This document shows, in pieces, positions 1 to 64,000 of a stretch of 64,000 bases of DNA. Within the stretch, counting starts at the first letter, position 1. Every line of letters begins with the position of its first letter. The position numbers were made by a program, and so were the translations under genes. The DNA lies in the NCBI GenBank assembly GCA_021775555.1, contig JAJFHP010000065.1, positions 1 to 64,000 of the forward strand, read 5' to 3'. This DNA is from Hyphomicrobiales bacterium (lineage in GTDB: Bacteria; Pseudomonadota; Alphaproteobacteria; Rhizobiales; Methyloligellaceae). The notes under the pieces were generated by a model. It was not told the origin of the DNA and did no database searches. It saw only the letters and a list, made by a program, of their open reading frames with translations.

Positions 1-122
1 CAAAGGGAAATTAAAAAATTCGTTATTCCGCTAAATGCGCAAAATTTGCTATGAGCAAAGCTGACGGACGCAAGGCCGCCCGAAGCGGTCTGCTTGATGT
101 GGTTTTAAGTCGGGAGGCAGGC

Positions 123-482
123 ATGGCTTTGCGGGGAACAAAACGGGTTATTGCGGTACTTGCCGCTATTGCACTGGCGGGGATGAGCGGCGGCGCGGGC
201 GCGCAGATGGGCGCGGCGCCCTCAAAGCTCAACTACTCCCCCATCAAGAGATTCACCCTGCCCATCCGCCCTGCGGGCCTGTGGAACAAGCCGAACAAGG
301 CCTGCATGACCAAATGTCAAACGCATGTGCAGAAGGACTGTTTCAGACGCCTTTCGGAGAAATCTCCAGCCGCCGATCCAGCAGCCTTGCAGGAAAAGTG
401 CGACGACCAGTTTTCGCTCTGCCTCTATGACTGTATGTGCGACACCTGCGACGAAAACCAGATCATCATCAAGCAGCAATAA
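123..482 (+). CDS. Small Cys-rich exported protein, unknown function
   Basis: I do not recognise this 119-residue protein. ATG at 123 is preferred over the in-frame ATG at 51 because GGAGG (113-117) lies five bases before it and because the protein then opens with a signal peptide (basic MALRGTKR, hydrophobic core, cleavage near AGAQ). The mature part is short and has nine cysteines. Three are spread over CMTKC and KDC, and the C-terminal cluster has the pattern C-x8-C-x6-C-x3-C-x-C-x2-C. This suggests disulfide bonds in the periplasm or, less likely, metal binding. It is followed convergently by the RidA-like gene 30 bases downstream. Existence of the gene is fairly well supported; function is open. 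Confidence 0.65.
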   Translation: MALRGTKRVIAVLAAIALAGMSGGAGAQMGAAPSKLNYSPIKRFTLPIRPAGLWNKPNKACMTKCQTHVQKDCFRRLSEKSPAADPAALQEKCDDQFSLCLYDCMCDTCDENQIIIKQQ

Positions 483-512
483 CTGCTCGCGCACCAACAG
501 GGCAAACCGGAT

Positions 513-860
513 CTATTTCACGGCAACGACGGCAATCTCGACAAGGATATCGGGACCGGCAAGCTTGGCCTCGATACATGCGCGCGCGGGTAGGTTTTCC
601 CCGCCCGTCCATTGGTTCCAGGCCACGTTCATACCGTCGCGCAGCCGGATGTCCGGCACCCAGATGGTGGCGCTGAGGATTTTTGACTTGTCCGTTCCTG
701 CAAGTGCCAGCAACCTGTCGATTTCAGCCAATACCTGCGCGGTCTGATCCGTGACTCCCAGAGAGAAATCCTCGGCCGTTATACCCGCGGTATAAACCAG
801 TCCGCCGCCTTCAACGACGCAGGACAGGATCTTTCTCGGCTCATGGCGCGTGACACTCAT
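513..860 (-). CDS. RidA/YjgF-family protein
   Basis: This 115-residue protein has the size and pattern of the Rid (YjgF/YER057c/UK114) family: an N-terminal strand with VYTAGIT, a helix region QTAQVLAEIDRLLALAG, the segment SKILSATIWVPDI, and the C-terminal part ARACIEAKLAGPDILVEIAVVAV. Canonical RidA removes reactive enamines and imines made by PLP enzymes, using an Arg near the C-terminal strand. Here the Arg in PARACIEA occupies that area, so deaminase activity is possible but the subgroup is not settled; many Rid relatives do other things. It is transcribed alone on the minus strand. Confidence 0.85.
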   Translation of the reverse strand: MSVTRHEPRKILSCVVEGGGLVYTAGITAEDFSLGVTDQTAQVLAEIDRLLALAGTDKSKILSATIWVPDIRLRDGMNVAWNQWTGGENLPARACIEAKLAGPDILVEIAVVAVK

Positions 861-1144
861 TTATTGGTCCTCTCAAGGTTGGTTTATCATGACGCTGGCG
901 CGGCGATCAGAGGGCAGAATAGTGGACGATCAGGCGGCACGGAAGCCAATATGGCGAACTCGAATCGACCGCGCGCCAATTCGACTCAATTATGACCAAA
1001 TCGTTTACCAGCCATGCACTGTGCGCGGGGCTGTTGTGCACTGCAGCATCTGGTCCTCGCCATGCAGCGGGCCTATGTAGTGAGACAACAATATCGAGCA
1101 GAGGCAATGATGCCCCGCCCCGATTTAGCCAGAGGATATATGAG

Positions 1145-1396
1145 ATGGTACTCGTCAGCTCAATCTTGAATTTCCTGCACCAGGAACGCGAACACCGGGC
1201 CACATGCGATCTGCTCCACGCGATGGACGACCATCGCCTGGCTGATATCGGCATCCGGCGCGACCAGATCGATTCACTCGTTGCGGAGCAGCGCGAAATC
1301 AAACGCAATGCCGCCGCGGCAGAAGCGGAAAACAAGCGCAGCAGCCAAACTCCGGGTGCAGCCCTTGGCGGTCACGGCCTCGCAGCCCAGCACTAA
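1145..1396 (+). CDS. DUF1127-family small protein
   Basis: The 83-residue product carries the DUF1127 (YjiS-like) signature: a helical N-terminus followed by LLHAMDDHRLADIGIRRDQI, matching the family core in which an Arg/Leu-rich helix precedes LxDIGLxRxxI. ATG at 1145 is chosen because AGAGG lies nine bases upstream and because the family is short and starts just before this motif; an upstream in-frame ATG (992) would add 51 residues unlike the family. Some alphaproteobacterial DUF1127 proteins bind RNA and affect phosphate or stress responses; nothing here indicates which. A hairpin with a T-run follows the stop. Confidence 0.75.
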   Translation: MVLVSSILNFLHQEREHRATCDLLHAMDDHRLADIGIRRDQIDSLVAEQREIKRNAAAAEAENKRSSQTPGAALGGHGLAAQH

Positions 1397-1417
1397 ACCA
1401 GATGCTCAACAGAATAC

Positions 1418-1454
1418 CGGTCCGGCGCCCTTCATTGGGTTCCGGGCCGTTTTT
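1418..1454 (+). terminator. Rho-independent terminator after the DUF1127 gene
   Basis: CGGTCCGG (1418-1425) pairs with CCGGGCCG (1442-1449) through one G-U wobble and is followed by five Ts (1450-1454). It lies 22 bases beyond the DUF1127 stop and just before the convergent lipoprotein gene ends at 1476. Confidence 0.7.
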
Positions 1455-1475
1455 GTTTCAGGAAATCAATCTGGA

Positions 1476-2132
1476 TCAGGTGGTCGGCTTGGACAAATTA
1501 TCCAGATCCTTGATGTACCAATCGTCGAGTTTGACCACAGCCGGATTTTCGCCGTTCTCATAAGGCCAGGAATCGACGGCATATTTCACGCCAGTTTCAT
1601 TTTCCTTGAGGATCCCGGTCCAGTGCGGCCAGTTTTTCACACCGCGCCAGATACGCCCCTTTGAAATGGGAATAGCGACCGTGTGCTTCTTGATGAGCCC
1701 TTTGCTATACAGAAACATGAGGTAGCTGGTCGTATTGGTTGCTTCGTCGACACAGTCCATCTGTGTCGGATCACCAGAGCCGCTGTAATCCATGCCCGGT
1801 CTATCGGTCGAGGTGCCGATTCTCTTGCCGACCTCAATCTCCAGCCACGAGATGGCGTAGGCAACCGCACGCCGCTCTTCGTATGGCGTATCCGCCTTCT
1901 TGGTCTTGCGCATCACCGCTGCGAGGGCAGCCACGTCCTTACCTGTTAAGATCACACGCGAGGTCTTCTGGCAGCCATAAGCATGGCAGACCGACACAGC
2001 CTGCTTGCTTGGTTCCTGCACTCCCCAATCGGCCAGATGCCGCTCAGGCGGGCCTGTTCGCTCATAAACGCACGCCGACAGCACTATTGCTGCTGCGGCA
2101 AGGGTAAATGGCACAAGAATTCTGTAGCGCAT
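1476..2132 (-). CDS. Lipoprotein with transglutaminase-like Cys-His-Asp arrangement
   Basis: The 218-residue protein starts with a lipoprotein signal peptide; the lipobox LSAC gives lipidated Cys21. The rest is a single domain with Cys127 in MDCVDEATNTTSYL, His170 in NWPHWTGI and Asp187 in YAVDSWP. That order and spacing (Cys at the start of a helix, His on one strand, Asp on the next) resembles bacterial transglutaminase-like cysteine proteinases and related papain-fold families. The assignment is an inference from these three residues. No neighbour suggests a substrate. It is a monocistronic minus-strand gene convergent with the DUF1127 gene. Confidence 0.7.
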   Translation of the reverse strand: MRYRILVPFTLAAAAIVLSACVYERTGPPERHLADWGVQEPSKQAVSVCHAYGCQKTSRVILTGKDVAALAAVMRKTKKADTPYEERRAVAYAISWLEIEVGKRIGTSTDRPGMDYSGSGDPTQMDCVDEATNTTSYLMFLYSKGLIKKHTVAIPISKGRIWRGVKNWPHWTGILKENETGVKYAVDSWPYENGENPAVVKLDDWYIKDLDNLSKPTT

Positions 2133-2264
2133 CGGCTCCTCAAAAATCTCAGCGCAAATAATGAAATCTCATATTCCGGATTGGCACATCTATAGCAAAT
2201 CACACTTGCGTGGGGGAAGCTGAACGATTGAGAATCGGCTGATTTTTCCTTAGGTTGTCGCATC

Positions 2265-3689
2265 ATGGCCACACATTAAAACGAGCAGCCCATTCTTATC
2301 ATCGGCGGCGGACTGGCCGGGTCCGAAGCGGCTTGGCAAATCGCTGAGACAGGCGTGCCTGTAATTGTCCACGAAATGCGTCCTAAAAGCATGACAGAAG
2401 CTCATAAAACCGCCGGTTTTGCTGAGCTTGTCTGCTCCAATTCCTTCCGTTCAGACGATGCAGAATCGAACGCGGTTGGCCTGTTGCATGAGGAAATGCG
2501 ACGCGCCAATTCGCTGATTATGACCGCGGGCGACGCGCACAAACTGCCCGCAGGCGGAGCGCTCGCGGTCGACCGGGACGGTTTCTCCACCCATGTGACA
2601 AAAACACTCACCTCCCATCCCATGGTGAAGATTGAGCGTGGCGAAATTGCCGGTAAACCGCCAGAAGAGTGGGACAGCGTCATTATTGCCACCGGCCCCC
2701 TCACCTCAAAGGCTCTGGGAGAAGCCGTTCGCAAACTCACAGGTGAAGACGAACTCGCATTCTTCGATGCGATTGCGCCCATTGTCCACAAAGACTCGAT
2801 AGACATGAGCACCTGCTGGTTCCAGTCGCGCTACGACAAGGCAGGGCCTGGCGGCACCGGCGCGGACTATATCAACTGCCCGATGGATGAAGCCCAGTAC
2901 AACGCCTTCATCGATGCGCTGCTTGCTGGAGAGAAAACCGAGTTCCACGAGTGGGAAAAAGACACGCCCTATTTTGAAGGGTGCTTGCCCATCGAGGTCA
3001 TGTCGGAGCGGGGCCGCGAAACCCTGCGCCACGGCCCCATGAAGCCGGTTGGCCTCACAAATCCTCATGCCCCGGACATCAAGGCCCACGCAATTGTGCA
3101 GCTGCGCCAGGACAACGCGCTCGGTACGCTGTGGAACATGGTCGGCTTCCAGACCAAGCTGAAATATGGCGCGCAGAGCGATATCTTCCGCATGATCCCG
3201 GGGCTTGAGAATGCCGTGTTTGCGCGGCTCGGCGGTCTGCACCGCAATACATTCCTGAACAGCCCGAAAGTGCTCGATGAAAGCTTGCGGCTCAGGGCCG
3301 AGCCCAGATTGCGCTTTGCCGGGCAAATTACCGGCGTGGAAGGCTATGTGGAATCAGCGGCCATTGGCCTGCTGACGGGGCGATTCGCGGCGGCGGAGAA
3401 ATTGGGCCTCGCCATCACACCGCCACCTGTAACGACCGCCATGGGAGCGCTAATCAACCACATCACAGGGGGGCATCTGGCCCACGAAGACGATTCCGGC
3501 TCGCGCAGTTTCCAGCCGATGAACGTGAACTTTGGCCTGTTCCCGCCAATTGAGGTCCCAAAACCTACCGACGGAAAACGATTGCGCGGCAAGGAAAAGG
3601 GCCGCGCCCGCAAACGCGCAATGTCCATGCGTGCGCTCGCTGATATTGACGCCTGGCTCGGCAGGGCCGTGAATGTTGCTGCCGAATAA
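2265..3689 (+). CDS. trmFO: TrmFO, tRNA m5U54 methyltransferase, with an in-frame TAA near the start
   Basis: TrmFO uses 5,10-methylenetetrahydrofolate and FADH2 to make m5U54 in the tRNA T-loop. The body is clearly this family: FAD-binding [16 protein letters not shown], the HEMRP segment, then [22 protein letters not shown] with the conserved Cys, and a C-terminal [10 protein letters not shown]. The open frame containing the Rossmann glycines begins at 2280, directly after TAA (2277-2279). The only nearby in-frame ATG is 2265, giving ATG GCC ACA CAT TAA. No ATG, GTG or TTG lies between the TAA and the glycine motif. The first one after it, GTG 2355, would delete the FAD motif. The gene is therefore nonsense-mutated, uses a rare start such as ATT 2292, or carries a sequence error. 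Confidence 0.85.
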
Positions 3690-3713
3690 GTCCTCTTCTC
3701 CTGAACGCGCATC

Positions 3714-4547
3714 TCATGACGCGCGCCATAACTTCCAGAACCGCACCAGCGGATTGATATCGGCAACGTCCTGCAAAGGGCGGTGATTGGAGCTTTCCAG
3801 GACTGTGAGATAGGATTCGACAAGGGCTAGAGGCGCAAAGGCTCGCCGCGCAACAGGATCAAGCTCCGCCATCTGTTGAAAGGCTTCATCACGAGCCGCA
3901 CGCGCTTCCCCAGCAAGCTCAGCCAGAAAAGGTTCGAGCTCACCGCCGCCCTTCCCGGCCAATAGCTGTTCAAGCTGGATGTCGTGCGCATCAAGCATCG
4001 AGAGCGGCAGCATGACCCGGCCCGCCGCCGCATCCCGTGGCAATGCACACATAATTTTGACAAGCCCGTAGGCCAGAGCGGCGGCATTGGCGGCGCGGCC
4101 GGTCCCAGCATTGGCAGCGGCCAGAATGCGCGCGCTGAGGGCAAATGCCGCACCTTCACTCTTGTAGAGATAGGCTTTCAGCGCTTGCAGGTCGGGGAAA
4201 CCCCCGCCATCCAGATCCGCGCTGCGGGCATCTATCATGCCAAGGAGAAGCGGTTTGGGCAGATCGTGGTCGGTAATAGCCATGCCCAGGTCATCGGCTA
4301 GCGGGGCGCCCAGTGTCGTCTTGCCGTCCATGCGTTCCAGCACGTCGCGCCACCATTGCAGGCGAAATTCACCCAGCGCCGGCTCGGTTACCAGATTGGG
4401 GATACGCGCGAGTTCGGCATTGAAGGCGTAGAGCGCCATGAGGCTTTTTCGCACGCGGCGCGGCGCCATAAGCGCTGTTAAATAGCGGTCGGGGTCATGC
4501 GCGCGCACTGTCTCGAAACTGGTTTGAATATCTTCAGGAGTCGTCAT
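3714..4547 (-). CDS. Squalene/phytoene synthase family protein (NDUFAF6-like)
   Basis: This 277-residue protein belongs to the trans-isoprenyl diphosphate synthase-like family that includes squalene and phytoene synthases and the mitochondrial complex I assembly factor NDUFAF6. Recognisable parts are PDRYLTALMAPRRVRKSLMALYAFNAELARI, EFRLQWWRDVLE, LKAYLYKSEGAAF and the late region PRDAAAGRVMLPL. The paired DxxxD motifs of true squalene synthases are not evident, so an assembly or lipid-binding role is more likely than carotenoid or hopanoid synthesis. ATG 4547 is used; an in-frame start at 4568 adds seven residues. It lies directly downstream of the Mth938-like gene in the secDF cluster, and its 3' end meets trmFO convergently. 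Confidence 0.85.
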   Translation of the reverse strand: MTTPEDIQTSFETVRAHDPDRYLTALMAPRRVRKSLMALYAFNAELARIPNLVTEPALGEFRLQWWRDVLERMDGKTTLGAPLADDLGMAITDHDLPKPLLLGMIDARSADLDGGGFPDLQALKAYLYKSEGAAFALSARILAAANAGTGRAANAAALAYGLVKIMCALPRDAAAGRVMLPLSMLDAHDIQLEQLLAGKGGGELEPFLAELAGEARAARDEAFQQMAELDPVARRAFAPLALVESYLTVLESSNHRPLQDVADINPLVRFWKLWRAS

Positions 4548-4577
4548 CTGGCCGGACCCCATTGCCAACCGCGCCGC

Positions 4578-4955
4578 TTATTCAACCGCCAGAAGCGCTG
4601 CCGCGACCGCACGCTCCTCACCCAGCAGCACATTAAAGGTACGGCACGCTGCGCCGGTATCCATAATTTCAAGACCGACGCCTGCCTTTTCAAAGGCTTT
4701 TGAAACTTCAGGCGGCGGTGCAAGCCGCTGTTTACCGGTGCCGAGAAGAAGAAAATCGATTTCCTTCGCTTGCCAGAACACACGCGAAAAAACATCCGGC
4801 ACAAATTCATCCGGCGTGACCGGAGGCCAACCGTAAATGCCGCTCGGCAGAACCAGGAGTGAGCCACGATGGCTCGTCCCGGCAAACCGGAATCCGCTGT
4901 TCCCATAGGCATCGATTGGTGCGCGTTCAGGATAGAACGGGTCTTGACCGCTCAT
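4578..4955 (-). CDS. Mth938/DUF498-domain protein (NDUFAF3-like)
   Basis: The 125-residue protein has the compact Mth938-like fold sequence pattern: IDAYGNSGFRFAG near the start, GSLLVLPSGIYGW, then DFLLLGTGKQRLAPPPEV and IMDTGAACRTFNVLLGEERAVAAALLAV. The family includes human NDUFAF3, a complex I assembly factor. It sits 21 bases downstream of secF and about 30 bases upstream of the squalene-synthase-like gene (NDUFAF6 family), all on the minus strand, so the three are probably co-transcribed. The biochemical role of the bacterial protein is not established; membrane-protein assembly is a reasonable inference from the company it keeps. Confidence 0.9.
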   Translation of the reverse strand: MSGQDPFYPERAPIDAYGNSGFRFAGTSHRGSLLVLPSGIYGWPPVTPDEFVPDVFSRVFWQAKEIDFLLLGTGKQRLAPPPEVSKAFEKAGVGLEIMDTGAACRTFNVLLGEERAVAAALLAVE

Positions 4956-4976
4956 AGGACGCGCGGGCGAGACAAA

Positions 4977-5924
4977 TCATCCACCCCCGGCCGCCGGCTG
5001 TTTGACCTTGGCGCCACCCAGGCCCGACCATTCGCGTTTCACGCCCAGTATGAGCAACAGAGGCGATGCCACGAACACCGAAGAATAGGTGCCGACAAGC
5101 ACGCCCCAGATCATCGCGAAGGTAAAGCCGCGGATCACCTGCCCGCCAAAGATATAGAGCGACAGCAGCGCGACGAGCGTCGTCACGGAGGTCAGAATCG
5201 TTCGCGAAAGCGTGTCGTTGATGGACAGATCGAGCAATTCCGGCAATGGCATTTTCTTGTATTTGCGCAAATTCTCGCGCACCCGGTCAAACACCACCAC
5301 GGTATCGTTCAGCGAGTAGCCGACAATCGTCAAAATGGCGGCGATGATCGACAGGCCGAATTCGAGTTGAAGCAAGCAAAACAGACCGATGGTCAGCACC
5401 ACGTCGTGGACCAGCGCGGCCACCGCGCCGATAGAGAATTGCCATTCGAACCGGAACCAGATGTAAAGCAGCACCGAGAATATGGCGACCAGGACGGCGA
5501 TGGTGCCGGACTGAATAAGCTCGCCCGATACGGTCGGCCCCACCACCTCGACGCGCCGGTAGTCGACGCTGTCGCCGAGAGATTTCTTGACCTTTTTAAT
5601 GGCGTTTTGCTGGTTCTTCTCGCCGCCTTTTTGCTGCTCGATACGGATCAGCACATCGCTGGGCGCGCCGAATTCCTGTATCTGCACTTCACCCACCCCG
5701 ATTTTGCTGAGGCGGGCACGCATGTCAGCCAGCTCAACAGGGCCGCTCTTGTTGCGCACTTCGATCAGAGTACCGCCCTTGAAATCGATGCCGTAATTCA
5801 GGCCGGCGGTCAAAAACAGGCCGATCGACGCCAGTATCAGCAGGCCGGAAACGACGAAGCTGATCATGCGGAACCGGATGAACCGTATCCCGGTGTCGCT
5901 CGGTATAAATCTTATACCCTTCAT
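4977..5924 (-). CDS. secF: SecF, protein translocase accessory subunit
   Basis: SecF pairs with SecD in the inner membrane and uses the proton motive force to help pull preproteins through SecYEG. The 315 residues show the expected layout: a first membrane helix (ISFVVSGLLILASIGLFL), the SecF start motif LNYGIDFKGGTLIEV, a periplasmic loop of about 100 residues, then a five-helix bundle including VALVHDVVLTIGLF, IVGYSLNDTVVVFDRVREN and TRTILTS-type residues (SRTILTSVTTL). Length is normal. It starts 12 bases after secD stops, consistent with one transcript yajC-secD-secF. Confidence 0.97.
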   Translation of the reverse strand: MKGIRFIPSDTGIRFIRFRMISFVVSGLLILASIGLFLTAGLNYGIDFKGGTLIEVRNKSGPVELADMRARLSKIGVGEVQIQEFGAPSDVLIRIEQQKGGEKNQQNAIKKVKKSLGDSVDYRRVEVVGPTVSGELIQSGTIAVLVAIFSVLLYIWFRFEWQFSIGAVAALVHDVVLTIGLFCLLQLEFGLSIIAAILTIVGYSLNDTVVVFDRVRENLRKYKKMPLPELLDLSINDTLSRTILTSVTTLVALLSLYIFGGQVIRGFTFAMIWGVLVGTYSSVFVASPLLLILGVKREWSGLGGAKVKQPAAGGG

Positions 5925-5936
5925 GGATCGGACCCC

Positions 5937-7556
5937 TTAAATCGGCACTTCTTGCGGACGGCGCGATCGCACCCATTGGGCGACCATCAAACGGGTCAGC
6001 GTGAACGCGGTGAAAACGGATGTGATGATGCCGATAGACAAGGTCACGGCAAAGCCGCGGATCGGCCCTGACCCCAGCCAGAACAGCACCATCGCGGCGA
6101 TGAATGTCGTAATGTTGGCGTCAAGGATCGTACCCAGCGCGCGTGAATAGCCTGAATCGATGGCCGCAATGACGGATTTGCCCGCACGCGCCTCCTCGCG
6201 AATACGCTCGAAGATCAGCACATTGGCGTCCACCGCCATACCGATCGTCAGCACGATACCGGCAATGCCCGGCAGGGTGAGCGTCGCCTGGAGCAGGGAA
6301 AGCACGCCGACGATCAGTGCGATATTCACCGCCAGCGCCAGATTGGCGAAAATGCCGAACAGTCCATAAGACACGAGTATGAAGACGACAACCGCAACCA
6401 GCCCAATGAGGGCTGCAATCTTACCAGCGGCGATGGAATCAGCGCCCAAACTCGCGCCAACAGTGCGTTCCTCAAGGATGGTGAGTTTTGCCGGCAGCGC
6501 GCCCGAGCGCAGCAGAACAGACAAATCATTTGCTTGCTGCACGGTGAAATTGCCACTGATCTGGCCGGTGCCGCCCAGGATAGGCTCCCGGATTACCGGG
6601 GCTGAAATCACCTTGTTGTCTAGCACAATGGCGAAGGGCCTGCCGACATTGGCCTGAGTTGCGCGCCCGAAACGCCGGGCGCCAGCTGTGTCGAAACGGA
6701 ATGTCACAACGGGCTCGTTCGTGCGCTGGTCAAAGCCGGGTTGCGCATCTACAAGGCCTTCACCGGTCACGATGGCCCTGGATTTCAACAGATAGGCTGA
6801 TGAGTAACCATCTTCTGACGGCACCAGTTCCGTGCCTGGCGGTGGGCGGCCTGTTTGCTGGGCCTGCTGGACGTCAGAAGTGGTATCGACCATACGAAAC
6901 TCGAGCTTGCCAGTCTCGCCCACAAGCGCCTTGAGCCGGGAAACGTCCTTGATGCCCGGCACCTGGACCAGAATGCGATCCCGCCCCTGACGCTGGATTG
7001 TCGGTTCCGTTGTACCGAACGCGTCAATGCGCCGGCGCACGGTCTCTATCGAGGCCTCGATGGCCGACCCTATACGCTGGAACAGTCCCTGGTCGGTAAT
7101 TTTGAGTGAAATCTGCCCACCATCACCACGGCTGATATCCAGCGTGTTCCCCTGTTGGCCGGTGAAAGCCAGGGACCCGGAAAGCGGGATTGAAAGGTCC
7201 CTCAATCTCGTGAAGGCCTTTTCAACATTCGCCTCATCGCGAATCCGAACACCCACGGTCTTGGTGTTTTGTGAAACACGCAAACCGGAATAACCGATCC
7301 GCTCTTTTCTAAGCACATCACGAACATCACCGCGAACATTCTTGAGCCAGTCCTCAATCAGTTCCTGCTCGTCCATCTGGTAGAGCAGATGCGCTCCGCC
7401 CTGCAAATCGAGACCCAGATTGATCTGCTTGTGAGGGATCCAGCCCGGTAAAGCCTCAAGCGTCTTGGCTGGAAAAATATTGGGCAGTGCCGCAACCAGT
7501 CCGCCCAGTGAAATGAGCAAAACCAGGATGATTTTCCATCTGGCGAAATGAAGCAT
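5937..7556 (-). CDS. secD: SecD, protein translocase accessory subunit
   Basis: The 539-residue protein has one N-terminal membrane helix (IILVLLISLGGLVAAL), the family motif LGLDLQGGAHLLYQMD, a large periplasmic P1 region, the GTGQISGNFT segment, and a C-terminal six-helix bundle with GMAVDANVLIFERIREE, in which the conserved acidic residue takes part in proton movement. Length and motif order are typical for alphaproteobacterial SecD made separately from SecF. It lies 53 bases downstream of yajC and 12 bases upstream of secF. Confidence 0.98.
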   Translation of the reverse strand: MLHFARWKIILVLLISLGGLVAALPNIFPAKTLEALPGWIPHKQINLGLDLQGGAHLLYQMDEQELIEDWLKNVRGDVRDVLRKERIGYSGLRVSQNTKTVGVRIRDEANVEKAFTRLRDLSIPLSGSLAFTGQQGNTLDISRGDGGQISLKITDQGLFQRIGSAIEASIETVRRRIDAFGTTEPTIQRQGRDRILVQVPGIKDVSRLKALVGETGKLEFRMVDTTSDVQQAQQTGRPPPGTELVPSEDGYSSAYLLKSRAIVTGEGLVDAQPGFDQRTNEPVVTFRFDTAGARRFGRATQANVGRPFAIVLDNKVISAPVIREPILGGTGQISGNFTVQQANDLSVLLRSGALPAKLTILEERTVGASLGADSIAAGKIAALIGLVAVVVFILVSYGLFGIFANLALAVNIALIVGVLSLLQATLTLPGIAGIVLTIGMAVDANVLIFERIREEARAGKSVIAAIDSGYSRALGTILDANITTFIAAMVLFWLGSGPIRGFAVTLSIGIITSVFTAFTLTRLMVAQWVRSRRPQEVPI

Positions 7557-7609
7557 GTCTCTATGGCCTCGTCAGGAGGTGATGCGTTCGATGTGGTCGT
7601 CGACCCTGG

Positions 7610-7936
7610 CTACTTCTTGCCGCCAACCGGCTGGTTCTTTGATCTCACATCGGTGATTGTGGAACGGATGACTTTTACCTTCATCCCCTGGGCAAGCTCG
7701 ACCTGAAGTTCATCCTCATCGACCTTCGTGACTTTTCCGATAAGGCCCCCTCCGGTCACCACCGTATCGCCGCGACGCAGCGCCGCGACCATTTCGCGAT
7801 GATTCTTGAGACGTTTCTGCTGGGGCCGGATTATCAGGAAATACATGATCACAAAGATCAGCAGGAACGGCATGATCTGGATAAAAAAGTCTGCGCTTCC
7901 AGCAGCTCCTTGCGCATAGGCAGGTGTGATCAGCAT
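7610..7936 (-). CDS. yajC: YajC, preprotein translocase subunit
   Basis: The 108-residue protein shows YajC features: a short periplasmic N-terminus, one membrane helix (IMPFLLIFVIMYFLIIRP) ending in the family motif RPQQKRLKNH, and a small cytoplasmic domain with GDTVVTGGGLIGKV and a basic tail. YajC associates with SecDF at the Sec translocon. It is the first gene of the minus-strand yajC-secD-secF unit. About 260 bases separate it from the divergent DUF815 ATPase gene, and that gap must hold both promoters. Confidence 0.96.
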   Translation of the reverse strand: MLITPAYAQGAAGSADFFIQIMPFLLIFVIMYFLIIRPQQKRLKNHREMVAALRRGDTVVTGGGLIGKVTKVDEDELQVELAQGMKVKVIRSTITDVRSKNQPVGGKK

Positions 7937-8199
7937 TTTAAACTCCCTTGGTCAGAATTGGCCGGTCATCAGGCCTGGCCGAAACCGTATATTGGCGGAA
8001 CGCGGTGGCCGCACTCAGGCCGGGTGGCGGCGACTATATAGGCGTCGTATTGCATTGCAACCGCTTGCACGGCAACAGTTTAACAGGCTAAGGAGTTTTT
8101 TGGTGCAGATTGACCTGAATTTTACGCTAGCTATGCGTTATCAACCCTTTTGCTGCGCTATACTTTTCAGGCGGGCAAGAAACGGATATCGCTTAAACC

Positions 8200-9090
8200 A
8201 TGAATTTTGAAGAACCCATATCAGCACTGGTCAACCGCATCGCTTCGGCACTGGAACGCATGGCGCCACATGCCGCTCCGCGAATCGATTTTGAGGCCAG
8301 TTCCGCATTCGTCTGGCAGGCAGACCCGGAAGCTTTTCTTCCAGTTGAGCACATCAACCGGATTCCGCTGTCTTTGCTCAAAGGTATCGACCGGATGACG
8401 GATGTACTGCTCGACAATACCGAGCGCTTCGCCAGGGGGCTGCCGGCCAACAATGCCCTTTTGTGGGGTGCGCGTGGCATGGGCAAGTCTTCGCTTGTGA
8501 AAGCAGCACATGCGGAAATCGAGCAGCGGCTTTCAAAGTCAAAAAAATCAAAAGAAAATGATACCGCGCTGAAGCTTGTCGAGATTCACCGTGAGGATAT
8601 TTCATCCCTGCCACAATGCCTGCATCATATTCGCGGCTCGGGTCATTACTTCATCGTCTTTTGCGATGATCTGTCTTTTGATGCGGACGACACCACATAC
8701 AAATCCCTCAAGGCTGTGCTCGAAGGTGGTATTGAGGGGCGACCGAAGAATGTCATCTTTTATGCCACCTCCAACCGCCGCCACTTGATGCCACGCGACA
8801 TGATGGAAAATGAGCGCTCCACCGCCATCAACCCATCCGAGGCCGTTGAAGAAAAGGTTTCACTGTCTGACAGGTTCGGCCTGTGGATCGGTTTCCACAA
8901 ATGCAGCCAGAGTGAATATCTTGAAATGGTTCAAGCTTATGCGGATCACTTTAAGCTCAAAGTGGCAAGAAAAGAGCTGGAACGCGATGCCCTTGAATGG
9001 GCGTCCACACGCGGCAGCCGTTCAGGCCGTGTGGCCTGGCAGTTCATCCAGGATGTCGCCGGGCGGCTTGGCAAACACCTCGACCAATAA
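8200..9090 (+). CDS. DUF815-family AAA ATPase
   Basis: The 296-residue protein has a Walker A motif GARGMGKSS at residues 90-98, a Walker B motif FIVFCDDLSF at 151-160, a sensor-like YATSNRRHL and a later DRFGLWIGF segment, as in the DUF815 ATPases. Its role in the cell is unknown. The gene stays between yajC and the LysM/LytM lipoprotein gene in many rhizobia, which suggests an envelope or export link without proving one. It is transcribed opposite to yajC and convergent with the lipoprotein gene, 13 bases apart. Confidence 0.9.
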   Translation: MNFEEPISALVNRIASALERMAPHAAPRIDFEASSAFVWQADPEAFLPVEHINRIPLSLLKGIDRMTDVLLDNTERFARGLPANNALLWGARGMGKSSLVKAAHAEIEQRLSKSKKSKENDTALKLVEIHREDISSLPQCLHHIRGSGHYFIVFCDDLSFDADDTTYKSLKAVLEGGIEGRPKNVIFYATSNRRHLMPRDMMENERSTAINPSEAVEEKVSLSDRFGLWIGFHKCSQSEYLEMVQAYADHFKLKVARKELERDALEWASTRGSRSGRVAWQFIQDVAGRLGKHLDQ

Positions 9091-9103
9091 CAGCGCCCTG
9101 ATC

Positions 9104-10390
9104 TTAGCTGTTCGCCATATATGACAACGGATTGACAGGCTTGGAGCCTTTGCGCAATTCGAAATGAAGCTGCGGCTGGCTGACATTGCCTGACTGTCCG
9201 GCCTTGCCGATGATCTGCCCGCGACGCACAGTGTCTCCACGCTTGACCAGCAGTTGGTCATTGTGGGCATAGGCCGTCACCCAGTTGTTGGCATGACGGA
9301 TCAGGATCAGATTTCCATATGGCTCAAGCTCGCTGCCGGCATAGGCTACGACACCATTTTCAGCTGCTTTGATGGACGTCCCCTTGGGCACGGCAACATT
9401 GATGCCGTCATTATGCTTGCCGCTCGGACGGGTTCCGAACCCGGCGACAATGCGCCCCTTCACCGGCCAACGGAACTGGTTGCCGGCCATGGGTTCGGGT
9501 TTCGGCAAGCTCTTTGTGCGCGCGGCAACCTTTTGCTGTGGGCGCGAAGAAGCAATGGATGTCTTTGCAGGTGCCTGTGCGACCGGCGCGCTTCGTGCCG
9601 GGTTGATTGCTGGCAAAGGCACACTGGCGCCGCGAGATGCCACGCGAACAGGTGTTGCAGCTTGTGACCCTGTCTGACCAGGAATATTCAACTGCTGGCC
9701 GGGCTGAAGACGATTTGAATTTGCGCCGTTGTTGGCGTTTTGCAGATCTTGCAATGAAATTGAATGTGCCCGTGCGATCTTGGAAAATGAATCGCCCCGC
9801 TTCACGGTATATGTGGACGCTACTGTCTGCGGTGCTGGAGCACCCGCACCAGGAATGGTGAGCTCCTGGCCAATGCTGAGCCTTGTATTTTTCAGATTGC
9901 TGGCAGACTTGATCTGCTCGATGCTCACGTCATTGCGCGCGGCAATCTTGTAGAGCGTATCGCCCTTTTGCACCCTGACGGTCCTGTTGGCCGGTGGTGG
10001 AGGTGCTACCGGCTGCATTTTAATGGGCTGCGTCTTTACCGGACGCGGTGCCTGATATTGCGGCTGAGCCGGGGGCAAAGGCGCGGACTGGATTTGACGA
10101 GGCTGTGCTGCCGCATATTGCTGGTTTTGAGCCGGCGGAAGGTCCTGACGGACAACTGCGGTGCTGTTTCCTGGCGCGCCGTTCTGGTACACCGATTCTG
10201 CCGGAACCGGGTTCAGCGATGACGTAGTGAGGTTGGTATCTCCACTATTATTAGAGAATGTTGGATAATCGAATCGCGAAACACCGCCGCTGCACGCAGC
10301 CAGCATTGCAGCAAGGCCAAGAACAAGACAATTGCCGAATACTGGGCGAATTCCCGACTTCCTCAAAATGGATTCTATAACACCGCTCAT
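9104..10390 (-). CDS. Lipoprotein with two LysM domains and a degenerate LytM (M23) domain, NlpD-like
   Basis: The 428-residue protein has a lipoprotein signal (LAAC, Cys33), a Pro/Gln-rich linker, LysM domains at about 137-181 (VRVQKGDTLYKIA) and 193-238 (YTVKRGDSFSKIA), another linker, and a C-terminal M23 domain from about 313. Zinc-ligand positions are altered: the usual HxGID appears as HNDGIN, and the residue normally His before LHFEL is Gln. This points to an activator of amidases (NlpD/EnvC type) and not an active endopeptidase. It binds peptidoglycan through LysM. It follows the surE-pcm pair, as nlpD does in many proteobacteria, with one small lipoprotein gene between. Confidence 0.9.
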   Translation of the reverse strand: MSGVIESILRKSGIRPVFGNCLVLGLAAMLAACSGGVSRFDYPTFSNNSGDTNLTTSSLNPVPAESVYQNGAPGNSTAVVRQDLPPAQNQQYAAAQPRQIQSAPLPPAQPQYQAPRPVKTQPIKMQPVAPPPPANRTVRVQKGDTLYKIAARNDVSIEQIKSASNLKNTRLSIGQELTIPGAGAPAPQTVASTYTVKRGDSFSKIARAHSISLQDLQNANNGANSNRLQPGQQLNIPGQTGSQAATPVRVASRGASVPLPAINPARSAPVAQAPAKTSIASSRPQQKVAARTKSLPKPEPMAGNQFRWPVKGRIVAGFGTRPSGKHNDGINVAVPKGTSIKAAENGVVAYAGSELEPYGNLILIRHANNWVTAYAHNDQLLVKRGDTVRRGQIIGKAGQSGNVSQPQLHFELRKGSKPVNPLSYMANS

Positions 10391-10540
10391 GATAGGACCC
10401 CTCTTTTCTTATCGAGAGTAAAGCGCCCCACCGGTAAACAACTTGTTAAGGAATGGAATTTCGGCGCAGAAAATCACAAGATCCTGCCAGACGGCATATC
10501 TGGACAATCACGCGTCCTGGCGCAAGATTCACCAGCCAAG

Positions 10541-10783
10541 CTACTGCGTTGCGAGTTTGCCTGACTGCTCCGTAGTCTGATTCTGTTCTGCAGGAATTGA
10601 CGACGTGGTCATCACATCGCTATCGCCCGCCGATTTCTTGGTCAATCCGAACACCGGAAAGCTGAATCCGGTCATGTTCACCGCGCTGCAGCCGGAAATC
10701 ACGAGCGCCATTAACAGCGCTCCGCCAGCCAATAGAGTGCGGGATTTGAGTCGCGAAATGATGTTGTGTTGCGTCACGCGCAT
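10541..10783 (-). CDS. Small lipoprotein, unknown
   Basis: An 80-residue protein with a basic N-terminus (RLKSRT), hydrophobic core (LLAGGALLMALVI) and lipobox ISGC, so it should be lipidated at Cys32. The mature part is about 49 residues and Ser/Thr/Gln-rich with no recognised domain. It shares the motif TTSS(I/L)xP with the mature start of the adjacent LysM lipoprotein, a weak resemblance. It lies between pcm and the LysM/LytM gene in the same direction. A hairpin of 8 bp lies 33 bases upstream of its start (10817-10843). Confidence 0.7.
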   Translation of the reverse strand: MRVTQHNIISRLKSRTLLAGGALLMALVISGCSAVNMTGFSFPVFGLTKKSAGDSDVMTTSSIPAEQNQTTEQSGKLATQ

Positions 10784-10816
10784 CTGTTCTGCCCTCTCTC
10801 TACAGAGAATTTATGT

Positions 10817-10843
10817 GCTTAAGGCGTAAACAAGCCCTTAAGC
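10817..10843 (-). promoter_or_regulatory. Inverted repeat upstream of the small lipoprotein gene
   Basis: GCTTAAGG (10817-10824) and CCTTAAGC (10836-10843) form a perfect 8-bp inverted repeat with an 11-base loop, between pcm and the lipoprotein start. There is no T-run on either side, so it looks more like an operator or leader hairpin than a terminator. No binding protein can be named. Confidence 0.35.
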
Positions 10844-10924
10844 TGCCCGCGACAGATGCACCTTCGCGGAAGATTACGGCGTGAGTATAACGATTTCAGG
10901 ATTTAACGATAAATGAGGCCCGAC

Positions 10925-11566
10925 CTAGCCGCGCTTCACCCGGCCCTTCACGAGCGGCACGAAACGAACAGGCAATAATTCCTTCTGTTCCAGCCCGTCC
11001 ACGGTCTTCTCGATCTGCACAAGCTGTTGCGTTTCGCGCGTTTCCCCCAGCGGAATAACCATGCGCCCCCCTTCTTTCAGCTGATCGAGCAGGGCCTTGG
11101 GCGCTTCAGGTGCTGCTGCGGTCACAATGATGCGGTCATAGGGGGCGTTCGGCGGCCATCCAATCCAGCCATCACCGATGATGGTCGTCACGTTCGATAT
11201 GCCGAGCTTATCAAATTGCTTCAAGGCGCTTTTCTGCAATTCCTTGTAACGCTCTATGGTGAGGACCTCGCGGCACAGATGTGAAAGCACAGCCGCCTGG
11301 TATCCGGACCCGGTGCCGATTTCCAGAACAGTATCGCCTGGCTCAGGTCCGAGGCTCTGCGTCATGAAGGCCACGATATAGGGCTGCGAGATCGTTTGGC
11401 CACAGGCGATTGGCAGCGCTGTGTCAGCATAAGCCTGGTCGATAAAAGCTTCTTCGACAAACTTTTCGCGCGGTACGAGCTCCATGGCCCGCAGCACGCG
11501 CGTGTCATGGATACCATGCTTGCGCAGTTGCATGATGAGGCTGATTTGTTCCAGCGAGCTGCCCAT
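10925..11566 (-). CDS. pcm: Protein-L-isoaspartate O-methyltransferase
   Basis: Pcm methylates L-isoaspartyl residues of aged proteins with S-adenosylmethionine and so starts their repair. The 213-residue length is typical. Visible features are REKFVEEAF, the substrate loop PIACGQTISQPYIVAFMTQSL, and the SAM-binding motif VLEIGTGSGYQAAVL followed by LTIERYKEL. It lies 108 bases downstream of surE on the minus strand; surE-pcm pairing is widespread in proteobacteria. Confidence 0.97.
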   Translation of the reverse strand: MGSSLEQISLIMQLRKHGIHDTRVLRAMELVPREKFVEEAFIDQAYADTALPIACGQTISQPYIVAFMTQSLGPEPGDTVLEIGTGSGYQAAVLSHLCREVLTIERYKELQKSALKQFDKLGISNVTTIIGDGWIGWPPNAPYDRIIVTAAAPEAPKALLDQLKEGGRMVIPLGETRETQQLVQIEKTVDGLEQKELLPVRFVPLVKGRVKRG

Positions 11567-11674
11567 CTTGTACCGTTATGTGCCGAATCACCGCGTCCAG
11601 AGGCGGCGAAATTCTATTATTCCGTGATTCTGGCAGAAGTACCGCCAATTATCTTGGTCGCAGGGGACAAAAAA

Positions 11675-12445
11675 CTATTTGTCCAGCGCTTGGGCGAGTT
11701 CTTTCGCGGCATTGCGGTGGGTCAGGTTCAGATTAAGCGGCGTCACCGAGATGCGGCCGGTATAAATCGCCCAAAGATCCGTGCCCTCTTCCGGAGTGGA
11801 TTTGCCACGCCTGTAGCCCAGCCAGTAATAGGGGTTGCCGCGTGTGTCCATCCGGTCCTCGATAGTGAGCGAATCCTGGTTGCGCCGTCCCTGCTCTGTC
11901 ACCACAACGCCCTCTATGTCATCCGGGTCACGATCAGGAAAATTGACGTTGAGAACAACATCTTGCGGCCATCCGGTATCGAGAAGCTTGCGAATTAAAT
12001 CAGGTGCAAGATCTTTGGGCGTTTGCCATTTCAGTTCCCTGGTTTTGTCCTTATCGAAACTGTAGGCAAGGCTGAGAGCAATCGACGGGATACCCAGCAG
12101 ATTGCCCTCAAAAGCGCCGGCGATTGTGCCGGAATATGTCACGTCATCGGCCATGTTCTGCCCGGCATTCACGCCTGATAGCACCAGGTCCGGCGGATTG
12201 TCCTTCAGCAGGTAACGCACGCCCATGATGATGCAGTCAGTCGGCGTGCCCCTCACCGCGTAAATGCGTTCATCCACCTCGCGCATGCGCATCGGTTCAT
12301 GCAGGGAGAGCGAGTGCGAGGCGCCGCTCTGCTCGGTCTCGGGGCCGATGGTCCACACATCGTCGGATAATTCGCGCGCGACTTGGCGAAGAATGTCGAG
12401 GCCCGGCGCATTGATGCCGTCGTCATTGGTGATGAGAATACGCAT
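11675..12445 (-). CDS. surE: 5'/3'-nucleotidase SurE
   Basis: SurE is a metal-dependent nucleoside monophosphate phosphatase of stationary phase. The 256-residue protein has the family start MRILITNDDGINAPGL with the metal-binding Asp pair, then PETEQSGASHSLSL, RGTPTDCI and LSGVNAGQNMADDVTYSGTIAGAFEG. Length is normal. It begins 12 bases after serS ends, so it is probably co-transcribed with serS, and pcm follows. Confidence 0.97.
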   Translation of the reverse strand: MRILITNDDGINAPGLDILRQVARELSDDVWTIGPETEQSGASHSLSLHEPMRMREVDERIYAVRGTPTDCIIMGVRYLLKDNPPDLVLSGVNAGQNMADDVTYSGTIAGAFEGNLLGIPSIALSLAYSFDKDKTRELKWQTPKDLAPDLIRKLLDTGWPQDVVLNVNFPDRDPDDIEGVVVTEQGRRNQDSLTIEDRMDTRGNPYYWLGYRRGKSTPEEGTDLWAIYTGRISVTPLNLNLTHRNAAKELAQALDK

Positions 12446-12457
12446 GGATTTACAGAC

Positions 12458-13960
12458 CTAACCAGCGGCTATTGTTTCAAGCCCGCCCATATAGGGCCGC
12501 AAGGCTTCGGGCACCGTGATACTTCCGTCATCGTTCTGGTAATTCTCCATGATCGCGATCATGGTTCGCCCGACCGCGAGGCCGGAACCGTTCAGCGTGT
12601 GCACATAGCGAATGTCCTTCGGGTCATCCTTGGCTCTGTAGCGGGCATTCATGCGCCGCGCCTGGAAATCACCGCACACCGAGCAGGATGAGATTTCCCG
12701 GTACATGTCCTGCCCCGGCAACCAGACCTCGATGTCATAGGTCTTGCGCGCACCAAAACCCATATCACCAATGCAGAGCACCACGGTCCTGTATGGCAAT
12801 TCGAGTCGTTTGAGAACTTCCTCAGCGCAGCCTGTCATGCGCTCAAGCTCATCCAGCGATTGGTCCTGTGTGGTGATGGAGACAAGCTCCACTTTGGAGA
12901 ACTGGTGCTGGCGGATCATGCCGCGCGTATCGCGCCCGGCAGACCCTGCTTCAGCCCGGAAGCACGGCGTCCAGGCAGTCATGCGCATGGGGAGATCGCC
13001 TTCCTCAACAATCGACTCGCGCACCATGTTTGTCAGTGGAACTTCCGCTGTAGGGATAAGCCAACGCTTAAAGCCCGAGGTTAAATTGCGAACGGACTCA
13101 CGGTCCTCTTCATCAACACTTTGCTCGATCAGTTTAAGGGATTTATCGATAATGTTCTTGTCGTCATACGTTGCCGCCATAATCAAATCGAACCAAGCCA
13201 GCACACCATATTCGTCTTGGATCTCCGGATATTTCTTGGACAGGCGCTCAAACTCATCCCGATCTAGCTCAAAGCCTTGTACCTGGAACAAATCATCGGC
13301 AAATTTAGGTAATTGTCCCGTGCCATACATGGTTTCGTCCCACACTATCGCAGGCGGCAGCATTTCCTGATAACCGCCAAGACCGTCTTTTTCCGGCCCC
13401 GTATGTATATCGAGCATGAAGGCAGCAATAGCCCGCTCCATCCGCGCCAGAGCACCCTTGAGTACCACGAAGCGCGCGCCCGACAACTTGGCCGCTGTAT
13501 CGAAATCCATCAGGCCAAGGTCTTCACCAAGCTCGAAATGCTGCTTGGGCGAGAAAGAAAGGGACGGTTTTTCGCCCCAAGTCCGCACTTCGATATTGTC
13601 GCTTTCATCTTCGCCGGCAGGCACATCATCGAGCGGCGCGTTGGGCAAAGTTGAAAGCGCCTCGCGAAGCCGCGCATCGATTTCGCGTTGTTGTTCCTCG
13701 CCGGATTGAATGGTCGATTTGGCTTGCGCAACCTCGTCCATCAGCTTCTGCGCCGCGGCCTCGTCGCCAGACGCTTTCGCCTTGCCGATTTCTTTTGATG
13801 CCGAATTACGCTTGGTCTGCGCGTCCTGAAGCGTCTGGATCAGGGTGCGGCGTTCTTCATCAATCTTGAGAATGTCAGCCGAATGAGGCGCGAGACCCCG
13901 CCTCGCTAGCGCGGCGTCGAAGGCGTCGGAATTATCGCGAATCCATTTGATATCGTACAC
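12458..13960 (-). CDS. serS: Seryl-tRNA synthetase with an internal insertion
   Basis: SerS charges tRNA-Ser. The N-terminal coiled-coil arm spans about residues 30-105, followed by the class II core: [36 protein letters not shown], motif 2 [21 protein letters not shown], and motif 3 with [18 protein letters not shown]. The protein is 500 residues, about 70 more than the usual 420-435. The excess lies between ADDLFQV (about 227) and RWLIPTAEV (about 300), roughly bases 13070-13280, where relatives have only a short connector. By hand count this part is about 45% G+C, against 57-62% in two flanking 60-base blocks. The frame is intact and all catalytic motifs are kept. Confidence 0.96.
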
Positions 13961-14065
13961 GGGAGATGGCTCCGGAGATGAGAATCAAGCGGATGAAGCC
14001 GCTGGCCCACCTATACACGCGGGTGCGGGTTAGCGTCCAGAGAAGGAAATGTGACCAGACAATAA

Positions 14066-14896
14066 CTAGACAGCCTCTTCGGCTTCGTCATCATCCTTGT
14101 CATCGCCCTCTTCACTACCCTCTCTGCGTTTCTTCTCAACCAGTTGCACCGAGAGGATAGAAAGCTCGTATAGCAGCAGCGTCGGTAGGGCGAGGCCAAT
14201 CTGGCTGATAGGATCAGGCGGTGTGAGGAACGCGGCCACGGCAAAGGTCCCGACAATGGCGTATTTGCGCTTGGCCCTCAGGCCATCGGCGGTGGCCAGA
14301 CCCGCACGCGCCAGCAAGGTTAGCAGCACCGGCAACTGGAAGCAGATACCGAATGCCAGGATAAGCGTCATGACGAGGCCGAGATATTCGCTCACCCGCG
14401 CGGTCAGCTGGATTTGCACCTGGCTGTCGCCGGTCTGCTGCAAGGACAGGAAAAATGTCATTGCAAGCGGCATGACCACGTAATAGACGAGCGACCCGCC
14501 AAGAATAAAAAGAACGGGAGTTGCCACAAGGAAGGGCAGAAATGCAGACTTTTCGTTCTGGTACAAACCCGGCGCCACGAACATGTAGATCTGCGTGGCC
14601 AGCACGGGAAAAGCCAGGAAGATTGCGCCGAACAGCGACAGTTTGAGCTGGGTGAAAAAGAACTCCTGCGGCGCGGTGTAGATCATCTCGATACGGGTAT
14701 CGCCACCTACCGCTTGCTTATAGGGGTAGAGCAGGATGTTGTAGATGTCGCTGGCAAAGAAAAAACACAGCAGGAAGCCCGCGAAGATCGCTGCCATGGT
14801 CCACATCAGCCGCGTGCGCAGCTCAACCAGATGCTCGATTAACGGCGCCTTGGTGGACTCAAAGTCTTCCTGGGTTTCACTCTGTATTTCGCTCAC
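14066..14896 (-). CDS. tatC: TatC, twin-arginine translocase subunit
   Basis: TatC is the six-helix receptor for twin-arginine signal peptides. The 276-residue protein has the family features: LIEHLVELRTRLMW at the N-terminus, the periplasmic FFFTQLKLSLFGAIFLAFPV region, YQNEKSAFLPF with its conserved Glu, and FGICFQLPVLLTLL. The C-terminus is extended by an acidic Glu/Asp tail. It starts directly after the tatB stop codon, in a tatA-tatB-tatC order on the minus strand. Confidence 0.97.
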   Translation of the reverse strand: MSEIQSETQEDFESTKAPLIEHLVELRTRLMWTMAAIFAGFLLCFFFASDIYNILLYPYKQAVGGDTRIEMIYTAPQEFFFTQLKLSLFGAIFLAFPVLATQIYMFVAPGLYQNEKSAFLPFLVATPVLFILGGSLVYYVVMPLAMTFFLSLQQTGDSQVQIQLTARVSEYLGLVMTLILAFGICFQLPVLLTLLARAGLATADGLRAKRKYAIVGTFAVAAFLTPPDPISQIGLALPTLLLYELSILSVQLVEKKRREGSEEGDDKDDDEAEEAV

Positions 14897-15346
14897 CTAG
14901 CCCTGGCCTCCGCTCTCGTCTGCCGATGCCTCTTCCTTTGGCTTTGGCTTTGGCTTTGGCTTTGGCTTTGGCTTGGATTTGGCAGCCGTCTTTTTCTTCG
15001 GAGCAAGCTTTTCAGGCTCATCATCACCAGCTGCCTGGGGGGCCTCAATGCTACCCTTGATACTGTCGGCAGTCTCTTTCAACGGCGCCATGCTCTCGGT
15101 GACAGAATCCTTGATCTGATTGAGCGGATTTAAATCCGACGCATCGCTCAGCGTGGAGCGTAACTCATCGAGTTCGCTTTCGCGGATCGCATCGTCGAAC
15201 TGCGAGCGGAACTCGCCCGCGGTACGCTTCAACTGGCCGGCATAACGGCCAAGCGAGCGCAGCATGCGCGGCAAATCCTTCGGGCCGACGACAATAATCG
15301 CAACCACGGCAATAACCAGGATTTCAGTCCAACCGATATCGAACAT
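14897..15346 (-). CDS. tatB: TatB, twin-arginine translocase subunit
   Basis: TatB forms the Tat receptor complex with TatC. The 149-residue protein has the short N-terminal helix MFDIGWTEILVIAVVAIIV, the hinge GPKDLPRMLRSLGR, an amphipathic helix and a long charged tail. The tail contains a Lys-Pro dipeptide run encoded by a six-base tandem repeat. The TatB stop and the TatC start are adjacent, which suggests coupled translation. Confidence 0.96.
   Translation of the reverse strand: MFDIGWTEILVIAVVAIIVVGPKDLPRMLRSLGRYAGQLKRTAGEFRSQFDDAIRESELDELRSTLSDASDLNPLNQIKDSVTESMAPLKETADSIKGSIEAPQAAGDDEPEKLAPKKKTAAKSKPKPKPKPKPKPKEEASADESGGQG
14936..14971. repeat. Six tandem copies of CTTTGG inside tatB
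   Basis: Six perfect copies of the hexamer CTTTGG (read on the plus strand) encode the Lys-Pro run in the TatB tail. The unit is a multiple of three, so copy-number change would lengthen or shorten the tail without shifting the frame. Confidence 0.9.
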
Positions 15347-15440
15347 GGAACGCCTGCCGTCTTCGGGCTAGCCCAAGGTGCGTGTGTAATGAGACGGAAT
15401 GTCAAAAGGTCATACCGCCAGCACATTGGCTGGCTAACGC

Positions 15441-15677
15441 CTAGCTTGCTTTGGCTTTGCTGCCGCTCGTCGATTTCGCCGACTTGGCTGTTTCAGCCTC
15501 GTCATGCTCGATCGATTTAACAGTCTCGGAATCTTCAGATTCGTCTTCTGCTATGCCCTTTTTAAAGCTCTTGATGCCTTTTGCGACATCGCCCATAAGG
15601 TCGGAAATCTTGCCGCGTCCGAACAAAAGCACGAGCAAAACAATAACTATGAGAATTTGAAACCAACTCGGTGCCAT
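15441..15677 (-). CDS. tatA: TatA, twin-arginine translocase subunit
   Basis: TatA is the pore-forming Tat component. The 78-residue protein has a single N-terminal helix ([20 protein letters not shown]), the FGRGKI hinge, the amphipathic helix [19 protein letters not shown] and an acidic then Lys/Ser-rich tail. It is the first of tatA-tatB-tatC on the minus strand, with 94 bases to tatB. Confidence 0.96.
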
Positions 15678-15800
15678 TTTGATATTTTCTCCTTCTGGGC
15701 AGCAATGCTGCCTGATCTGTTCCGCACTATTGCAGAAAGGCCTGACCCCCGCAACACGCTGAGACTGGGCAAAGTTAAGGCTCTTACCGATGAGCTGTTT

Positions 15801-16940
15801 TCAGACGCCCGGCTTGTCGTCAGATGCGGCGGCAAACACCAGAATTTCCTCCGGGTTCACCTTTACACCTACATCCGATCCTGCCTGTTTTGCCCGTGAT
15901 TCCCGTATCCGTGCAAAAAGCGGTTCTTCCAGTCCATCAACGCCGATTTCCAGTAAGGCGCTTTCACCGAGAAAACGGGTGTTCAACACGCGTCCTGCCC
16001 GGCCCTTGCCAACAGGAACAAGTTGAACGTCGCGCTGTCGGATGCAGGCAACAGCATTGCCATTTTTAATTCCCTTGGCCGAGCATTTTCCAAATAGCGT
16101 ATCTGCTATTGAGCTCTTAACGACCACAGGAACTTCGTTTATATCCGAGAACATGCGCGCCGCGTTGATATCCGCAGGTGCATGATAAATCTCCTCCGCC
16201 GTGCCCGTCTGCAGCAACCGTCCTTCGCGCATCAGTGCAATACGGTTGCTCATGCGCATGGCTTCTTCGCAGGAATGGGTCACCAGAATGCAGGTGGCTC
16301 TTGTTTCTTTGAGAATCGCGAGCGTTTCCTCACGCATCTCATCGCGCAATTGCATATCGAGACCGGAAAAGGGCTCATCCATCATCAACACGCCGGGCCT
16401 TGGCGAGATCGCACGCGCCAGCGCCACACGCTGCTGTTCTCCGCCCGACAAGATATGCGGATATTCATCGGCATATTTCGCGAGCCCCACACGTTCAAGC
16501 GCCGATTGGGCGATCTTGCGGGCGTCCTCGCGCGCCATGTCCTTTAACCCGAAGGCAGCATTTTCCAGCAATGTCAGATGTGGAAACAGGGCAAAATCCT
16601 GGAACATGAGCCCGACGCCACGACGCTCAGGGGGGACATGTATCTCGGGTCCAGCGACTTCCCTATCATTGATCAGTATGCGCCCGCCGGTTGGGCGCTC
16701 CAGCCCTGCTGTCAGACGCAATAGCGTGGTCTTCCCACAACCCGAAGGCCCCAGCAGGCAGACAATTTCGCCAGGTTCAATATCCAGGGAGACACCGCGA
16801 ACTGCATGAACGGTACCAAAGCGGCGCTGAACATCATCGAATGTCAGGCGCGCAGCAAAGGTCGCGGCGGCGGAGCCGCGCGTTCCCCACCTGGCAGCGG
16901 ATGGCTGCTGACGGCGTTTGGATGTTTGACCGAATAACAC
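15801..16940 (-). CDS. Orphan ABC transporter ATPase, FbpC/PotA type
   Basis: The 379-residue protein is an importer-type ATPase: Walker A LGPSGCGKTT, Q-loop MFQDFALFPHLT, signature LSGGEQQRVALARA, Walker B VLMMDEPFSGLD, H-loop ILVTHS, then a C-terminal TOBE-like domain (VLNTRFLGESALLEIGV). This is the architecture of iron(III), spermidine or sulfate/molybdate importers. No permease or binding protein is nearby, so the substrate is unknown. The first 30 residues before LTFDDVQRRFG are low in complexity and may be untranslated. It sits between scpB and tatA, which are neighbours in many rhizobia, so it looks like an insertion into that order. Confidence 0.9.
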   Translation of the reverse strand: MLFGQTSKRRQQPSAARWGTRGSAAATFAARLTFDDVQRRFGTVHAVRGVSLDIEPGEIVCLLGPSGCGKTTLLRLTAGLERPTGGRILINDREVAGPEIHVPPERRGVGLMFQDFALFPHLTLLENAAFGLKDMAREDARKIAQSALERVGLAKYADEYPHILSGGEQQRVALARAISPRPGVLMMDEPFSGLDMQLRDEMREETLAILKETRATCILVTHSCEEAMRMSNRIALMREGRLLQTGTAEEIYHAPADINAARMFSDINEVPVVVKSSIADTLFGKCSAKGIKNGNAVACIRQRDVQLVPVGKGRAGRVLNTRFLGESALLEIGVDGLEEPLFARIRESRAKQAGSDVGVKVNPEEILVFAAASDDKPGV

Positions 16941-17004
16941 GGCGCCTGTTTACGCGACCCGGGGCGCCGGTTGCAAGCCTGAGAGGGTTAACGCTTCCCG
17001 CAGA

Positions 17005-17856
17005 TCAATGAGCGCTGTCGTCCCCTGAGCGGCTTTCGCCTGCCTCGAAATGCTCATCTGATTCTGAGGCCAGCTCGTCAGCGGCAATATCATCTTCGAG
17101 CGGTTCCTCATCTTCGCTGAGGTCTTCAGTATCGTCCGGAAGTGGGATGGAGAATCCCGGCGGCAGATTGCCATCAAGCAGGCCCGCACCCTTCAACTCA
17201 TCAAGCCCTGGAAGATCGTTGATATCGTCGAAGCCGAAATGTTCAAGAAAGGCCGGTGTCGTTCCATAGGTGATTGGCCGGCCCGGCACGCGGCGGCGGC
17301 CACGCAGCTTGACCCAGCTCGTTTCCAGCAGAACATCCAGTGTTCCCTTCGATGTCGCCACGCCGCGAATGTCCTCGATTTCCGCCCGTGTCACCGGTTG
17401 GTGATAGGCGATAATCGACAAGGTTTCGAGCGCTGCCCGGGACAATCGGCGCTGCTCGACCGAGTAGCGTTGCAACAGAAAGGACAGATCGTCAGCCGTA
17501 CGGAACGCCCATTTGCCGCCAGCCCGCACCAGATTGATGCCGCGCCCGGCGTAAAAAGCCTGAAGTTCCTCGATCAGGGCCTGAATATCTTCGCCTTCAG
17601 GAATATGTTCCGCGAGCCGCGCTTCATCCAGAGGCTCGGACGCCGCAAACAGCAAGGCTTCCAGCACTCTCAGCTTTTCACCCCGGTCAGCCGAGGGCAG
17701 ACGCATGACGTTTTCTGGCAAGGGCAGAGGAAGTGTCACTGCTTCCCTTGTCTGCTCGGCACGTTCCGCTGCCGTTTCATCTCTCAATTTTTCGCTCATC
17801 GTGTCTTCCAGAATCTCATTGGCTTCTTTTCGGTCATCCCGGTTCAAATCAGTCAC
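17005..17856 (-). CDS. scpB: ScpB, SMC-condensin accessory protein
   Basis: ScpB works with SMC and ScpA to compact and segregate the chromosome. The 283-residue protein has an acidic N-terminal extension, then the paired winged-helix core: LRVLEALLFAASEPL, QRRLSRAALETLSIIAYHQPVTRAEIEDIRGV and VPGRPITYGTTPAFLEHFGF. A long acidic tail of about 70 residues follows. Its ATG overlaps the scpA stop by four bases (ATGA), so the two are translationally coupled. Confidence 0.96.
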   Translation of the reverse strand: MTDLNRDDRKEANEILEDTMSEKLRDETAAERAEQTREAVTLPLPLPENVMRLPSADRGEKLRVLEALLFAASEPLDEARLAEHIPEGEDIQALIEELQAFYAGRGINLVRAGGKWAFRTADDLSFLLQRYSVEQRRLSRAALETLSIIAYHQPVTRAEIEDIRGVATSKGTLDVLLETSWVKLRGRRRVPGRPITYGTTPAFLEHFGFDDINDLPGLDELKGAGLLDGNLPPGFSIPLPDDTEDLSEDEEPLEDDIAADELASESDEHFEAGESRSGDDSAH

Positions 17857-18692
17857 TGCGTGGTCGTGTTCACCCGTTTGCGGATGAATAGTGGCGTAAA
17901 TGCGCCTTCCTGCCTGAGCTCCGCCATCCCTTCCCGGGTTAATTCAAGCGAAGCGCTCAAGGAGCTGGCCAGCACGGTGCGTTTCTGCTCCGGATCGTCA
18001 AGATATTGCAGGATCAGCTCATCGATCGGCGCCCAGCCAACCGACGTGCCCAGTATCGCCTCCAGACGCTCGCGGGCATCCTGGATTGACCAGACAGGCC
18101 GCGCGGAGAAATGGATGGTATCGATAGCGGTGCGCTGCCGCTGGTTGGAATAGGCCTTGAGCAAATCATAGACATTGGCGTCATACTCGGAGTTGCGCAC
18201 CAGCCTGATGCCTTCCGGCATACCGCGGGCAAAGAAGTCGCGTCCGAGGCGATTGCGGTTGAAAAGCTTGGCGCCTGCCTCACGCATGGCTTCCAGCCGT
18301 CTCAGGCGGTGAGCCAGTTGTGCCGCGAGTTCCTCACCCGTGGGCTCGCCCTCGCCCGCTTCAGCCGGCAGCAAAAGTTTTGATTTCAGGAAAGCCAGCC
18401 ACGCCGCCATAACCAGATAATCAGCCGCAATTTCCAGTCGCAACCGCCGTGCTTCGTCTATGAAGTCGAGATATTGCTGGGCCAGGTCGAGAATGGAGAT
18501 TTGGGTAAGGTCGAGCTTGTGATCACGCACCAGAGCCAGCAGCAGATCGAGCGGCCCTTCATACCCGTCAATATCGACGACAAATGTCTGGTTGCGCGCA
18601 GGCGCATCGAACTGCTCGACGTTCATATCTTCCGATATGGCCTCGCCGGGTTCGGCCTGTGCTGCCTCAACCTTATCATCGGGTGCGCCCAT
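17853..18692 (-). CDS. scpA: ScpA, SMC kleisin subunit
   Basis: ScpA is the kleisin bridging SMC heads. From ATG 18692 the product is 279 residues. The family core begins with YEGPLDLLLALVRDHKLDLTQISILDLAQQYL, continues with LEIAADYLVMAAWLAFLKSKLLLP, and ends with a winged helix (LASSLSASLELTREGMAELRQEG). The start at 18692 is chosen because GGAAAG lies nine bases upstream; the open frame extends further but would overlap the end of nagZ with sequence unlike the family. It lies 19 bases after nagZ. Confidence 0.95.
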   Translation of the reverse strand: MGAPDDKVEAAQAEPGEAISEDMNVEQFDAPARNQTFVVDIDGYEGPLDLLLALVRDHKLDLTQISILDLAQQYLDFIDEARRLRLEIAADYLVMAAWLAFLKSKLLLPAEAGEGEPTGEELAAQLAHRLRRLEAMREAGAKLFNRNRLGRDFFARGMPEGIRLVRNSEYDANVYDLLKAYSNQRQRTAIDTIHFSARPVWSIQDARERLEAILGTSVGWAPIDELILQYLDDPEQKRTVLASSLSASLELTREGMAELRQEGAFTPLFIRKRVNTTTQ

Positions 18693-18711
18693 TGCGTCTT
18701 TCCATACTGCC

Positions 18712-19761
18712 CTAAACTGCCTGGGCCTGTAACTTCTCCAGCAATCCCAGCGCCCGCACCTCGTCAAACAGCTCCGGTGTCTTGAGACAGCCCCGTGCCG
18801 TCTCAAAACGCTCAAGTGCCTTACCATTCAATTCCGGCATCACGGCGGCCACCTGAACCATGTCTTCAAACTTGCCGCTGCAATGCAATGCAACGTCACA
18901 GCCTGCGGCAATGACAGCCCCGGCTCTCTCCGGAAGCGTTCCCGACAAGGCCGCCATGTCAAGGTCATCGCACATCAGCAACCCGTCAAATCCGATTCCC
19001 TTGCGAATCACTACACCTATTATATGCTCAGAAACGCTGGCCGGGGCGTCTTCATCCAGGGTTTTGAAAACAACATGCGCAGTCATTGCCAATGGCAGGT
19101 CCTTCAATGCCGCAAAGGGTTTGAAATCAATTTCCTGCAAAGTTTCCAATGAAGCATCAATGACCGGCAATTGTTTGTGGCTGTCGGCGCGCGCCCGGCC
19201 ATGCCCGGGAATATGCTTGATAACAGGCAATACGCCGCCTTCTAGAAATGTATCAGCGACGACCCGAGACAGGGCAATAATCATTTCAGGGGTCTCACCA
19301 TAGGCCCGGTCGCCAATGATCTCATGGGCACCCGGAGCCGGAACGTCGAGAACCGGCGCACAGTCCACATTGATCCCCACCTCAACAAGGTCTGCCGCCA
19401 TCAGTTGTGTGACGGCCCGGGCAACCTCAAGAGCTTCCCCCGGGTCGGCTCGATAAAGTTCAGCAAAGACGCGCGCGGCCGGGTATTTGCGCCATTGCGG
19501 CGGCCCCATTCTCTGGACGCGCCCCCCCTCCTGATCCACCAGGACCAGAAGATCGCCACCCGCACACTCTCGCGCATCGGTCGTAAGGTTCCTGATCTGG
19601 TCACGCGAGATGCAATTGCGGGCAAACAAGATCAACCCGCAAGGGCGAACATCGCGCAGAAATGATCGCTCGTTTACTGTAAGATCAGGTCCGCTGCAGC
19701 CAACAATCAGAGAGACAAATGCCATGCAGTCGGGGATATCGGCCCCGCAGGCGATGGTCAA
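18712..19761 (-). CDS. nagZ: Cytoplasmic beta-N-acetylhexosaminidase NagZ (GH3)
   Basis: NagZ removes N-acetylglucosamine from imported muropeptides during cell-wall recycling. The 349-residue protein has no signal peptide and shows VDQEGGRVQRM, the active-site motif KHIPGHGRARADSH carrying the Asp-His pair characteristic of NagZ, and MCDDLDMAAL with the catalytic Asp. Length is typical. It follows the SPOR-domain gene by 27 bases and precedes scpA. A second GH3 enzyme with a signal peptide lies at 44.6 kb. Confidence 0.95.
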   Translation of the reverse strand: MTIACGADIPDCMAFVSLIVGCSGPDLTVNERSFLRDVRPCGLILFARNCISRDQIRNLTTDARECAGGDLLVLVDQEGGRVQRMGPPQWRKYPAARVFAELYRADPGEALEVARAVTQLMAADLVEVGINVDCAPVLDVPAPGAHEIIGDRAYGETPEMIIALSRVVADTFLEGGVLPVIKHIPGHGRARADSHKQLPVIDASLETLQEIDFKPFAALKDLPLAMTAHVVFKTLDEDAPASVSEHIIGVVIRKGIGFDGLLMCDDLDMAALSGTLPERAGAVIAAGCDVALHCSGKFEDMVQVAAVMPELNGKALERFETARGCLKTPELFDEVRALGLLEKLQAQAV

Positions 19762-19788
19762 GTAGAGCCATAGAGTTGTGCGCAGAAG

Positions 19789-21429
19789 TTATTGCGCGCG
19801 CACGAGACAGCTGCGCATTCCAGAGCCCTTCAGAGATTTACAGAGGCTGGCTGCCACCTGCTTGCCTTCCACCGGACCCACATTGAGCCGATACCAGACA
19901 CCCTTGCTACCCAAATCGGCCCGTTTGATGATTGGGCGGTAGCCACTGAGAAGTCGGGGATATTTTTGCTGTATGTCGGCGAAAGCCGCCAGGGCATCCG
20001 TCTGGCTCTTGCGCGCCGCCACCTGGACGACATAGCTGCCTCCCGATACTGCGGGAGCAGCTGCGGGCGCAGACGCTACACGCTGCTGGGCCGGCGCAGG
20101 AGGAGCGGTGCGTGGCGCTTGCGGTTTCTGAACCGGGGGTGGTGTCACGGCCACGGGTTTGGGAATGCTCGGCGTCACGGTTTTCTTCACTGGAACCGCC
20201 CCGGGAACCGGTGCTGCGACTGCAGGCTGCTTGCTGGTCAAGGGTTTGGGGAACGTCATTGCCACGGTTCCATCGGGCGGGTTTGACGATGGTGCAACGG
20301 GGGCAGCTGGTGCTTTCACTACCTTTTGCCGCGGGTTTGACGCCACGATGGTGCCATCTGGCCGGACCGTTAAAGTTTTGACCTTGCGTGGAACACCAGT
20401 GGGTGAAGCAGGGGCTTGTTGCGCGGTGGCGATCTTCGCTGGCTTGGCGTTACCAAGCGCTGCAGTCGCAGCCGCCGCAACGTCTTCCTGACGGGAAACC
20501 AGTTTTTCAACTTCAGGGTTTTTCTCACCTTGAAGGCGCTCGTAAATTTTCTTGTTCTTGTGCGGGAACTGTTTTCCACCGGGTTTTTCCGGCGCTACTT
20601 TCACCGGACGGCTGTCAGCCTGAATCAGAGGCGGCTTGCCTGTGCTTGCAATGTCGGAATCCCCGCCGATCTTGTAGGCAAAGGCCAATGCGCCGCCCAG
20701 GGCCAGAACACCAATCAATCCGCTCGAAGCCATCAATATTTTGCGTAACCGGCGCTCCTTGGGCGCGGCAACCTCGGTCGCGACTTCACCACCTGGAAAT
20801 TCTGCATCACCCTCTTGCATCGGCTCATGGAAGAAGGGCTGATCGGCCTGTGGTTCACCAGGCCCCTCGAACGCTCCCAGCGGAATTTCCGGATGCTGGT
20901 CGTAATGCGCTTCGAATGTCTGGAGGTTACCACCTGCCTCGCCCTGATAGGCGGGATCGACATGATGGGCGGCATCGCCGTGATAAGCTGGCTCGGGATG
21001 AAGCGCACCGGCTTCAAATTCACTTGGGTTTATATTTTGAAAGGCTTCGGCTTGCGGCTCGTTCTGTCCGATTACGTGCCCGTGCAAATCATCGCTTGCA
21101 TACGAGGGTTCGGCGCCAGTGCTGTCCATGGCTTGCGCGGGCTCGATATGCTCGGCGTAGACCTGCGGCTCGTGGGCAAAATCCTGGGTAAAGTTATTTT
21201 CGTGAAGCTCGGCAGGAAGTTCCGGTTCCACAGCATGCTCAACGGGGGCCTCGGTCTGTTGGGGCTGTTCCGTGACAGGGGCATAACCCTGCATTTGCCC
21301 GAAGCCTGCCAGTCCCGGCAACCCTTGTGCAGGCTGCCCCGCTCCATTCTGTCCCGAAGAAGTGGTCTCCGGATTTTCAGAAGTGGTCGGTTCGTTGGAG
21401 GGTCTGGTCCCCTCATCCGTCATCGACAT
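19789..21429 (-). CDS. SPOR-domain membrane protein
   Basis: The 546-residue protein has a long acidic, Glu/Gln/Pro-rich N-terminal part (about 1-225), one membrane helix (ILMASSGLIGVLALGGALAF), a Pro/Ala/Lys-rich linker and a C-terminal SPOR domain (from GGSYVVQVAARKSQTDAL to MRSCLVRAQ). SPOR domains bind denuded glycan strands at the division septum, so the likely place is the inner membrane with the SPOR domain in the periplasm. The gene keeps its place between argS and nagZ in rhizobia. Confidence 0.92.
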   Translation of the reverse strand: MSMTDEGTRPSNEPTTSENPETTSSGQNGAGQPAQGLPGLAGFGQMQGYAPVTEQPQQTEAPVEHAVEPELPAELHENNFTQDFAHEPQVYAEHIEPAQAMDSTGAEPSYASDDLHGHVIGQNEPQAEAFQNINPSEFEAGALHPEPAYHGDAAHHVDPAYQGEAGGNLQTFEAHYDQHPEIPLGAFEGPGEPQADQPFFHEPMQEGDAEFPGGEVATEVAAPKERRLRKILMASSGLIGVLALGGALAFAYKIGGDSDIASTGKPPLIQADSRPVKVAPEKPGGKQFPHKNKKIYERLQGEKNPEVEKLVSRQEDVAAAATAALGNAKPAKIATAQQAPASPTGVPRKVKTLTVRPDGTIVASNPRQKVVKAPAAPVAPSSNPPDGTVAMTFPKPLTSKQPAVAAPVPGAVPVKKTVTPSIPKPVAVTPPPVQKPQAPRTAPPAPAQQRVASAPAAAPAVSGGSYVVQVAARKSQTDALAAFADIQQKYPRLLSGYRPIIKRADLGSKGVWYRLNVGPVEGKQVAASLCKSLKGSGMRSCLVRAQ

Positions 21430-21490
21430 GGCTTTACTTCCCTCGAACTCAACTCCGTGTACCCGTCGGAGTCATTCTAACGCAATTTTA

Positions 21491-23251
21491 CTAACGCATT
21501 TCACGGATTGGTTGGACACCAAGAATCCCCAGGCCAGTTGCCAGAATCCCGGCTGTTGCCGACACCAATGCAATACGCGCCTCAGTCAAATCTCGGTCCG
21601 CTGCGTTAATAAAACGTAATTGTGGCAACTCTTTGCCCCTGTTCCACAGGCTGTGGAAGTCTCCCGCAAGCTCATACAGGTAAAAAGCAATCCTGTGAGG
21701 CTCATGTGCAAGAGCAGAAGCTTCTATGAGTCGCGGAAATTGAGATATTCTCTTAATTATAGCAAGTTCTTCTTCACTATTTAAAAGTGAAAGCTTGAGT
21801 TTTTCAACGTCTAGACTGTCGTGCACAAGATCAGGGAACACTTCAAGCGTATTGCGGTACACGCTATGCGCGCGCGCATGTGCATATTGCACGTAAAACA
21901 CCGGGTTATCGCGGGATTTTTCGGTCGCCTTGATGAAATCAAAATCGAGCGGTGCATCATTTTTCCGGTACAGCATCATGAAGCGTACGGGGCCAGATCC
22001 GACCTCATCCACAACCTCTTTCAAAGTGACGAACTCACCAGAGCGTTTGGACATTTTGACAGGTTCACCACCACGGAACAGGCGTACGAGCTGGCAAATT
22101 TTTACATCCAGTTCACCCTTCCCATCGGTAAGCGCCTTCACGGCCGCTTTCATCCGTTTCACATAACCGCCATGATCGGCGCCCCAAACGTCGATCATGG
22201 TTTTGAAGCCACGTTTGAACTTGTCGTCATGGTAGGCCATGTCTGATGCAAAGTAGGTATAGGTGCCGTCTGACTTCACCAGCGCCCGGTCTACATCATC
22301 GCCAAACTGAGTGGCGCGGAAGAGCGTTTGCTCTCGGTCTTCCCAGTCATCAGGGAGCTTGCCCTTGGGCGGCGGCAGGCGGCCCTCGTAAATCAGGCCC
22401 TTTTCCCGCAAGGCATCGATCGTCTGGGCCACCCTGTCGCTCGCCCCCTCGATGAGCGAACGCTCGGAGAAGAAGACTTCCTGGTGAATGTTCAGCGATG
22501 CCAGGTCTTCCTTGATGCCGGTGAGCATGGCGTGCATGGTATAATCACGCACGACAGGGAGCCATTGACTCTCACCCTGATCGAGCAACGTTTCACCGTG
22601 AATTTTGACAAGTTCCGCACCGATGGGTTTGAGATAGTCTCCCGGGTACCCGCCTTCGGGTATTTCACCGATATCCTCGCCCAGGGCCTCGCGGTAGCGC
22701 AGATATGCCGAACGTGCCAGCACATCCACCTGCGCTCCGGCATCATTGACGTAATATTCGCTGGTCACGTCAAAGCCCGTGAATTTCAGTAACGTTGTCA
22801 GGGCATCCCCGAACACCGCCCCGCGGCCATGGCCCACATGCAGCGGTCCGGTCGGATTGACCGACACATATTCCACGTTGACCTTCTCGCCTGCACCGAG
22901 CTCACTGCGGCCAAAATCGCCATCCCCTTTAAGAACCGATATAATTATTTGCGGCCAGAAGTCTTTGGAAAGACGGATATTTATAAATCCCGGCCCAGCG
23001 ATCTGGACATCTTCAATATTGTCATCCTGCTCCAGAATCGCACTGAGTTTCTCTGCCAGGTCACGCGGTGTCATGCCAGCCTTTTTGGCCAGCACCATCG
23101 CGGCATTGGTTGCCAGGTCGCCATGGGCGGCATCGCGCGGCGGCTCCACGGTGACAACCGATATATCGGTATCGGCGGGCAACACCCCGTCGGCCATCAA
23201 CCGGGCAAGTGCTGCTGCAATCCTGTCTGAAAAATGGGCGTAAAGATTCAT
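21491..23251 (-). CDS. argS: Arginyl-tRNA synthetase
   Basis: ArgS charges tRNA-Arg. The 586-residue protein shows the class I HIGH-type motif in [20 protein letters not shown], the KMSKS-type [16 protein letters not shown], an N-terminal Add-1 domain and the C-terminal anticodon-binding region ([14 protein letters not shown]). Length is typical. It lies 57 bases downstream of dgt and 61 bases upstream of the SPOR gene. Confidence 0.98.
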
Positions 23252-23308
23252 GGTTTCAGTTGGTGGGGCCTGGAATGACTTGCGGCTTATTCTGTTAAGC
23301 CCGAGCGG

Positions 23309-24544
23309 TTAACGCAATTCCGGAGTGCGGTCAAATAGCCGGTCATGCTCGCGTACGGCATATCGATCCGTCATACCGGCGATAAAATCACAAACCTGGG
23401 CCGCGCGCTCACTTGTCTCGAGCCCCTCCGCACCCTTTTGCCAGTTTTCTGGCATGGCATCAGGATGGCTCATATAGTGGGTGAACAACTCACGCACGAT
23501 CAGGCCTGCCCCCTCCATGATACGCAAAACCCTGCTCTCCCGGTAGACCCGGGCAAACAGGAAGTCGCGCAATTCGTTACAGGCGTCGGTCATTTGCTGT
23601 GAAAAAGTGACAACTGACGACCCAGCGCTACGGATTTCATCGACGCTTGCGGGAGCAAGTGCTTCCAGCCGCGATGTTGCCTCGTGCACCACATCCTCTA
23701 TCATCCGGGTTATCAGGCGGCGATTGATCTCGTAAATCACCCGTGATGCTTCAAGCTGCGGATGCAAGGCTTGAACCTCATTGATAATCCCTCCCGCCAC
23801 CGGCACCTCGGCGAGGTCTTCCAACGGGTATGATCCAGCGCGGAACCCGTCATCCAAATCATGATTGTTGTAGGCAATATCGTCCGCGATCGCCGCCACC
23901 TGTGCTTCTGCACTCGGCCAGCTTGCCAATTCCAGATCCTGTATATCGTTATAGGCCTTGAGCGCGCGCGGAATCCGCTTTCCAACATGGGGTCCAATTG
24001 GTTCGCCCTTGCTCCCCAGAACCGGCCCATTATGCTTGGCCAGTCCTTCCAGCGTCTCCCATGTCAGATTCAGCCCATCGAAAGCGGCGTATTTGCGCTC
24101 CAGCCTGGTCACAACACGCAGGCTCTGACCGTTATGGTCAAACCCGCCATGGTCAGCCATTGCAGTATCAAGCGCACGCTCGCCTGCATGGCCGAAAGGC
24201 GGATGTCCCAGGTCATGGGCAAGTGCGATGGCTTCCGTCAGCCCCTCATCCAGTTTCAGCGAGCGTGCAATCGCCCGCGCGATCTGTGCCACTTCAATGG
24301 AATGGGTCAGGCGCGAGCGATAATGGTCGCCCTCATGATAGATGAACACCTGAGTTTTGTGATTTAGCCTGCGGAACGCTGTGGAATGCACAATCCGGTC
24401 GCGGTCGCGCTGAAACGGCGAGCGGGTGGGACACCCCGCTTCATTTGTGAGCCGCCCCCGGCTGTGCCCACCAAACGAAGCATATGACGCAAGCACTCTG
24501 TTCTCCTGCTCATCTGACACGAATGGTTCCCGTTTTGTCATCAT
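23309..24544 (-). CDS. dgt: dGTPase-like triphosphohydrolase (HD domain)
   Basis: This enzyme class hydrolyses dNTPs to deoxynucleosides and triphosphate. The 411-residue protein carries the family start PFQRDRDRIVHSTAFRRLNHKTQVF and the HD metal site H...HD...D: RLTHSIEVAQIARAIAR, then LAHDLGHPPFGHAGE, and ADDIAYNNHDLDDG. Its length fits the dGTPase-like type 2 subfamily. It is the first gene of the long minus-strand series and is divergent from erpA over 81 bases. Confidence 0.95.
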   Translation of the reverse strand: MMTKREPFVSDEQENRVLASYASFGGHSRGRLTNEAGCPTRSPFQRDRDRIVHSTAFRRLNHKTQVFIYHEGDHYRSRLTHSIEVAQIARAIARSLKLDEGLTEAIALAHDLGHPPFGHAGERALDTAMADHGGFDHNGQSLRVVTRLERKYAAFDGLNLTWETLEGLAKHNGPVLGSKGEPIGPHVGKRIPRALKAYNDIQDLELASWPSAEAQVAAIADDIAYNNHDLDDGFRAGSYPLEDLAEVPVAGGIINEVQALHPQLEASRVIYEINRRLITRMIEDVVHEATSRLEALAPASVDEIRSAGSSVVTFSQQMTDACNELRDFLFARVYRESRVLRIMEGAGLIVRELFTHYMSHPDAMPENWQKGAEGLETSERAAQVCDFIAGMTDRYAVREHDRLFDRTPELR

Positions 24545-24625
24545 GATTTGACAACCTGCTTTTGCACCCTATCTTCCTGATAGTATGCTACGCGACAGGC
24601 TATGACCCGCGCTGAGAGAAATTAA

Positions 24626-24964
24626 TTGCAGATGGATAACAAACAGATCACCGTTTCTGACCGCGCCGCAACGCAAATTGCGGCCATCATCGCCAGTGAG
24701 AGCAACAACACCATGTTGCGTGTCTCCGTCGAGGGCGGCGGATGTTCCGGCTTTCAGTACAAGTTCGACCTTGTAAAGGACCGCCTTGATGATGACCTCG
24801 CCATCGACAAGGGCGGGATAACGGTTCTGATCGACTCCGTATCACAGATGTATATGGAAGGCAGCGAGATTGACTTTGCTGACGAGTTGATTGGTGCGGC
24901 CTTCAAGATCAACAACCCCAATGCCACCGCTTCCTGCGGCTGCGGGACCAGTTTTTCGCTATAA
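24626..24964 (+). CDS. erpA: A-type iron-sulfur carrier ErpA
   Basis: ErpA delivers Fe-S clusters to apoproteins. The 112-residue protein has the A-type fold and three ligand cysteines: one in GGGCSGFQYKF and two in the C-terminal SCGCGTSFSL. TTG at 24626 is spaced seven bases from GAGAG; the in-frame ATG at 24632 is the alternative and loses only two residues. It is divergent from dgt. Another A-type protein, SufA, is in the suf cluster at 60 kb. Confidence 0.93.
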   Translation: MQMDNKQITVSDRAATQIAAIIASESNNTMLRVSVEGGGCSGFQYKFDLVKDRLDDDLAIDKGGITVLIDSVSQMYMEGSEIDFADELIGAAFKINNPNATASCGCGTSFSL

Positions 24965-25095
24965 AGTGTTCTCGAGCATGGCTCTTGTTGTGTCCGTTTT
25001 CAGCCGTAAGACGGTTCTTGCTGAATGGGGTCACTGATAATTGCGTATGATCCAGAACGGGCATCCATGACCTGCGGCCTCAGCTACATAATTGA

Positions 25096-25887
25096 TCAAT
25101 TGCCTCGATAATGCGGTTTGCGGCGCTCTATCCACGCATCGAGACCTTCGCGAACATCTTGAGTTGGGACCATTCGAGCAAATTGATCGCTTTCAATCTG
25201 CAGTCCTTCTGAGATTGTTGCATTGATACCGCGTGTTACCGCCGTGATAATCCGTGCGGCAGCGATTGGCGAATGGCGGATGATGCGGTTTGCTAATTCA
25301 AAGGCGGATGCCATTAAATCTTCATGTGGCACGACACTGTTGACGATACCCATTTGATAGGCACGTTCCGGCGAAAACGTATCACCCGTAAGAAGCAATT
25401 CGAGTGCGCGTTTGCGCCCGGCGAGCCGTGGTAGGCGTTGTGTTCCGCCAAATGTAGGGGGGATTCCAATATTAATTTCCGGCTTTGCAAATACAGCCTT
25501 TTCACTGGCGATTGCGAGATGGACGGCCTCCGTAATCTCACAGCCGCCACCGAAGGCAATGCCATTGACCGCCGCAATGATAGGCTTTCGATATGATTCC
25601 ATTCGCGCGGTCATTGACTGGCCTCTATGAACAAATTCCTTCACTGCTACATCTGGACCCCTCTTAACACTCTCAGAGAATTCATGAATGTCACCACCAG
25701 CTGAAAAGGCGCGCTCCCCTGCTCCGGTCAGGATCAGAGCCCGGACGTCGTTATCATCCTCAAGCCGGTCGAGCAGCTGTAGCAGCAGGTCATTGGTCGC
25801 GTAATTTAATGCGTTGAGCTTCTCAGGGCGGTTCAGCGTGAGAACCGCTATATTGTCACGTAGCTCGAAGAGAACAGTGTCGGCCAT
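25096..25887 (-). CDS. Enoyl-CoA hydratase/isomerase (crotonase) family
   Basis: The 263-residue protein is a crotonase: VLTLNRPEKLNALN, the oxyanion-hole segments AFSAGGDIHEF and NGIAFGGGCEIT, then AKPEINIGIPPTFGGTQRLPRL with the second catalytic Glu position, and a C-terminal helix. A role in acyl-CoA beta-oxidation or a related degradation route is likely; the exact substrate cannot be told. ATG 25887 is preferred because GGAG and AAGG lie just upstream. It is divergent from a TetR regulator with a palindromic site between them. Confidence 0.92.
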   Translation of the reverse strand: MADTVLFELRDNIAVLTLNRPEKLNALNYATNDLLLQLLDRLEDDNDVRALILTGAGERAFSAGGDIHEFSESVKRGPDVAVKEFVHRGQSMTARMESYRKPIIAAVNGIAFGGGCEITEAVHLAIASEKAVFAKPEINIGIPPTFGGTQRLPRLAGRKRALELLLTGDTFSPERAYQMGIVNSVVPHEDLMASAFELANRIIRHSPIAAARIITAVTRGINATISEGLQIESDQFARMVPTQDVREGLDAWIERRKPHYRGN

Positions 25888-25950
25888 ATACCTTTTCTCC
25901 ATTCATTGGCTTTCGATTGCCACGAAGATTTAGGTACTGCATCACCTTGT

Positions 25951-25972
25951 GTAAACTCACTAGTCAGTTTAC
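25951..25972. promoter_or_regulatory. 22-bp palindromic operator between crotonase and TetR genes
   Basis: GTAAACT and AGTTTAC form a perfect 7-bp inverted repeat around an 8-base centre that contains the palindrome ACTAGT; only one symmetric pair of the 22 bases does not match. It lies 9 bases before the tetR start and about 63 bases before the crotonase start, so one bound TetR dimer pair could control both genes. Confidence 0.75.
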
Positions 25973-25981
25973 TTACAATCT

Positions 25982-26566
25982 ATGCCCAGAAACGCTCAGA
26001 TCACAAAGGATCGAATCCTTGATGCCGCAAGTCGGTTATTCTACGCGGAGGGAATTCGCTCCGTCAGCGTGGATGCCATCTCCGAGAAAGCAGGCATTAC
26101 AAAGAAAACCTTATATTTTCACTTCAAGAGCAAGGATGATTTGATCACGGGATACCTGGCATCACGAGATCAGCCCACCCTCGCGCTTTTCTCCAAATGG
26201 TTTGAAGAAGCGGAGGGGTCGATCGAAGAAAAGGTCAAAGCGATTTTCTTAAACATTGCTCAAACGGCGCGACACCCAAAATGGAGAGGCTGTGGTTTTC
26301 TTCGCACGGCGGCAGAACTTGCCAACATGCCCGGGCATCCGGCAATACGGGCCGGAGCGACGCACAAGCAAAACGTCGAGGAATGGCTGACAGGGCACAT
26401 TACCCACGCTGGATTGCAGAATGCTGAGATATTGGGTCGGCAGATTGCGGTGCTATTGGATGGCGCATTCACTGCCGCACAAATACACCGGGATCCAGAT
26501 TATATCGAAACCGCAGGAGCGGCTGCAGCTACCCTTCTGCGGTGTCAAAGCGGCGATAAAAAATGA
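25982..26566 (+). CDS. TetR-family transcriptional regulator
   Basis: The 194-residue protein has an N-terminal TetR helix-turn-helix: [48 protein letters not shown], followed by a helical ligand domain with [12 protein letters not shown]. The ATG at 25982 has no Shine-Dalgarno sequence and follows an AT-rich TTACAAT; leaderless or very short-leader expression is possible. The palindrome ending 9 bases upstream suggests it represses itself and the divergent crotonase gene. The ligand is unknown, though an acyl-CoA would fit the neighbour. Confidence 0.93.
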
Positions 26567-26633
26567 TTACGTATGGCGCTGCAGCTTGTGGCGTGCATTA
26601 TCACAATTTGCAAAAGAACGTCCCTGGCTGCTC

Positions 26634-28133
26634 ATGAACATACAAGCAAAACCATCTGTGTTTTTCCCATTCAACAACAGCTATGCGCGTTTGCCGGACC
26701 GCTTTTTTGCAAGGCTCAAACCATCTCCCGTACGCGCGCCAAAGCTTATCCGCCTGAATGGTGCGCTGGCCGAGCATTTGGGCCTTGATCCTGAAACTCT
26801 GTCCTCGCCCGAGGGCATTGAAATTATTTCAGGCAACCGTGTTCCGGAAGGCGCGGAACCACTCTCAATGGCCTATGCCGGGCATCAGTTCGGCAATTGG
26901 GTGCCGCAGCTCGGAGATGGCCGGGCGATCTTGCTGGGTGAAGTAATCGATCAGAATGGCGTGCGGCGCGACATTCAGCTCAAGGGATCAGGTCAAACGC
27001 CCTATTCGCGCATGGGAGATGGCCGGGCGGCACTAGGTCCTGTCCTGCGTGAATTTATCGTCGGTGAGGCGATGGCCGCATTGGGCATTCCAACGACGCG
27101 GGCACTCGCCGCCGTTACCACAGGCGAGCAGGTGGCGCGCGAGCAGCTTCTTCCCGGTGCGGTGCTGACGCGCGTGGCCCAGAGCCATGTGCGTGTGGGC
27201 ACGTTCCAGTTCTTTGCCGCACGTGGAGATGAGGAAGCACTGCGTCTTCTCGCCGACCATGTCATCGGACGGCATTATTCTGACGCCTCCCGGTCAGATC
27301 GCCCGTACCGCGCCATGCTGGATGCTGTTATCGCGCGCCAGGCCCAACTCATCGCGCGCTGGCAGCTGGTTGGATTCATTCATGGCGTGATGAACACGGA
27401 CAATATGTCGATAGCAGGCGAGACCATCGACTATGGCCCCTGCGCCTTTATGGACAGCTATCACCCGGAGACCGTCTACAGCTCTATCGATCAAGCGGGC
27501 CGATACGCCTATTCGAACCAGCCGGGCATCGCACACTGGAACCTTGCTGTTCTTGCGCAAACATTTTTGCCGCTACTCGCAGAGGATGAGGATGTGGCTG
27601 TCGCCGAGGCGCAGGAGGCAATCAACGAATATCCGGAGCTGTTCAAGGCGGCTTATCTTGAAGGCATACGTGCCAAGCTCGGACTTGTGCAAGAGCGCGA
27701 TGATGACGCGGACCTAGCCCAGGGCCTGCTAAACCGCATGGGTGAGAACAAGGCCGATTTCACACTGACATTTCGGCGGCTGTGCGATGTCTCGGCCGTG
27801 GACTCCTCGACTGACGGTGCGGTTCGCGAATTGTTTGAAGACCCGGCCGGCTTTGATGATTGGGCTGAGCGGTGGCGCGAGAGGCTGAACCAGGAAGACA
27901 GCAGTGATGACAGGCGCCAGCTCGCCATGCGCGCGGTCAATCCCGCCCTTATTCCACGCAATCACCTGGTGGAGGAAGTTATCAAGGCAGCAACCGAGGC
28001 GGAAGATTTTACGCCCTTCAACACCCTTATGTCAGTGCTGGCCTCTCCTTATGAGGACAAACCCGAACATGACCGCTACAGCAGACCACCAAGGCCCGAA
28101 CAGGTGGTACACCAGACGTTTTGCGGCACTTGA
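26634..28133 (+). CDS. selO: SelO (YdiU) protein AMPylase
   Basis: SelO is a pseudokinase-fold enzyme that transfers AMP to Ser/Thr/Tyr of target proteins, with roles in redox stress. From ATG 26634 it is 499 residues. Visible family parts are [20 protein letters not shown], the glycine-rich [33 protein letters not shown], the catalytic region [12 protein letters not shown] and DYGPCAFMD, and [14 protein letters not shown]. The C-terminus ends FCGT, with Cys third from the end, where eukaryotic SelO has selenocysteine. The frame is open further upstream but that overlaps tetR. Confidence 0.96.
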
Positions 28134-28352
28134 GTTAGGAGTGGACTGTTCTCATGGAGGGCACCGGATCTCACCCGTTTGATAGCTTCGTGAATGTCCG
28201 CTTCCGGCCTATATGGACTTAGATTCGCATAGGCGATAACGAAGACATTCTTGCAACCATTCGCAGTAAGCCTGTTCATCGACGGGCCAATTTCACCGAT
28301 GCCTCCTTCCATGTTAAGAGCAGGCCAGAACACTTCACACCCGGATTCGCTC
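28134..28352. other. Gap between selO and xthA; weak antisense reading frame
   Basis: No convincing gene lies here. On the minus strand a frame open from about 28459 to 28076 contains a protein-like stretch (for example NVFVIAYANLSPYRPEADIHEAI), but it overlaps xthA and selO and matches nothing I know. It could be a decayed gene or chance. The xthA promoter must lie here. Confidence 0.3.
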
Positions 28353-29138
28353 ATGAAAATTTCCACCTGGAACATCAATGGCATCAAGGCCCGGCTCGAT
28401 GGGCTTCTGACCTGGCTGGAGCAGGCGAAACCCGATGTTGCCTGCCTGCAGGAAATCAAATCTGTCGACGAAGGGTTCCCATCCGAGCGCTTTGAAGAGC
28501 TTGGTTATAATGTCGCTGTGCATGGCCAGAAGAGCTTCAACGGCGTGGCGGTCCTGTCAAAGAAACCGTTTGACGAGATCATCAAGGGGCTACCGGGCGA
28601 TGATGAGGATGATCATGCGCGGTATCTTGAGGTGGTCATTTCAACTGACAGCGGTGTCGTGCGCGTGGCGTCAATTTATCTGCCCAACGGCAATCCCGTG
28701 GATACTGAAAAATTCCCCTACAAGCTGCGGTGGATGGACCGCTTGAGGGACCACACGCAAGACCTGCTGGCGCTGGAAGAACCCTTCGTTCTGGCCGGCG
28801 ACTATAATGTCATCCCCACCGATGACGACGTTCATGCTCCCGACGCGTGGCGCGGCGATGCCCTGTTCCGCCCCGAGACGCTGGATAAGTTTCACACCCT
28901 GCTCAATCTTGGCCTGACTGACGCCTACCGCGCCTGCCATTTTGAAAGTCATCAATACACATTCTGGGATTTCCAGAGGGGAGCATGGCAGAAAGACCAT
29001 GGCATCCGCATTGACCATCTGCTGCTTTCTCCCCAGGCGGCTGATCGCCTCCAAGGCTGCGAGATCGATCGATTTACCCGTGGCTGGGAAAAGCCGTCAG
29101 ATCACGTTCCGGTCTGGATTGAATTGAATACGGACTAA
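28353..29138 (+). CDS. xthA: Exodeoxyribonuclease III / AP endonuclease
   Basis: XthA cuts DNA at abasic sites and degrades 3' ends in base-excision repair. From ATG 28353 it is 261 residues, the usual length. Motifs are MKISTWNINGIKARL, CLQEIKS with the metal Glu, IYLPNGNP, the catalytic AGDYNVIPTDDD, and SDHVPVWIEL at the end. An open upstream frame exists but does not resemble the family. It is convergent with the exoR-like gene, seven bases apart. Confidence 0.96.
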   Translation: MKISTWNINGIKARLDGLLTWLEQAKPDVACLQEIKSVDEGFPSERFEELGYNVAVHGQKSFNGVAVLSKKPFDEIIKGLPGDDEDDHARYLEVVISTDSGVVRVASIYLPNGNPVDTEKFPYKLRWMDRLRDHTQDLLALEEPFVLAGDYNVIPTDDDVHAPDAWRGDALFRPETLDKFHTLLNLGLTDAYRACHFESHQYTFWDFQRGAWQKDHGIRIDHLLLSPQAADRLQGCEIDRFTRGWEKPSDHVPVWIELNTD

Positions 29139-29145
29139 TGCGTCA

Positions 29146-30072
29146 TCAGCGCAGCGCATTTGCGCTTTCCATTCCGACATTTGTGAAGCCCGCAGCAATG
29201 CCAGATGCCGGCGTCGTAGCCGCTTCGTTGGTCAGGGACGGATCAGCTGAAGCCTGTTCGGGTGTGATCACGACAAATCCTTCGCGACCCATGCGCTCTT
29301 GCCACTGTTCAGCAAGTTTTCCGGCACGCGCACGCTCATCGGCCTGTGCGTGAGCATAAGCGTTCGAATATAACTCATCTATCCAGCGGGCCTGTTCCTT
29401 GTCGCTGGCGTTTTGCCGGGCAAGTGACAACAGCGCCAGGCCTTTGAGAGGCTGGCGCCGCACGTCTTTAGCCCCGCGCCACAACAGCTCTCCCAGAATC
29501 GCCTGGGCCTTGCCATGGCGTTTCTTGGCGGCATTGGTCAGCCAGTTGACGGCAAGACGCCCATTGTGCGGCATGCCCTCCCCGTCCAGGTACATTTGCG
29601 CCAGGGCGCACTGAGCTTCCGCGTCACCGAGATAACTCGCTGCATGCCACAACAGGCCAGCCGCGCGGCGCTTGTCGATCCTGATAGCGCTACCCGGTAT
29701 ACCGGCCCGGTAATAGCTGCCAAGGGCCACGAAAGCATGCGCCACGCCACGTGCCCTGGCATGATGCGGGCGCACATCGGCCTGGTCATCGGCGATGCGC
29801 CGATAAAGTTCGAAGGCTTTTACATGGCTGAGCGGCACATCCTCGCCGGTTTCATACATGCGGGCGAGTTGCAACTGGGCATCGATAACGCCGAGTTCAG
29901 CGGCAACCTCGAGTGCGGCGACGCGTTTGGATACTACCTGTTTGGCGTCGATCGTCTGCGTATCGACATGCTCTGCAGCTGCAATACGCATCTCTTCACC
30001 AGCCCAGATCATTCGGCTGGTCAGAAACAGGGCGGCCATAGCGGCTACGCCCAGTGTGAACCACTTAAACAT
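29146..30072 (-). CDS. Exported Sel1-repeat protein, ExoR-like
   Basis: The 308-residue protein has an N-terminal hydrophobic segment ([22 protein letters not shown]) and several Sel1-like repeats, for example [34 protein letters not shown] and [19 protein letters not shown]. Rhizobial ExoR, a periplasmic Sel1-repeat inhibitor of the ExoS-ChvI two-component system, is encoded in this place near xthA, so orthology is likely but inferred. ATG 30072 overlaps the last codons of ilvD by eight bases; TTG 30093 would add seven residues. Whether an exoS/chvI pair exists lies outside the window. Confidence 0.75.
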
Positions 30073-31789
30073 TTGCGTAACACTCGACTTCAACTTTGCC
30101 GCCAGGATGGGTCACCGCACCCAAACGGGCTGGTCCGACCTGATCGGCATACTTCCACAACGCACCACTCTTGTAGGGATTGTCCGGCGCCTCCCAAGCT
30201 TTACGACGTTCTTCAAGTTCTTCGTCGCTTAGCTCGACGTCGAGCGTCCCCGCTACTGCATCAATTATGATCTTATCGCCGTCTTTCAAGAGGCCGATGG
30301 GTCCGCCAACTGCAGCTTCCGGGCCCACATGGCCAATGCAGAAGCCCCGGGTTGCCCCTGAAAAGCGGCCATCAGTGATCAGCGCAACCTTGTCGCCCAT
30401 GCCCTGGCCGTAAAGCGCCGCCGTCGTGGACAACATTTCGCGCATGCCCGGTCCGCCTTTTGGCCCCTCATAGCGGATGACCAGAACATCGCCTTCCTTG
30501 TAGTCGCGATTGCTGACCGCCTCAAAGCAGGCTTCTTCACTATCAAAACAGCGCGCCGGGCCGGTGAATGTCTGCACCTCCATCCCGGCCACCTTCACGA
30601 TGGCCCCGTCAGGCGCGACATTGCCTCTCAGACCAACGACGCCGCCGGTCGGGGTGATCGGTTTGTCAGCCGGGTACACCACATCCTGTTGATCATTCCA
30701 TTTCACGCTTTCCATGTTTTCCGCGATGGTGCGGCCTGTCACGGTCATGCACTCGCCATGGATGAATCCATTGTCGAGAAGCGTCTTGATAAGCAACGGA
30801 ATACCGCCCGCCTCGAACATGTCCTTGGCGACATATTTTCCACCCGGCTTGAGGTCGGCAACATAGGGTGTTCTCTTGAAGATCTCCGCCACGTCAAACA
30901 GATCGAACTCGATACCGCATTCATTGGCGATAGCCGGAAGATGCAGGGCCGCATTGGTCGAGCCACCCGATGCGGCCACAACCGTGGCCGCGTTCTCCAG
31001 CGCCTTGAGTGTCACGATATCGCGCGGCCTGATTTCGCGTGCCAGAAGCTCCATGATCATTTCACCCGAAGCCATGCAGAACTGGTCGCGCATTTCATAA
31101 GGAGCCGGAGCGCCAGCCGAATAGGGCAGCGCCAGGCCGATGGCTTCAGAAACCGTCGCCATGGTGTTGGCGGTGAACTGTGCCCCGCAGGCCCCGGCTG
31201 ATGGACAGGCGACTTTCTCAAGTTCCAGAAGGTCCTCGTCGCTCATCTCGCCAACGGAATGCAGGCCGACGGCCTCGAATACATCCTGGACCGTCACCGG
31301 ATTACCCTTGAAACTGCCTGGAAGGATGGAGCCGCCATAAACGAAAATCGACGGGACATTAAGGCGAACCATCGCCATCATCATGCCCGGCAGCGACTTG
31401 TCACACCCGGCCATACCCACGAGCGCGTCATAACAATGGCCGCGCATGGAGAGCTCGACTGAATCCGCGATGACTTCGCGCGACGCCAGCGAGGCCTTCA
31501 TGCCCTGATGGCCCATGGCGATGCCGTCGGTCACGGTAATCGTGGTGAATTCACGCGGTGTGCCGCTGGCATGGACCACGCCCTTTTTGACGACCTGCGC
31601 CTGTCGCTGAAGCGCGATATTGCAGGGGGCTGATTCATTCCAGCAGGTGGCAACTCCCACGAGTGGCTGGTGGATTTCATCACCGCTCAAACCCATTGCA
31701 TAGAGGAAGGAGCGATGAGGCGCCCGTTCCGGCCCCTCCGTGACATGCCTGCTTGGCAAACGTTTTTTATCGAACGTCTTGGCGTCCAT
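30065..31789 (-). CDS. ilvD: Dihydroxy-acid dehydratase
   Basis: IlvD catalyses the Fe-S-dependent dehydration step of valine, leucine and isoleucine synthesis. The 574-residue protein has the cluster cysteines in [21 protein letters not shown] and [16 protein letters not shown], the segment [14 protein letters not shown], and the C-terminal [25 protein letters not shown] 31789 has GGAGG ten bases upstream. The exoR-like gene starts inside its 3' end. Confidence 0.97.
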
Positions 31790-32121
31790 GATGTATGGGC
31801 CTCCGGCCCTGTCCAATAAGTCTGATGTCCCGATGCCTCGCTGGCGCTTATCTTCAAGCGCAGTGGCCGTTTTCCCAGATTACCCGCCTTCAACTCTCCC
31901 GAACATATCCATTTGGAGAGATTCAGCTGTATGGGGTCGCTCAGGACGCCTTTTCCTATCAATTCGGCGCGGATATTTGATTGAATTTATGGCGCAAACG
32001 AGGCCGACTGTTGCCATTCAGCAACACTTCGACAAAAAAACCACAATTTTGAAACCTAAGTCACCTGCAGCAATGAACTGCACTTTATGAGGCTATAATT
32101 CTCTTTATTCCACACTGCCGA
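31790..32121. other. Intergenic region between ilvD and a membrane-protein gene
   Basis: About 330 bases between divergent genes. Towards the right end TATAAT (32094-32099) could be a -10 element for the plus-strand membrane-protein gene, though no good -35 lies 17 bases before it. I see no leader peptide, attenuator hairpin or RNA gene for ilvD. Confidence 0.4.
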
Positions 32122-32964
32122 ATGGCGCATAACAGCGGCACCAATACCAATATTGCCGCAATGGCTGCAGGACCCATGCCCCCGAAACACACCACTCCAA
32201 AACACGGCACAGAACCGCGTCTGCCGGACTCCTCTCTTCAGCAAGGGCCATTCAAAGCCTTTGCGAGCGATCCGGGCTGGGGAGAGGCATGGTGGTGGCT
32301 TGGAATACCCACCCTACTGGCGCTCGGCCTGGTTTGCGCCCAGGCAATTTCGCGGGACTTTTATGCCAACTGGATTTTGCCCGAGGGCTACGGGTTTCTC
32401 GAGCTGGGTCAATTCATCATTGCTATAGCTGCCATGTCTGAGGCCTTGAAGCTTGCATTCAGACCTTATGTACGCGCTCACAAACTGCTGTTCGCATTCG
32501 TCTGCATCGCTGCTCTGGGCTGTTTATATATCGCGGGAGAAGAGCACAGCTGGGGCCAGCATTTCTTCCACTGGAAAACGCCTGAATACTGGGCGGAGAT
32601 CAACCGCCAAAAGGAAACCAACCTGCATAACACCATGCATTTGTTTGGAAAAAAGCCTCGGGCAATCCTGGAAGTGAGCATGCTGATCGGCGGGCTTATC
32701 CTGCCGCTGCTTGCCTTCCATAGGCCAGAGATACGGACCAATCGCTGGTCCCTTTTCATACCAGCCTATGCCGTTGTTCCCACTGTGGTTTGCGCCATTA
32801 TTTTCAAGGCAACCGACGCGATACAGAAAAAACTTGGCATCCCCTCGCTGGTGATGAGGCCATCAGAAGCGACGGAGATTTTTATTTACATCTTCCTGCT
32901 GATCTACCTGATCCTGCTCACCCGCAGGGTATATGAGCTGGAGCGTGAAGCCAAAAGCCTCTAG
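32122..32964 (+). CDS. Polytopic membrane protein with GEEHSWGQ motif, unknown function
   Basis: The 280-residue protein has about six membrane helices (for example PTLLALGLVCAQAIS, LELGQFIIAIAAMSEAL, LLFAFVCIAALGCLYIAG, LIGGLILPLLAF, IFIYIFLLIYLILL). After the third helix comes GEEHSWGQHFFHW, then an Asn/Glu-rich stretch EINRQKETNLHNTMH. I recall similar EExSWGQ...TPE...NxQxETNLHN motifs in uncharacterised bacterial membrane proteins. The start is uncertain: ATG 32122 lacks a ribosome site, and ATG 32176 has AGGA nearby. Its stop codon and that of valS share the same CTAG. Confidence 0.75.
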   Translation: MAHNSGTNTNIAAMAAGPMPPKHTTPKHGTEPRLPDSSLQQGPFKAFASDPGWGEAWWWLGIPTLLALGLVCAQAISRDFYANWILPEGYGFLELGQFIIAIAAMSEALKLAFRPYVRAHKLLFAFVCIAALGCLYIAGEEHSWGQHFFHWKTPEYWAEINRQKETNLHNTMHLFGKKPRAILEVSMLIGGLILPLLAFHRPEIRTNRWSLFIPAYAVVPTVVCAIIFKATDAIQKKLGIPSLVMRPSEATEIFIYIFLLIYLILLTRRVYELEREAKSL

Positions 32965-35807
32965 CTCGCAGCTTCCAGCCGCTTCAATGCATCCCTCAGT
33001 TTGGATACGACCGCCTCGGCGTCAACCTTGCGCTGGCGCTGTTCTTCCACGACATGTTCGGGCGCACGGGAGGTGAAATTCTCGTTGGCGAGCTTTCCCT
33101 CGATCTGGGAAATGTCCTTGCCTATTTTCGCGATCTCGCCATTGAGCCTGTCGGTTTCAGCTGAAATGTCGATCACGCCTTCCAGCGGCAGGGCGAATGT
33201 CGCCTCGTCCAGCACGAACTGCACCGAACCCTTGGGCGCAGCATCGGAAGTTGAAATGGCGCCGAGCCGCGCAAGTGTCGTCAACGCCTCGCGGTTGGCT
33301 TCAAGCCGGGCCGCTGTCGTCTCCCTGGCCCCTAATACGCACACAGGAATTTTAGCGCCCGCGGGGGCATTCATTTCCGCGCGCAGGGAGCGGATTTCAC
33401 TCACCATCCGAATCACCCAGTCAAATTCAGCTTCCGCTTTTTTATCCACCAGCCCCTTGAGGTCCGGCCATTGGGCAAGAATGAGCATGGTGTCGCGCTT
33501 CGGCCCCTGTTCTCCAAGCCGGGCCCAAAGCTCTTCGGTGATAAACGGCATGAACGGGTGCAGAAGAATGAGCGATTGGTCCAGCACCCAGGCGGCAGTG
33601 GCACGGGTCTCGGCATTTACAGCCTCATCGTCACCCTGAAGGGCTGGTTTGATGAGCTCCAGATACCAGTCGCAGAAAATATTCCAGACGAAGCGGTAAA
33701 TGGCCCCTGCCGCCTCGTTGAAGCGATAGGCCTCGATCCCCTCGGTCACGGCCTGGGCAGCTTTTTCAGCCTCGCCGACAATCCACTGGTTCACACCATG
33801 GGTGAGCTTGGCCGGGTCAAAACTCTCAACCCGTACACATTCATTCATTTCCAGGAACCGCGACGCGTTCCAGATCTTGGTGCCGAAATTCCGGTAGCCC
33901 TCCACGCGCGAGGTTGCGAGCTTGATGTCGCGTCCCTGGGCGGCCATCGCGGCCAGGGTGAAGCGTAACGCGTCTGCGCCATACTCGCTGGCGATATCCA
34001 GCGGGTCGATGACGTTGCCCTTGGACTTCGACATCTTCGCGCCCTGTTCGTCGCGGACAAGCGCATGGATATAGACGGTGTGGAACGGCACTTCTGGTTT
34101 GCCTTCATCGTCTTTCATGAAGTGCAGGCCCATCATCATCATCCGGGCGACCCAGAAGAAAATGATATCAAAGCCGGTGACCAGAACATCCGTTTTGTAA
34201 TAGCGCTTCAATTCCGGCGTCTCGTCTGGCCAGCCGAGCGTCGAGAATGGCCAGAGGCCTGAGGAAAACCAGGTGTCGAGCACATCTGGATCGCGCTCTA
34301 GCGGCTTGTCCTCGCCGTAATGCGCCTTGGCCAGCGCCTTTGCCTCGTCCTCGTCATGGGCAACGAACACTTCGTCATCTGGCCCGTACCATGCCGGGAT
34401 CTGGTGACCCCACCACAGCTGGCGCGAAATACACCAGGGTTGGATATTGCGCATCCACTCAAAGTAGGTCTTCTCCCAGTTCTTAGGCACGAACTCGGTT
34501 TTGCCGCTCTCAACGGCTTCAATAGCTGGCTTGGCAAGCGTTTCCGCATCCGCGAACCACTGGTCGGTCAGCATGGGTTCAATGACCACTTTCGACCTGT
34601 CGCCGAAGGGCTGCATGACCCTTTTGTCCTCAACCATGACCATAAGGCCTTCAACATCGATGTCGGCGATGACGCGCTTACGCGCTTCGAATCGATCAAG
34701 TCCCCGATATTCATCGGGCACCAGGTTGATAGCATCCACATGCTTTGCGTCAGGCTCGCCGCCTTCTTTCACAATCGCCATGGCTAGCGTGGCGGCTTGC
34801 GCGTAAGGCGCGCCATCACTGCGCATCTGTGCCTTCTCGTCCATCAGGCGGTACTTGGGAATATTGTTGCGCTGTGCGACGGCATAATCATTGAAATCAT
34901 GCGCGCCGGTGATTTTCACCGCACCTGAACCGAATTCCGGGTCGGGATACTCGTCCGTGATAATCGGGATGACACGCCGGTGAGCTTTGGGTCCAACCGG
35001 AATCTCGCAAAGTTTGCCAATAATCGGGGCGTAGCGCTCATCTGAGGGATGAACCGCGACTGCGCCATCGCCCAGCATGGTCTCGGGCCGCGTCGTGGCA
35101 ATCGAGATGTAATCACGCGTCTCGCGCAGGGTAACGTTCCCGTCGGTGTCCTTTTCTACGTAGTCGTAGGTTTCTCCGCCAGCGAGTGGATACTTGAAAT
35201 GCCACATGTGACCATCAACCTCGATATTCTCCACTTCGAGGTCGGATATCGCAGTCTCGAATTTCGGGTCCCAGTTGACGAGTCGTTTGCCCTTGTAAAT
35301 CAAGCCTTCCCGGTACAGATCGACGAACACCTTGAGCACCGCTTGGCTCAACCCCTCATCCATCGTGAAACGTTCGCGCGACCAATCACAGGACGCGCCG
35401 AGCCGCTTTAGCTGATTAATGATCGATCCGCCTGACTGCTCCTTCCAGCCCCACACCTTGCGAATGAATTCCTCCCGCCCGAGTTCGCGGCGATGGATGC
35501 CAGAATCAGCGAGTTGGCGTTCAACCACCATCTGCGTGGCAATTCCGGCATGGTCCATACCCGGCTGCCACAGCACATCCCTGCCCCGCATCCGTTCAAA
35601 CCGGATCAATATATCCTGGACCGTGTTGTTGAGCGCATGGCCCATATGCAGCGAGCCGGTAACGTTCGGAGGCGGAATGACGATGGTATAAGGCTTGGCG
35701 CTGGCCGCGACCCGGTCCGGCTGTCCGCAGGCGAATGCATTTGCCGCCTCCCAGGCACGATAGATTCTTTGTTCCAGTTCGGAGGGCTTATATGTCTTGT
35801 CCAGCAT
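32961..35807 (-). CDS. valS: Valyl-tRNA synthetase
   Basis: ValS charges tRNA-Val and edits mischarged threonine. The 948-residue protein starts MLDKTYKPSELEQRIYRAWE and shows the HIGH-type PPPNVTGSLHMGHAL, a large editing domain (ATTRPETMLGDGAVAVHP), the KMSKS motif GAKMSKSKGNVIDPLD and a C-terminal coiled-coil arm. The open frame continues 52 codons upstream but only the portion from ATG 35807 resembles the family. Confidence 0.98.
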   Translation of the reverse strand: MLDKTYKPSELEQRIYRAWEAANAFACGQPDRVAASAKPYTIVIPPPNVTGSLHMGHALNNTVQDILIRFERMRGRDVLWQPGMDHAGIATQMVVERQLADSGIHRRELGREEFIRKVWGWKEQSGGSIINQLKRLGASCDWSRERFTMDEGLSQAVLKVFVDLYREGLIYKGKRLVNWDPKFETAISDLEVENIEVDGHMWHFKYPLAGGETYDYVEKDTDGNVTLRETRDYISIATTRPETMLGDGAVAVHPSDERYAPIIGKLCEIPVGPKAHRRVIPIITDEYPDPEFGSGAVKITGAHDFNDYAVAQRNNIPKYRLMDEKAQMRSDGAPYAQAATLAMAIVKEGGEPDAKHVDAINLVPDEYRGLDRFEARKRVIADIDVEGLMVMVEDKRVMQPFGDRSKVVIEPMLTDQWFADAETLAKPAIEAVESGKTEFVPKNWEKTYFEWMRNIQPWCISRQLWWGHQIPAWYGPDDEVFVAHDEDEAKALAKAHYGEDKPLERDPDVLDTWFSSGLWPFSTLGWPDETPELKRYYKTDVLVTGFDIIFFWVARMMMMGLHFMKDDEGKPEVPFHTVYIHALVRDEQGAKMSKSKGNVIDPLDIASEYGADALRFTLAAMAAQGRDIKLATSRVEGYRNFGTKIWNASRFLEMNECVRVESFDPAKLTHGVNQWIVGEAEKAAQAVTEGIEAYRFNEAAGAIYRFVWNIFCDWYLELIKPALQGDDEAVNAETRATAAWVLDQSLILLHPFMPFITEELWARLGEQGPKRDTMLILAQWPDLKGLVDKKAEAEFDWVIRMVSEIRSLRAEMNAPAGAKIPVCVLGARETTAARLEANREALTTLARLGAISTSDAAPKGSVQFVLDEATFALPLEGVIDISAETDRLNGEIAKIGKDISQIEGKLANENFTSRAPEHVVEEQRQRKVDAEAVVSKLRDALKRLEAAS

Positions 35808-35920
35808 CTTATTTGGTGTGCCGCTTATGGTCCTGACTGGTGTGGTGGATAGCCATTTCGCGTTCCAACTGTCAACAATTCGGTGAGTATCACAACGTGG
35901 ATCACGCTCGCTTGCGGCAC

Positions 35921-35950
35921 AAATAAAAACCGGGGCAGCGAGGCCCCGGC
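35921..35950 (-). terminator. Rho-independent terminator downstream of popZ
   Basis: CCGGGGC (35930-35936) and GCCCCGG (35943-35949) form a perfect 7-bp stem with a 6-base loop. On the minus strand the stem is followed by TTTTTATTT. It therefore ends transcription coming from popZ before valS. Confidence 0.9.
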
Positions 35951-36000
35951 TTTGTTGTCTCACGCCATACTGTCAGGCCCGCTTACCGGGCCATGATCGC

Positions 36001-37131
36001 TTAACTGTCCTGGCCCTTGATATTTCCAGATGTCACTTCGTCCTGCACGATGCGTTCCAGATTGTCGTCCATCCATTCGCGCAGCATCGGGCGAAGCAGA
36101 TCCTTCACACTGTCTTCCAGTGATTTACCACCAGAGTCAGTTGACGCGGTTTCAGTAGCTGCAACTTCTGGTGCAGGCTCCTCAACCGGGGCAGACGCTT
36201 CAACTGGCGCCACTTCCTCAGGAGCCGCGGAGATCGCGACCACATCTTGCACAGGTGTTTCCAGAGCAGGTTCTTCAACCGGCACTTCAGGTTCGGCAAC
36301 TGGTGCTGCCTCAGCCGTTATCTCACCGGGCACCTCGAAACTGGCATCCCCAGGAGCTTCTTGAAGCATGGGTTCCGCGGCTGCTTCCGCAACTTCCGGG
36401 GCCACTGCCACTTCGCTGGCCTCGGCTGTAAAGTCACCCGTATTCAGGCTTGTTTCGACCGGAGCTGGATATTCCGCGACCGGCTCACTCTCCGGCATTG
36501 CGGCATCTGGCATGGATACATCGCCCGCGGCTTCCGCAACCGGCTCACCGGCAGATGGAGTCATCGCTGAAAGGGCTTCACTGATCGGAGCATTCTCTGC
36601 CACTGGTGCGGCGGCTTCCTCGCCCTGCCCCAGCATGGCGCTTAAATCCTCACCAGCCGGAGCCTGAGGCTCGGCCGGGGCTTCAATCACCGTGTCTTCT
36701 ACCCCCGCTTCGGCAAGCAATGATGCAATGTCGACATCGCCAACAGCCTCTGCCGGCGCTGCTTGAGGTTCAGGCCCGGGCTCCGCTACCGGCACCGGCG
36801 CTGCAACAGCCTCAGCCGGACCGGCCTGCACGCCCAGCGGCGATTCAACCTGCGGTTCTACTGCTTGCGGCTGCTCTTCCACGATCTTGGTCAGGTCCAG
36901 AATATCGTCTACATCTTCTGCCCCGGCCTGGGTGTCGTTAAGTGCTTTGGCCAGATCATCGGCAAGACCGTCTCCTGCTGGTGCTGGTTGAGCTGCCGGC
37001 ACCTCCGCCTGCTCAGGGGCTACAGCTTCCGGTTGTGGTGCTTCGCCTGGCTCATCATCGGAAATAATTTTCCGAATGGACGCCAATATCTCGTCCATGG
37101 TCGGCTCGGGAGCCTGCTCTGAACTACTCAT
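36001..37131 (-). CDS. popZ: PopZ-like polar organizing protein (DUF2497)
   Basis: PopZ forms a polar matrix that anchors the chromosome origin and cell-cycle factors in alphaproteobacteria. The 376-residue protein has the N-terminal helix TMDEILASIRKIISDDEP, a long intrinsically disordered Pro/Glu/Ala/Val-rich middle, and the C-terminal oligomerisation helices SLEDSVKDLLRPMLREWMDDNLERIVQDEV. ATG 37131 is chosen because GGAAAA precedes it and family members start here. The middle is longer than that of the Caulobacter protein (177 residues total). It lies between tolC and valS, as in rhizobia. Confidence 0.93.
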   Translation of the reverse strand: MSSSEQAPEPTMDEILASIRKIISDDEPGEAPQPEAVAPEQAEVPAAQPAPAGDGLADDLAKALNDTQAGAEDVDDILDLTKIVEEQPQAVEPQVESPLGVQAGPAEAVAAPVPVAEPGPEPQAAPAEAVGDVDIASLLAEAGVEDTVIEAPAEPQAPAGEDLSAMLGQGEEAAAPVAENAPISEALSAMTPSAGEPVAEAAGDVSMPDAAMPESEPVAEYPAPVETSLNTGDFTAEASEVAVAPEVAEAAAEPMLQEAPGDASFEVPGEITAEAAPVAEPEVPVEEPALETPVQDVVAISAAPEEVAPVEASAPVEEPAPEVAATETASTDSGGKSLEDSVKDLLRPMLREWMDDNLERIVQDEVTSGNIKGQDS

Positions 37132-37256
37132 GATGGTTTTCCTTTGCCGCCTCTCAAAGTCATTTTGCCCTCTGGTAACCACCTTTGTGAATACATTAAC
37201 ACGTTGGTAACCTGCAAGTCCTGTCGCTCCATTGTTTCACCGTGCCGTGCTTATGG

Positions 37257-38708
37257 TTAACGCCCAAAAAGTCCACGCCGGTCAGGATTCGTGCCAAAAA
37301 GCTTGTGTTTCACCCGATCATAATGCGCCATGGGGTCATAGTGCTCCACCGGCAGACGCAAATAATTCGCGTCCAGCCTCCCGATGGCCGATAGCAATGT
37401 GTAGGACGCAACCACCTTGTCCCGTTCGGTACTGACAAGCGTCACCTGCGCATCAAGAAATTCCTGCTCGGCATCCAGAACATCCAAAATCGTGCGCTGG
37501 CCAACTTTTTCCTCTTCCTTCACGCCGTTGAGTGCAATCTTGCTGGCGCGAACCTGCGCCTGGTCCGATTCAATCTGCGCGCGCGCTGCGATCAACCGGC
37601 CCCACGCCGCCACAACATCCGAGCGCGCCTGCGCCCGGGCTTCATCCACTTCCTGCTTGCGCTGCCGGTTGGTCTCGACTGCAGCACGCACACGTGAAGA
37701 TGGCTCACCTTTTGAGTAGAGCGGAACATTGACAAATCCCCGGAAAGTGGTCGTGGTCTGACTGTCCAGACTAACCGAGGGCTCAAGCCGGTCCTCATAG
37801 GTCGCCTCGATGCCGACTTCAGGAAGCATTTCGCCCCGGATCTGCTTGATTTCGTATTGCGAGGCTTCTTCGGTATATATTGCTGCCTGGAGATCGGGAT
37901 TTTCCGCTTTCGCCGTGCCCAGAGCGCTGGGCAGAGCATGCGGCAGCATTCCGTCGATTGGCTGAGGTTCAACCAGGAAACTCGGCGGATGGCCGATGAT
38001 GCGCTGATAAGACGCACGGCTGGTCTTCAGGTTGGACTGGGCCAGGTTAAGCTGTGAAATAGAGCCGCTACGCCGTGCTTCCGCCTGGGCCACGTCGGTC
38101 TTGGTCACCTCGCCCACCTCGAACCGGTCCTTGGTTGCCTTGAGCTGCTCTGACAAGACACGCACATTGCCCTCTCGCAGCCGGACAATAGCCTGGTCAC
38201 GAACCACATCCATATACGCGGTAACCGCTTCGAGCATCGTGGTCTGCTCCACCGAACGCAAACTGGCCCGGCCAGCCTGGATATTCGCTTCCGCTTCGCG
38301 GATCGCATTGATGGTGCGCAAGCCCCGGAACAGTGTCTTGTTGAGGGTGATGGAGTAGCCTTCAGGATGATGGGTGCCACCGGAGTTAAATCCGCCCGTA
38401 GACCCTCCGCCGCCCTTGAGTTTGGGTACGGTTTTCCGATATCCGGAATCCAGCGTGCCGGAAAGCGAAGGCCGGAAATTCGAGCGCGCTTGAGAGGCTT
38501 CCTCATCTATCGCGCGCAGTTTCGCCCGCTCTGCGTTCAGGGTTGGATTTGTCATATAGGCTGAGGCCAAAGCACTGGGCAGGCTTTCAGCGAGTGCTGG
38601 ACAGGTGATCCCGCCCATGAGCACCCCGGCGGCCAACCCCACCTTCACCTGACGCAACATTGCACGCCTCGCAAGACGCACAAAAACCGAAACAACATGA
38701 AAACGCAT
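37257..38708 (-). CDS. tolC: TolC-family outer membrane channel protein
   Basis: The 483-residue protein is a TolC-type outer membrane channel used by efflux pumps and type I secretion. It has a signal peptide ending near CPALAES, then the duplicated helical repeats, the first starting LPSALASAYMTNPTLNAERAKLRA and the second PDLQAAIYTEEASQYEIKQIRGEMLPEVGI. The later part VGQRTILDVLDAEQEFLDAQVTLVSTERDKVVASY matches the family end. ATG 38708 is used; an in-frame TTG is two codons upstream. No pump genes are adjacent. Confidence 0.95.
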   Translation of the reverse strand: MRFHVVSVFVRLARRAMLRQVKVGLAAGVLMGGITCPALAESLPSALASAYMTNPTLNAERAKLRAIDEEASQARSNFRPSLSGTLDSGYRKTVPKLKGGGGSTGGFNSGGTHHPEGYSITLNKTLFRGLRTINAIREAEANIQAGRASLRSVEQTTMLEAVTAYMDVVRDQAIVRLREGNVRVLSEQLKATKDRFEVGEVTKTDVAQAEARRSGSISQLNLAQSNLKTSRASYQRIIGHPPSFLVEPQPIDGMLPHALPSALGTAKAENPDLQAAIYTEEASQYEIKQIRGEMLPEVGIEATYEDRLEPSVSLDSQTTTTFRGFVNVPLYSKGEPSSRVRAAVETNRQRKQEVDEARAQARSDVVAAWGRLIAARAQIESDQAQVRASKIALNGVKEEEKVGQRTILDVLDAEQEFLDAQVTLVSTERDKVVASYTLLSAIGRLDANYLRLPVEHYDPMAHYDRVKHKLFGTNPDRRGLFGR

Positions 38709-38932
38709 GATCAACCCGGATTACAGGACTGGCCTGATTGCCCCGCCGTCATTTACAGCAGTATCTCAGGCAGCCCCCACTTTACAGAACGTAAAGAATA
38801 GTCGCTCAAACGCAGCGGCGAAAGAGTTTTCCCACCTGCAGCGCGTAAGCAGTTGTCGAGTGTGGAGTCCGGGCCACACTCCCTCGCGCGCAGTTGAGAA
38901 AGAATCACACTCGATGTGCCGTGGGCTTGAGC

Positions 38933-39604
38933 CTAAAAAACGAACTCTGCTTCCCGCGCAAACCCCGGTAAAGCAGGGCCACCGGCATCAAAAGCGCTTC
39001 TCTGGCTCACACGCCCGCCGATATTACGGAATAATGTGGCTTGTCCAAACTCGTGATCGGAAACAATCGCAACCAGGCGGCCACCCTCCTTCAATTGCTT
39101 CAATATGTTTTCCGGCACTGCACTCACGCAGCCATTGAGCAAAATAACGTCAAACGGTCCCTCGCTGGCATAGCCGTCGGACAAGGGGCCTGAAACCACC
39201 GCCGCATTGTCAACACCCAGTTCCATGAGTGTCTGACTTGCCTGTTCCGCCAGGGTTTCATCACATTCAAGACCCACGACGGCTTCAGCCAGCCGTGCCA
39301 GAACAGCGGTTGAGTAGCCCGTGGCGCAACCAACATCGAGCACCAGATTGTCAGCATCCACCTCGGCAAGCTGGATAAGCCGGGCCAATGGCATTGGAGA
39401 GACAAGACAACGTGCGGGCGCGCCCTGACGCGCCGGTGCAACCTCTATGCCTTCTTCCATATAGGCCAGTGTTTGCAATGAAGCGGGTACGAAACTTTCC
39501 CTGGGGACATCATTGAGCGCTCGCAGCAAGCGTGCCTCAGTGACCTGATTGGGGCGAATCTGGGATTCAACCATGTTGTGCCGCGCAGCTGCATAGTCAC
39601 TCAT
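38933..39604 (-). CDS. Protein-L-isoaspartate O-methyltransferase family protein
   Basis: The 223-residue protein has the PIMT-family layout: MVESQIRPNQVTEARLLRALNDVPRESFVP, then the SAM motif VLDVGCATGYSTAVLARLAEAVVGLE and ILLNGCVSAVPENILKQLKEGGRLVAIV. The substrate loop with the QTIS motif of true Pcm is replaced (RCLVSPMPLARLIQLA), so isoaspartate repair is doubtful. GGGAGG lies eight bases before ATG 39604. It precedes tolC in the same direction, as commonly in rhizobia. The canonical Pcm is at 10.9 kb. Confidence 0.88.
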   Translation of the reverse strand: MSDYAAARHNMVESQIRPNQVTEARLLRALNDVPRESFVPASLQTLAYMEEGIEVAPARQGAPARCLVSPMPLARLIQLAEVDADNLVLDVGCATGYSTAVLARLAEAVVGLECDETLAEQASQTLMELGVDNAAVVSGPLSDGYASEGPFDVILLNGCVSAVPENILKQLKEGGRLVAIVSDHEFGQATLFRNIGGRVSQRSAFDAGGPALPGFAREAEFVF

Positions 39605-39828
39605 TGTCGTGCCTCCCGCGATTCTCAAGCCACAATTCAATGTAGGTTTCGTGCGTGACGCGGCCCTTTGTCAAGACAGACCGCATTGTAGTGACAAGTC
39701 GCCTTTGATATAAGCGGCGCGTTCATCGCTTCACCGAGCGTGCACGCGTCCGCAGCGGCATCCGGAAAATAACGTAGTGATAGAATGACTTGACTGCATT
39801 TGTTGCGGTCAGGTTTCACAACTTATGA

Positions 39829-39902
39829 GGCCACGTGGCGGAGTGGTGACGCAGCGGACTGCAAATCCGTTCACCCCGGTTCGATTCCGGGCGTGGCCTC
39901 CA
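39829..39902 (+). tRNA. tRNA-Cys (anticodon GCA)
   Basis: A 74-base cloverleaf: acceptor GGCCACG (39829-39835) pairs with CGTGGCC (39892-39898), the anticodon loop CTGCAAA has GCA at 39861-39863, the T-arm contains GGTTCGATTCC, and CCA is encoded (39900-39902). Confidence 0.97.
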
Positions 39903-40054
39903 CTTCATTCATTAACCCCGCCAGCGCTGCCAATCCTTACAGGTTGGGAGTGAAAGAACGGGGAATTAAATTCCTGCACCAACACCAATCGTCAACAGCG
40001 CACATGATGATTTCACCTGTGTAACCTCCGGCAAAATTGAGATGGATATGGCTC

Positions 40055-40657
40055 ATGAAGATATTGGCATTCAGTGACCTCCATCGCGATCAAGATGCAG
40101 CACGGTCGATTGTCACGGCGAGCAGCGAGGCAGACGTCGTTGTGGGGGCGGGAGATTTTGGGACCGCGGGTGAAGGGATCGCCGATGTGATCAAGATTCT
40201 TCAGGCGGTAACCGTGCCGACAATTCTGGTTTCAGGGAACCATGACAATCTCGATAATCTGCGTTTTGCCTGCGAGGGTTGGGAAGCAGCCAGTGTGCTT
40301 CATGGCGAGCAGGCAATCATAAATGACGTTACCTTCTTTGGCCTTGGCATGGAGGTCCCGCAAAGAGCTCACTTTTCCTGGAACAGTTTCATGAGCGAAG
40401 ACGAGGCCTCGAGTGCATTAGCCATGTGCCTTCAAAGCGCCGTCCTGGTGACACATTCACCTCCATATGGCGATGTATGTGACCTGCAGACCAATGGAGA
40501 TCATGAGGGCAGCAAAGCCATTCAGGAGTTTATCGAAATCAAACAGCCAAAATTATGCCTCTGCGGGCACATCCATCATTCATGGGGCACCGAATATGCC
40601 ATCGGGCGCAGCAAGGTTGCGAACCTTGGACCATCACTCAATTGGTTCAAGATTTAA
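40055..40657 (+). CDS. Calcineurin-like metallophosphoesterase
   Basis: The 200-residue protein has the complete metallophosphoesterase set: MKILAFSDLHRD (DxH), VVVGAGDFG (GD), LVSGNHDN (GNHD), LVTHSPP and CGHIHHSWG (GHxH). It is a single-domain phosphatase or phosphodiesterase of unknown substrate and resembles small YfcE-type or eukaryotic UPF0046-like proteins. ATG 40055 starts exactly at the first strand; the frame is open six codons further up. Confidence 0.9.
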   Translation: MKILAFSDLHRDQDAARSIVTASSEADVVVGAGDFGTAGEGIADVIKILQAVTVPTILVSGNHDNLDNLRFACEGWEAASVLHGEQAIINDVTFFGLGMEVPQRAHFSWNSFMSEDEASSALAMCLQSAVLVTHSPPYGDVCDLQTNGDHEGSKAIQEFIEIKQPKLCLCGHIHHSWGTEYAIGRSKVANLGPSLNWFKI

Positions 40658-40677
40658 CCATTTGACCTTGCATTGCG

Positions 40678-40932
40678 CTATCCGGGATTTTGATTTGCGT
40701 TGTTCCCACTCTTGCGCCGCCCCCACCAAACCTCAACACGACGGCGCCAGCGCCGCACAATTGGTAAATCCACCGACAGGATTAGCAACCCGAGAGGCAC
40801 CATCCAGAAGCCGAGCACCGGCAGGAACCCCAGCAGACCACCTATAATTAATGAGATACCAATTATCACCCGAACGATGCGCGAGCGTGGCAAATGGAGA
40901 TGGCCATTCCCAAGTTTGATTTTGATGGGCAT
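40678..40932 (-). CDS. Small two-helix membrane protein (PGPGW-like)
   Basis: The 84-residue protein has two close hydrophobic segments, RVIIGISLIIGGLLGFLPVLGFW and MVPLGLLILSVDLP, then a basic tail RRWRRRVEVWWGRR. This matches short alphaproteobacterial proteins annotated as PGPGW-type transmembrane proteins of unknown function. It is convergent with the metallophosphoesterase gene. Confidence 0.75.
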   Translation of the reverse strand: MPIKIKLGNGHLHLPRSRIVRVIIGISLIIGGLLGFLPVLGFWMVPLGLLILSVDLPIVRRWRRRVEVWWGRRKSGNNANQNPG

Positions 40933-41134
40933 TTAAAGAATGTTCCGAATCACACTTTCTGAAAATCATACGACCGCACCGGGATACTTTTTCAACCTAT
41001 TTGGGCATCTCGTTGCTCCCGCGCAACAAAAGCCATGAAAATCTCATCTGTAATTCATATCATTCTTGGTCTGGAATGATGACCGCGCTTTTGCTATAGC
41101 GTGTGCGGTATGCAGGTTTATTTGGCTTGCATGT

Positions 41135-41210
41135 TCCCCGGTAGCTCAGTTGGTAGAGCAAGCGGCTGTTAACCGCTGGGTCGCTGGTTCGAGTCCGGCC
41201 CGGGGAGCCA
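41135..41210 (+). tRNA. tRNA-Asn (anticodon GTT)
   Basis: A 76-base cloverleaf: acceptor TCCCCGG (41135-41141) pairs with CCGGGGA (41200-41206), the D-arm has AGCTCAGTTGGTAGAGC, the anticodon GTT is at 41168-41170, the T-arm contains GGTTCGAGTCC, and CCA is encoded at 41208-41210. Confidence 0.97.
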
Positions 41211-41258
41211 TTTCTTTCAATGCGGCACAATTTCCAGTGTTCATGGATGAGTCAGTTT

Positions 41259-42662
41259 ATGACTGCGTTGATTCGCTTTTTCACCACACCCGCATTTATT
41301 GCTACATGCATTGTGGCTATATGGATTGGCTTCCTTGCAGGAGCGCTGGCGTTCCATCCGATTGCCTCACAGACAACAAAAATTCATCAGTTTGGGTTTT
41401 TCTCCCAATATGCACTCAACCTCGTCCATCAACTACAGCAGGAAAGAAGCGCATCAGCTGGATTTATTGCAACCAATCAATCAGAACAGACATCAACCCT
41501 GCTGAGAAATCAGCACATCGGCACTGACAAGGCGTACCAGTACTTTAAAAAACAATGGGGCCGTTTCAACAGCTCCGACATTGGATTGGCACTTACCAAT
41601 TCACTTATGGCCGCCGAGACACACCTCTCTCAGCTGGACAAAATTCGTTCGCAGGTGTTCAAAAAGAATGCGGGTATCTCCCTTACGATCAATGCCTATA
41701 GCCAGGCAATCGGGCAACTGAACATGTCCATTTCTCAATTGGAAACTGTTCAATTGGAAGACCCTATCGCATCCAGGTTGCGGGAATCATTTCTGGGGCA
41801 TTTGAAATCGGGTGAATTGTTCGCACGCGAAATGGCACTCAGTCAGACGATTGAATCCTCAAGTGCCGAAGGGCTTGAAACCATCCAGAAAAAGCGGGAC
41901 AGAATCCTCAACTTGGCCCACTCCGAATTCCAGCAATTGATGGCGAAGACCAGCACGGAGGCAGCCCGCTGGGCTTATATCTTCGTCATTTCCCTCCTTG
42001 TGGTTGTGATTGCCACATTATGTGCAATTGCATGGCACAAACCCGCCGCACTCGATCTCTCTTTCCTCATTGGACTGCTTGTCTTCAATGCTGCACTCAT
42101 TGTGTGGACACTGAGCACCGGCCCTTTCTGGATATCAAAGGAGAGCGGGCCGATTGAAAGCCTTCACACAATTGTATTGGCGGTGGGGTGGGTGCTGTTT
42201 TGCCGTGAAACCATGAAACATTCGGGGTCATCACGCATGGCGGCGCTGGTGATGGCTTGCCTATGCCTTCTCATGTTCTTCAGGGAGCTGGATTTGCGTG
42301 TATTCAATGCGCCGGAATGGCTCATCAACATTACCACTCCCGGTATCAGAAAATGGCTTTCCCTGGCCCTCATCGTGCTGGCCAGTGTTTATGCAGCCTC
42401 TCGCTACAGGCAGATACCGGGCCTGGTGCGTTCAAGCCTCACATGGAGAGCCTGGCCATTTTATATTTGGCCAATGCTGCTTATTGCCGGTGAGAAAGTT
42501 GAATTAGTGACTCATGAAACACGCCAGGATGATCTGCCCGGCTATTGGGCAAATGGTCAATTCTGGGAGGAATTTCTTGAACTCAACGCCTATATCACGG
42601 TTTTGTATGCCGCATATATCTTCGCTGAAATCTACCGAAATGGTGGCAAACGGCACACCTAG
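41259..42662 (+). CDS. NIT (nitrate/nitrite-sensing type) domain fused to a polytopic membrane domain
   Basis: From ATG 41259 the protein has 467 residues. A first membrane helix (about 10-32) is followed by an extracytoplasmic helical domain whose start LVHQLQQERSASAGFIATN matches the NIT domain signature (Q.ER..SAG). A second helix (about 238-258) leads into six further hydrophobic segments, with polar residues inside or next to helices: GPIESLHTIVLAVGW, LLMFFRELDLRVF, LLIAGEKVEL and FWEEFLELNAYITVLY. No GGDEF, kinase or chemotaxis output domain follows. The output is therefore unknown. ATG 41259 has GGATGAG upstream; ATGs at 41220 and 41247 are alternatives. It begins about 50 bases after tRNA-Asn. 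Confidence 0.8.
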   Translation: MTALIRFFTTPAFIATCIVAIWIGFLAGALAFHPIASQTTKIHQFGFFSQYALNLVHQLQQERSASAGFIATNQSEQTSTLLRNQHIGTDKAYQYFKKQWGRFNSSDIGLALTNSLMAAETHLSQLDKIRSQVFKKNAGISLTINAYSQAIGQLNMSISQLETVQLEDPIASRLRESFLGHLKSGELFAREMALSQTIESSSAEGLETIQKKRDRILNLAHSEFQQLMAKTSTEAARWAYIFVISLLVVVIATLCAIAWHKPAALDLSFLIGLLVFNAALIVWTLSTGPFWISKESGPIESLHTIVLAVGWVLFCRETMKHSGSSRMAALVMACLCLLMFFRELDLRVFNAPEWLINITTPGIRKWLSLALIVLASVYAASRYRQIPGLVRSSLTWRAWPFYIWPMLLIAGEKVELVTHETRQDDLPGYWANGQFWEEFLELNAYITVLYAAYIFAEIYRNGGKRHT

Positions 42663-42692
42663 AGGGTCTGGTATGATTGTGAAGTCCGCAAG

Positions 42693-44381
42693 TTACTGGA
42701 ACAGCCAGTCAAACAATCCGCCACCGCTTGGCTTGCGCCGCCGTGGGCGCGGCTGCGGAGCCGGTCGCCCGCCCTGGGCCCACCAGCCGTCATTGAACCA
42801 GAACTGATCCCCCTGCCCGAAAGTGTCGGTCGGCGCCTTGCGCAAGGTGACTTCATTGGCAACCCCGTCAGGGTCCGTCACGACGACGGAGGCCATTTTC
42901 CAGTCCCAGCGCGCCTTGCGCTGCCCCCAGGCATGGGGCTCGACGGCAACCACCCTGGCTTTCCACAGATCAATGATCGCCGTGTAGTCGTAACGTCTTG
43001 TGCTGTCATCGCTCTGCACACCGGCATTGTATCGCAACAGGCCAATGCCTTGCAGGGAGTATTTCATCAGAGTCCAGTCAAGGATTTGAGGTTTGCCTGT
43101 GCCATACATTTCCAACCGCACACGCATTTTCGGATATCTCTGGTTGGTGGCGATATAGTGCCCTGCCGGTGTCCGGCGGACCCACCACCCCTTAACCGGT
43201 TTCTCAGCCGGCTTCTGCTTGGGAGGACGCGGGAGCACTACGCCCATTTTCTGCAAGCGAATACGCGCGGCATATTGCCGGGGATCGGCCGACAGGGACG
43301 CCTTGTAATCATTCACCGCATCCTCGAAGCGGCCAAGGGCCTCATATATCTGGCCACGCACTCCAAGCGCCTTGGCATTGCCCGACTCGCTCGAAAGGGC
43401 CTTGTCCACATCCACCAGCGCCTCTTCCGCGACACCGAGAAGCAGGTAGGTATTGGCGCGCTCAATGAGTGCGCCGGCATCATCGGGATTGAGTATCAGC
43501 GCCATCGATAAATCCTCACGGGCTTTATCAAGCTGTTTGATCTTTAGAAACGCTGCCCCGCGCCCGCGATAGCTATCGGCTGAATCCGGATCAAGACTGA
43601 TGGCTTTTGAGAGATCCTTGATGGCAAAATTATATCGGCGTGTACGTGCATAGGCGCTGCCGCGCGCGATATAGAGCTTTGACAATTCGGGCTGCTGGGC
43701 GATCAACTCTGTATAGTCTTTAACAGCATCGCCATCGCGCTCAAGCTCGAGATAGGCGGCGCCCCGGTTCTTGCGCGCACCGGTATATTTGGCATTCAGG
43801 GCAAGGGCGCGTGAAAAATCGCGCACTCCCGCAAAAGGCCTCCCCAAAGCCGTATGCGCCTTGCCCCGGCCATTAAATGGAACCGCATTGGTCGGCATAA
43901 GTTGAACCGCTTTGCGGAAATCCCTCAGTGCTTCTTCCTTGCGCTCAAGCACCAGCTGGGCATTGCCGCGATTGTTGAAGGCCGCTCCGTAACCTGGCGC
44001 CAGTTCAATGGCGCGGGAAAAATCGAGGATCGCCTGTTCAGGCTCGCCCAAATCCATCAGAGCATTGCCCCGGTTGTTGTAGACGATGGCGTAATCGGGA
44101 AACAGCTCGACCGATTTGTTGAAATCGGCGATTGCCTCCTTGGTCATCTTCAGACGCCACTTGGCAACGCCGCGGTCGTTGAGAACATTAGCCCGGCGCA
44201 CGTCGGCCAGATCACTTGCCTTGAGTGCAGTATCAAAGGATGCAATCGCTTCAGAATATTTACCTCGAAGCAGATTGGCAGCCCCTTCACGTGCACGCAG
44301 CACGGCGTCCTCCGTCGCGGCCGATGCGATGGATGGAAGGATAATCAGCCAACCCAGTGCAAATGCATGTGCGTGTTTCAT
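42693..44381 (-). CDS. Exported TPR-repeat protein
   Basis: The 562-residue protein has a signal peptide (FALGWLIILPSIASA) and about nine or ten tetratricopeptide repeats between residues 30 and 375, such as AIVYNNRGNALMDLGEPEQAILDFSRAIELAP. These are followed by a C-terminal domain of about 150 residues rich in Trp (VKGWWVRRTPAGHY, WKARVVAVEPHAWGQ) and ending in a basic, Pro-rich tail with GGGLFDWLF. TPRs usually mediate protein contacts; the C-terminal domain is not recognised. It is divergent from the exported GH3 gene and convergent with the NIT gene. Confidence 0.88.
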   Translation of the reverse strand: MKHAHAFALGWLIILPSIASAATEDAVLRAREGAANLLRGKYSEAIASFDTALKASDLADVRRANVLNDRGVAKWRLKMTKEAIADFNKSVELFPDYAIVYNNRGNALMDLGEPEQAILDFSRAIELAPGYGAAFNNRGNAQLVLERKEEALRDFRKAVQLMPTNAVPFNGRGKAHTALGRPFAGVRDFSRALALNAKYTGARKNRGAAYLELERDGDAVKDYTELIAQQPELSKLYIARGSAYARTRRYNFAIKDLSKAISLDPDSADSYRGRGAAFLKIKQLDKAREDLSMALILNPDDAGALIERANTYLLLGVAEEALVDVDKALSSESGNAKALGVRGQIYEALGRFEDAVNDYKASLSADPRQYAARIRLQKMGVVLPRPPKQKPAEKPVKGWWVRRTPAGHYIATNQRYPKMRVRLEMYGTGKPQILDWTLMKYSLQGIGLLRYNAGVQSDDSTRRYDYTAIIDLWKARVVAVEPHAWGQRKARWDWKMASVVVTDPDGVANEVTLRKAPTDTFGQGDQFWFNDGWWAQGGRPAPQPRPRRRKPSGGGLFDWLFQ

Positions 44382-44568
44382 TGCCGTCCTTTATGCAATG
44401 TCATCACGAGTTTTAACGTTTCGTGCCATTGTTGTGCAATTCTTTGTCATTCGCTGGCACGCTCGTCAACAATCGGTCATAGTCTCAAGCATGATTGGTC
44501 AATAAGGCCATCACTGGGCGGACGATCGATACCCATTCGTCTGCCCTTGTCTTGAGAGGCGCTCTCAT

Positions 44569-45726
44569 TTGAAATTCACGCTCCTGCGATACGCCACTTG
44601 CTCAGCTTTGTTCATGGTTTCGATCATCACATTGGCGGTTCCTGCGCACCCGCGCGAACAAGCTGCCAGCCTGGACGCCATGATCGGGCAAATGCTGCTT
44701 ATCGGTTTTCATGGCTCATCTCCTGGAGGGAAAGATGCCCGCAGGATCGCGTCTCAAATCGCCAAGGGTCAGATAGGCGGTGTGATTCTCATGGACCGCA
44801 ACATCCGTTCACCTCGTCAGGTGCGTGCGCTGACATCCAAATTTCACAGCACCGGCCATCCACTTACACCGATCATCTCTGTCGATCAGGAAGGCGGGCT
44901 GGTGCAGCGCCTGTCCGCCAAGAAGGGATTTAAAGCCTATCCCACCGCCCGCACGGTCGCCCGGCTCTACACACCGGAAAAAGCACGCCGTATTTACAAG
45001 TCCATGGCACAGGAGTTGGCCAAAGCCGGCTTCAACCTGAACTACGGACCCGTGCTGGATCTTAATCTCAATCGCCGCAACCCGGTCATTGGAAGATTGG
45101 GGCGCAGCTATGGTGCCGACCCTGAACGGGTTGTGGCCTATGCGCGTGCGTTCATTTCAGCCCACCGGGAAGCCAAGGTACTCACCTCCGTAAAACATTT
45201 CCCGGGGCATGGAAGCAGCTGGACCGATAGCCACAAGCGCTTCGTTGATCTTACCAAGACCTGGAAAGACATCGAGATGGAACCCTATCGGGCACTTGCC
45301 CGTGATGGCGCCATCGACACGCTCATGGTGGGACATCTCTACCACCCGGCTTTTTCCACGAACCAGCGCCTCCCTGCCACACTGACCTCGACCGCAATCG
45401 AAGGCTGGGTACGTGGTCAATTGGGATTCCAGGGCGTCGTAATCACTGACGATCTGGAAATGGGCGCCATTCGCCGTTACCACAATCTGCAAACAACACT
45501 CATCAAGGCGGTTCAGGGTGGTAATGATATCCTGATGTTTTCCGCCGCCGGCGCAGACCCGAAATTTGTCTCCAAGGCGACGCAAATCCTGCGTGATGCA
45601 GTAAATGATGGAACGATACCGCGCAAACGCGTTACCCAGGCCTACGCACGCATCAAAAGTTTGAAGCAACGTTTTCGCCCTGCCAAACCGTGGCCCATCC
45701 GGGCTATAACCGGCGCTACTCAATAG
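44569..45726 (+). CDS. Exported GH3 beta-N-acetylhexosaminidase-like enzyme
   Basis: The 385-residue protein has a signal peptide (LLRYATCSALFMVSIITLAVPA) and a GH3 domain: VDQEGGLVQRLS, the NagZ-type motif KHFPGHGSSWTDSH with the Asp-His pair, and ITDDLEMGAI with the catalytic Asp. It would act on GlcNAc-containing glycans in the periplasm or outside, unlike the cytoplasmic NagZ at 18.7 kb. The start is TTG 44569 with a GAGAGG about ten bases upstream; no ATG is available before the signal core. It overlaps the convergent nnrDE gene by 11 bases. Confidence 0.9.
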   Translation: MKFTLLRYATCSALFMVSIITLAVPAHPREQAASLDAMIGQMLLIGFHGSSPGGKDARRIASQIAKGQIGGVILMDRNIRSPRQVRALTSKFHSTGHPLTPIISVDQEGGLVQRLSAKKGFKAYPTARTVARLYTPEKARRIYKSMAQELAKAGFNLNYGPVLDLNLNRRNPVIGRLGRSYGADPERVVAYARAFISAHREAKVLTSVKHFPGHGSSWTDSHKRFVDLTKTWKDIEMEPYRALARDGAIDTLMVGHLYHPAFSTNQRLPATLTSTAIEGWVRGQLGFQGVVITDDLEMGAIRRYHNLQTTLIKAVQGGNDILMFSAAGADPKFVSKATQILRDAVNDGTIPRKRVTQAYARIKSLKQRFRPAKPWPIRAITGATQ

Positions 45727-47236
45727 AACGGATTCGGGAAATCAGTCTCAAAATTTGAGGCAGCATTTCGCTCAAATCCTCAGCGATGAGGCCTGGGCCA
45801 AACCTGTCTGCCGCCTCACCGTGCAGCCAGGCTGCAGCACATGCGGCCTCGAAGGCGGGCATCCCCTGAGCCAGCAATCCTGTTGCGAACCCAGCCAGCA
45901 CGTCTCCTGAGCCTGCCGTCGCTGTCCAGGGTGGTGCATTGTCATTTATGGCAGCGCGCCCATCTGGATGCGCCAGGACCGTATCTGCCCCCTTGAGAAG
46001 CGTAATGGCACCGCTCGCTTCCGCCGCCGCGCGGACGCGCTCCAGTTTCGAACCAGTGGGTATGATCTTTCCAAACAAGCGGGAAAACTCACCCTCATGG
46101 GGTGTCAGTATGACGGGCGCTGAGCGCCTGGAAATGGCTGTGAACAGGTCTTTAGGTTTTTTCTCGAATGACGTCAGGGCATCTGCGTCCAGCACGCAAG
46201 CCGCATCACTCTTCAATATGGTCATCACGAGTTCACGGGTTTCCTTGCCCACTCCGGCACCTGGACCGATGAGAACCGCATTCTTGCGAACATCCTGAAG
46301 GTGCTTGGCCAGCCCCTTCGGACCGCTGAAAGAGACCACCATCACCGCTGTGGAATGGGCGGCGTTGACGGCTGTCGCCGCTTTTGAACCGGCAAGTGTG
46401 ACGAGCCCAGCACCTATCCGCAACGCGCCGCGTGCGCCTAGCCGCGCCGCCCCAGTGGCATCGGGACCCCCTGATACAATGAGTGTGTGACCACGGGAAT
46501 ATTTATGCCCCCCTGTATCCGTTTGAGGAAAAAGCGCACTCCAAAGTTGTGGCATGTTGGCAAAAGTTTTGGGGGAAATGGCCTCCAGCACGCTTTCCGG
46601 AATGCCGATATCCGCAACCCTGACTTCTCCGCAATAGATGCGTCCCGGGAGAAGCAAATGGCCGGGCTTGGCCCGGAAGAAGGTGACGGTGGAAGTCGCC
46701 CGCACGGCAATCCCCCTCACCTCGCCGCTTGTTCCATCTATACCGCTCGGCACATCGACAGAAACAATGCTTGCCCCTGAACTGTTGACGGCTTCGATGA
46801 CTTCAGCAGCAATGCCATCCACATCCCGGGCGAGACCTGCACCGAAGAGTGCATCTACCACCACGTCTGCGCCGCCGACCACACCGGGCGCGAGCGCTTC
46901 AACACCGCCTTCCCATCGCGCAGCCATTTGCGCGGCATCACCCTTGAGAGCATTTATTGAGCCCAGGAGAGCAAGGCGCACCGATACCCCTTGCGCCTTC
47001 AAAAGCCGTGCGGCCACGAAGCCGTCACCGCCGTTATTACCGGGTCCGCACAGAACCAACGCGGTCCCGGCATGGGGCGCGAGCCGCATCACTTCATCAG
47101 CCACCGCACGGCCCGCGGTTTCCATCAGCTCAAGACCGGGTGTGCCGGCCTTGATGGTCAGGGCATCGGCCCGCCCCATCTCTTCAGTGGTGAGAAGTTC
47201 AATGAAAGCGGTAGCGGTATCTGGCGCGTCAGTCAT
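45716..47236 (-). CDS. nnr: Bifunctional NAD(P)HX epimerase / ADP-dependent dehydratase
   Basis: This enzyme repairs hydrated NADH and NADPH. The 506-residue protein joins an N-terminal YjeF_N epimerase domain (VLCGPGNNGGDGFVAARLL, DVPSGIDGTSG) with a C-terminal ribokinase-like dehydratase domain (VSGGPDATGAARLGARGALRIGAGLVTL, VILTPHEGEFSRLFG, TATAGSGDVLAGFATGLLAQG). Length is usual for the fused form. Its start overlaps the VOC-protein stop by four bases. Confidence 0.96.
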   Translation of the reverse strand: MTDAPDTATAFIELLTTEEMGRADALTIKAGTPGLELMETAGRAVADEVMRLAPHAGTALVLCGPGNNGGDGFVAARLLKAQGVSVRLALLGSINALKGDAAQMAARWEGGVEALAPGVVGGADVVVDALFGAGLARDVDGIAAEVIEAVNSSGASIVSVDVPSGIDGTSGEVRGIAVRATSTVTFFRAKPGHLLLPGRIYCGEVRVADIGIPESVLEAISPKTFANMPQLWSALFPQTDTGGHKYSRGHTLIVSGGPDATGAARLGARGALRIGAGLVTLAGSKAATAVNAAHSTAVMVVSFSGPKGLAKHLQDVRKNAVLIGPGAGVGKETRELVMTILKSDAACVLDADALTSFEKKPKDLFTAISRRSAPVILTPHEGEFSRLFGKIIPTGSKLERVRAAAEASGAITLLKGADTVLAHPDGRAAINDNAPPWTATAGSGDVLAGFATGLLAQGMPAFEAACAAAWLHGEAADRFGPGLIAEDLSEMLPQILRLISRIRSIE

Positions 47237-47610
47237 TCATATTCCGAAAGCTCGATCAAATTTCCATCCGGGTCACGGCAATACACCGAAAGGATCGGCC
47301 CGACCGCCCCGGTGCGTGCAATCAGACGGTCAACAATAACGATACCCAGCTCATCCAACCGTTCCTGCATGGCGCGAACGTCATCAACAACGAAGCACAG
47401 ATCACCCGAACCCGGTGTCGCCTTTAGGGCCTTCGGTTCGAATTCTTTCCCTGCCTGATGCAAATTGATTTTCTGGGAACCGAATTGCAGCGCAGTGCGC
47501 CCGCCGGCAAATGTTTCACGGATCATGCCAAGCACGCGCACATAAAAATCGCAGGTGGCTTCTATGTCAGCCACCGTTAGCACCAGATGATCGAGCCCCT
47601 TTATGGTCAT
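47233..47610 (-). CDS. VOC (glyoxalase/dioxygenase) family protein
   Basis: The 125-residue protein has two paired beta-alpha-beta-beta-beta modules: GLDHLVLTVADIEATCDFYVRVLGM at the N-terminus and SGDLCFVVDDVRAMQERL with YCRDPDGNLIELSEY at the end. His8 and a C-terminal Glu lie where VOC metal ligands occur. This subgroup is often labelled virulence-protein-like or glyoxalase-like and its substrate is unknown. It is translationally coupled (ATGA) to the downstream nnr gene. Confidence 0.9.
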   Translation of the reverse strand: MTIKGLDHLVLTVADIEATCDFYVRVLGMIRETFAGGRTALQFGSQKINLHQAGKEFEPKALKATPGSGDLCFVVDDVRAMQERLDELGIVIVDRLIARTGAVGPILSVYCRDPDGNLIELSEYE

Positions 47611-47765
47611 TCAATATCCCTGGACCACGACGCTGAAGACAGTTTTGAACAAATTCTATGCAGCTTGCCTAAAAAAGATGCAGAATGGACGATACCAAAC
47701 GAAACCCTTGAATGGGGAAATCCATAACATACTGTTTTTTATTTGTTATATCTCATTTACCCGTT

Positions 47766-48190
<425 letters not shown>

Positions 48191-48281
48191 CCCTCCTGAT
48201 CAAGGGGATGGAAGTTTATGAGAACCCAATCGAATCCACGTCAGACAGTGAAACTACTTTCAGGTAAAACAGGGGATTAAA

Positions 48282-49691
48282 ATGGCAGACGCAAGTAAAG
48301 TATTAAAACAGATCAAGGATGACGACGTCAAATTCGTTGACCTGAGATTTACTGATCCCAGGGGTAAACTGCAGCATCTCACCATGGATGTTTCGGCAAT
48401 GGGGGAAGAAGAATTTGCCGACGGGATCATGTTCGATGGCTCATCCATTGCCGGCTGGAAGGACATCTCCCAGTCGGACATGGCCCTGATGCCCGATCCA
48501 GAGACAGGTTCGCTTGATCCGTTTTTTGCGCAAACGACACTGACGATATTCTGTGACATCATTGAGCCGACAACGGGTGAGCTGTATGAACGCGACCCGC
48601 GCGCCACAGCCCGCAAGGCGGAAGCCTATCTCCAGCAGACCGGCATCGGTGACACGGCCTATTTTGGCCCGGAAGCAGAATTCTTCATCTTCGACGACGT
48701 GCGCTTTGCCTCCGATCCCTACAACACCGGTTTCAAACTCGATTCAAGCGAGTTGCCCACCAACATGGACACAGAATATGAGATGGGCAATCTGGGTCAT
48801 CGGGTTCGCACCAAGGGTGGCTACTTCCCCGTACCGCCGGTCGACTCCTGCCAGGACATTCGTTCTGAGATGCTCTCCGTCATGTCCGAAATGGGCGTTG
48901 GCGTAGAAAAACAGCATCACGAAGTGGGTGCCGGACAGCACGAGCTCGGGATCAAGTTTGACAAGCTGGTGACCATGGCTGACCAGATGCAGATCTACAA
49001 ATATGTGGTGCACAATGTGGCCCAGGCTTACGGCAAAACAGCAACCTTCATGCCCAAGCCCGTTTTTGGTGACAACGGCACCGGCATGCATTGCCATCAG
49101 TCGATCTTCAAAAAAGGTGAAGCTATCTTCGCGGGCAACAAATATGCCGATTTGTCCGAGGCCTGCCTATTTTACATTGGCGGCATCCTGAAACACGCCA
49201 AGGCCCTGAACGCCTTCACCAACCCGTCGACCAACTCTTACAAGCGTCTGGTGCCGGGTTATGAGGCGCCGGTGCTGCTGGCCTATTCAGCGCGCAACCG
49301 GTCCGCGTCCTGCCGCATCCCGCATGTGGCAAATCCGAAAGGCAAGCGCTGCGAAGTGCGTTTCCCGGATCCCATGGCCAACCCGTATCTGGCGTTTGCT
49401 GCCATGCTGATGGCCGGCCTTGATGGCATCGAGAACAAGATCGATCCGGGCGACCCGATGGACAAGAACCTCTACGACCTGCCACCGGAGGAACTTGAAA
49501 ACATTCCGACCGTGTGCGGTTCGCTGCGCGAGGCATGCGAACAACTCGACGGTAACCGCGACTTCCTGAAAAAAGGCGGAGTCTTCACCGACGATCAGAT
49601 CGATGGCTATCTCGAGCTGAAGATGGAAGAGGTTGAGCGGACAGAGATGACGCCTCATCCGGTCGAGTTTGATATGTATTACAGCTCGTAA
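48282..49691 (+). CDS. glnA: Glutamine synthetase type I
   Basis: GlnA makes glutamine from glutamate and ammonia. The 469-residue protein shows DGSSIAGW, the metal/ATP segments [13 protein letters not shown]-like ([14 protein letters not shown]), [36 protein letters not shown] and the adenylylation site Tyr398 in NLYDLPPEE. It is the GSI-beta type regulated by adenylylation. AGGGG precedes the start. A strong terminator follows. Confidence 0.98.
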
Positions 49692-49717
49692 TCGAGCTTG
49701 AGATTATGAGAATGAGA

Positions 49718-49752
49718 AATGGGGCGGCCCGCCTGGGACCGCCCCATTTTTT
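49718..49752 (+). terminator. Rho-independent terminator after glnA
   Basis: AATGGGGCGG (49718-49727) pairs with CCGCCCCATT (49739-49748), extended inward by CCC/GGG, and is followed by a run of Ts up to 49752. It lies 27 bases after the glnA stop. Confidence 0.95.
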
Positions 49753-49878
49753 CGCCCCGCCAATACCGGACTCTGCAGACCAGCGCTAAGATACGCTTTC
49801 CCCAATGGCCTTACCGCTAACTTGAGCGGTTGTCCGGCTAGCTCCCCCCGGGCAAATCAAATTTCTGGCTCCTGCGGC

Positions 49879-50184
49879 TCAAGTGACCAGGAAGACGATG
49901 CAAATCACCCCCACCATCATCAGCGTGGCAAGCGAACCCTTGCGGCGCTCGTACCAGTCCTTGACCAGAGATGGAAATCTGCGCAGCGCAAAGTTCACAA
50001 CTGACAGAAAACCGAGAGCACCAATAACCGCAAGCACCAGGAATGAACTGTCAGCAGGATTCTGCACAGCATATCCGCTGGTGGCCGCCAATCGCTGCCC
50101 CGTGACCGCGCTGGCACTCACAAATGTAAATAAAGATGCCCCTCCCAGACAGAGCAGGCATGCATAACGCAACAGGATACCCAT
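49879..50184 (-). CDS. Small membrane protein, unknown
   Basis: The 101-residue protein has three likely membrane helices (LLCLGGASLFTFVSASAV, SFLVLAVIGALGFLSVV, LATLMMVGVICIVFLV) with a basic segment RRFPSLVKDWYERRKG between the second and third. I do not recognise a family. It lies 102 bases downstream of the thioredoxin-like gene in the same direction. Confidence 0.6.
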   Translation of the reverse strand: MGILLRYACLLCLGGASLFTFVSASAVTGQRLAATSGYAVQNPADSSFLVLAVIGALGFLSVVNFALRRFPSLVKDWYERRKGSLATLMMVGVICIVFLVT

Positions 50185-50286
50185 AGACCCATTTCCCCGA
50201 TTTATTATTCAGGAGAATAGCAGCAGGGCGTAAAAGAAGGCGTAACCGACAAGGTTAGCAAATTCTGAACAAAATGGAGTTCAGAG

Positions 50287-50841
50287 TCAGGCCGCTTTCC
50301 ATTTGATGCCGCAGCCCATGGAACCAATCTGCTCAGCCGGCCCGGTGCCTGTCCGGGCAATCATCTTCATGGCTTCAAGCAATTCGCGGCGCGCATCCTT
50401 AGAGGCGGCCTCGCGCCCGCTCTCATCGAGCCGGCCGCGATACTGCAACTCCAGATCGGCATTGAAGCCAAAGAAATCCGGTGTGCACACCGCGCCCCAG
50501 TCACGCGCGACCCGCTGGCTCTCGTCATGCAGGTATGGAAATGTGAAGCGATTTTCTTCGGCAAAAGCCTTCATCTTGTCGAAGGAATCATCCGGATGTG
50601 TGCTTGCGTCATTCGCGCAAATGGCGGCCACTCCAATGCCATGAGACTGGAGTTCGGACATATCCCGCACAACGCGGTCGACTATGGATTTCACATATGG
50701 ACAGTGGTTGCAGATAAACATGACGAGAGTGCCATTGTCCCCGCGCACATCATTCAACCTGTAGCTCTTCCCATCCGTTGCCGGCAGCTCGAACTCGCGT
50801 GCCTTCCAACCAAAGTCGCAAATCGGGGGATGCTCTGCCAT
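50287..50841 (-). CDS. Thioredoxin-like/AhpC-TSA family protein
   Basis: The 184-residue protein has a thioredoxin fold with the active-site-like motif ICNHCPYVK after GTLVMFI, then the AhpC/TSA-like parts FAEENRFTFPYLHDESQRVARDWGAVCTPDFFGF. Such CxxC peroxiredoxin-like proteins are common but their targets are not known. There is no signal peptide, so it is cytoplasmic. The upstream neighbour region is non-coding. Confidence 0.88.
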   Translation of the reverse strand: MAEHPPICDFGWKAREFELPATDGKSYRLNDVRGDNGTLVMFICNHCPYVKSIVDRVVRDMSELQSHGIGVAAICANDASTHPDDSFDKMKAFAEENRFTFPYLHDESQRVARDWGAVCTPDFFGFNADLELQYRGRLDESGREAASKDARRELLEAMKMIARTGTGPAEQIGSMGCGIKWKAA

Positions 50842-50997
50842 GGGCTCTCTCCTCTGTCTGTGGCACCGCCCAGTCTACCCCACGCTGCTTCCTGCAAGCG
50901 AGCGGGGAAAACTTTCCGTATGCGTCAAATTGTGATTTGACGCGATGCCCATGGTTGCCTCATTGTCATGTTTGCAACCACAGGGAGGTTTACGAAA

Positions 50998-51036
50998 ATG
51001 ACCCCTCCGGACCAGCGTAAGCCGTCCAATCTATAG
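50998..51036 (+). CDS. Possible 12-residue small ORF
   Basis: ATG 50998 is preceded by AGGGAGG at good spacing and encodes MTPPDQRKPSNL before TAG. The ribosome site is better than that of most annotated genes here. It may be a leader peptide or a chance match; no homologue can be named. Confidence 0.3.
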   Translation: MTPPDQRKPSNL

Positions 51037-51355
51037 CGGTGCGAGTGCTTGAGAAAGCGAAAGCGCCCCTCCAGGACGGCAGCCGAAGCAGACAATTTCA
51101 CGACTTGAGAAAAGCGCGTTCGCGGTAGGATAGCCATGTCCGACATGGCTGATGAGCAGCCACTCATGCCTTTCCCTGTTCCTTGCCGATATGCGCGCTT
51201 GAACAGCCCGGCATGTTCGGGCGGGGTGTGATACGAGGCGGGTCGCAAGGCCAGGTTCACCTCACGGGAGACACTGTCTTTCCCACGGGATATGGATTTG
51301 AGAACCTTCTCCGCAAAACACACAGAGCCCCATTCGCTTGAGATCGACACTCTCG

Positions 51356-51389
51356 AAACCCCGCCGGACAATATGTGCGGCGGGGTTTT
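51356..51389 (+). terminator. Strong hairpin terminator with no obvious upstream gene
   Basis: AAACCCCGCCG (51356-51366) and CGGCGGGGTTT (51378-51388) form a perfect 11-bp stem with an 11-base loop, and a T run continues to 51389 on the plus strand. No recognised plus-strand gene ends before it, which suggests an unannotated transcript. On the minus strand the same hairpin has only three Ts. Confidence 0.8.
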
Positions 51390-51499
51390 GGAGAACGCTG
51401 AAACATAATATATTTGCTGCCATTTGAAGCTACAATATTGACAAAAAATGTATAAATCACAGATACTTGAAAAAAGGCACACAAAAATACATTATTTTA

Positions 51500-52528
51500 A
51501 TGATGTCAGAAAATTCAGCGGCAAAATTCACATCTGCATATCTTATCCCCATCGAGTTATTCACGAAGTTACGGGGCCTGGATTGGGAAAAGGTTGTAAA
51601 TAAGTTTGATCTCAATCCTGCTATTGCAGCTGATCCGGATTCGATGAGTTCCTTTGAGGAAGTTGTCGCGGTCTATGAATTTATTGCTCAGTTAGCCAAT
51701 GACGATGCCGCTGGTGTAACCATTGGTTCAGATACACCTTTGGGAATCGCCGGAGTTTTTGACTATGTCGCATTGTCCGCGCCGACCTTGCGGGTGGCCA
51801 TGCAAAACTGGGTGCGCTTTCATGACCTGCCAACAAATGCGTTTTCGCTGGAATTTACAGAAAATAGCCGTTTTGGATATCTGAAATGGGAGATTTCAGA
51901 GAGCTACGGACCAAATACACAATTCATTGGAGTGGTTTTCGCGTTCATCGTTTCCCGCATCAGATATATCGCAAATGACCCGTCCGTGAATCCCGTTGCG
52001 GAATTCAAACATTCAAAGCCTGGAAATATCGAGGAATATGAGCGTCACATTGGGCCCAACCTGCAGTTCAATCGTCCGCATGCTCGCCTTGCCATACCCG
52101 CAAACCTGCTTTCTGAAAGCTCACCCCAATGCGAGCCCAATCTCTATGACATCATCGAACAAACAGCCCTGAAAAAGCTCAGGGAGCAGGAGAATAAATC
52201 CGATCAGATATTTCTCATCACACAACGAATTAGCAAAAGCCTGATAAATGGAAACGTCTCAATTGAGACCATAGCCAGGGAAATGGGCATGTCAGGGCGG
52301 TCTCTGCAGCGCATCCTGAAATCATCGGGGACCAACTTCCGTGAACTGACCGAAAAGGTTCGTAAATCCTTGTCGAAACACTATCTCACCCAGACGGACA
52401 TATCCCTGAACGAGATTGCCTTCATGCTTGGATATTCCGACCAGAGCGCATTTTCTCGCGCTGCAAGGGGCTGGTTTGGCGTCTCGCCAAGAACCTATCG
52501 CATAAAGCACGGCGCCAGATCCCAATAG
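51500..52528 (+). CDS. AraC-family transcriptional regulator
   Basis: The 342-residue protein has an N-terminal ligand domain of the arabinose-binding-like type found in OruR/ArgR-like AraC regulators (GVFDYVALSAPTLRVAMQNWVRF, GIAG). A C-terminal double helix-turn-helix follows: VSIETIAREMGMSGRSLQRILKSSGTNFRELTEKVR and ISLNEIAFMLGYSDQSAFSRAARGWFGVSPRTYR. ATG 51500 or 51503 is the likely start; TTG 51467 would add 11 residues and neither has a clear ribosome site. The target is unknown. Its A+T-rich start differs from neighbours. Confidence 0.92.
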   Translation: MMSENSAAKFTSAYLIPIELFTKLRGLDWEKVVNKFDLNPAIAADPDSMSSFEEVVAVYEFIAQLANDDAAGVTIGSDTPLGIAGVFDYVALSAPTLRVAMQNWVRFHDLPTNAFSLEFTENSRFGYLKWEISESYGPNTQFIGVVFAFIVSRIRYIANDPSVNPVAEFKHSKPGNIEEYERHIGPNLQFNRPHARLAIPANLLSESSPQCEPNLYDIIEQTALKKLREQENKSDQIFLITQRISKSLINGNVSIETIAREMGMSGRSLQRILKSSGTNFRELTEKVRKSLSKHYLTQTDISLNEIAFMLGYSDQSAFSRAARGWFGVSPRTYRIKHGARSQ

Positions 52529-52749
52529 ACCCATTGGTCTTGCCAGCCCTGGAGCAGGCGGGGGACCGGATAATCCAGGTGCCGCCCATTCCTTGCCCCT
52601 AGGGGAGCGTGCTGAAGAGCGTCTTTGGCCTGAGGAAACGAAGCGGCTCCTACATTGGTTCGTGCGTTCAGTGCCAATAGCAGTCACGAGCCGTCAACTT
52701 CCGGAAAGTCCAAAAAACCAATGCCGGGCGGGAAGAGACCAGACTCAAC

Positions 52750-53052
52750 CTATTGCGGACACATCAAGACGACGGCAGTACAGGTCGTGCGGCCAGAGTT
52801 GGAACTGCACTGTGTTCTGCCATTTTGACGAGCACTCATGCCGCGGGCTTGCGCCGCGTTGATTTCACTGAAGACCTTACCTACCAATGCCGCACGGGCT
52901 TTTTGTGCGGAATGACTGGAATTGGTGACCAGTTTGCCGAAGCAGACCTTTCCTGCCTGTACCGGTTGTGAAAGTCCAACCATCAGAATGCCGGCGCTGA
53001 CGACACCAATGCCGAGAAGGCTGGCGATGGAGCGTTTCGATTGATTGACCAT
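52750..53052 (-). CDS. Small exported protein, unknown
   Basis: The 100-residue protein has a signal peptide (basic NQSKRS, core IASLLGIGVVSAGILMVGL, cleavage near VQAGK). The mature part of about 67 residues has four cysteines (VCFGK, TQCSS, TTCTA, LMCPQ), which could form two disulfides. The segment KARAALVGKVFSEINAAQARGMSARQ is helical. I do not recognise a family. It lies 32 bases downstream of the META-domain gene in the same direction. Confidence 0.65.
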   Translation of the reverse strand: MVNQSKRSIASLLGIGVVSAGILMVGLSQPVQAGKVCFGKLVTNSSHSAQKARAALVGKVFSEINAAQARGMSARQNGRTQCSSNSGRTTCTAVVLMCPQ

Positions 53053-53084
53053 TGTTCTGTCCTTTCAAGGTTGATTTAAGGGGG

Positions 53085-53567
53085 TTAGTGCTTCTTTTTC
53101 AGCCTCAGACGTGCCTTACCGGTCACATCCAGCAGGATCAGATGGCCGGGCTTTTGAACGACTTTCATTTCGCTGGTCTTGGCTTTCAGGAATGTGCGTT
53201 CGAGCAGCATCTTTTCGCCCGGGCCCGGACATAGTCTTCGGGTCAGTGCGCCAGCGCCTATTGGAAAACGGAGCGTTTTGCCATCAAATGTATAAGGGCC
53301 GTGAATCCAGTTACACCCCGCATTACCACCCACAGAGCCATCTGTTTTGAAGGCGATACGCGGATGAGACGTGAAGGGTTTGTTCCACCCGTCTATGTAG
53401 GTGACGGTCCACTCGCCGAGGACGCTCGTAGTGACATTTTCGTCACCCGTCGGAGTAACGGTTTGCGCATGGGAGGATTGAATTCCGAAATTGGTGAGTA
53501 AAAACAGTCCAGAGAAAAAAACTGTGCAATTAATCCAATTGCGCGAAGTGCGCTTTGAAACAATCAT
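53085..53567 (-). CDS. Exported META/HslJ-like domain protein
   Basis: The 160-residue protein has a signal peptide (VFFSGLFLLTNFGIQSSHAQ) and a META-like domain: GEWTVTYIDG, IAFKTDGSVGGNAGCNWIHGPYTFDGKTLRF, then ALTRRLCPGPGEKMLLERTFLKA. This matches the pattern GxWxV...GCNxxxGxYxxxG...C...E..F of HslJ/META proteins. HslJ is linked to stress and drug tolerance in E. coli. The two cysteines (Cys in GCN and in RLC) are a conserved family pair. It probably forms a pair with the small exported gene downstream. Confidence 0.85.
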   Translation of the reverse strand: MIVSKRTSRNWINCTVFFSGLFLLTNFGIQSSHAQTVTPTGDENVTTSVLGEWTVTYIDGWNKPFTSHPRIAFKTDGSVGGNAGCNWIHGPYTFDGKTLRFPIGAGALTRRLCPGPGEKMLLERTFLKAKTSEMKVVQKPGHLILLDVTGKARLRLKKKH

Positions 53568-53820
53568 AGTGCCCTCCCAAAAGTGCTTAAAAAAATCAGC
53601 TTCTCTCGTTGGTCGCGGGAGCGCGGCAAAAGGTTCAATGGGTACGAACTTTTTTTAGCCGGGATCAGAGGAGCAACAGGATGGGCAATCGATGGCGCTT
53701 AGAGGGTGGCCGGTCACATAAGATTGCCTCCTCCTTGAAAAACACACATGCGCGTGGCACGAAGCGGGCTACACTGAACACGAGAGATTCGCGAAAAAGA
53801 TTCGCAGGACGAAAGACCAT

Positions 53821-55863
53821 ATGGCGGCATCGCGCGATTTGTTTGCAAAGCTGGAAGAGGAGCTTGAGGCGGAGCCAATCAAGTCTAAAAACACGCGCGC
53901 AAAATCCAAGGGCAAACCATCGAAAGGCGAAGCTGGTTATACGGCTGCTGACATCGAGGTACTTGAGGGGTTGGAGCCTGTGCGGCGGCGCCCGGCCATG
54001 TATATCGGCGGCACGGACGAAAAAGCCCTGCATCATCTCTTTGCCGAGACAATCGACAATTCGATGGACGAAGCGGTCGCGGGACACGCTGACTGGATTG
54101 ATGTCAATCTCGATAAAGACGGCTGGCTGACGGTCACAGACAACGGCCGTGGCATCCCCGTCGACCCGCACCCCAAATTCAAGGACAAGTCCGCGCTCGA
54201 AGTCATCATGACCACGCTTCATGCGGGCGGAAAATTCGACTCGAAAGTTTATGACACATCGGGCGGCCTGCATGGTGTCGGCATCTCGGTGGTCAACGCC
54301 CTGTCGGAAACCCTCGAAGTTGAAGTGGCGCGCGCACAGCAGCTTCACCGGCAAACATTCAAACGCGGGGTTCCGCAAGGGAAACTGGAGCAGCTGGGTG
54401 AAATCAAGAACCGGCGCGGCACCAGGGTACGTTTCCTGCCCGATAAAGAAATTTTCGGAGCGAAGGCCGCCTTCAGACCGGCAACGCTGCTGCGCATGGC
54501 GCGCTCAAAAGCCTATCTGTTCGGCGGCGTCGAAATCCGCTGGTCCTGCGCACCGGAACTCATCACCGGCAAGGACGAAACACCAGCGCAAGCCGTCTTC
54601 CACTTCCCCGGCGGGCTGAAGGATTTTCTCGGGATCCGCATCGAGGGGCAAACTTGCGTCACCAACGATGTGTTCGCCGGCAAAACGGAAAAGAAAGGCG
54701 GTCACGGCGCGGTCGAGTGGGCCGTGAGCTGGATTGGCAGCGCCGACGGGTTTCTCAATTCCTATTGCAACACGGTGCCGACGCCCGAAGGCGGCACCCA
54801 TGAATCCGGCCTGCGCGCGGCGCTGACCAAGGGCCTCCGCAATTATGGCGAACTGGCGGGAAACAAGAAAGCCGCCCAGATCACCGCGGACGATGTGCTG
54901 GGGACATCGGCCGCCATGCTGTCGGTGTTTATCCGCGAGCCGGAATTCCAGGGCCAGACCAAGGATAGGCTGGCAACGACCGAGGCCACGCGCATTGTCG
55001 AGACGGCGGTGCGCGATGCGTTTGAGCATTGGCTCACCGCCAGCCCGAACCAGGCCAACAAGCTGCTCGAATGGGTGATTGACCGGGCAGAAGAACGCGC
55101 CCGGCGCAAACGCGAGCGCGAGGTCAACCGGAAGTCCGCCACGCGCAAGCTGCGCCTGCCTGGAAAACTGGCCGACTGCTCGAACAGCGCGGCGGAAGGG
55201 ACGGAAATTTTCATCGTCGAGGGAGACAGCGCCGGCGGTTCGGCCAAGCAGGCGCGCAACCGCGCCACACAGGCCATCCTTCCCTTGCGCGGAAAAATCC
55301 TCAATGTCGCCAATGCGACATCGGCCAAGAAGGCGGACAACCAGCTTCTCAATGACCTGATACTTGCACTGGGGTGTGGCACGGGGGCGTCCTATAGCAA
55401 CGCTGACCTGCGCTATGAGAAGGTCATCATCATGACCGACGCCGATGTGGACGGCGCGCATATCGCATCATTGCTCATCACCTTCTTTTACCGCGAAATG
55501 CCGGAACTCATCGACAATGGCCATCTCTATCTTGGGGTGCCGCCGCTCTACAAGCTGGCCCAGGGGGCTAAAACCCTCTACGCCCGTGACGATGCCCACA
55601 AGGATGAATTACTGGAAATGGAATTCACCGGTCGCGGCAAGGTGGAAGTGAGCCGTTTCAAAGGCTTGGGAGAAATGCTTCCCAGGCAACTTAAAGAAAC
55701 TGCCATGGACCCGGCCAAGCGCACATTGCTGCGGGTTGAGATTGCCGAGGACGACCGTTCCGGCACCTCAAAAGCGGTGCAGCAACTGATGGGCAACAAG
55801 GCGGAAGCGCGCTTCAAGTTCATCCAGGAAAATGCCGAATTTGCCGAGGATCTGGATATCTGA
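53821..55863 (+). CDS. parE: DNA topoisomerase IV subunit B
   Basis: ParE is the ATPase subunit that, with ParC, unlinks daughter chromosomes. The 680-residue protein has a GHKL ATPase domain (EPVRRRPAMYIGG, ETIDNSMDEAVAGHA, VTDNGRGIPVD, SGGLHGVGISVVNALS), a transducer domain, and the TOPRIM region FIVEGDSAGGSAKQARNR with MTDADVDGAHI, ending with RFKGLGEMLPRQLKETAMDP. These residues separate it from GyrB (shorter, without the GyrB insertion). ATG 53821 is used. parC is not in this window. Confidence 0.96.
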   Translation: MAASRDLFAKLEEELEAEPIKSKNTRAKSKGKPSKGEAGYTAADIEVLEGLEPVRRRPAMYIGGTDEKALHHLFAETIDNSMDEAVAGHADWIDVNLDKDGWLTVTDNGRGIPVDPHPKFKDKSALEVIMTTLHAGGKFDSKVYDTSGGLHGVGISVVNALSETLEVEVARAQQLHRQTFKRGVPQGKLEQLGEIKNRRGTRVRFLPDKEIFGAKAAFRPATLLRMARSKAYLFGGVEIRWSCAPELITGKDETPAQAVFHFPGGLKDFLGIRIEGQTCVTNDVFAGKTEKKGGHGAVEWAVSWIGSADGFLNSYCNTVPTPEGGTHESGLRAALTKGLRNYGELAGNKKAAQITADDVLGTSAAMLSVFIREPEFQGQTKDRLATTEATRIVETAVRDAFEHWLTASPNQANKLLEWVIDRAEERARRKREREVNRKSATRKLRLPGKLADCSNSAAEGTEIFIVEGDSAGGSAKQARNRATQAILPLRGKILNVANATSAKKADNQLLNDLILALGCGTGASYSNADLRYEKVIIMTDADVDGAHIASLLITFFYREMPELIDNGHLYLGVPPLYKLAQGAKTLYARDDAHKDELLEMEFTGRGKVEVSRFKGLGEMLPRQLKETAMDPAKRTLLRVEIAEDDRSGTSKAVQQLMGNKAEARFKFIQENAEFAEDLDI

Positions 55864-55950
55864 GCGCGCAAGACATTGACGCAGGTCATGGAGCCGGTCC
55901 GCAGAAGGTTTTATGGCAGGGCCATCAGACATTTGGCCGGAGATCGTTCC

Positions 55951-56454
55951 ATGTGGCGTTACTTGTTATTCTCCCTAATCGCCTTCCTTCTCCTCGCCCC
56001 GAATATGGGCATGGCGCAAGTCATTGATCCTCATGAGGTCTACGAGGAACGTTGTGCCCGTTGCCATTTTCCCCATGCCGGAAAATTTGCCCGCAAATCT
56101 CTTGTCCTGCAGCCGGACAGGCAGATAACGGGTCGAAAGGTGAAACAACCGCTCGATGCTTTTCTCAATGGTCATTCCGGCAAGCCCTCACCTGCCGAAA
56201 TCACGGCCCTGATCGACATGTTCACCATCCAGCTCAACAGTGACGGCCTGTTCGAGAAAAAATGCCGGATTTGCCACAAAAGCGCAAAAAAAATGGCGCG
56301 GGTACGTCTCAAAGTGAGAAATGGAAAACTGCTGGATCTGCTCTCCGGACGGGATATCCACGAGTTTCTCAAAGATCATGGACGACTTACCGATGCCGAG
56401 GTTGAAATTATGAACCATCTTCTCACATGGCAGGTGCAAACGGCTGGGCGCTAG
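55951..56454 (+). CDS. Exported diheme c-type cytochrome-like protein
   Basis: From ATG 55951 the protein has 167 residues. GGAG lies eight bases upstream, and a signal peptide (YLLFSLIAFLLLAPNMGMAQ) follows. Two heme-attachment motifs, CARCH and CRICH, each preceded by helical segments, suggest a diheme cytochrome in the periplasm. Downstream partners that would explain its electron donor or acceptor are not present. An open upstream frame from 55876 would add 25 unlikely residues. Confidence 0.85.
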   Translation: MWRYLLFSLIAFLLLAPNMGMAQVIDPHEVYEERCARCHFPHAGKFARKSLVLQPDRQITGRKVKQPLDAFLNGHSGKPSPAEITALIDMFTIQLNSDGLFEKKCRICHKSAKKMARVRLKVRNGKLLDLLSGRDIHEFLKDHGRLTDAEVEIMNHLLTWQVQTAGR

Positions 56455-56592
56455 GAGGAGATCCCCGAAAAACATCTCCAATACGCAACTGTGTGCACGC
56501 CTTGAGGATGCAAACCGGTCCTCGGAGCACAACAGTCTGCATACCAATACAACCCCCGGAACGTTGAGTTCCCCGCAAATTCCGAATTGCGC

Positions 56593-57114
56593 TTACAGCC
56601 AACGCGGCACCTTTTCTTTATATTCCAAATATGGAGCCCCGAATTCCTGGCTCAGATAGGCCTCTTCAGCTTCAATAACACCTTTATTCATGATCATGAG
56701 CAGAACTGGCAGGACCAGCAAGGCCCATCCCGAGGTCAGCGCAATCGATAAACCCGCATAGATAATCGTGAGGCCGATATAAATAGGATTGCGCGACCAG
56801 TTGTAGAGGCCGTGGGTCACCAGAGCATCGGTGGGTTCATCCACCGGGATGGTGGTCCCTGCATCTGCAAACTGCCGCACGGCCTTCCAGATGATAACTA
56901 TGCCAATTACCGCGAGACCCAGACCGATGATGATCGGCCGCAAAGTCCCGCCAGCAAGGCCAGGACCCAGCGGCCACAACAACTCCAGAAGACAACCAGA
57001 GGCAAGACCGCCCAGATAAAGATTGGGGGGTCGCACCAGCACATTTGCATGACATTCACTCAATGGATCAGGCTCTCTTTCACCCTGTATCAGCAATGAC
57101 AAGCTATAGCGCAT
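56593..57114 (-). CDS. Isoprenylcysteine methyltransferase-like (ICMT) membrane protein
   Basis: The protein has at least four hydrophobic segments and the ICMT/PEMT-type C-terminal motif: LVTHGLYNWSRNPIYIGLTIIYAGLSIAL, then VIEAEEAYLSQEFGAPYLEYKEKVPRWL. The RNPxY and E...Y..Y residues form the SAM-binding pocket of this family. The substrate of the bacterial proteins is usually unknown. The start is uncertain: ATG 57114 is given, but TTG 57147 or TTG near 57062 are possible. Confidence 0.85.
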   Translation of the reverse strand: MRYSLSLLIQGEREPDPLSECHANVLVRPPNLYLGGLASGCLLELLWPLGPGLAGGTLRPIIIGLGLAVIGIVIIWKAVRQFADAGTTIPVDEPTDALVTHGLYNWSRNPIYIGLTIIYAGLSIALTSGWALLVLPVLLMIMNKGVIEAEEAYLSQEFGAPYLEYKEKVPRWL

Positions 57115-57309
57115 CTTGTTGTGCCAATGACCAACATTTCCAAACAATCCTATCAGTCATTTGACAATCCAGCCCCGCCCCCTATGCTCCGCGCGGAACA
57201 AGGACATTTGTCGATTCGACAGTCATTGCCTCACAAGCGAAGCTTATGCAAATCAAGACCCTATATGGTTCAAGATGAGTCATAGCGACCGCAAGAACGG
57301 CGCACATAT

Positions 57310-58695
57310 ATGAAATTCCAGGATCTCGGACTTAGCGAAAAAGTTCTTTCTGCGGTAACGCAGGCGGGCTACGAGACGCCGACGCCAATTCAGGCTCAAG
57401 CCATTCCCGTTGCAATGAAAGGGCGTGACGTACTCGGCATTGCCCAGACAGGCACGGGCAAAACAGCTTCCTTCGTCCTGCCCATGCTGACGCTGCTTGA
57501 GAGAGGCCGCGCGCGCGCGCGGATGCCACGCTCGTTAATCCTCGAACCGACCCGGGAATTAGCCGCACAGGTCGTGAACGAATTTGAGGCCCTTGGGGCC
57601 ATGCACAAGCTCAATGTTGCGTTGCTGATTGGCGGCGTGTCTTTCGATGAACAGAACCGCAAACTCGACCGCGGCGCCGATGTCCTGATTGCCACACCGG
57701 GCCGGCTGCTCGATCATTTCGGGCGCGGTAAGTTGCTGCTCACAGGTGTTGAGATTTTCGTCATTGATGAGGCTGACCGGATGCTGGATATGGGCTTCAT
57801 CCCCGACATGGAGCGTATTTCCAGCCTTATCCCTCCGCGTCGGCAGACATTGTTTTTCTCCGCAACCATGCCAGCAGAAATCAAGCGGCTTGCGAACACT
57901 TTTCTGAATAACCCGGAACGCATCGAGGCTTCGCCGCCGAGCTCGACGGTGGATACGATTGAACAGGTTCTGTGTTACACGCCAAGCGACCCGAAGGAAA
58001 AGCGCGCTGCCCTTCGCAAGCTTATGGAAAAACAGGATGTGAAGAACGCAATCGTGTTTTGCAATCGCAAGCGCGATGTCGCTATCCTGCACCGCTCCCT
58101 CGTAAAACACGGATTTAACGCAGAAGCGCTCCACGGCGATCTCGATCAGCATCAGCGCACGGCAACCTTGGCTGCTTTCCGCAATGGCGATGTAACCTTT
58201 TTGGCGGCAAGCGACGTGGCCGCGCGCGGTCTGGACATTCCCGAAGTCAGTCATATTTTCAACTATGATGTGCCTGTTCACCCGGAAGACTATGTCCATC
58301 GCATCGGGCGTACGGGGCGCGCAGGGCACAAGGGTTATGCCGCTACACTGGTCACATCACAGGAAATCCGCGCAATAGCAGCCATCAAGAAACTCGTCCG
58401 CAAGGAAATTGATTGGCTGGGAGACCCCCCGCCATCTGGATCTGACGACGGTGATTCACGCCGGCGAGGAGGTTCGCGCGGGCATGGCAGATCGCGCGGT
58501 TCGGGCGCAGGAGTTAGAAAAGGAGCAGGAAATCGTAAACCTGCCTCATCGAAACCACCTGTAAAAGAAAAACCGCAAAAGAAAAAACCCGGGCCACGGC
58601 GCGAGAGTGTTCCGCGTGAAGCAAATAAGCCCGGTAAAACAGTTGGCTTGGGCGATCACGTCCCGGATTTCCTAAAACGGCCAAACAAACCCTAA
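57310..58695 (+). CDS. rhlE: DEAD-box RNA helicase (RhlE-like)
   Basis: The 461-residue protein has the full DEAD-box motif set: Q motif GYETPTPIQAQAIP, motif I AQTGTGKT, Ia PTRELA, Ib TPGR, II DEADRMLDMGF, III SAT, V ARGLDIP and VI HRIGRTGR. A basic tail follows (RRRGGSRGHGRSRGSG and PQKKKPGPRRES), probably for RNA binding. RhlE-type helicases act in ribosome maturation and RNA decay. It is a single plus-strand gene before the diguanylate cyclase. Confidence 0.95.
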   Translation: MKFQDLGLSEKVLSAVTQAGYETPTPIQAQAIPVAMKGRDVLGIAQTGTGKTASFVLPMLTLLERGRARARMPRSLILEPTRELAAQVVNEFEALGAMHKLNVALLIGGVSFDEQNRKLDRGADVLIATPGRLLDHFGRGKLLLTGVEIFVIDEADRMLDMGFIPDMERISSLIPPRRQTLFFSATMPAEIKRLANTFLNNPERIEASPPSSTVDTIEQVLCYTPSDPKEKRAALRKLMEKQDVKNAIVFCNRKRDVAILHRSLVKHGFNAEALHGDLDQHQRTATLAAFRNGDVTFLAASDVAARGLDIPEVSHIFNYDVPVHPEDYVHRIGRTGRAGHKGYAATLVTSQEIRAIAAIKKLVRKEIDWLGDPPPSGSDDGDSRRRGGSRGHGRSRGSGAGVRKGAGNRKPASSKPPVKEKPQKKKPGPRRESVPREANKPGKTVGLGDHVPDFLKRPNKP

Positions 58696-58750
58696 ACCTA
58701 AATATTCGGCTCTTTTTACAGCCTATTAACACCCCTACTTCACATTCCGA

Positions 58751-58763
58751 GTGTTCTGAACAC
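58751..58763. promoter_or_regulatory. Short perfect palindrome upstream of the diguanylate cyclase gene
   Basis: GTGTTC, one base, GAACAC form a perfect 13-base inverted repeat 65 bases before the GGDEF gene start. It may be an operator. It does not match the alphaproteobacterial LexA box, which is a direct repeat of GTTC. Confidence 0.4.
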
Positions 58764-58828
58764 CCAGTCAGGGTCAATGGCGCTCTTCTGGGACACAAAA
58801 ACTCTGATAATACAGAGGAATACGACCC

Positions 58829-59926
58829 GTGGGCACACCGTCAAATATCGCGGCCAAAACCACTGCATCCAGTGGTGAAGACTATGCACGTACGATGGCC
58901 CATGGTGAGCGGGCCCTCAATCTTATGAAACAGCTTCGCACGCCCGCGATCCCACGGAACTATGAACTGCTCTTCGCCTTCACCACCTCGACCAACAAGG
59001 AACTTTGCAATGCGCTTCGCAAAGCGCTGGAAACAGATTCCTGTCTGACGGAAGAGGCGGCAGAACGGCTGTATCAGACTTTCCTCACCAAGGGTGACAT
59101 TTCAGATAAGGTGGACGAGGTTGGCACGCAAGTCAGCCAGGAAATGACCGACATTATGTCGGTGATCGAGGCTGCCAGTGAGCGTACCGGCAGTTATGGA
59201 GAATCGCTCCAGGGCATGAATGCCAAGCTGTCGGGCATTGATTCTCCACAGCAGCTCAAAACCGTTCTGGCCGAGTTGTTTGAAACCACCAATGATATGG
59301 CGGAGTACAACAAGCTTCTCGAAAAGCGACTGGCAGATTCAAAATCGCAAATCGACGAACTTCAGATGAACCTCGAATTGACCCGGGTTGAATCCTTCAC
59401 CGATGAGTTGACGGGCCTCACAAACCGCAAGCGCTTCGATCAGTCCATAGAGCTGGAAATGTCTGAAGCTGAAGAATCCGCTGATCCGCTATGTTTGATG
59501 ATGCTGGACATCGATCACTTCAAATCTTTCAACGACACCCACGGTCACCAGACCGGTGATCAGGTTATCCGGCTTGTTGCCCACACCTTGAAAACCAATG
59601 TTAAAGGGCGCGACTGCGCTGCTCGCTATGGCGGTGAGGAATTTGCAATCATATTACCCAAGACCAAGCTGTCAGCTGCCATTACGCTCGCTGAGCAAAT
59701 CCGGGTCGCGGTCAAAACCAAGGAACTGGTTAAAAAATCCACCAATGAGAGCCTCGGGCATGTGACGATGTCCATCGGTATTTCCAGCTATCGTCTCGGT
59801 GAGACTATTCCTGAATTCATTGAGCGCGCCGACGTTTGCCTTTACGCGGCCAAGGAGGCAGGGCGTGACAATGTAAAATCCGAAACAGACATGCGAGACA
59901 GAGAAGTCGCGACCAGCGCAGCCTGA
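58829..59926 (+). CDS. Diguanylate cyclase (GGDEF)
   Basis: The 365-residue protein has a helical N-terminal region (ARTMAHGERALNLMKQLRTPAIPRNYELLFAFTT, typical of rhizobial cyclases), a coiled-coil linker (about 165-190) and a GGDEF domain with the active GGEEF motif in ARYGGEEFAIILP. DELTGLTNRKRF and LMMLDIDHFKSFNDTHGH complete it. It should make cyclic di-GMP. The inhibitory RxxD site is KGRD here, with Lys replacing Arg, so feedback control may be weak. There is no membrane helix. The start is GTG 58829. Confidence 0.93.
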   Translation: MGTPSNIAAKTTASSGEDYARTMAHGERALNLMKQLRTPAIPRNYELLFAFTTSTNKELCNALRKALETDSCLTEEAAERLYQTFLTKGDISDKVDEVGTQVSQEMTDIMSVIEAASERTGSYGESLQGMNAKLSGIDSPQQLKTVLAELFETTNDMAEYNKLLEKRLADSKSQIDELQMNLELTRVESFTDELTGLTNRKRFDQSIELEMSEAEESADPLCLMMLDIDHFKSFNDTHGHQTGDQVIRLVAHTLKTNVKGRDCAARYGGEEFAIILPKTKLSAAITLAEQIRVAVKTKELVKKSTNESLGHVTMSIGISSYRLGETIPEFIERADVCLYAAKEAGRDNVKSETDMRDREVATSAA

Positions 59927-59944
59927 ACATTCTCCCAATGTTTT
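59926..59944 (+). terminator. Weak terminator after the diguanylate cyclase gene
   Basis: AACATT (59926-59931) pairs with AATGTT (59937-59942) around CTCCC, followed by TTAT. The stem overlaps the stop codon. The stem is short and A+T-rich. Confidence 0.4.
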
Positions 59945-60001
59945 ATATTCATTGCTGGCGGGTAACGCACAATGTGCTATCCACGCCCCGGCTGGGCTGA
60001 T

Positions 60002-60406
60002 TTACGAAACTTGGATGGGCTTATCGTACGCGTCAAGCAGGGCTTCGCTAGCCGGTGTAATGGCAACCGACTCACCACACCCGCAAGAATCAGTCTGATT
60101 TGGATTATCAAACACAAATCCGGAGGATAACTTGTCCACCCGGTAATCCATAGTCGCCCCGAGAAGGAACAGGATAGCCTTGGGGTCGATGAACAGCGTA
60201 GCGCCTTTCTCCTCGACCATGTCGTCCGCCGGGTTGGCGCCCTCGACATAATCCATGGTGTATTCCATACCGACACAGCCGGCATTCTTGATGCCAACTC
60301 GCACGCCCGCAACCGGTTTATCGGAACCGGCGACATAACTTTTGATACGATCCGCGGCCGCATCAGTGAGTGAGAGTATTTTCGGTTTTTGCTGCATAAA
60401 ACTCAT
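60002..60406 (-). CDS. sufA: A-type Fe-S assembly protein SufA
   Basis: SufA carries Fe-S clusters made by SufBCD to apoproteins. From ATG 60406 it is 134 residues. The cluster cysteines lie in NAGCVGMEY and in the C-terminal DSCGCGESV. It is the last gene of the sufC-D-S-T-A series. The family also contains ErpA/IscA; the operon position supports SufA. Confidence 0.92.
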   Translation of the reverse strand: MSFMQQKPKILSLTDAAADRIKSYVAGSDKPVAGVRVGIKNAGCVGMEYTMDYVEGANPADDMVEEKGATLFIDPKAILFLLGATMDYRVDKLSSGFVFDNPNQTDSCGCGESVAITPASEALLDAYDKPIQVS

Positions 60407-60453
60407 ATGACTCAAATGGCACCGCATGGGCCCAGCGTCAAGACGCAAGGCTG

Positions 60454-60897
60454 CTAAAACATATTGAGAGCGATCTGCGCTTCTTCGGACATCCGGCTCA
60501 TATCCCATGGCGGATCAAACACAAGATCCACCTTTACATCTGATACCCCTGCAACTGTTAAGGCCGCATTCTGCACCCAAATAGGCATCTCGCCGGCTAC
60601 AGGGCAACCTGGCGCGGTTAAGGTCATTTCAATGGCGACGTTTCGATCATCATCTACATCAATTTTGTAAATCAATCCCAACTCGTAAATATCGACCGGG
60701 ATTTCCGGATCATACACGGTCTTCATAGCCGCGATCAGATCATTGGTCATCCGCTCAATCTCTTCCTCGCCAAGCGCACTTTCAGGTGCCTGTGCAACAC
60801 CCTTCACGGCCGCTACGGTTTCCGCGCAAGCATCAGGTAAGGAAGGCTTGTCTTCGATAAAATCTGAAACTTTAGAGTCGTCGGTCATATCACTCAC
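60454..60897 (-). CDS. sufT: SufT, MIP18/DUF59-family Fe-S assembly factor
   Basis: The 147-residue protein has an acidic N-terminal extension and a DUF59 domain: KTVYDPEIPVDIYELGLIYKIDV, then MTLTAPGCPVAGEMP with the conserved Cys. SufT helps mature Fe-S proteins in bacteria with the SUF system. Its start overlaps the sufS stop by four bases (ATGA). sufA follows after about 48 bases. Confidence 0.94.
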   Translation of the reverse strand: MSDMTDDSKVSDFIEDKPSLPDACAETVAAVKGVAQAPESALGEEEIERMTNDLIAAMKTVYDPEIPVDIYELGLIYKIDVDDDRNVAIEMTLTAPGCPVAGEMPIWVQNAALTVAGVSDVKVDLVFDPPWDMSRMSEEAQIALNMF

Positions 60898-62147
60898 GCA
60901 AAAAAATCCTGCGCCTTCATCAGGGCCACCGCAAGGGCGTCGACCTCTTCTACGGTATTATACATGGCAAATGATGCACGGCAGGTTGATGTCACGCCAA
61001 AACGCGCCAACAACGGTTCCGCGCAATGGGTTCCGGCCCGCACGGCTATGCCGGAACGGTCAATAATGGTCGAAATGTCATGGGCATGCGCCCCTTCCAT
61101 CTCGAATGAAATAATACTGCCTTTGCCCGGCGCCGTGCCTATCATGCGCAGTGAATTGATCTCACCAAGGCGTTGCTTGGCATAGGCGTGAACAGCGTCT
61201 TCATGAGCCTTGATGCGCTCCAGACCCACATCCATCATATATTCGAGTGCGACGCCCAGACCTATGGCCTGAACGATCGCCGGCGTACCCGCCTCGAAAC
61301 GGTGTGGCGGCTTTGCATAGGTGACATTATCTGTGCTCACAGTTCCGATCATCTCGCCACCCCCCTGGTAGGGTGGCATGGCATCGAGATGTTTCTTTTT
61401 GGCATACAACACTCCAATGCCGGTGGGGCCATAGACCTTGTGACCGGTGAAAGCATAAAAATCGCAATCCAGGTCCTGCACGTCCACAGGCATATGAACC
61501 GCGCCTTGCGCCCCATCAAGAAGAACAGGAATGCCCCTGTCATGAGCGAGCTTCACGACCTGCTTGACCGGAACGACCGTGCCCAGCGCGTTCGACATAT
61601 GCGTGACCGCCACCATTTTGGTTTTTGGCGTGAGCAGTTTTTCAAATTCCTCGATCAGGAATTCGCCTTCATCACTCACGGGCGCCCATTTGAGGACAGC
61701 GCCTGAACGCTCGCGATGAAAATGCCAGGGCACGATGTTGGAGTGGTGTTCCATGATGGTGAGAACGATTTCATCACCCTCGCCGATCACCATGCCGCCG
61801 AAGCTCTGAGCCACCAGGTTGATGGCCTCGCTGGCATTGCGGGTAAAAATGATTTCGTCGTCTGACGGCGCATTGATGAACCGGCGCACGGTAGAGCGTG
61901 CTTTTTCATAATTCTCGGTTGCAACATTGGAGAGATAATGCAGTCCGCGATGCACATTTGCATATTCATGTGAGTATGCATTCTGTATCGCGTCAAGCAC
62001 AGCACTTGGTTTTTGAGCCGAAGCGCCATTGTCGAGATAGACAAGCGGCTTGCCATGTATCTCACGCGACAAAATAGGAAAGTCGGCGCGGATGCTCTCC
62101 ACGTCATAGGATGCGCTCTTGGTATCTTGGGTCATGGTGTCCACCAT
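60894..62147 (-). CDS. sufS: Cysteine desulfurase SufS
   Basis: SufS takes sulfur from cysteine for cluster assembly. The 417-residue protein is a class V PLP enzyme with the PLP-Lys in TGHKVYGPTG, the active-site Cys in AVRAGTHCAEPLL, and the start IRADFPILSREIHGKPLVYLDNGASAQKP typical of the SufS/CsdA type. It begins two bases after sufD stops. Confidence 0.97.
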   Translation of the reverse strand: MVDTMTQDTKSASYDVESIRADFPILSREIHGKPLVYLDNGASAQKPSAVLDAIQNAYSHEYANVHRGLHYLSNVATENYEKARSTVRRFINAPSDDEIIFTRNASEAINLVAQSFGGMVIGEGDEIVLTIMEHHSNIVPWHFHRERSGAVLKWAPVSDEGEFLIEEFEKLLTPKTKMVAVTHMSNALGTVVPVKQVVKLAHDRGIPVLLDGAQGAVHMPVDVQDLDCDFYAFTGHKVYGPTGIGVLYAKKKHLDAMPPYQGGGEMIGTVSTDNVTYAKPPHRFEAGTPAIVQAIGLGVALEYMMDVGLERIKAHEDAVHAYAKQRLGEINSLRMIGTAPGKGSIISFEMEGAHAHDISTIIDRSGIAVRAGTHCAEPLLARFGVTSTCRASFAMYNTVEEVDALAVALMKAQDFFA

Positions 62148-62149
62148 GA

Positions 62150-63493
62150 TTACGCTCCCTCACCCTCAAGCCACGTTTCTGACATGCTCCTGAAAGCTTC
62201 ACGGATGGGCTCGCTCGAAACCTTCTCGATTGCCTCGCCAACAAAAGCTGCAATGAGAAGCGCCCTCGCCTGCGGTTCGGGGATACCGCGCGCACGCAGG
62301 TAAAACATCAATTCATCATCGACCTGACCCGATGTGGAACCATGGCCGCACACCACGTCATCGGCGAATATTTCCAGCTCGGGCTTGGAGTCGAACTCGG
62401 CCATTTCTGACAGCATTAACGCTTGAGCCATCTGGTGGCCGTCGGTCTTTTGCGCATGCTTCCGTACAATGGCCTTGCACTGCACAACGCCACGCGCCGA
62501 GCCATCGAGTACGAGCTTATTGAACTCGCGGCTCTCGCACCCCGGCACAGCGTGGTCGATCACCATGGTCGTGTCGTTATGCTGTTTACCGCGCCCCATG
62601 ACAGCCCCGCTCACATGGGATGTGCTTCCCTCGCCAGCGAAGGTTACGAATATCTGGTTGCGCGCAACCGCGGCACCTATGGAAAACTGAAATGCCTTGT
62701 AGGTCACATCCGCGCCAAGCCGCGTCATCCAGCTGGTGAGATGCGAGCTATCCATATTTTCGTTCTGGAATTTGATGTGCTGCACGTCTGAACCATCTCC
62801 GGCAATGAGTTCACTCACCGCGTTGCGCTGCAGGGGCGTGTCAGCAAGGGAGACATAACTTTCCAGTAGGCAAACTTTAGCGGCGGCACCAATGCTGATG
62901 ACATTGCGCAATGTAACGCTTGCAGCTTCCTTGGCCGCGACCACGTGAACAATGTGAACAGGTTTATCAAGCACCACATTGTCCCCGATGCGCAGGGTGA
63001 TACCGCCCGACATCAGGGCTGTGTTCAACGCTATCACCGTATCGTTTTGCTGAGGGGTTATCTGGGTAAGTGTTTGTTTCAGCCAATCGGCCGGAGAGCT
63101 GAGCTGATCGCCAAGCGATTGAATATCGCCCATGCCTTCCAAACCGCCCAGATCGGAAAGCTCGGGGCGGAACTGGCTATCGACGATAACCAGTCTGTGG
63201 CACTCCAGCCCGGCAAGCACACTCCCAAGCGCTTTTGCAACGTCATCGCCATTCAGCGCCTCCGCCAGTGCAGGAGCAGGTGGATAAGCCTCGCTCAACA
63301 GCCGGCGCAGATCGGTATATTTCCATTCCTCGACGCGGGCATGTGGTAGCCCAACGGAGGCATAGGTTTCCCACGCGGCATCACGCAATCCTTCTGCCCA
63401 CGCATTGCCGGCGCCCGGCAGGGCGGACTTGCCAGCTGTAAACTGATCGGCGAAGCCCTGCTCCGCCTTTGTCTTTAATATTTCAGCAGCCAT
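62150..63493 (-). CDS. sufD: SufD, Fe-S assembly scaffold subunit
   Basis: SufD is part of the SufBC2D scaffold. The 447-residue protein has the family beta-helix core and C-terminal motif: ARGVVQCKAIVRKHAQKTDGHQMAQALMLSEMAEFDSKPELEIFADDVVCGHGSTSGQVDDELMFYLRARGI. The N-terminal helical region (WETYASVGLPHARVEEWKYTDLRRLL) is also typical. It lies 17 bases after sufC. Confidence 0.96.
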   Translation of the reverse strand: MAAEILKTKAEQGFADQFTAGKSALPGAGNAWAEGLRDAAWETYASVGLPHARVEEWKYTDLRRLLSEAYPPAPALAEALNGDDVAKALGSVLAGLECHRLVIVDSQFRPELSDLGGLEGMGDIQSLGDQLSSPADWLKQTLTQITPQQNDTVIALNTALMSGGITLRIGDNVVLDKPVHIVHVVAAKEAASVTLRNVISIGAAAKVCLLESYVSLADTPLQRNAVSELIAGDGSDVQHIKFQNENMDSSHLTSWMTRLGADVTYKAFQFSIGAAVARNQIFVTFAGEGSTSHVSGAVMGRGKQHNDTTMVIDHAVPGCESREFNKLVLDGSARGVVQCKAIVRKHAQKTDGHQMAQALMLSEMAEFDSKPELEIFADDVVCGHGSTSGQVDDELMFYLRARGIPEPQARALLIAAFVGEAIEKVSSEPIREAFRSMSETWLEGEGA

Positions 63494-63510
63494 TTCCTGT
63501 TTCCACGCCC

Positions 63511-64000
63511 TTACGCTGCCGCTTCGCCATATTCGGCGTAACCGGATTTCTCAAGTTCCAGGGCCAGATCCTTGCCGCCGGAGCGCACGATCTTGCCTTC
63601 TGACAACACATGCACCATGTCAGGCACGATGTAGTTCAGCAGCCGCTGGTAATGGGTAATGACCAGCATGGCGCGTTCTGGCCCGCGCAATGCGTTAACG
63701 CCTTCAGCGACAATCTTCAGCGCATCGATATCGAGACCCGAGTCGGTCTCATCAAGCACGCACAGAGTTGGCTCCAGCAGCGACATTTGCAGGATTTCCT
63801 GGCGCTTCTTTTCACCTCCGGAAAAACCGACATTGAGCGGACGCTTTAGCTTGTCGTCCTTGATGTTCAACTCTTTCGCCTTTGCCTTGACCACGCGCAT
63901 GAAGTCGGGAGTCGACAACTCGTCCTGCCCTCGCGCCTTGCGGACAGCGTTCATGGAAGTGCGCAGAAACGTCATAGTCGCCACTCCAGGAATTTCAATC
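63511..64000 (-). CDS. sufC: SufC, Fe-S assembly ATPase (5' end outside window)
   Basis: Only the C-terminal part, about 160 residues, is in the window; the reading frame runs off the right edge. It has the ABC signature region NVGFSGGEKKRQEILQMSLLEPTLCVLDETDSGLD and the later VITHYQRLLNYIVPDMVHVL, both specific to SufC. The Walker A part is beyond the edge. sufB and sufS-like upstream genes are expected further right. Confidence 0.95.
   Translation of the reverse strand, partial: IEIPGVATMTFLRTSMNAVRKARGQDELSTPDFMRVVKAKAKELNIKDDKLKRPLNVGFSGGEKKRQEILQMSLLEPTLCVLDETDSGLDIDALKIVAEGVNALRGPERAMLVITHYQRLLNYIVPDMVHVLSEGKIVRSGGKDLALELEKSGYAEYGEAAA

Follow-up and report, generated by a model that had tools for sequence, protein, structure and literature searches.

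The trmFO gene on the forward strand of the window (the whole 64,000-nucleotide stretch of DNA analysed here) carries an in-frame TAA at its fifth codon (2277–2279), and we lean, with some reserve, towards the view that an ordinary and very recent nonsense substitution has inactivated this copy. Direct reading of the 5′ end gives ATG at 2265, followed by GCC, ACA, CAT and then TAA, just as the original prediction had reported. That prediction set four options side by side without ranking them: recent inactivation, an error in the base, initiation at an ATT or ATC codon, and readthrough of the stop. Our analysis favors recent inactivation because the stop at codon 5 involves no indel, the frame behind it shows no relaxation of selection, and canonical starts lie at least six codons ahead of the FAD-binding motif in the relatives seen; a base error ranks second, and both the ATT/ATC start and readthrough rank low.

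The frame that follows the stop is that of TrmFO, the folate/FAD-dependent tRNA (uracil-54-C5)-methyltransferase. It comprises 469 sense codons (2280–3686) and is closed by the natural stop TAA at 3687–3689, and the claim that these codons are intact and well conserved held up on direct reading and translation and in profile searches, in which the frame scored far above the TrmFO cut-offs (669.6 bits against NCBIfam NF003739, cut-off 262; 540.2 bits against TIGR00137, cut-off 428.65). The best solved relative is PDB 3g5q (E 4.3e-121), which we take to be the TrmFO of Thermus, and the Pfam GIDA family (PF01134) matches with 317.5 bits. The FAD-binding Rossmann motif GGGLAG, an N-terminal GxGxxG, is present at 2304–2321, as are both ELVCSNSFR and EGCLPIE, which presumably hold the counterparts of C53 and C226, the catalytic cysteines of the B. 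subtilis enzyme. What the gene lacks is an uninterrupted frame from a start codon, as TAA stands at codon 5 and no canonical start follows it before the motif.

Comparison within the genus suggests that the ATG at 2265–2267 is the native start of trmFO. Six genus copies besides that of the window have a 5′ end available for comparison, namely those of G001, G002, G004, G006 and G007 and a second copy on contig C25 of the window's own assembly; in addition, G003 contributes only a partial trmFO and G005 none. In five of the six (C25, G001, G004, G006 and G007) an ATG with GCC ACA directly behind it stands 13 codons ahead of GGG, which matches the arrangement at 2265, and in the window AGGT lies 9 bases upstream of the ATG. 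The N-terminal alignment revealed no indel between the window and these five copies, and this colinearity rules out compensating frameshifts or an indel. Codon 5 in the five copies is GCA, CCT, CCC, TCA or TCG, encoding Ala, Pro, Pro, Ser and Ser; the TAA thus took the place of a sense codon that varies among the copies, close behind the start, and relative to these intact orthologues it is a disabling stop. The comparison of the N-terminus with close relatives, proposed as a check in the original prediction, thus supports both ATG 2265 and a sense codon at position 5. The further suggestion that a one-base change would restore Lys is correct for the codon as such, yet Lys occurs in none of the five copies, which have Ala, Pro or Ser at this place. 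The trmFO of G002 (L006, G002:C65) has an N-terminus and upstream sequence unlike those of the other genus copies, and there the closest ATG precedes the motif by 7 codons.

We then estimated selection on the gene using codon models of six taxa, from which the stop column was excluded and which, like the six-taxon tree, leave G002 aside. The window branch has a dN/dS of 0.063 compared with 0.065 elsewhere (p 0.9), and the relaxed selection typical of a nonsense pseudogene is therefore not seen in this gene, as expected if the stop is very recent. The 95% upper limit for the window branch, interpolated from the likelihood profile, is ~0.105; by arithmetic on this limit, neutral decay would be allowed over at most ~4% of the branch, a bound that is rough because only six taxa were used and synonymous change is near saturation. 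A conserved remainder evolving at this rate implies a stop that arose very recently, is bypassed in some way or is an artefact. Two residues in the window copy are unusual: CTT (Leu) at 2295–2297, where nearly all compared TrmFO sequences have His (His 96, Tyr 1 and, in the window, Leu 1 of 98 aligned; in a second count, His 97, Tyr 1 and Leu 1 of 99), and TCG (Ser) at 3003–3005, a position occupied by Ala in 97 of 98 aligned sequences. Both fall at columns that are at least 97% conserved in an alignment of 98 loci (13 of 111 were left out because a long frame bearing the expected motifs was absent). At such columns none of the eight closest relatives listed shows any change, but two to four changes occur in 15 of the 97 other aligned loci, these being more distant ones. 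The two residues may point weakly to incipient decay, or to sequence errors.

Comparison across the order indicates that trmFO can be lost in nature, though such loss is uncommon. Judged by eye from the best E value of each genome, a strong TrmFO match (E 1e-98 or better) is present in 285 of the 297 genomes of the order, and three of the 12 without one are at least 90% complete (G010, G173 and G254); an automatic tally arrives at 294 of 297, but it takes in weak matches as well, presumably MnmG, and does not give the number of genomes with trmFO. No TrmFO scored above the cut-off in G010 (same family, 97% complete) or in G254 (same order, 100% complete). G010 retains a squalene-synthase-like gene and secF, and a different frame adjoins the former on the side where the window has trmFO; this frame (L142 2–1336, reverse strand; G010:C76) is long, resembles a membrane protein by eye and is cut by the contig end. 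G005 likewise has no TrmFO above the cut-off but was rejected as a case of loss, as nothing in this 85%-complete genome matches the initial 14 kb of the window; because its assembly is without the whole region, it is uninformative on loss. TrmA was considered as a backup and rejected, as the window's own genome offers only matches below the cut-off (53.2 and 28.7 bits against 334.65), and none above the cut-off was found in the five relatives tested. Published reports describe a Thermus trmFO deletion strain that grows at 80 °C (PMC6418473) and one Brucella strain with a frameshifted trmFO (PMC11073494), the latter given no weight here.

The assembly that contains the window is a draft of 76 contigs and 3.54 Mb (completeness 97.54, contamination 2.72), and it seems to include sequence of a second species. 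Contig C25 (L033, G000:C25:1–10930; 10.9 kb) bears an intact second trmFO with 80% DNA and 87% protein identity to the window copy, of which it is the sister in the six-taxon tree. The two contigs are collinear over ~7.6 kb, from ridA to secD, and the duplicated block (ridA, lipoprotein, trmFO, SQS, DUF498, secF, secD) is 80% identical between them. The lipoprotein-like protein near trmFO, encoded at 1476–2132 on the reverse strand of the window, is conserved in the genus and has no Pfam match at E 0.001. Among the genes of C25 further out in its flank, one adjoins the block in all four genus members compared, and two others are present in one and in none of these four. C25 is most likely, judging by its sequence, a contig of a contaminating sister species.

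Several routes by which the cell might still obtain a working enzyme, or by which the stop might be illusory, have to be weighed against the nonsense mutation. A codon listing bore out the claim that no in-frame ATG, GTG or TTG exists between TAA 2277 and the GGG of the motif at 2304. Past the stop, the next canonical start in this frame is GTG at 2355–2357, and a functional restart at a later canonical codon was rejected, since starting there loses the FAD motif. The near-start codons ATT 2292, ATC 2298 and ATC 2301 (2292–2303) are weak candidates, with upstream Shine-Dalgarno matches no longer than 3 bases. Translation from ATT 2292 or from an ATC just after it would give a slightly shorter working TrmFO and would be compatible with the retained FAD motif, the undiminished purifying selection and the position of the unusual Leu codon at 2295, which adjoins such a start; AUU is known as a rare start codon in bacteria, as in infC. 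Such a start is nevertheless improbable, and more so in the fuller form in which initiation has moved downstream behind a four-codon leader with constraint kept. The survey of starts covered 111 loci including the window, and all 98 of the other loci that contain the strict motif (12 of the 110 others are without it) have an in-frame ATG, GTG or TTG at least 6 codons ahead of it, whereas ATT 2292 would keep only 4 residues before GGG. The nearest of these starts lies 6 to 16 codons before the motif, and several loci additionally carry a GTG 1–5 codons before it. Ten of the 12 loci that lack this strict form were examined with a slightly different motif and each has a start, which makes the window the sole start-less locus among those covered by the two surveys (all but L080 and L088); one set of comparison loci comprised 80 of the 592 loci found. 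The first residue from ATT would also probably fall within the first beta strand, and the best Shine-Dalgarno match that is suitably spaced is the 3-base GAG; because C25, whose start is intact, has the same GAG, the window has made no gain in this respect. Readthrough of the TAA at a rate sufficient for the supply of TrmFO is more doubtful still. The undiminished constraint is the sole point in its favor; bacterial readthrough of UAA is generally low, and TAA is a normal stop in the window, given that it ends 19 of the 48 open reading frames longer than 450 bases that were mechanically kept, and trmFO itself. A reassigned TAA was rejected on the same grounds, as TAA is common as a stop here.

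The main rival is an error of the consensus or of the assembly, or else a variant from a minority strain, in a draft that mixes related organisms, such that the real trmFO is intact; we regard this as a real but distinctly lesser possibility. It draws on the fragmentation and contamination of the draft, on the presence of C25 as a contig resembling that of a sister species, on the full constraint across the rest of the frame, and on the occurrence of two odd codons inside 21 bases (2277–2297). Against this, the stop lies 2.3 kb into the contig, away from its very edge (the window starts at C62:1), and consists of a substitution without an indel. The six neighbors of trmFO (ridA, the lipoprotein gene, squalene synthase, DUF498, secF and secD) are all open in the window and have alignments to relatives that span the greater part or the whole of each gene (ridA has no match in G007), and this part of the window is therefore not generally error-ridden. 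A noisy scan for disrupted frames, in which stop-to-stop open reading frames of five loci (L033–L037) were compared with the window span 72–13642, reported many stops, which we attribute for the most part to shadow frames or to frames that extend beyond the ends of genes. In four of six queries inspected the stop stood at the alignment end; in the two matching 8008–9081 (forward strand) the first stop was near the upstream end, and all four stops found there must lie before 8200, because the window's open reading frame at 8200–9090 is open in that frame. Another scenario, which is compatible with the nonsense mutation, places the intact C25 copy in the same genome, where it would make the window copy redundant. 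C25 is indeed part of the same assembly and its trmFO groups as sister to that of the window, and the duplication is not assembly-wide, as no second copy of the first 3.36 kb of C25 was found within the assembly and window positions 7600–27500 have only two short matches (~81 and ~44 bases) to the rest of it. We consider this unlikely, however, as the divergence is species-like: identity over joined codons is 0.811 for C25 and the window, compared with 0.796 for G001 and G004 and 0.850 for G006 and G007. The entire block from ridA to secD is collinear, with the adjoining flank gene shared by the four genus members described above, the six other genus genomes with a match carry one TrmFO each, and GC3 is 0.673 versus 0.641 in the comparison of C25 with the window.

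Taken together, the stop looks like the product of a very recent, ordinary mutation that inactivates the gene, or else of faulty sequencing, rather than a novel way of making TrmFO. Under the recent nonsense mutation that we favor, translation would initiate at ATG 2265, yield Met-Ala-Thr-His and terminate at the TAA. Functional TrmFO would then be absent from the window copy, because no in-frame canonical start precedes the FAD-binding motif, and U54 of tRNA would be left unmethylated if the cell has no other trmFO copy. We infer that the base at the stop is real, that the window copy has no product and that the C25 copy comes from another organism. The draft state of the 76-contig assembly and its apparent admixture of a second species, the lack of a TrmA above the cut-off, the lack of relaxed selection and the rarity of trmFO loss in the order all count against this reading. 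If the stop is real, the lineage has been caught just as it loses a widespread tRNA methylation at T54, with no TrmA above the cut-off as a replacement; if it is an error, the case serves as a warning about single stops in draft assemblies. Current ideas are unchanged either way.

Compared with known systems, the 469 codons of the window align over nearly the whole TrmFO model, but unlike NF003739, TIGR00137 and 3g5q the window gene has TAA at codon 5 and Leu in place of a near-invariant His before the FAD motif. A disrupted trmFO also occurs in G014, a member of the same family, where the gene lies in two parts in two frames (G014:C1:547461–548824, split at about 1480–1530 of L129); unlike the nonsense codon of the window, this disruption is a mid-gene frame change, and it represents either an independent frameshift or an assembly error. 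The window gene further resembles the trmFO pseudogene of Spiroplasma citri, in which, according to the published report, a single lineage has an inactivated gene that is retained by some of its relatives, and m5U54 is absent (PMC7226160). In that mollicute the absence of m5U54 was measured, whereas the window, whose host is no mollicute, is known from its sequence alone.
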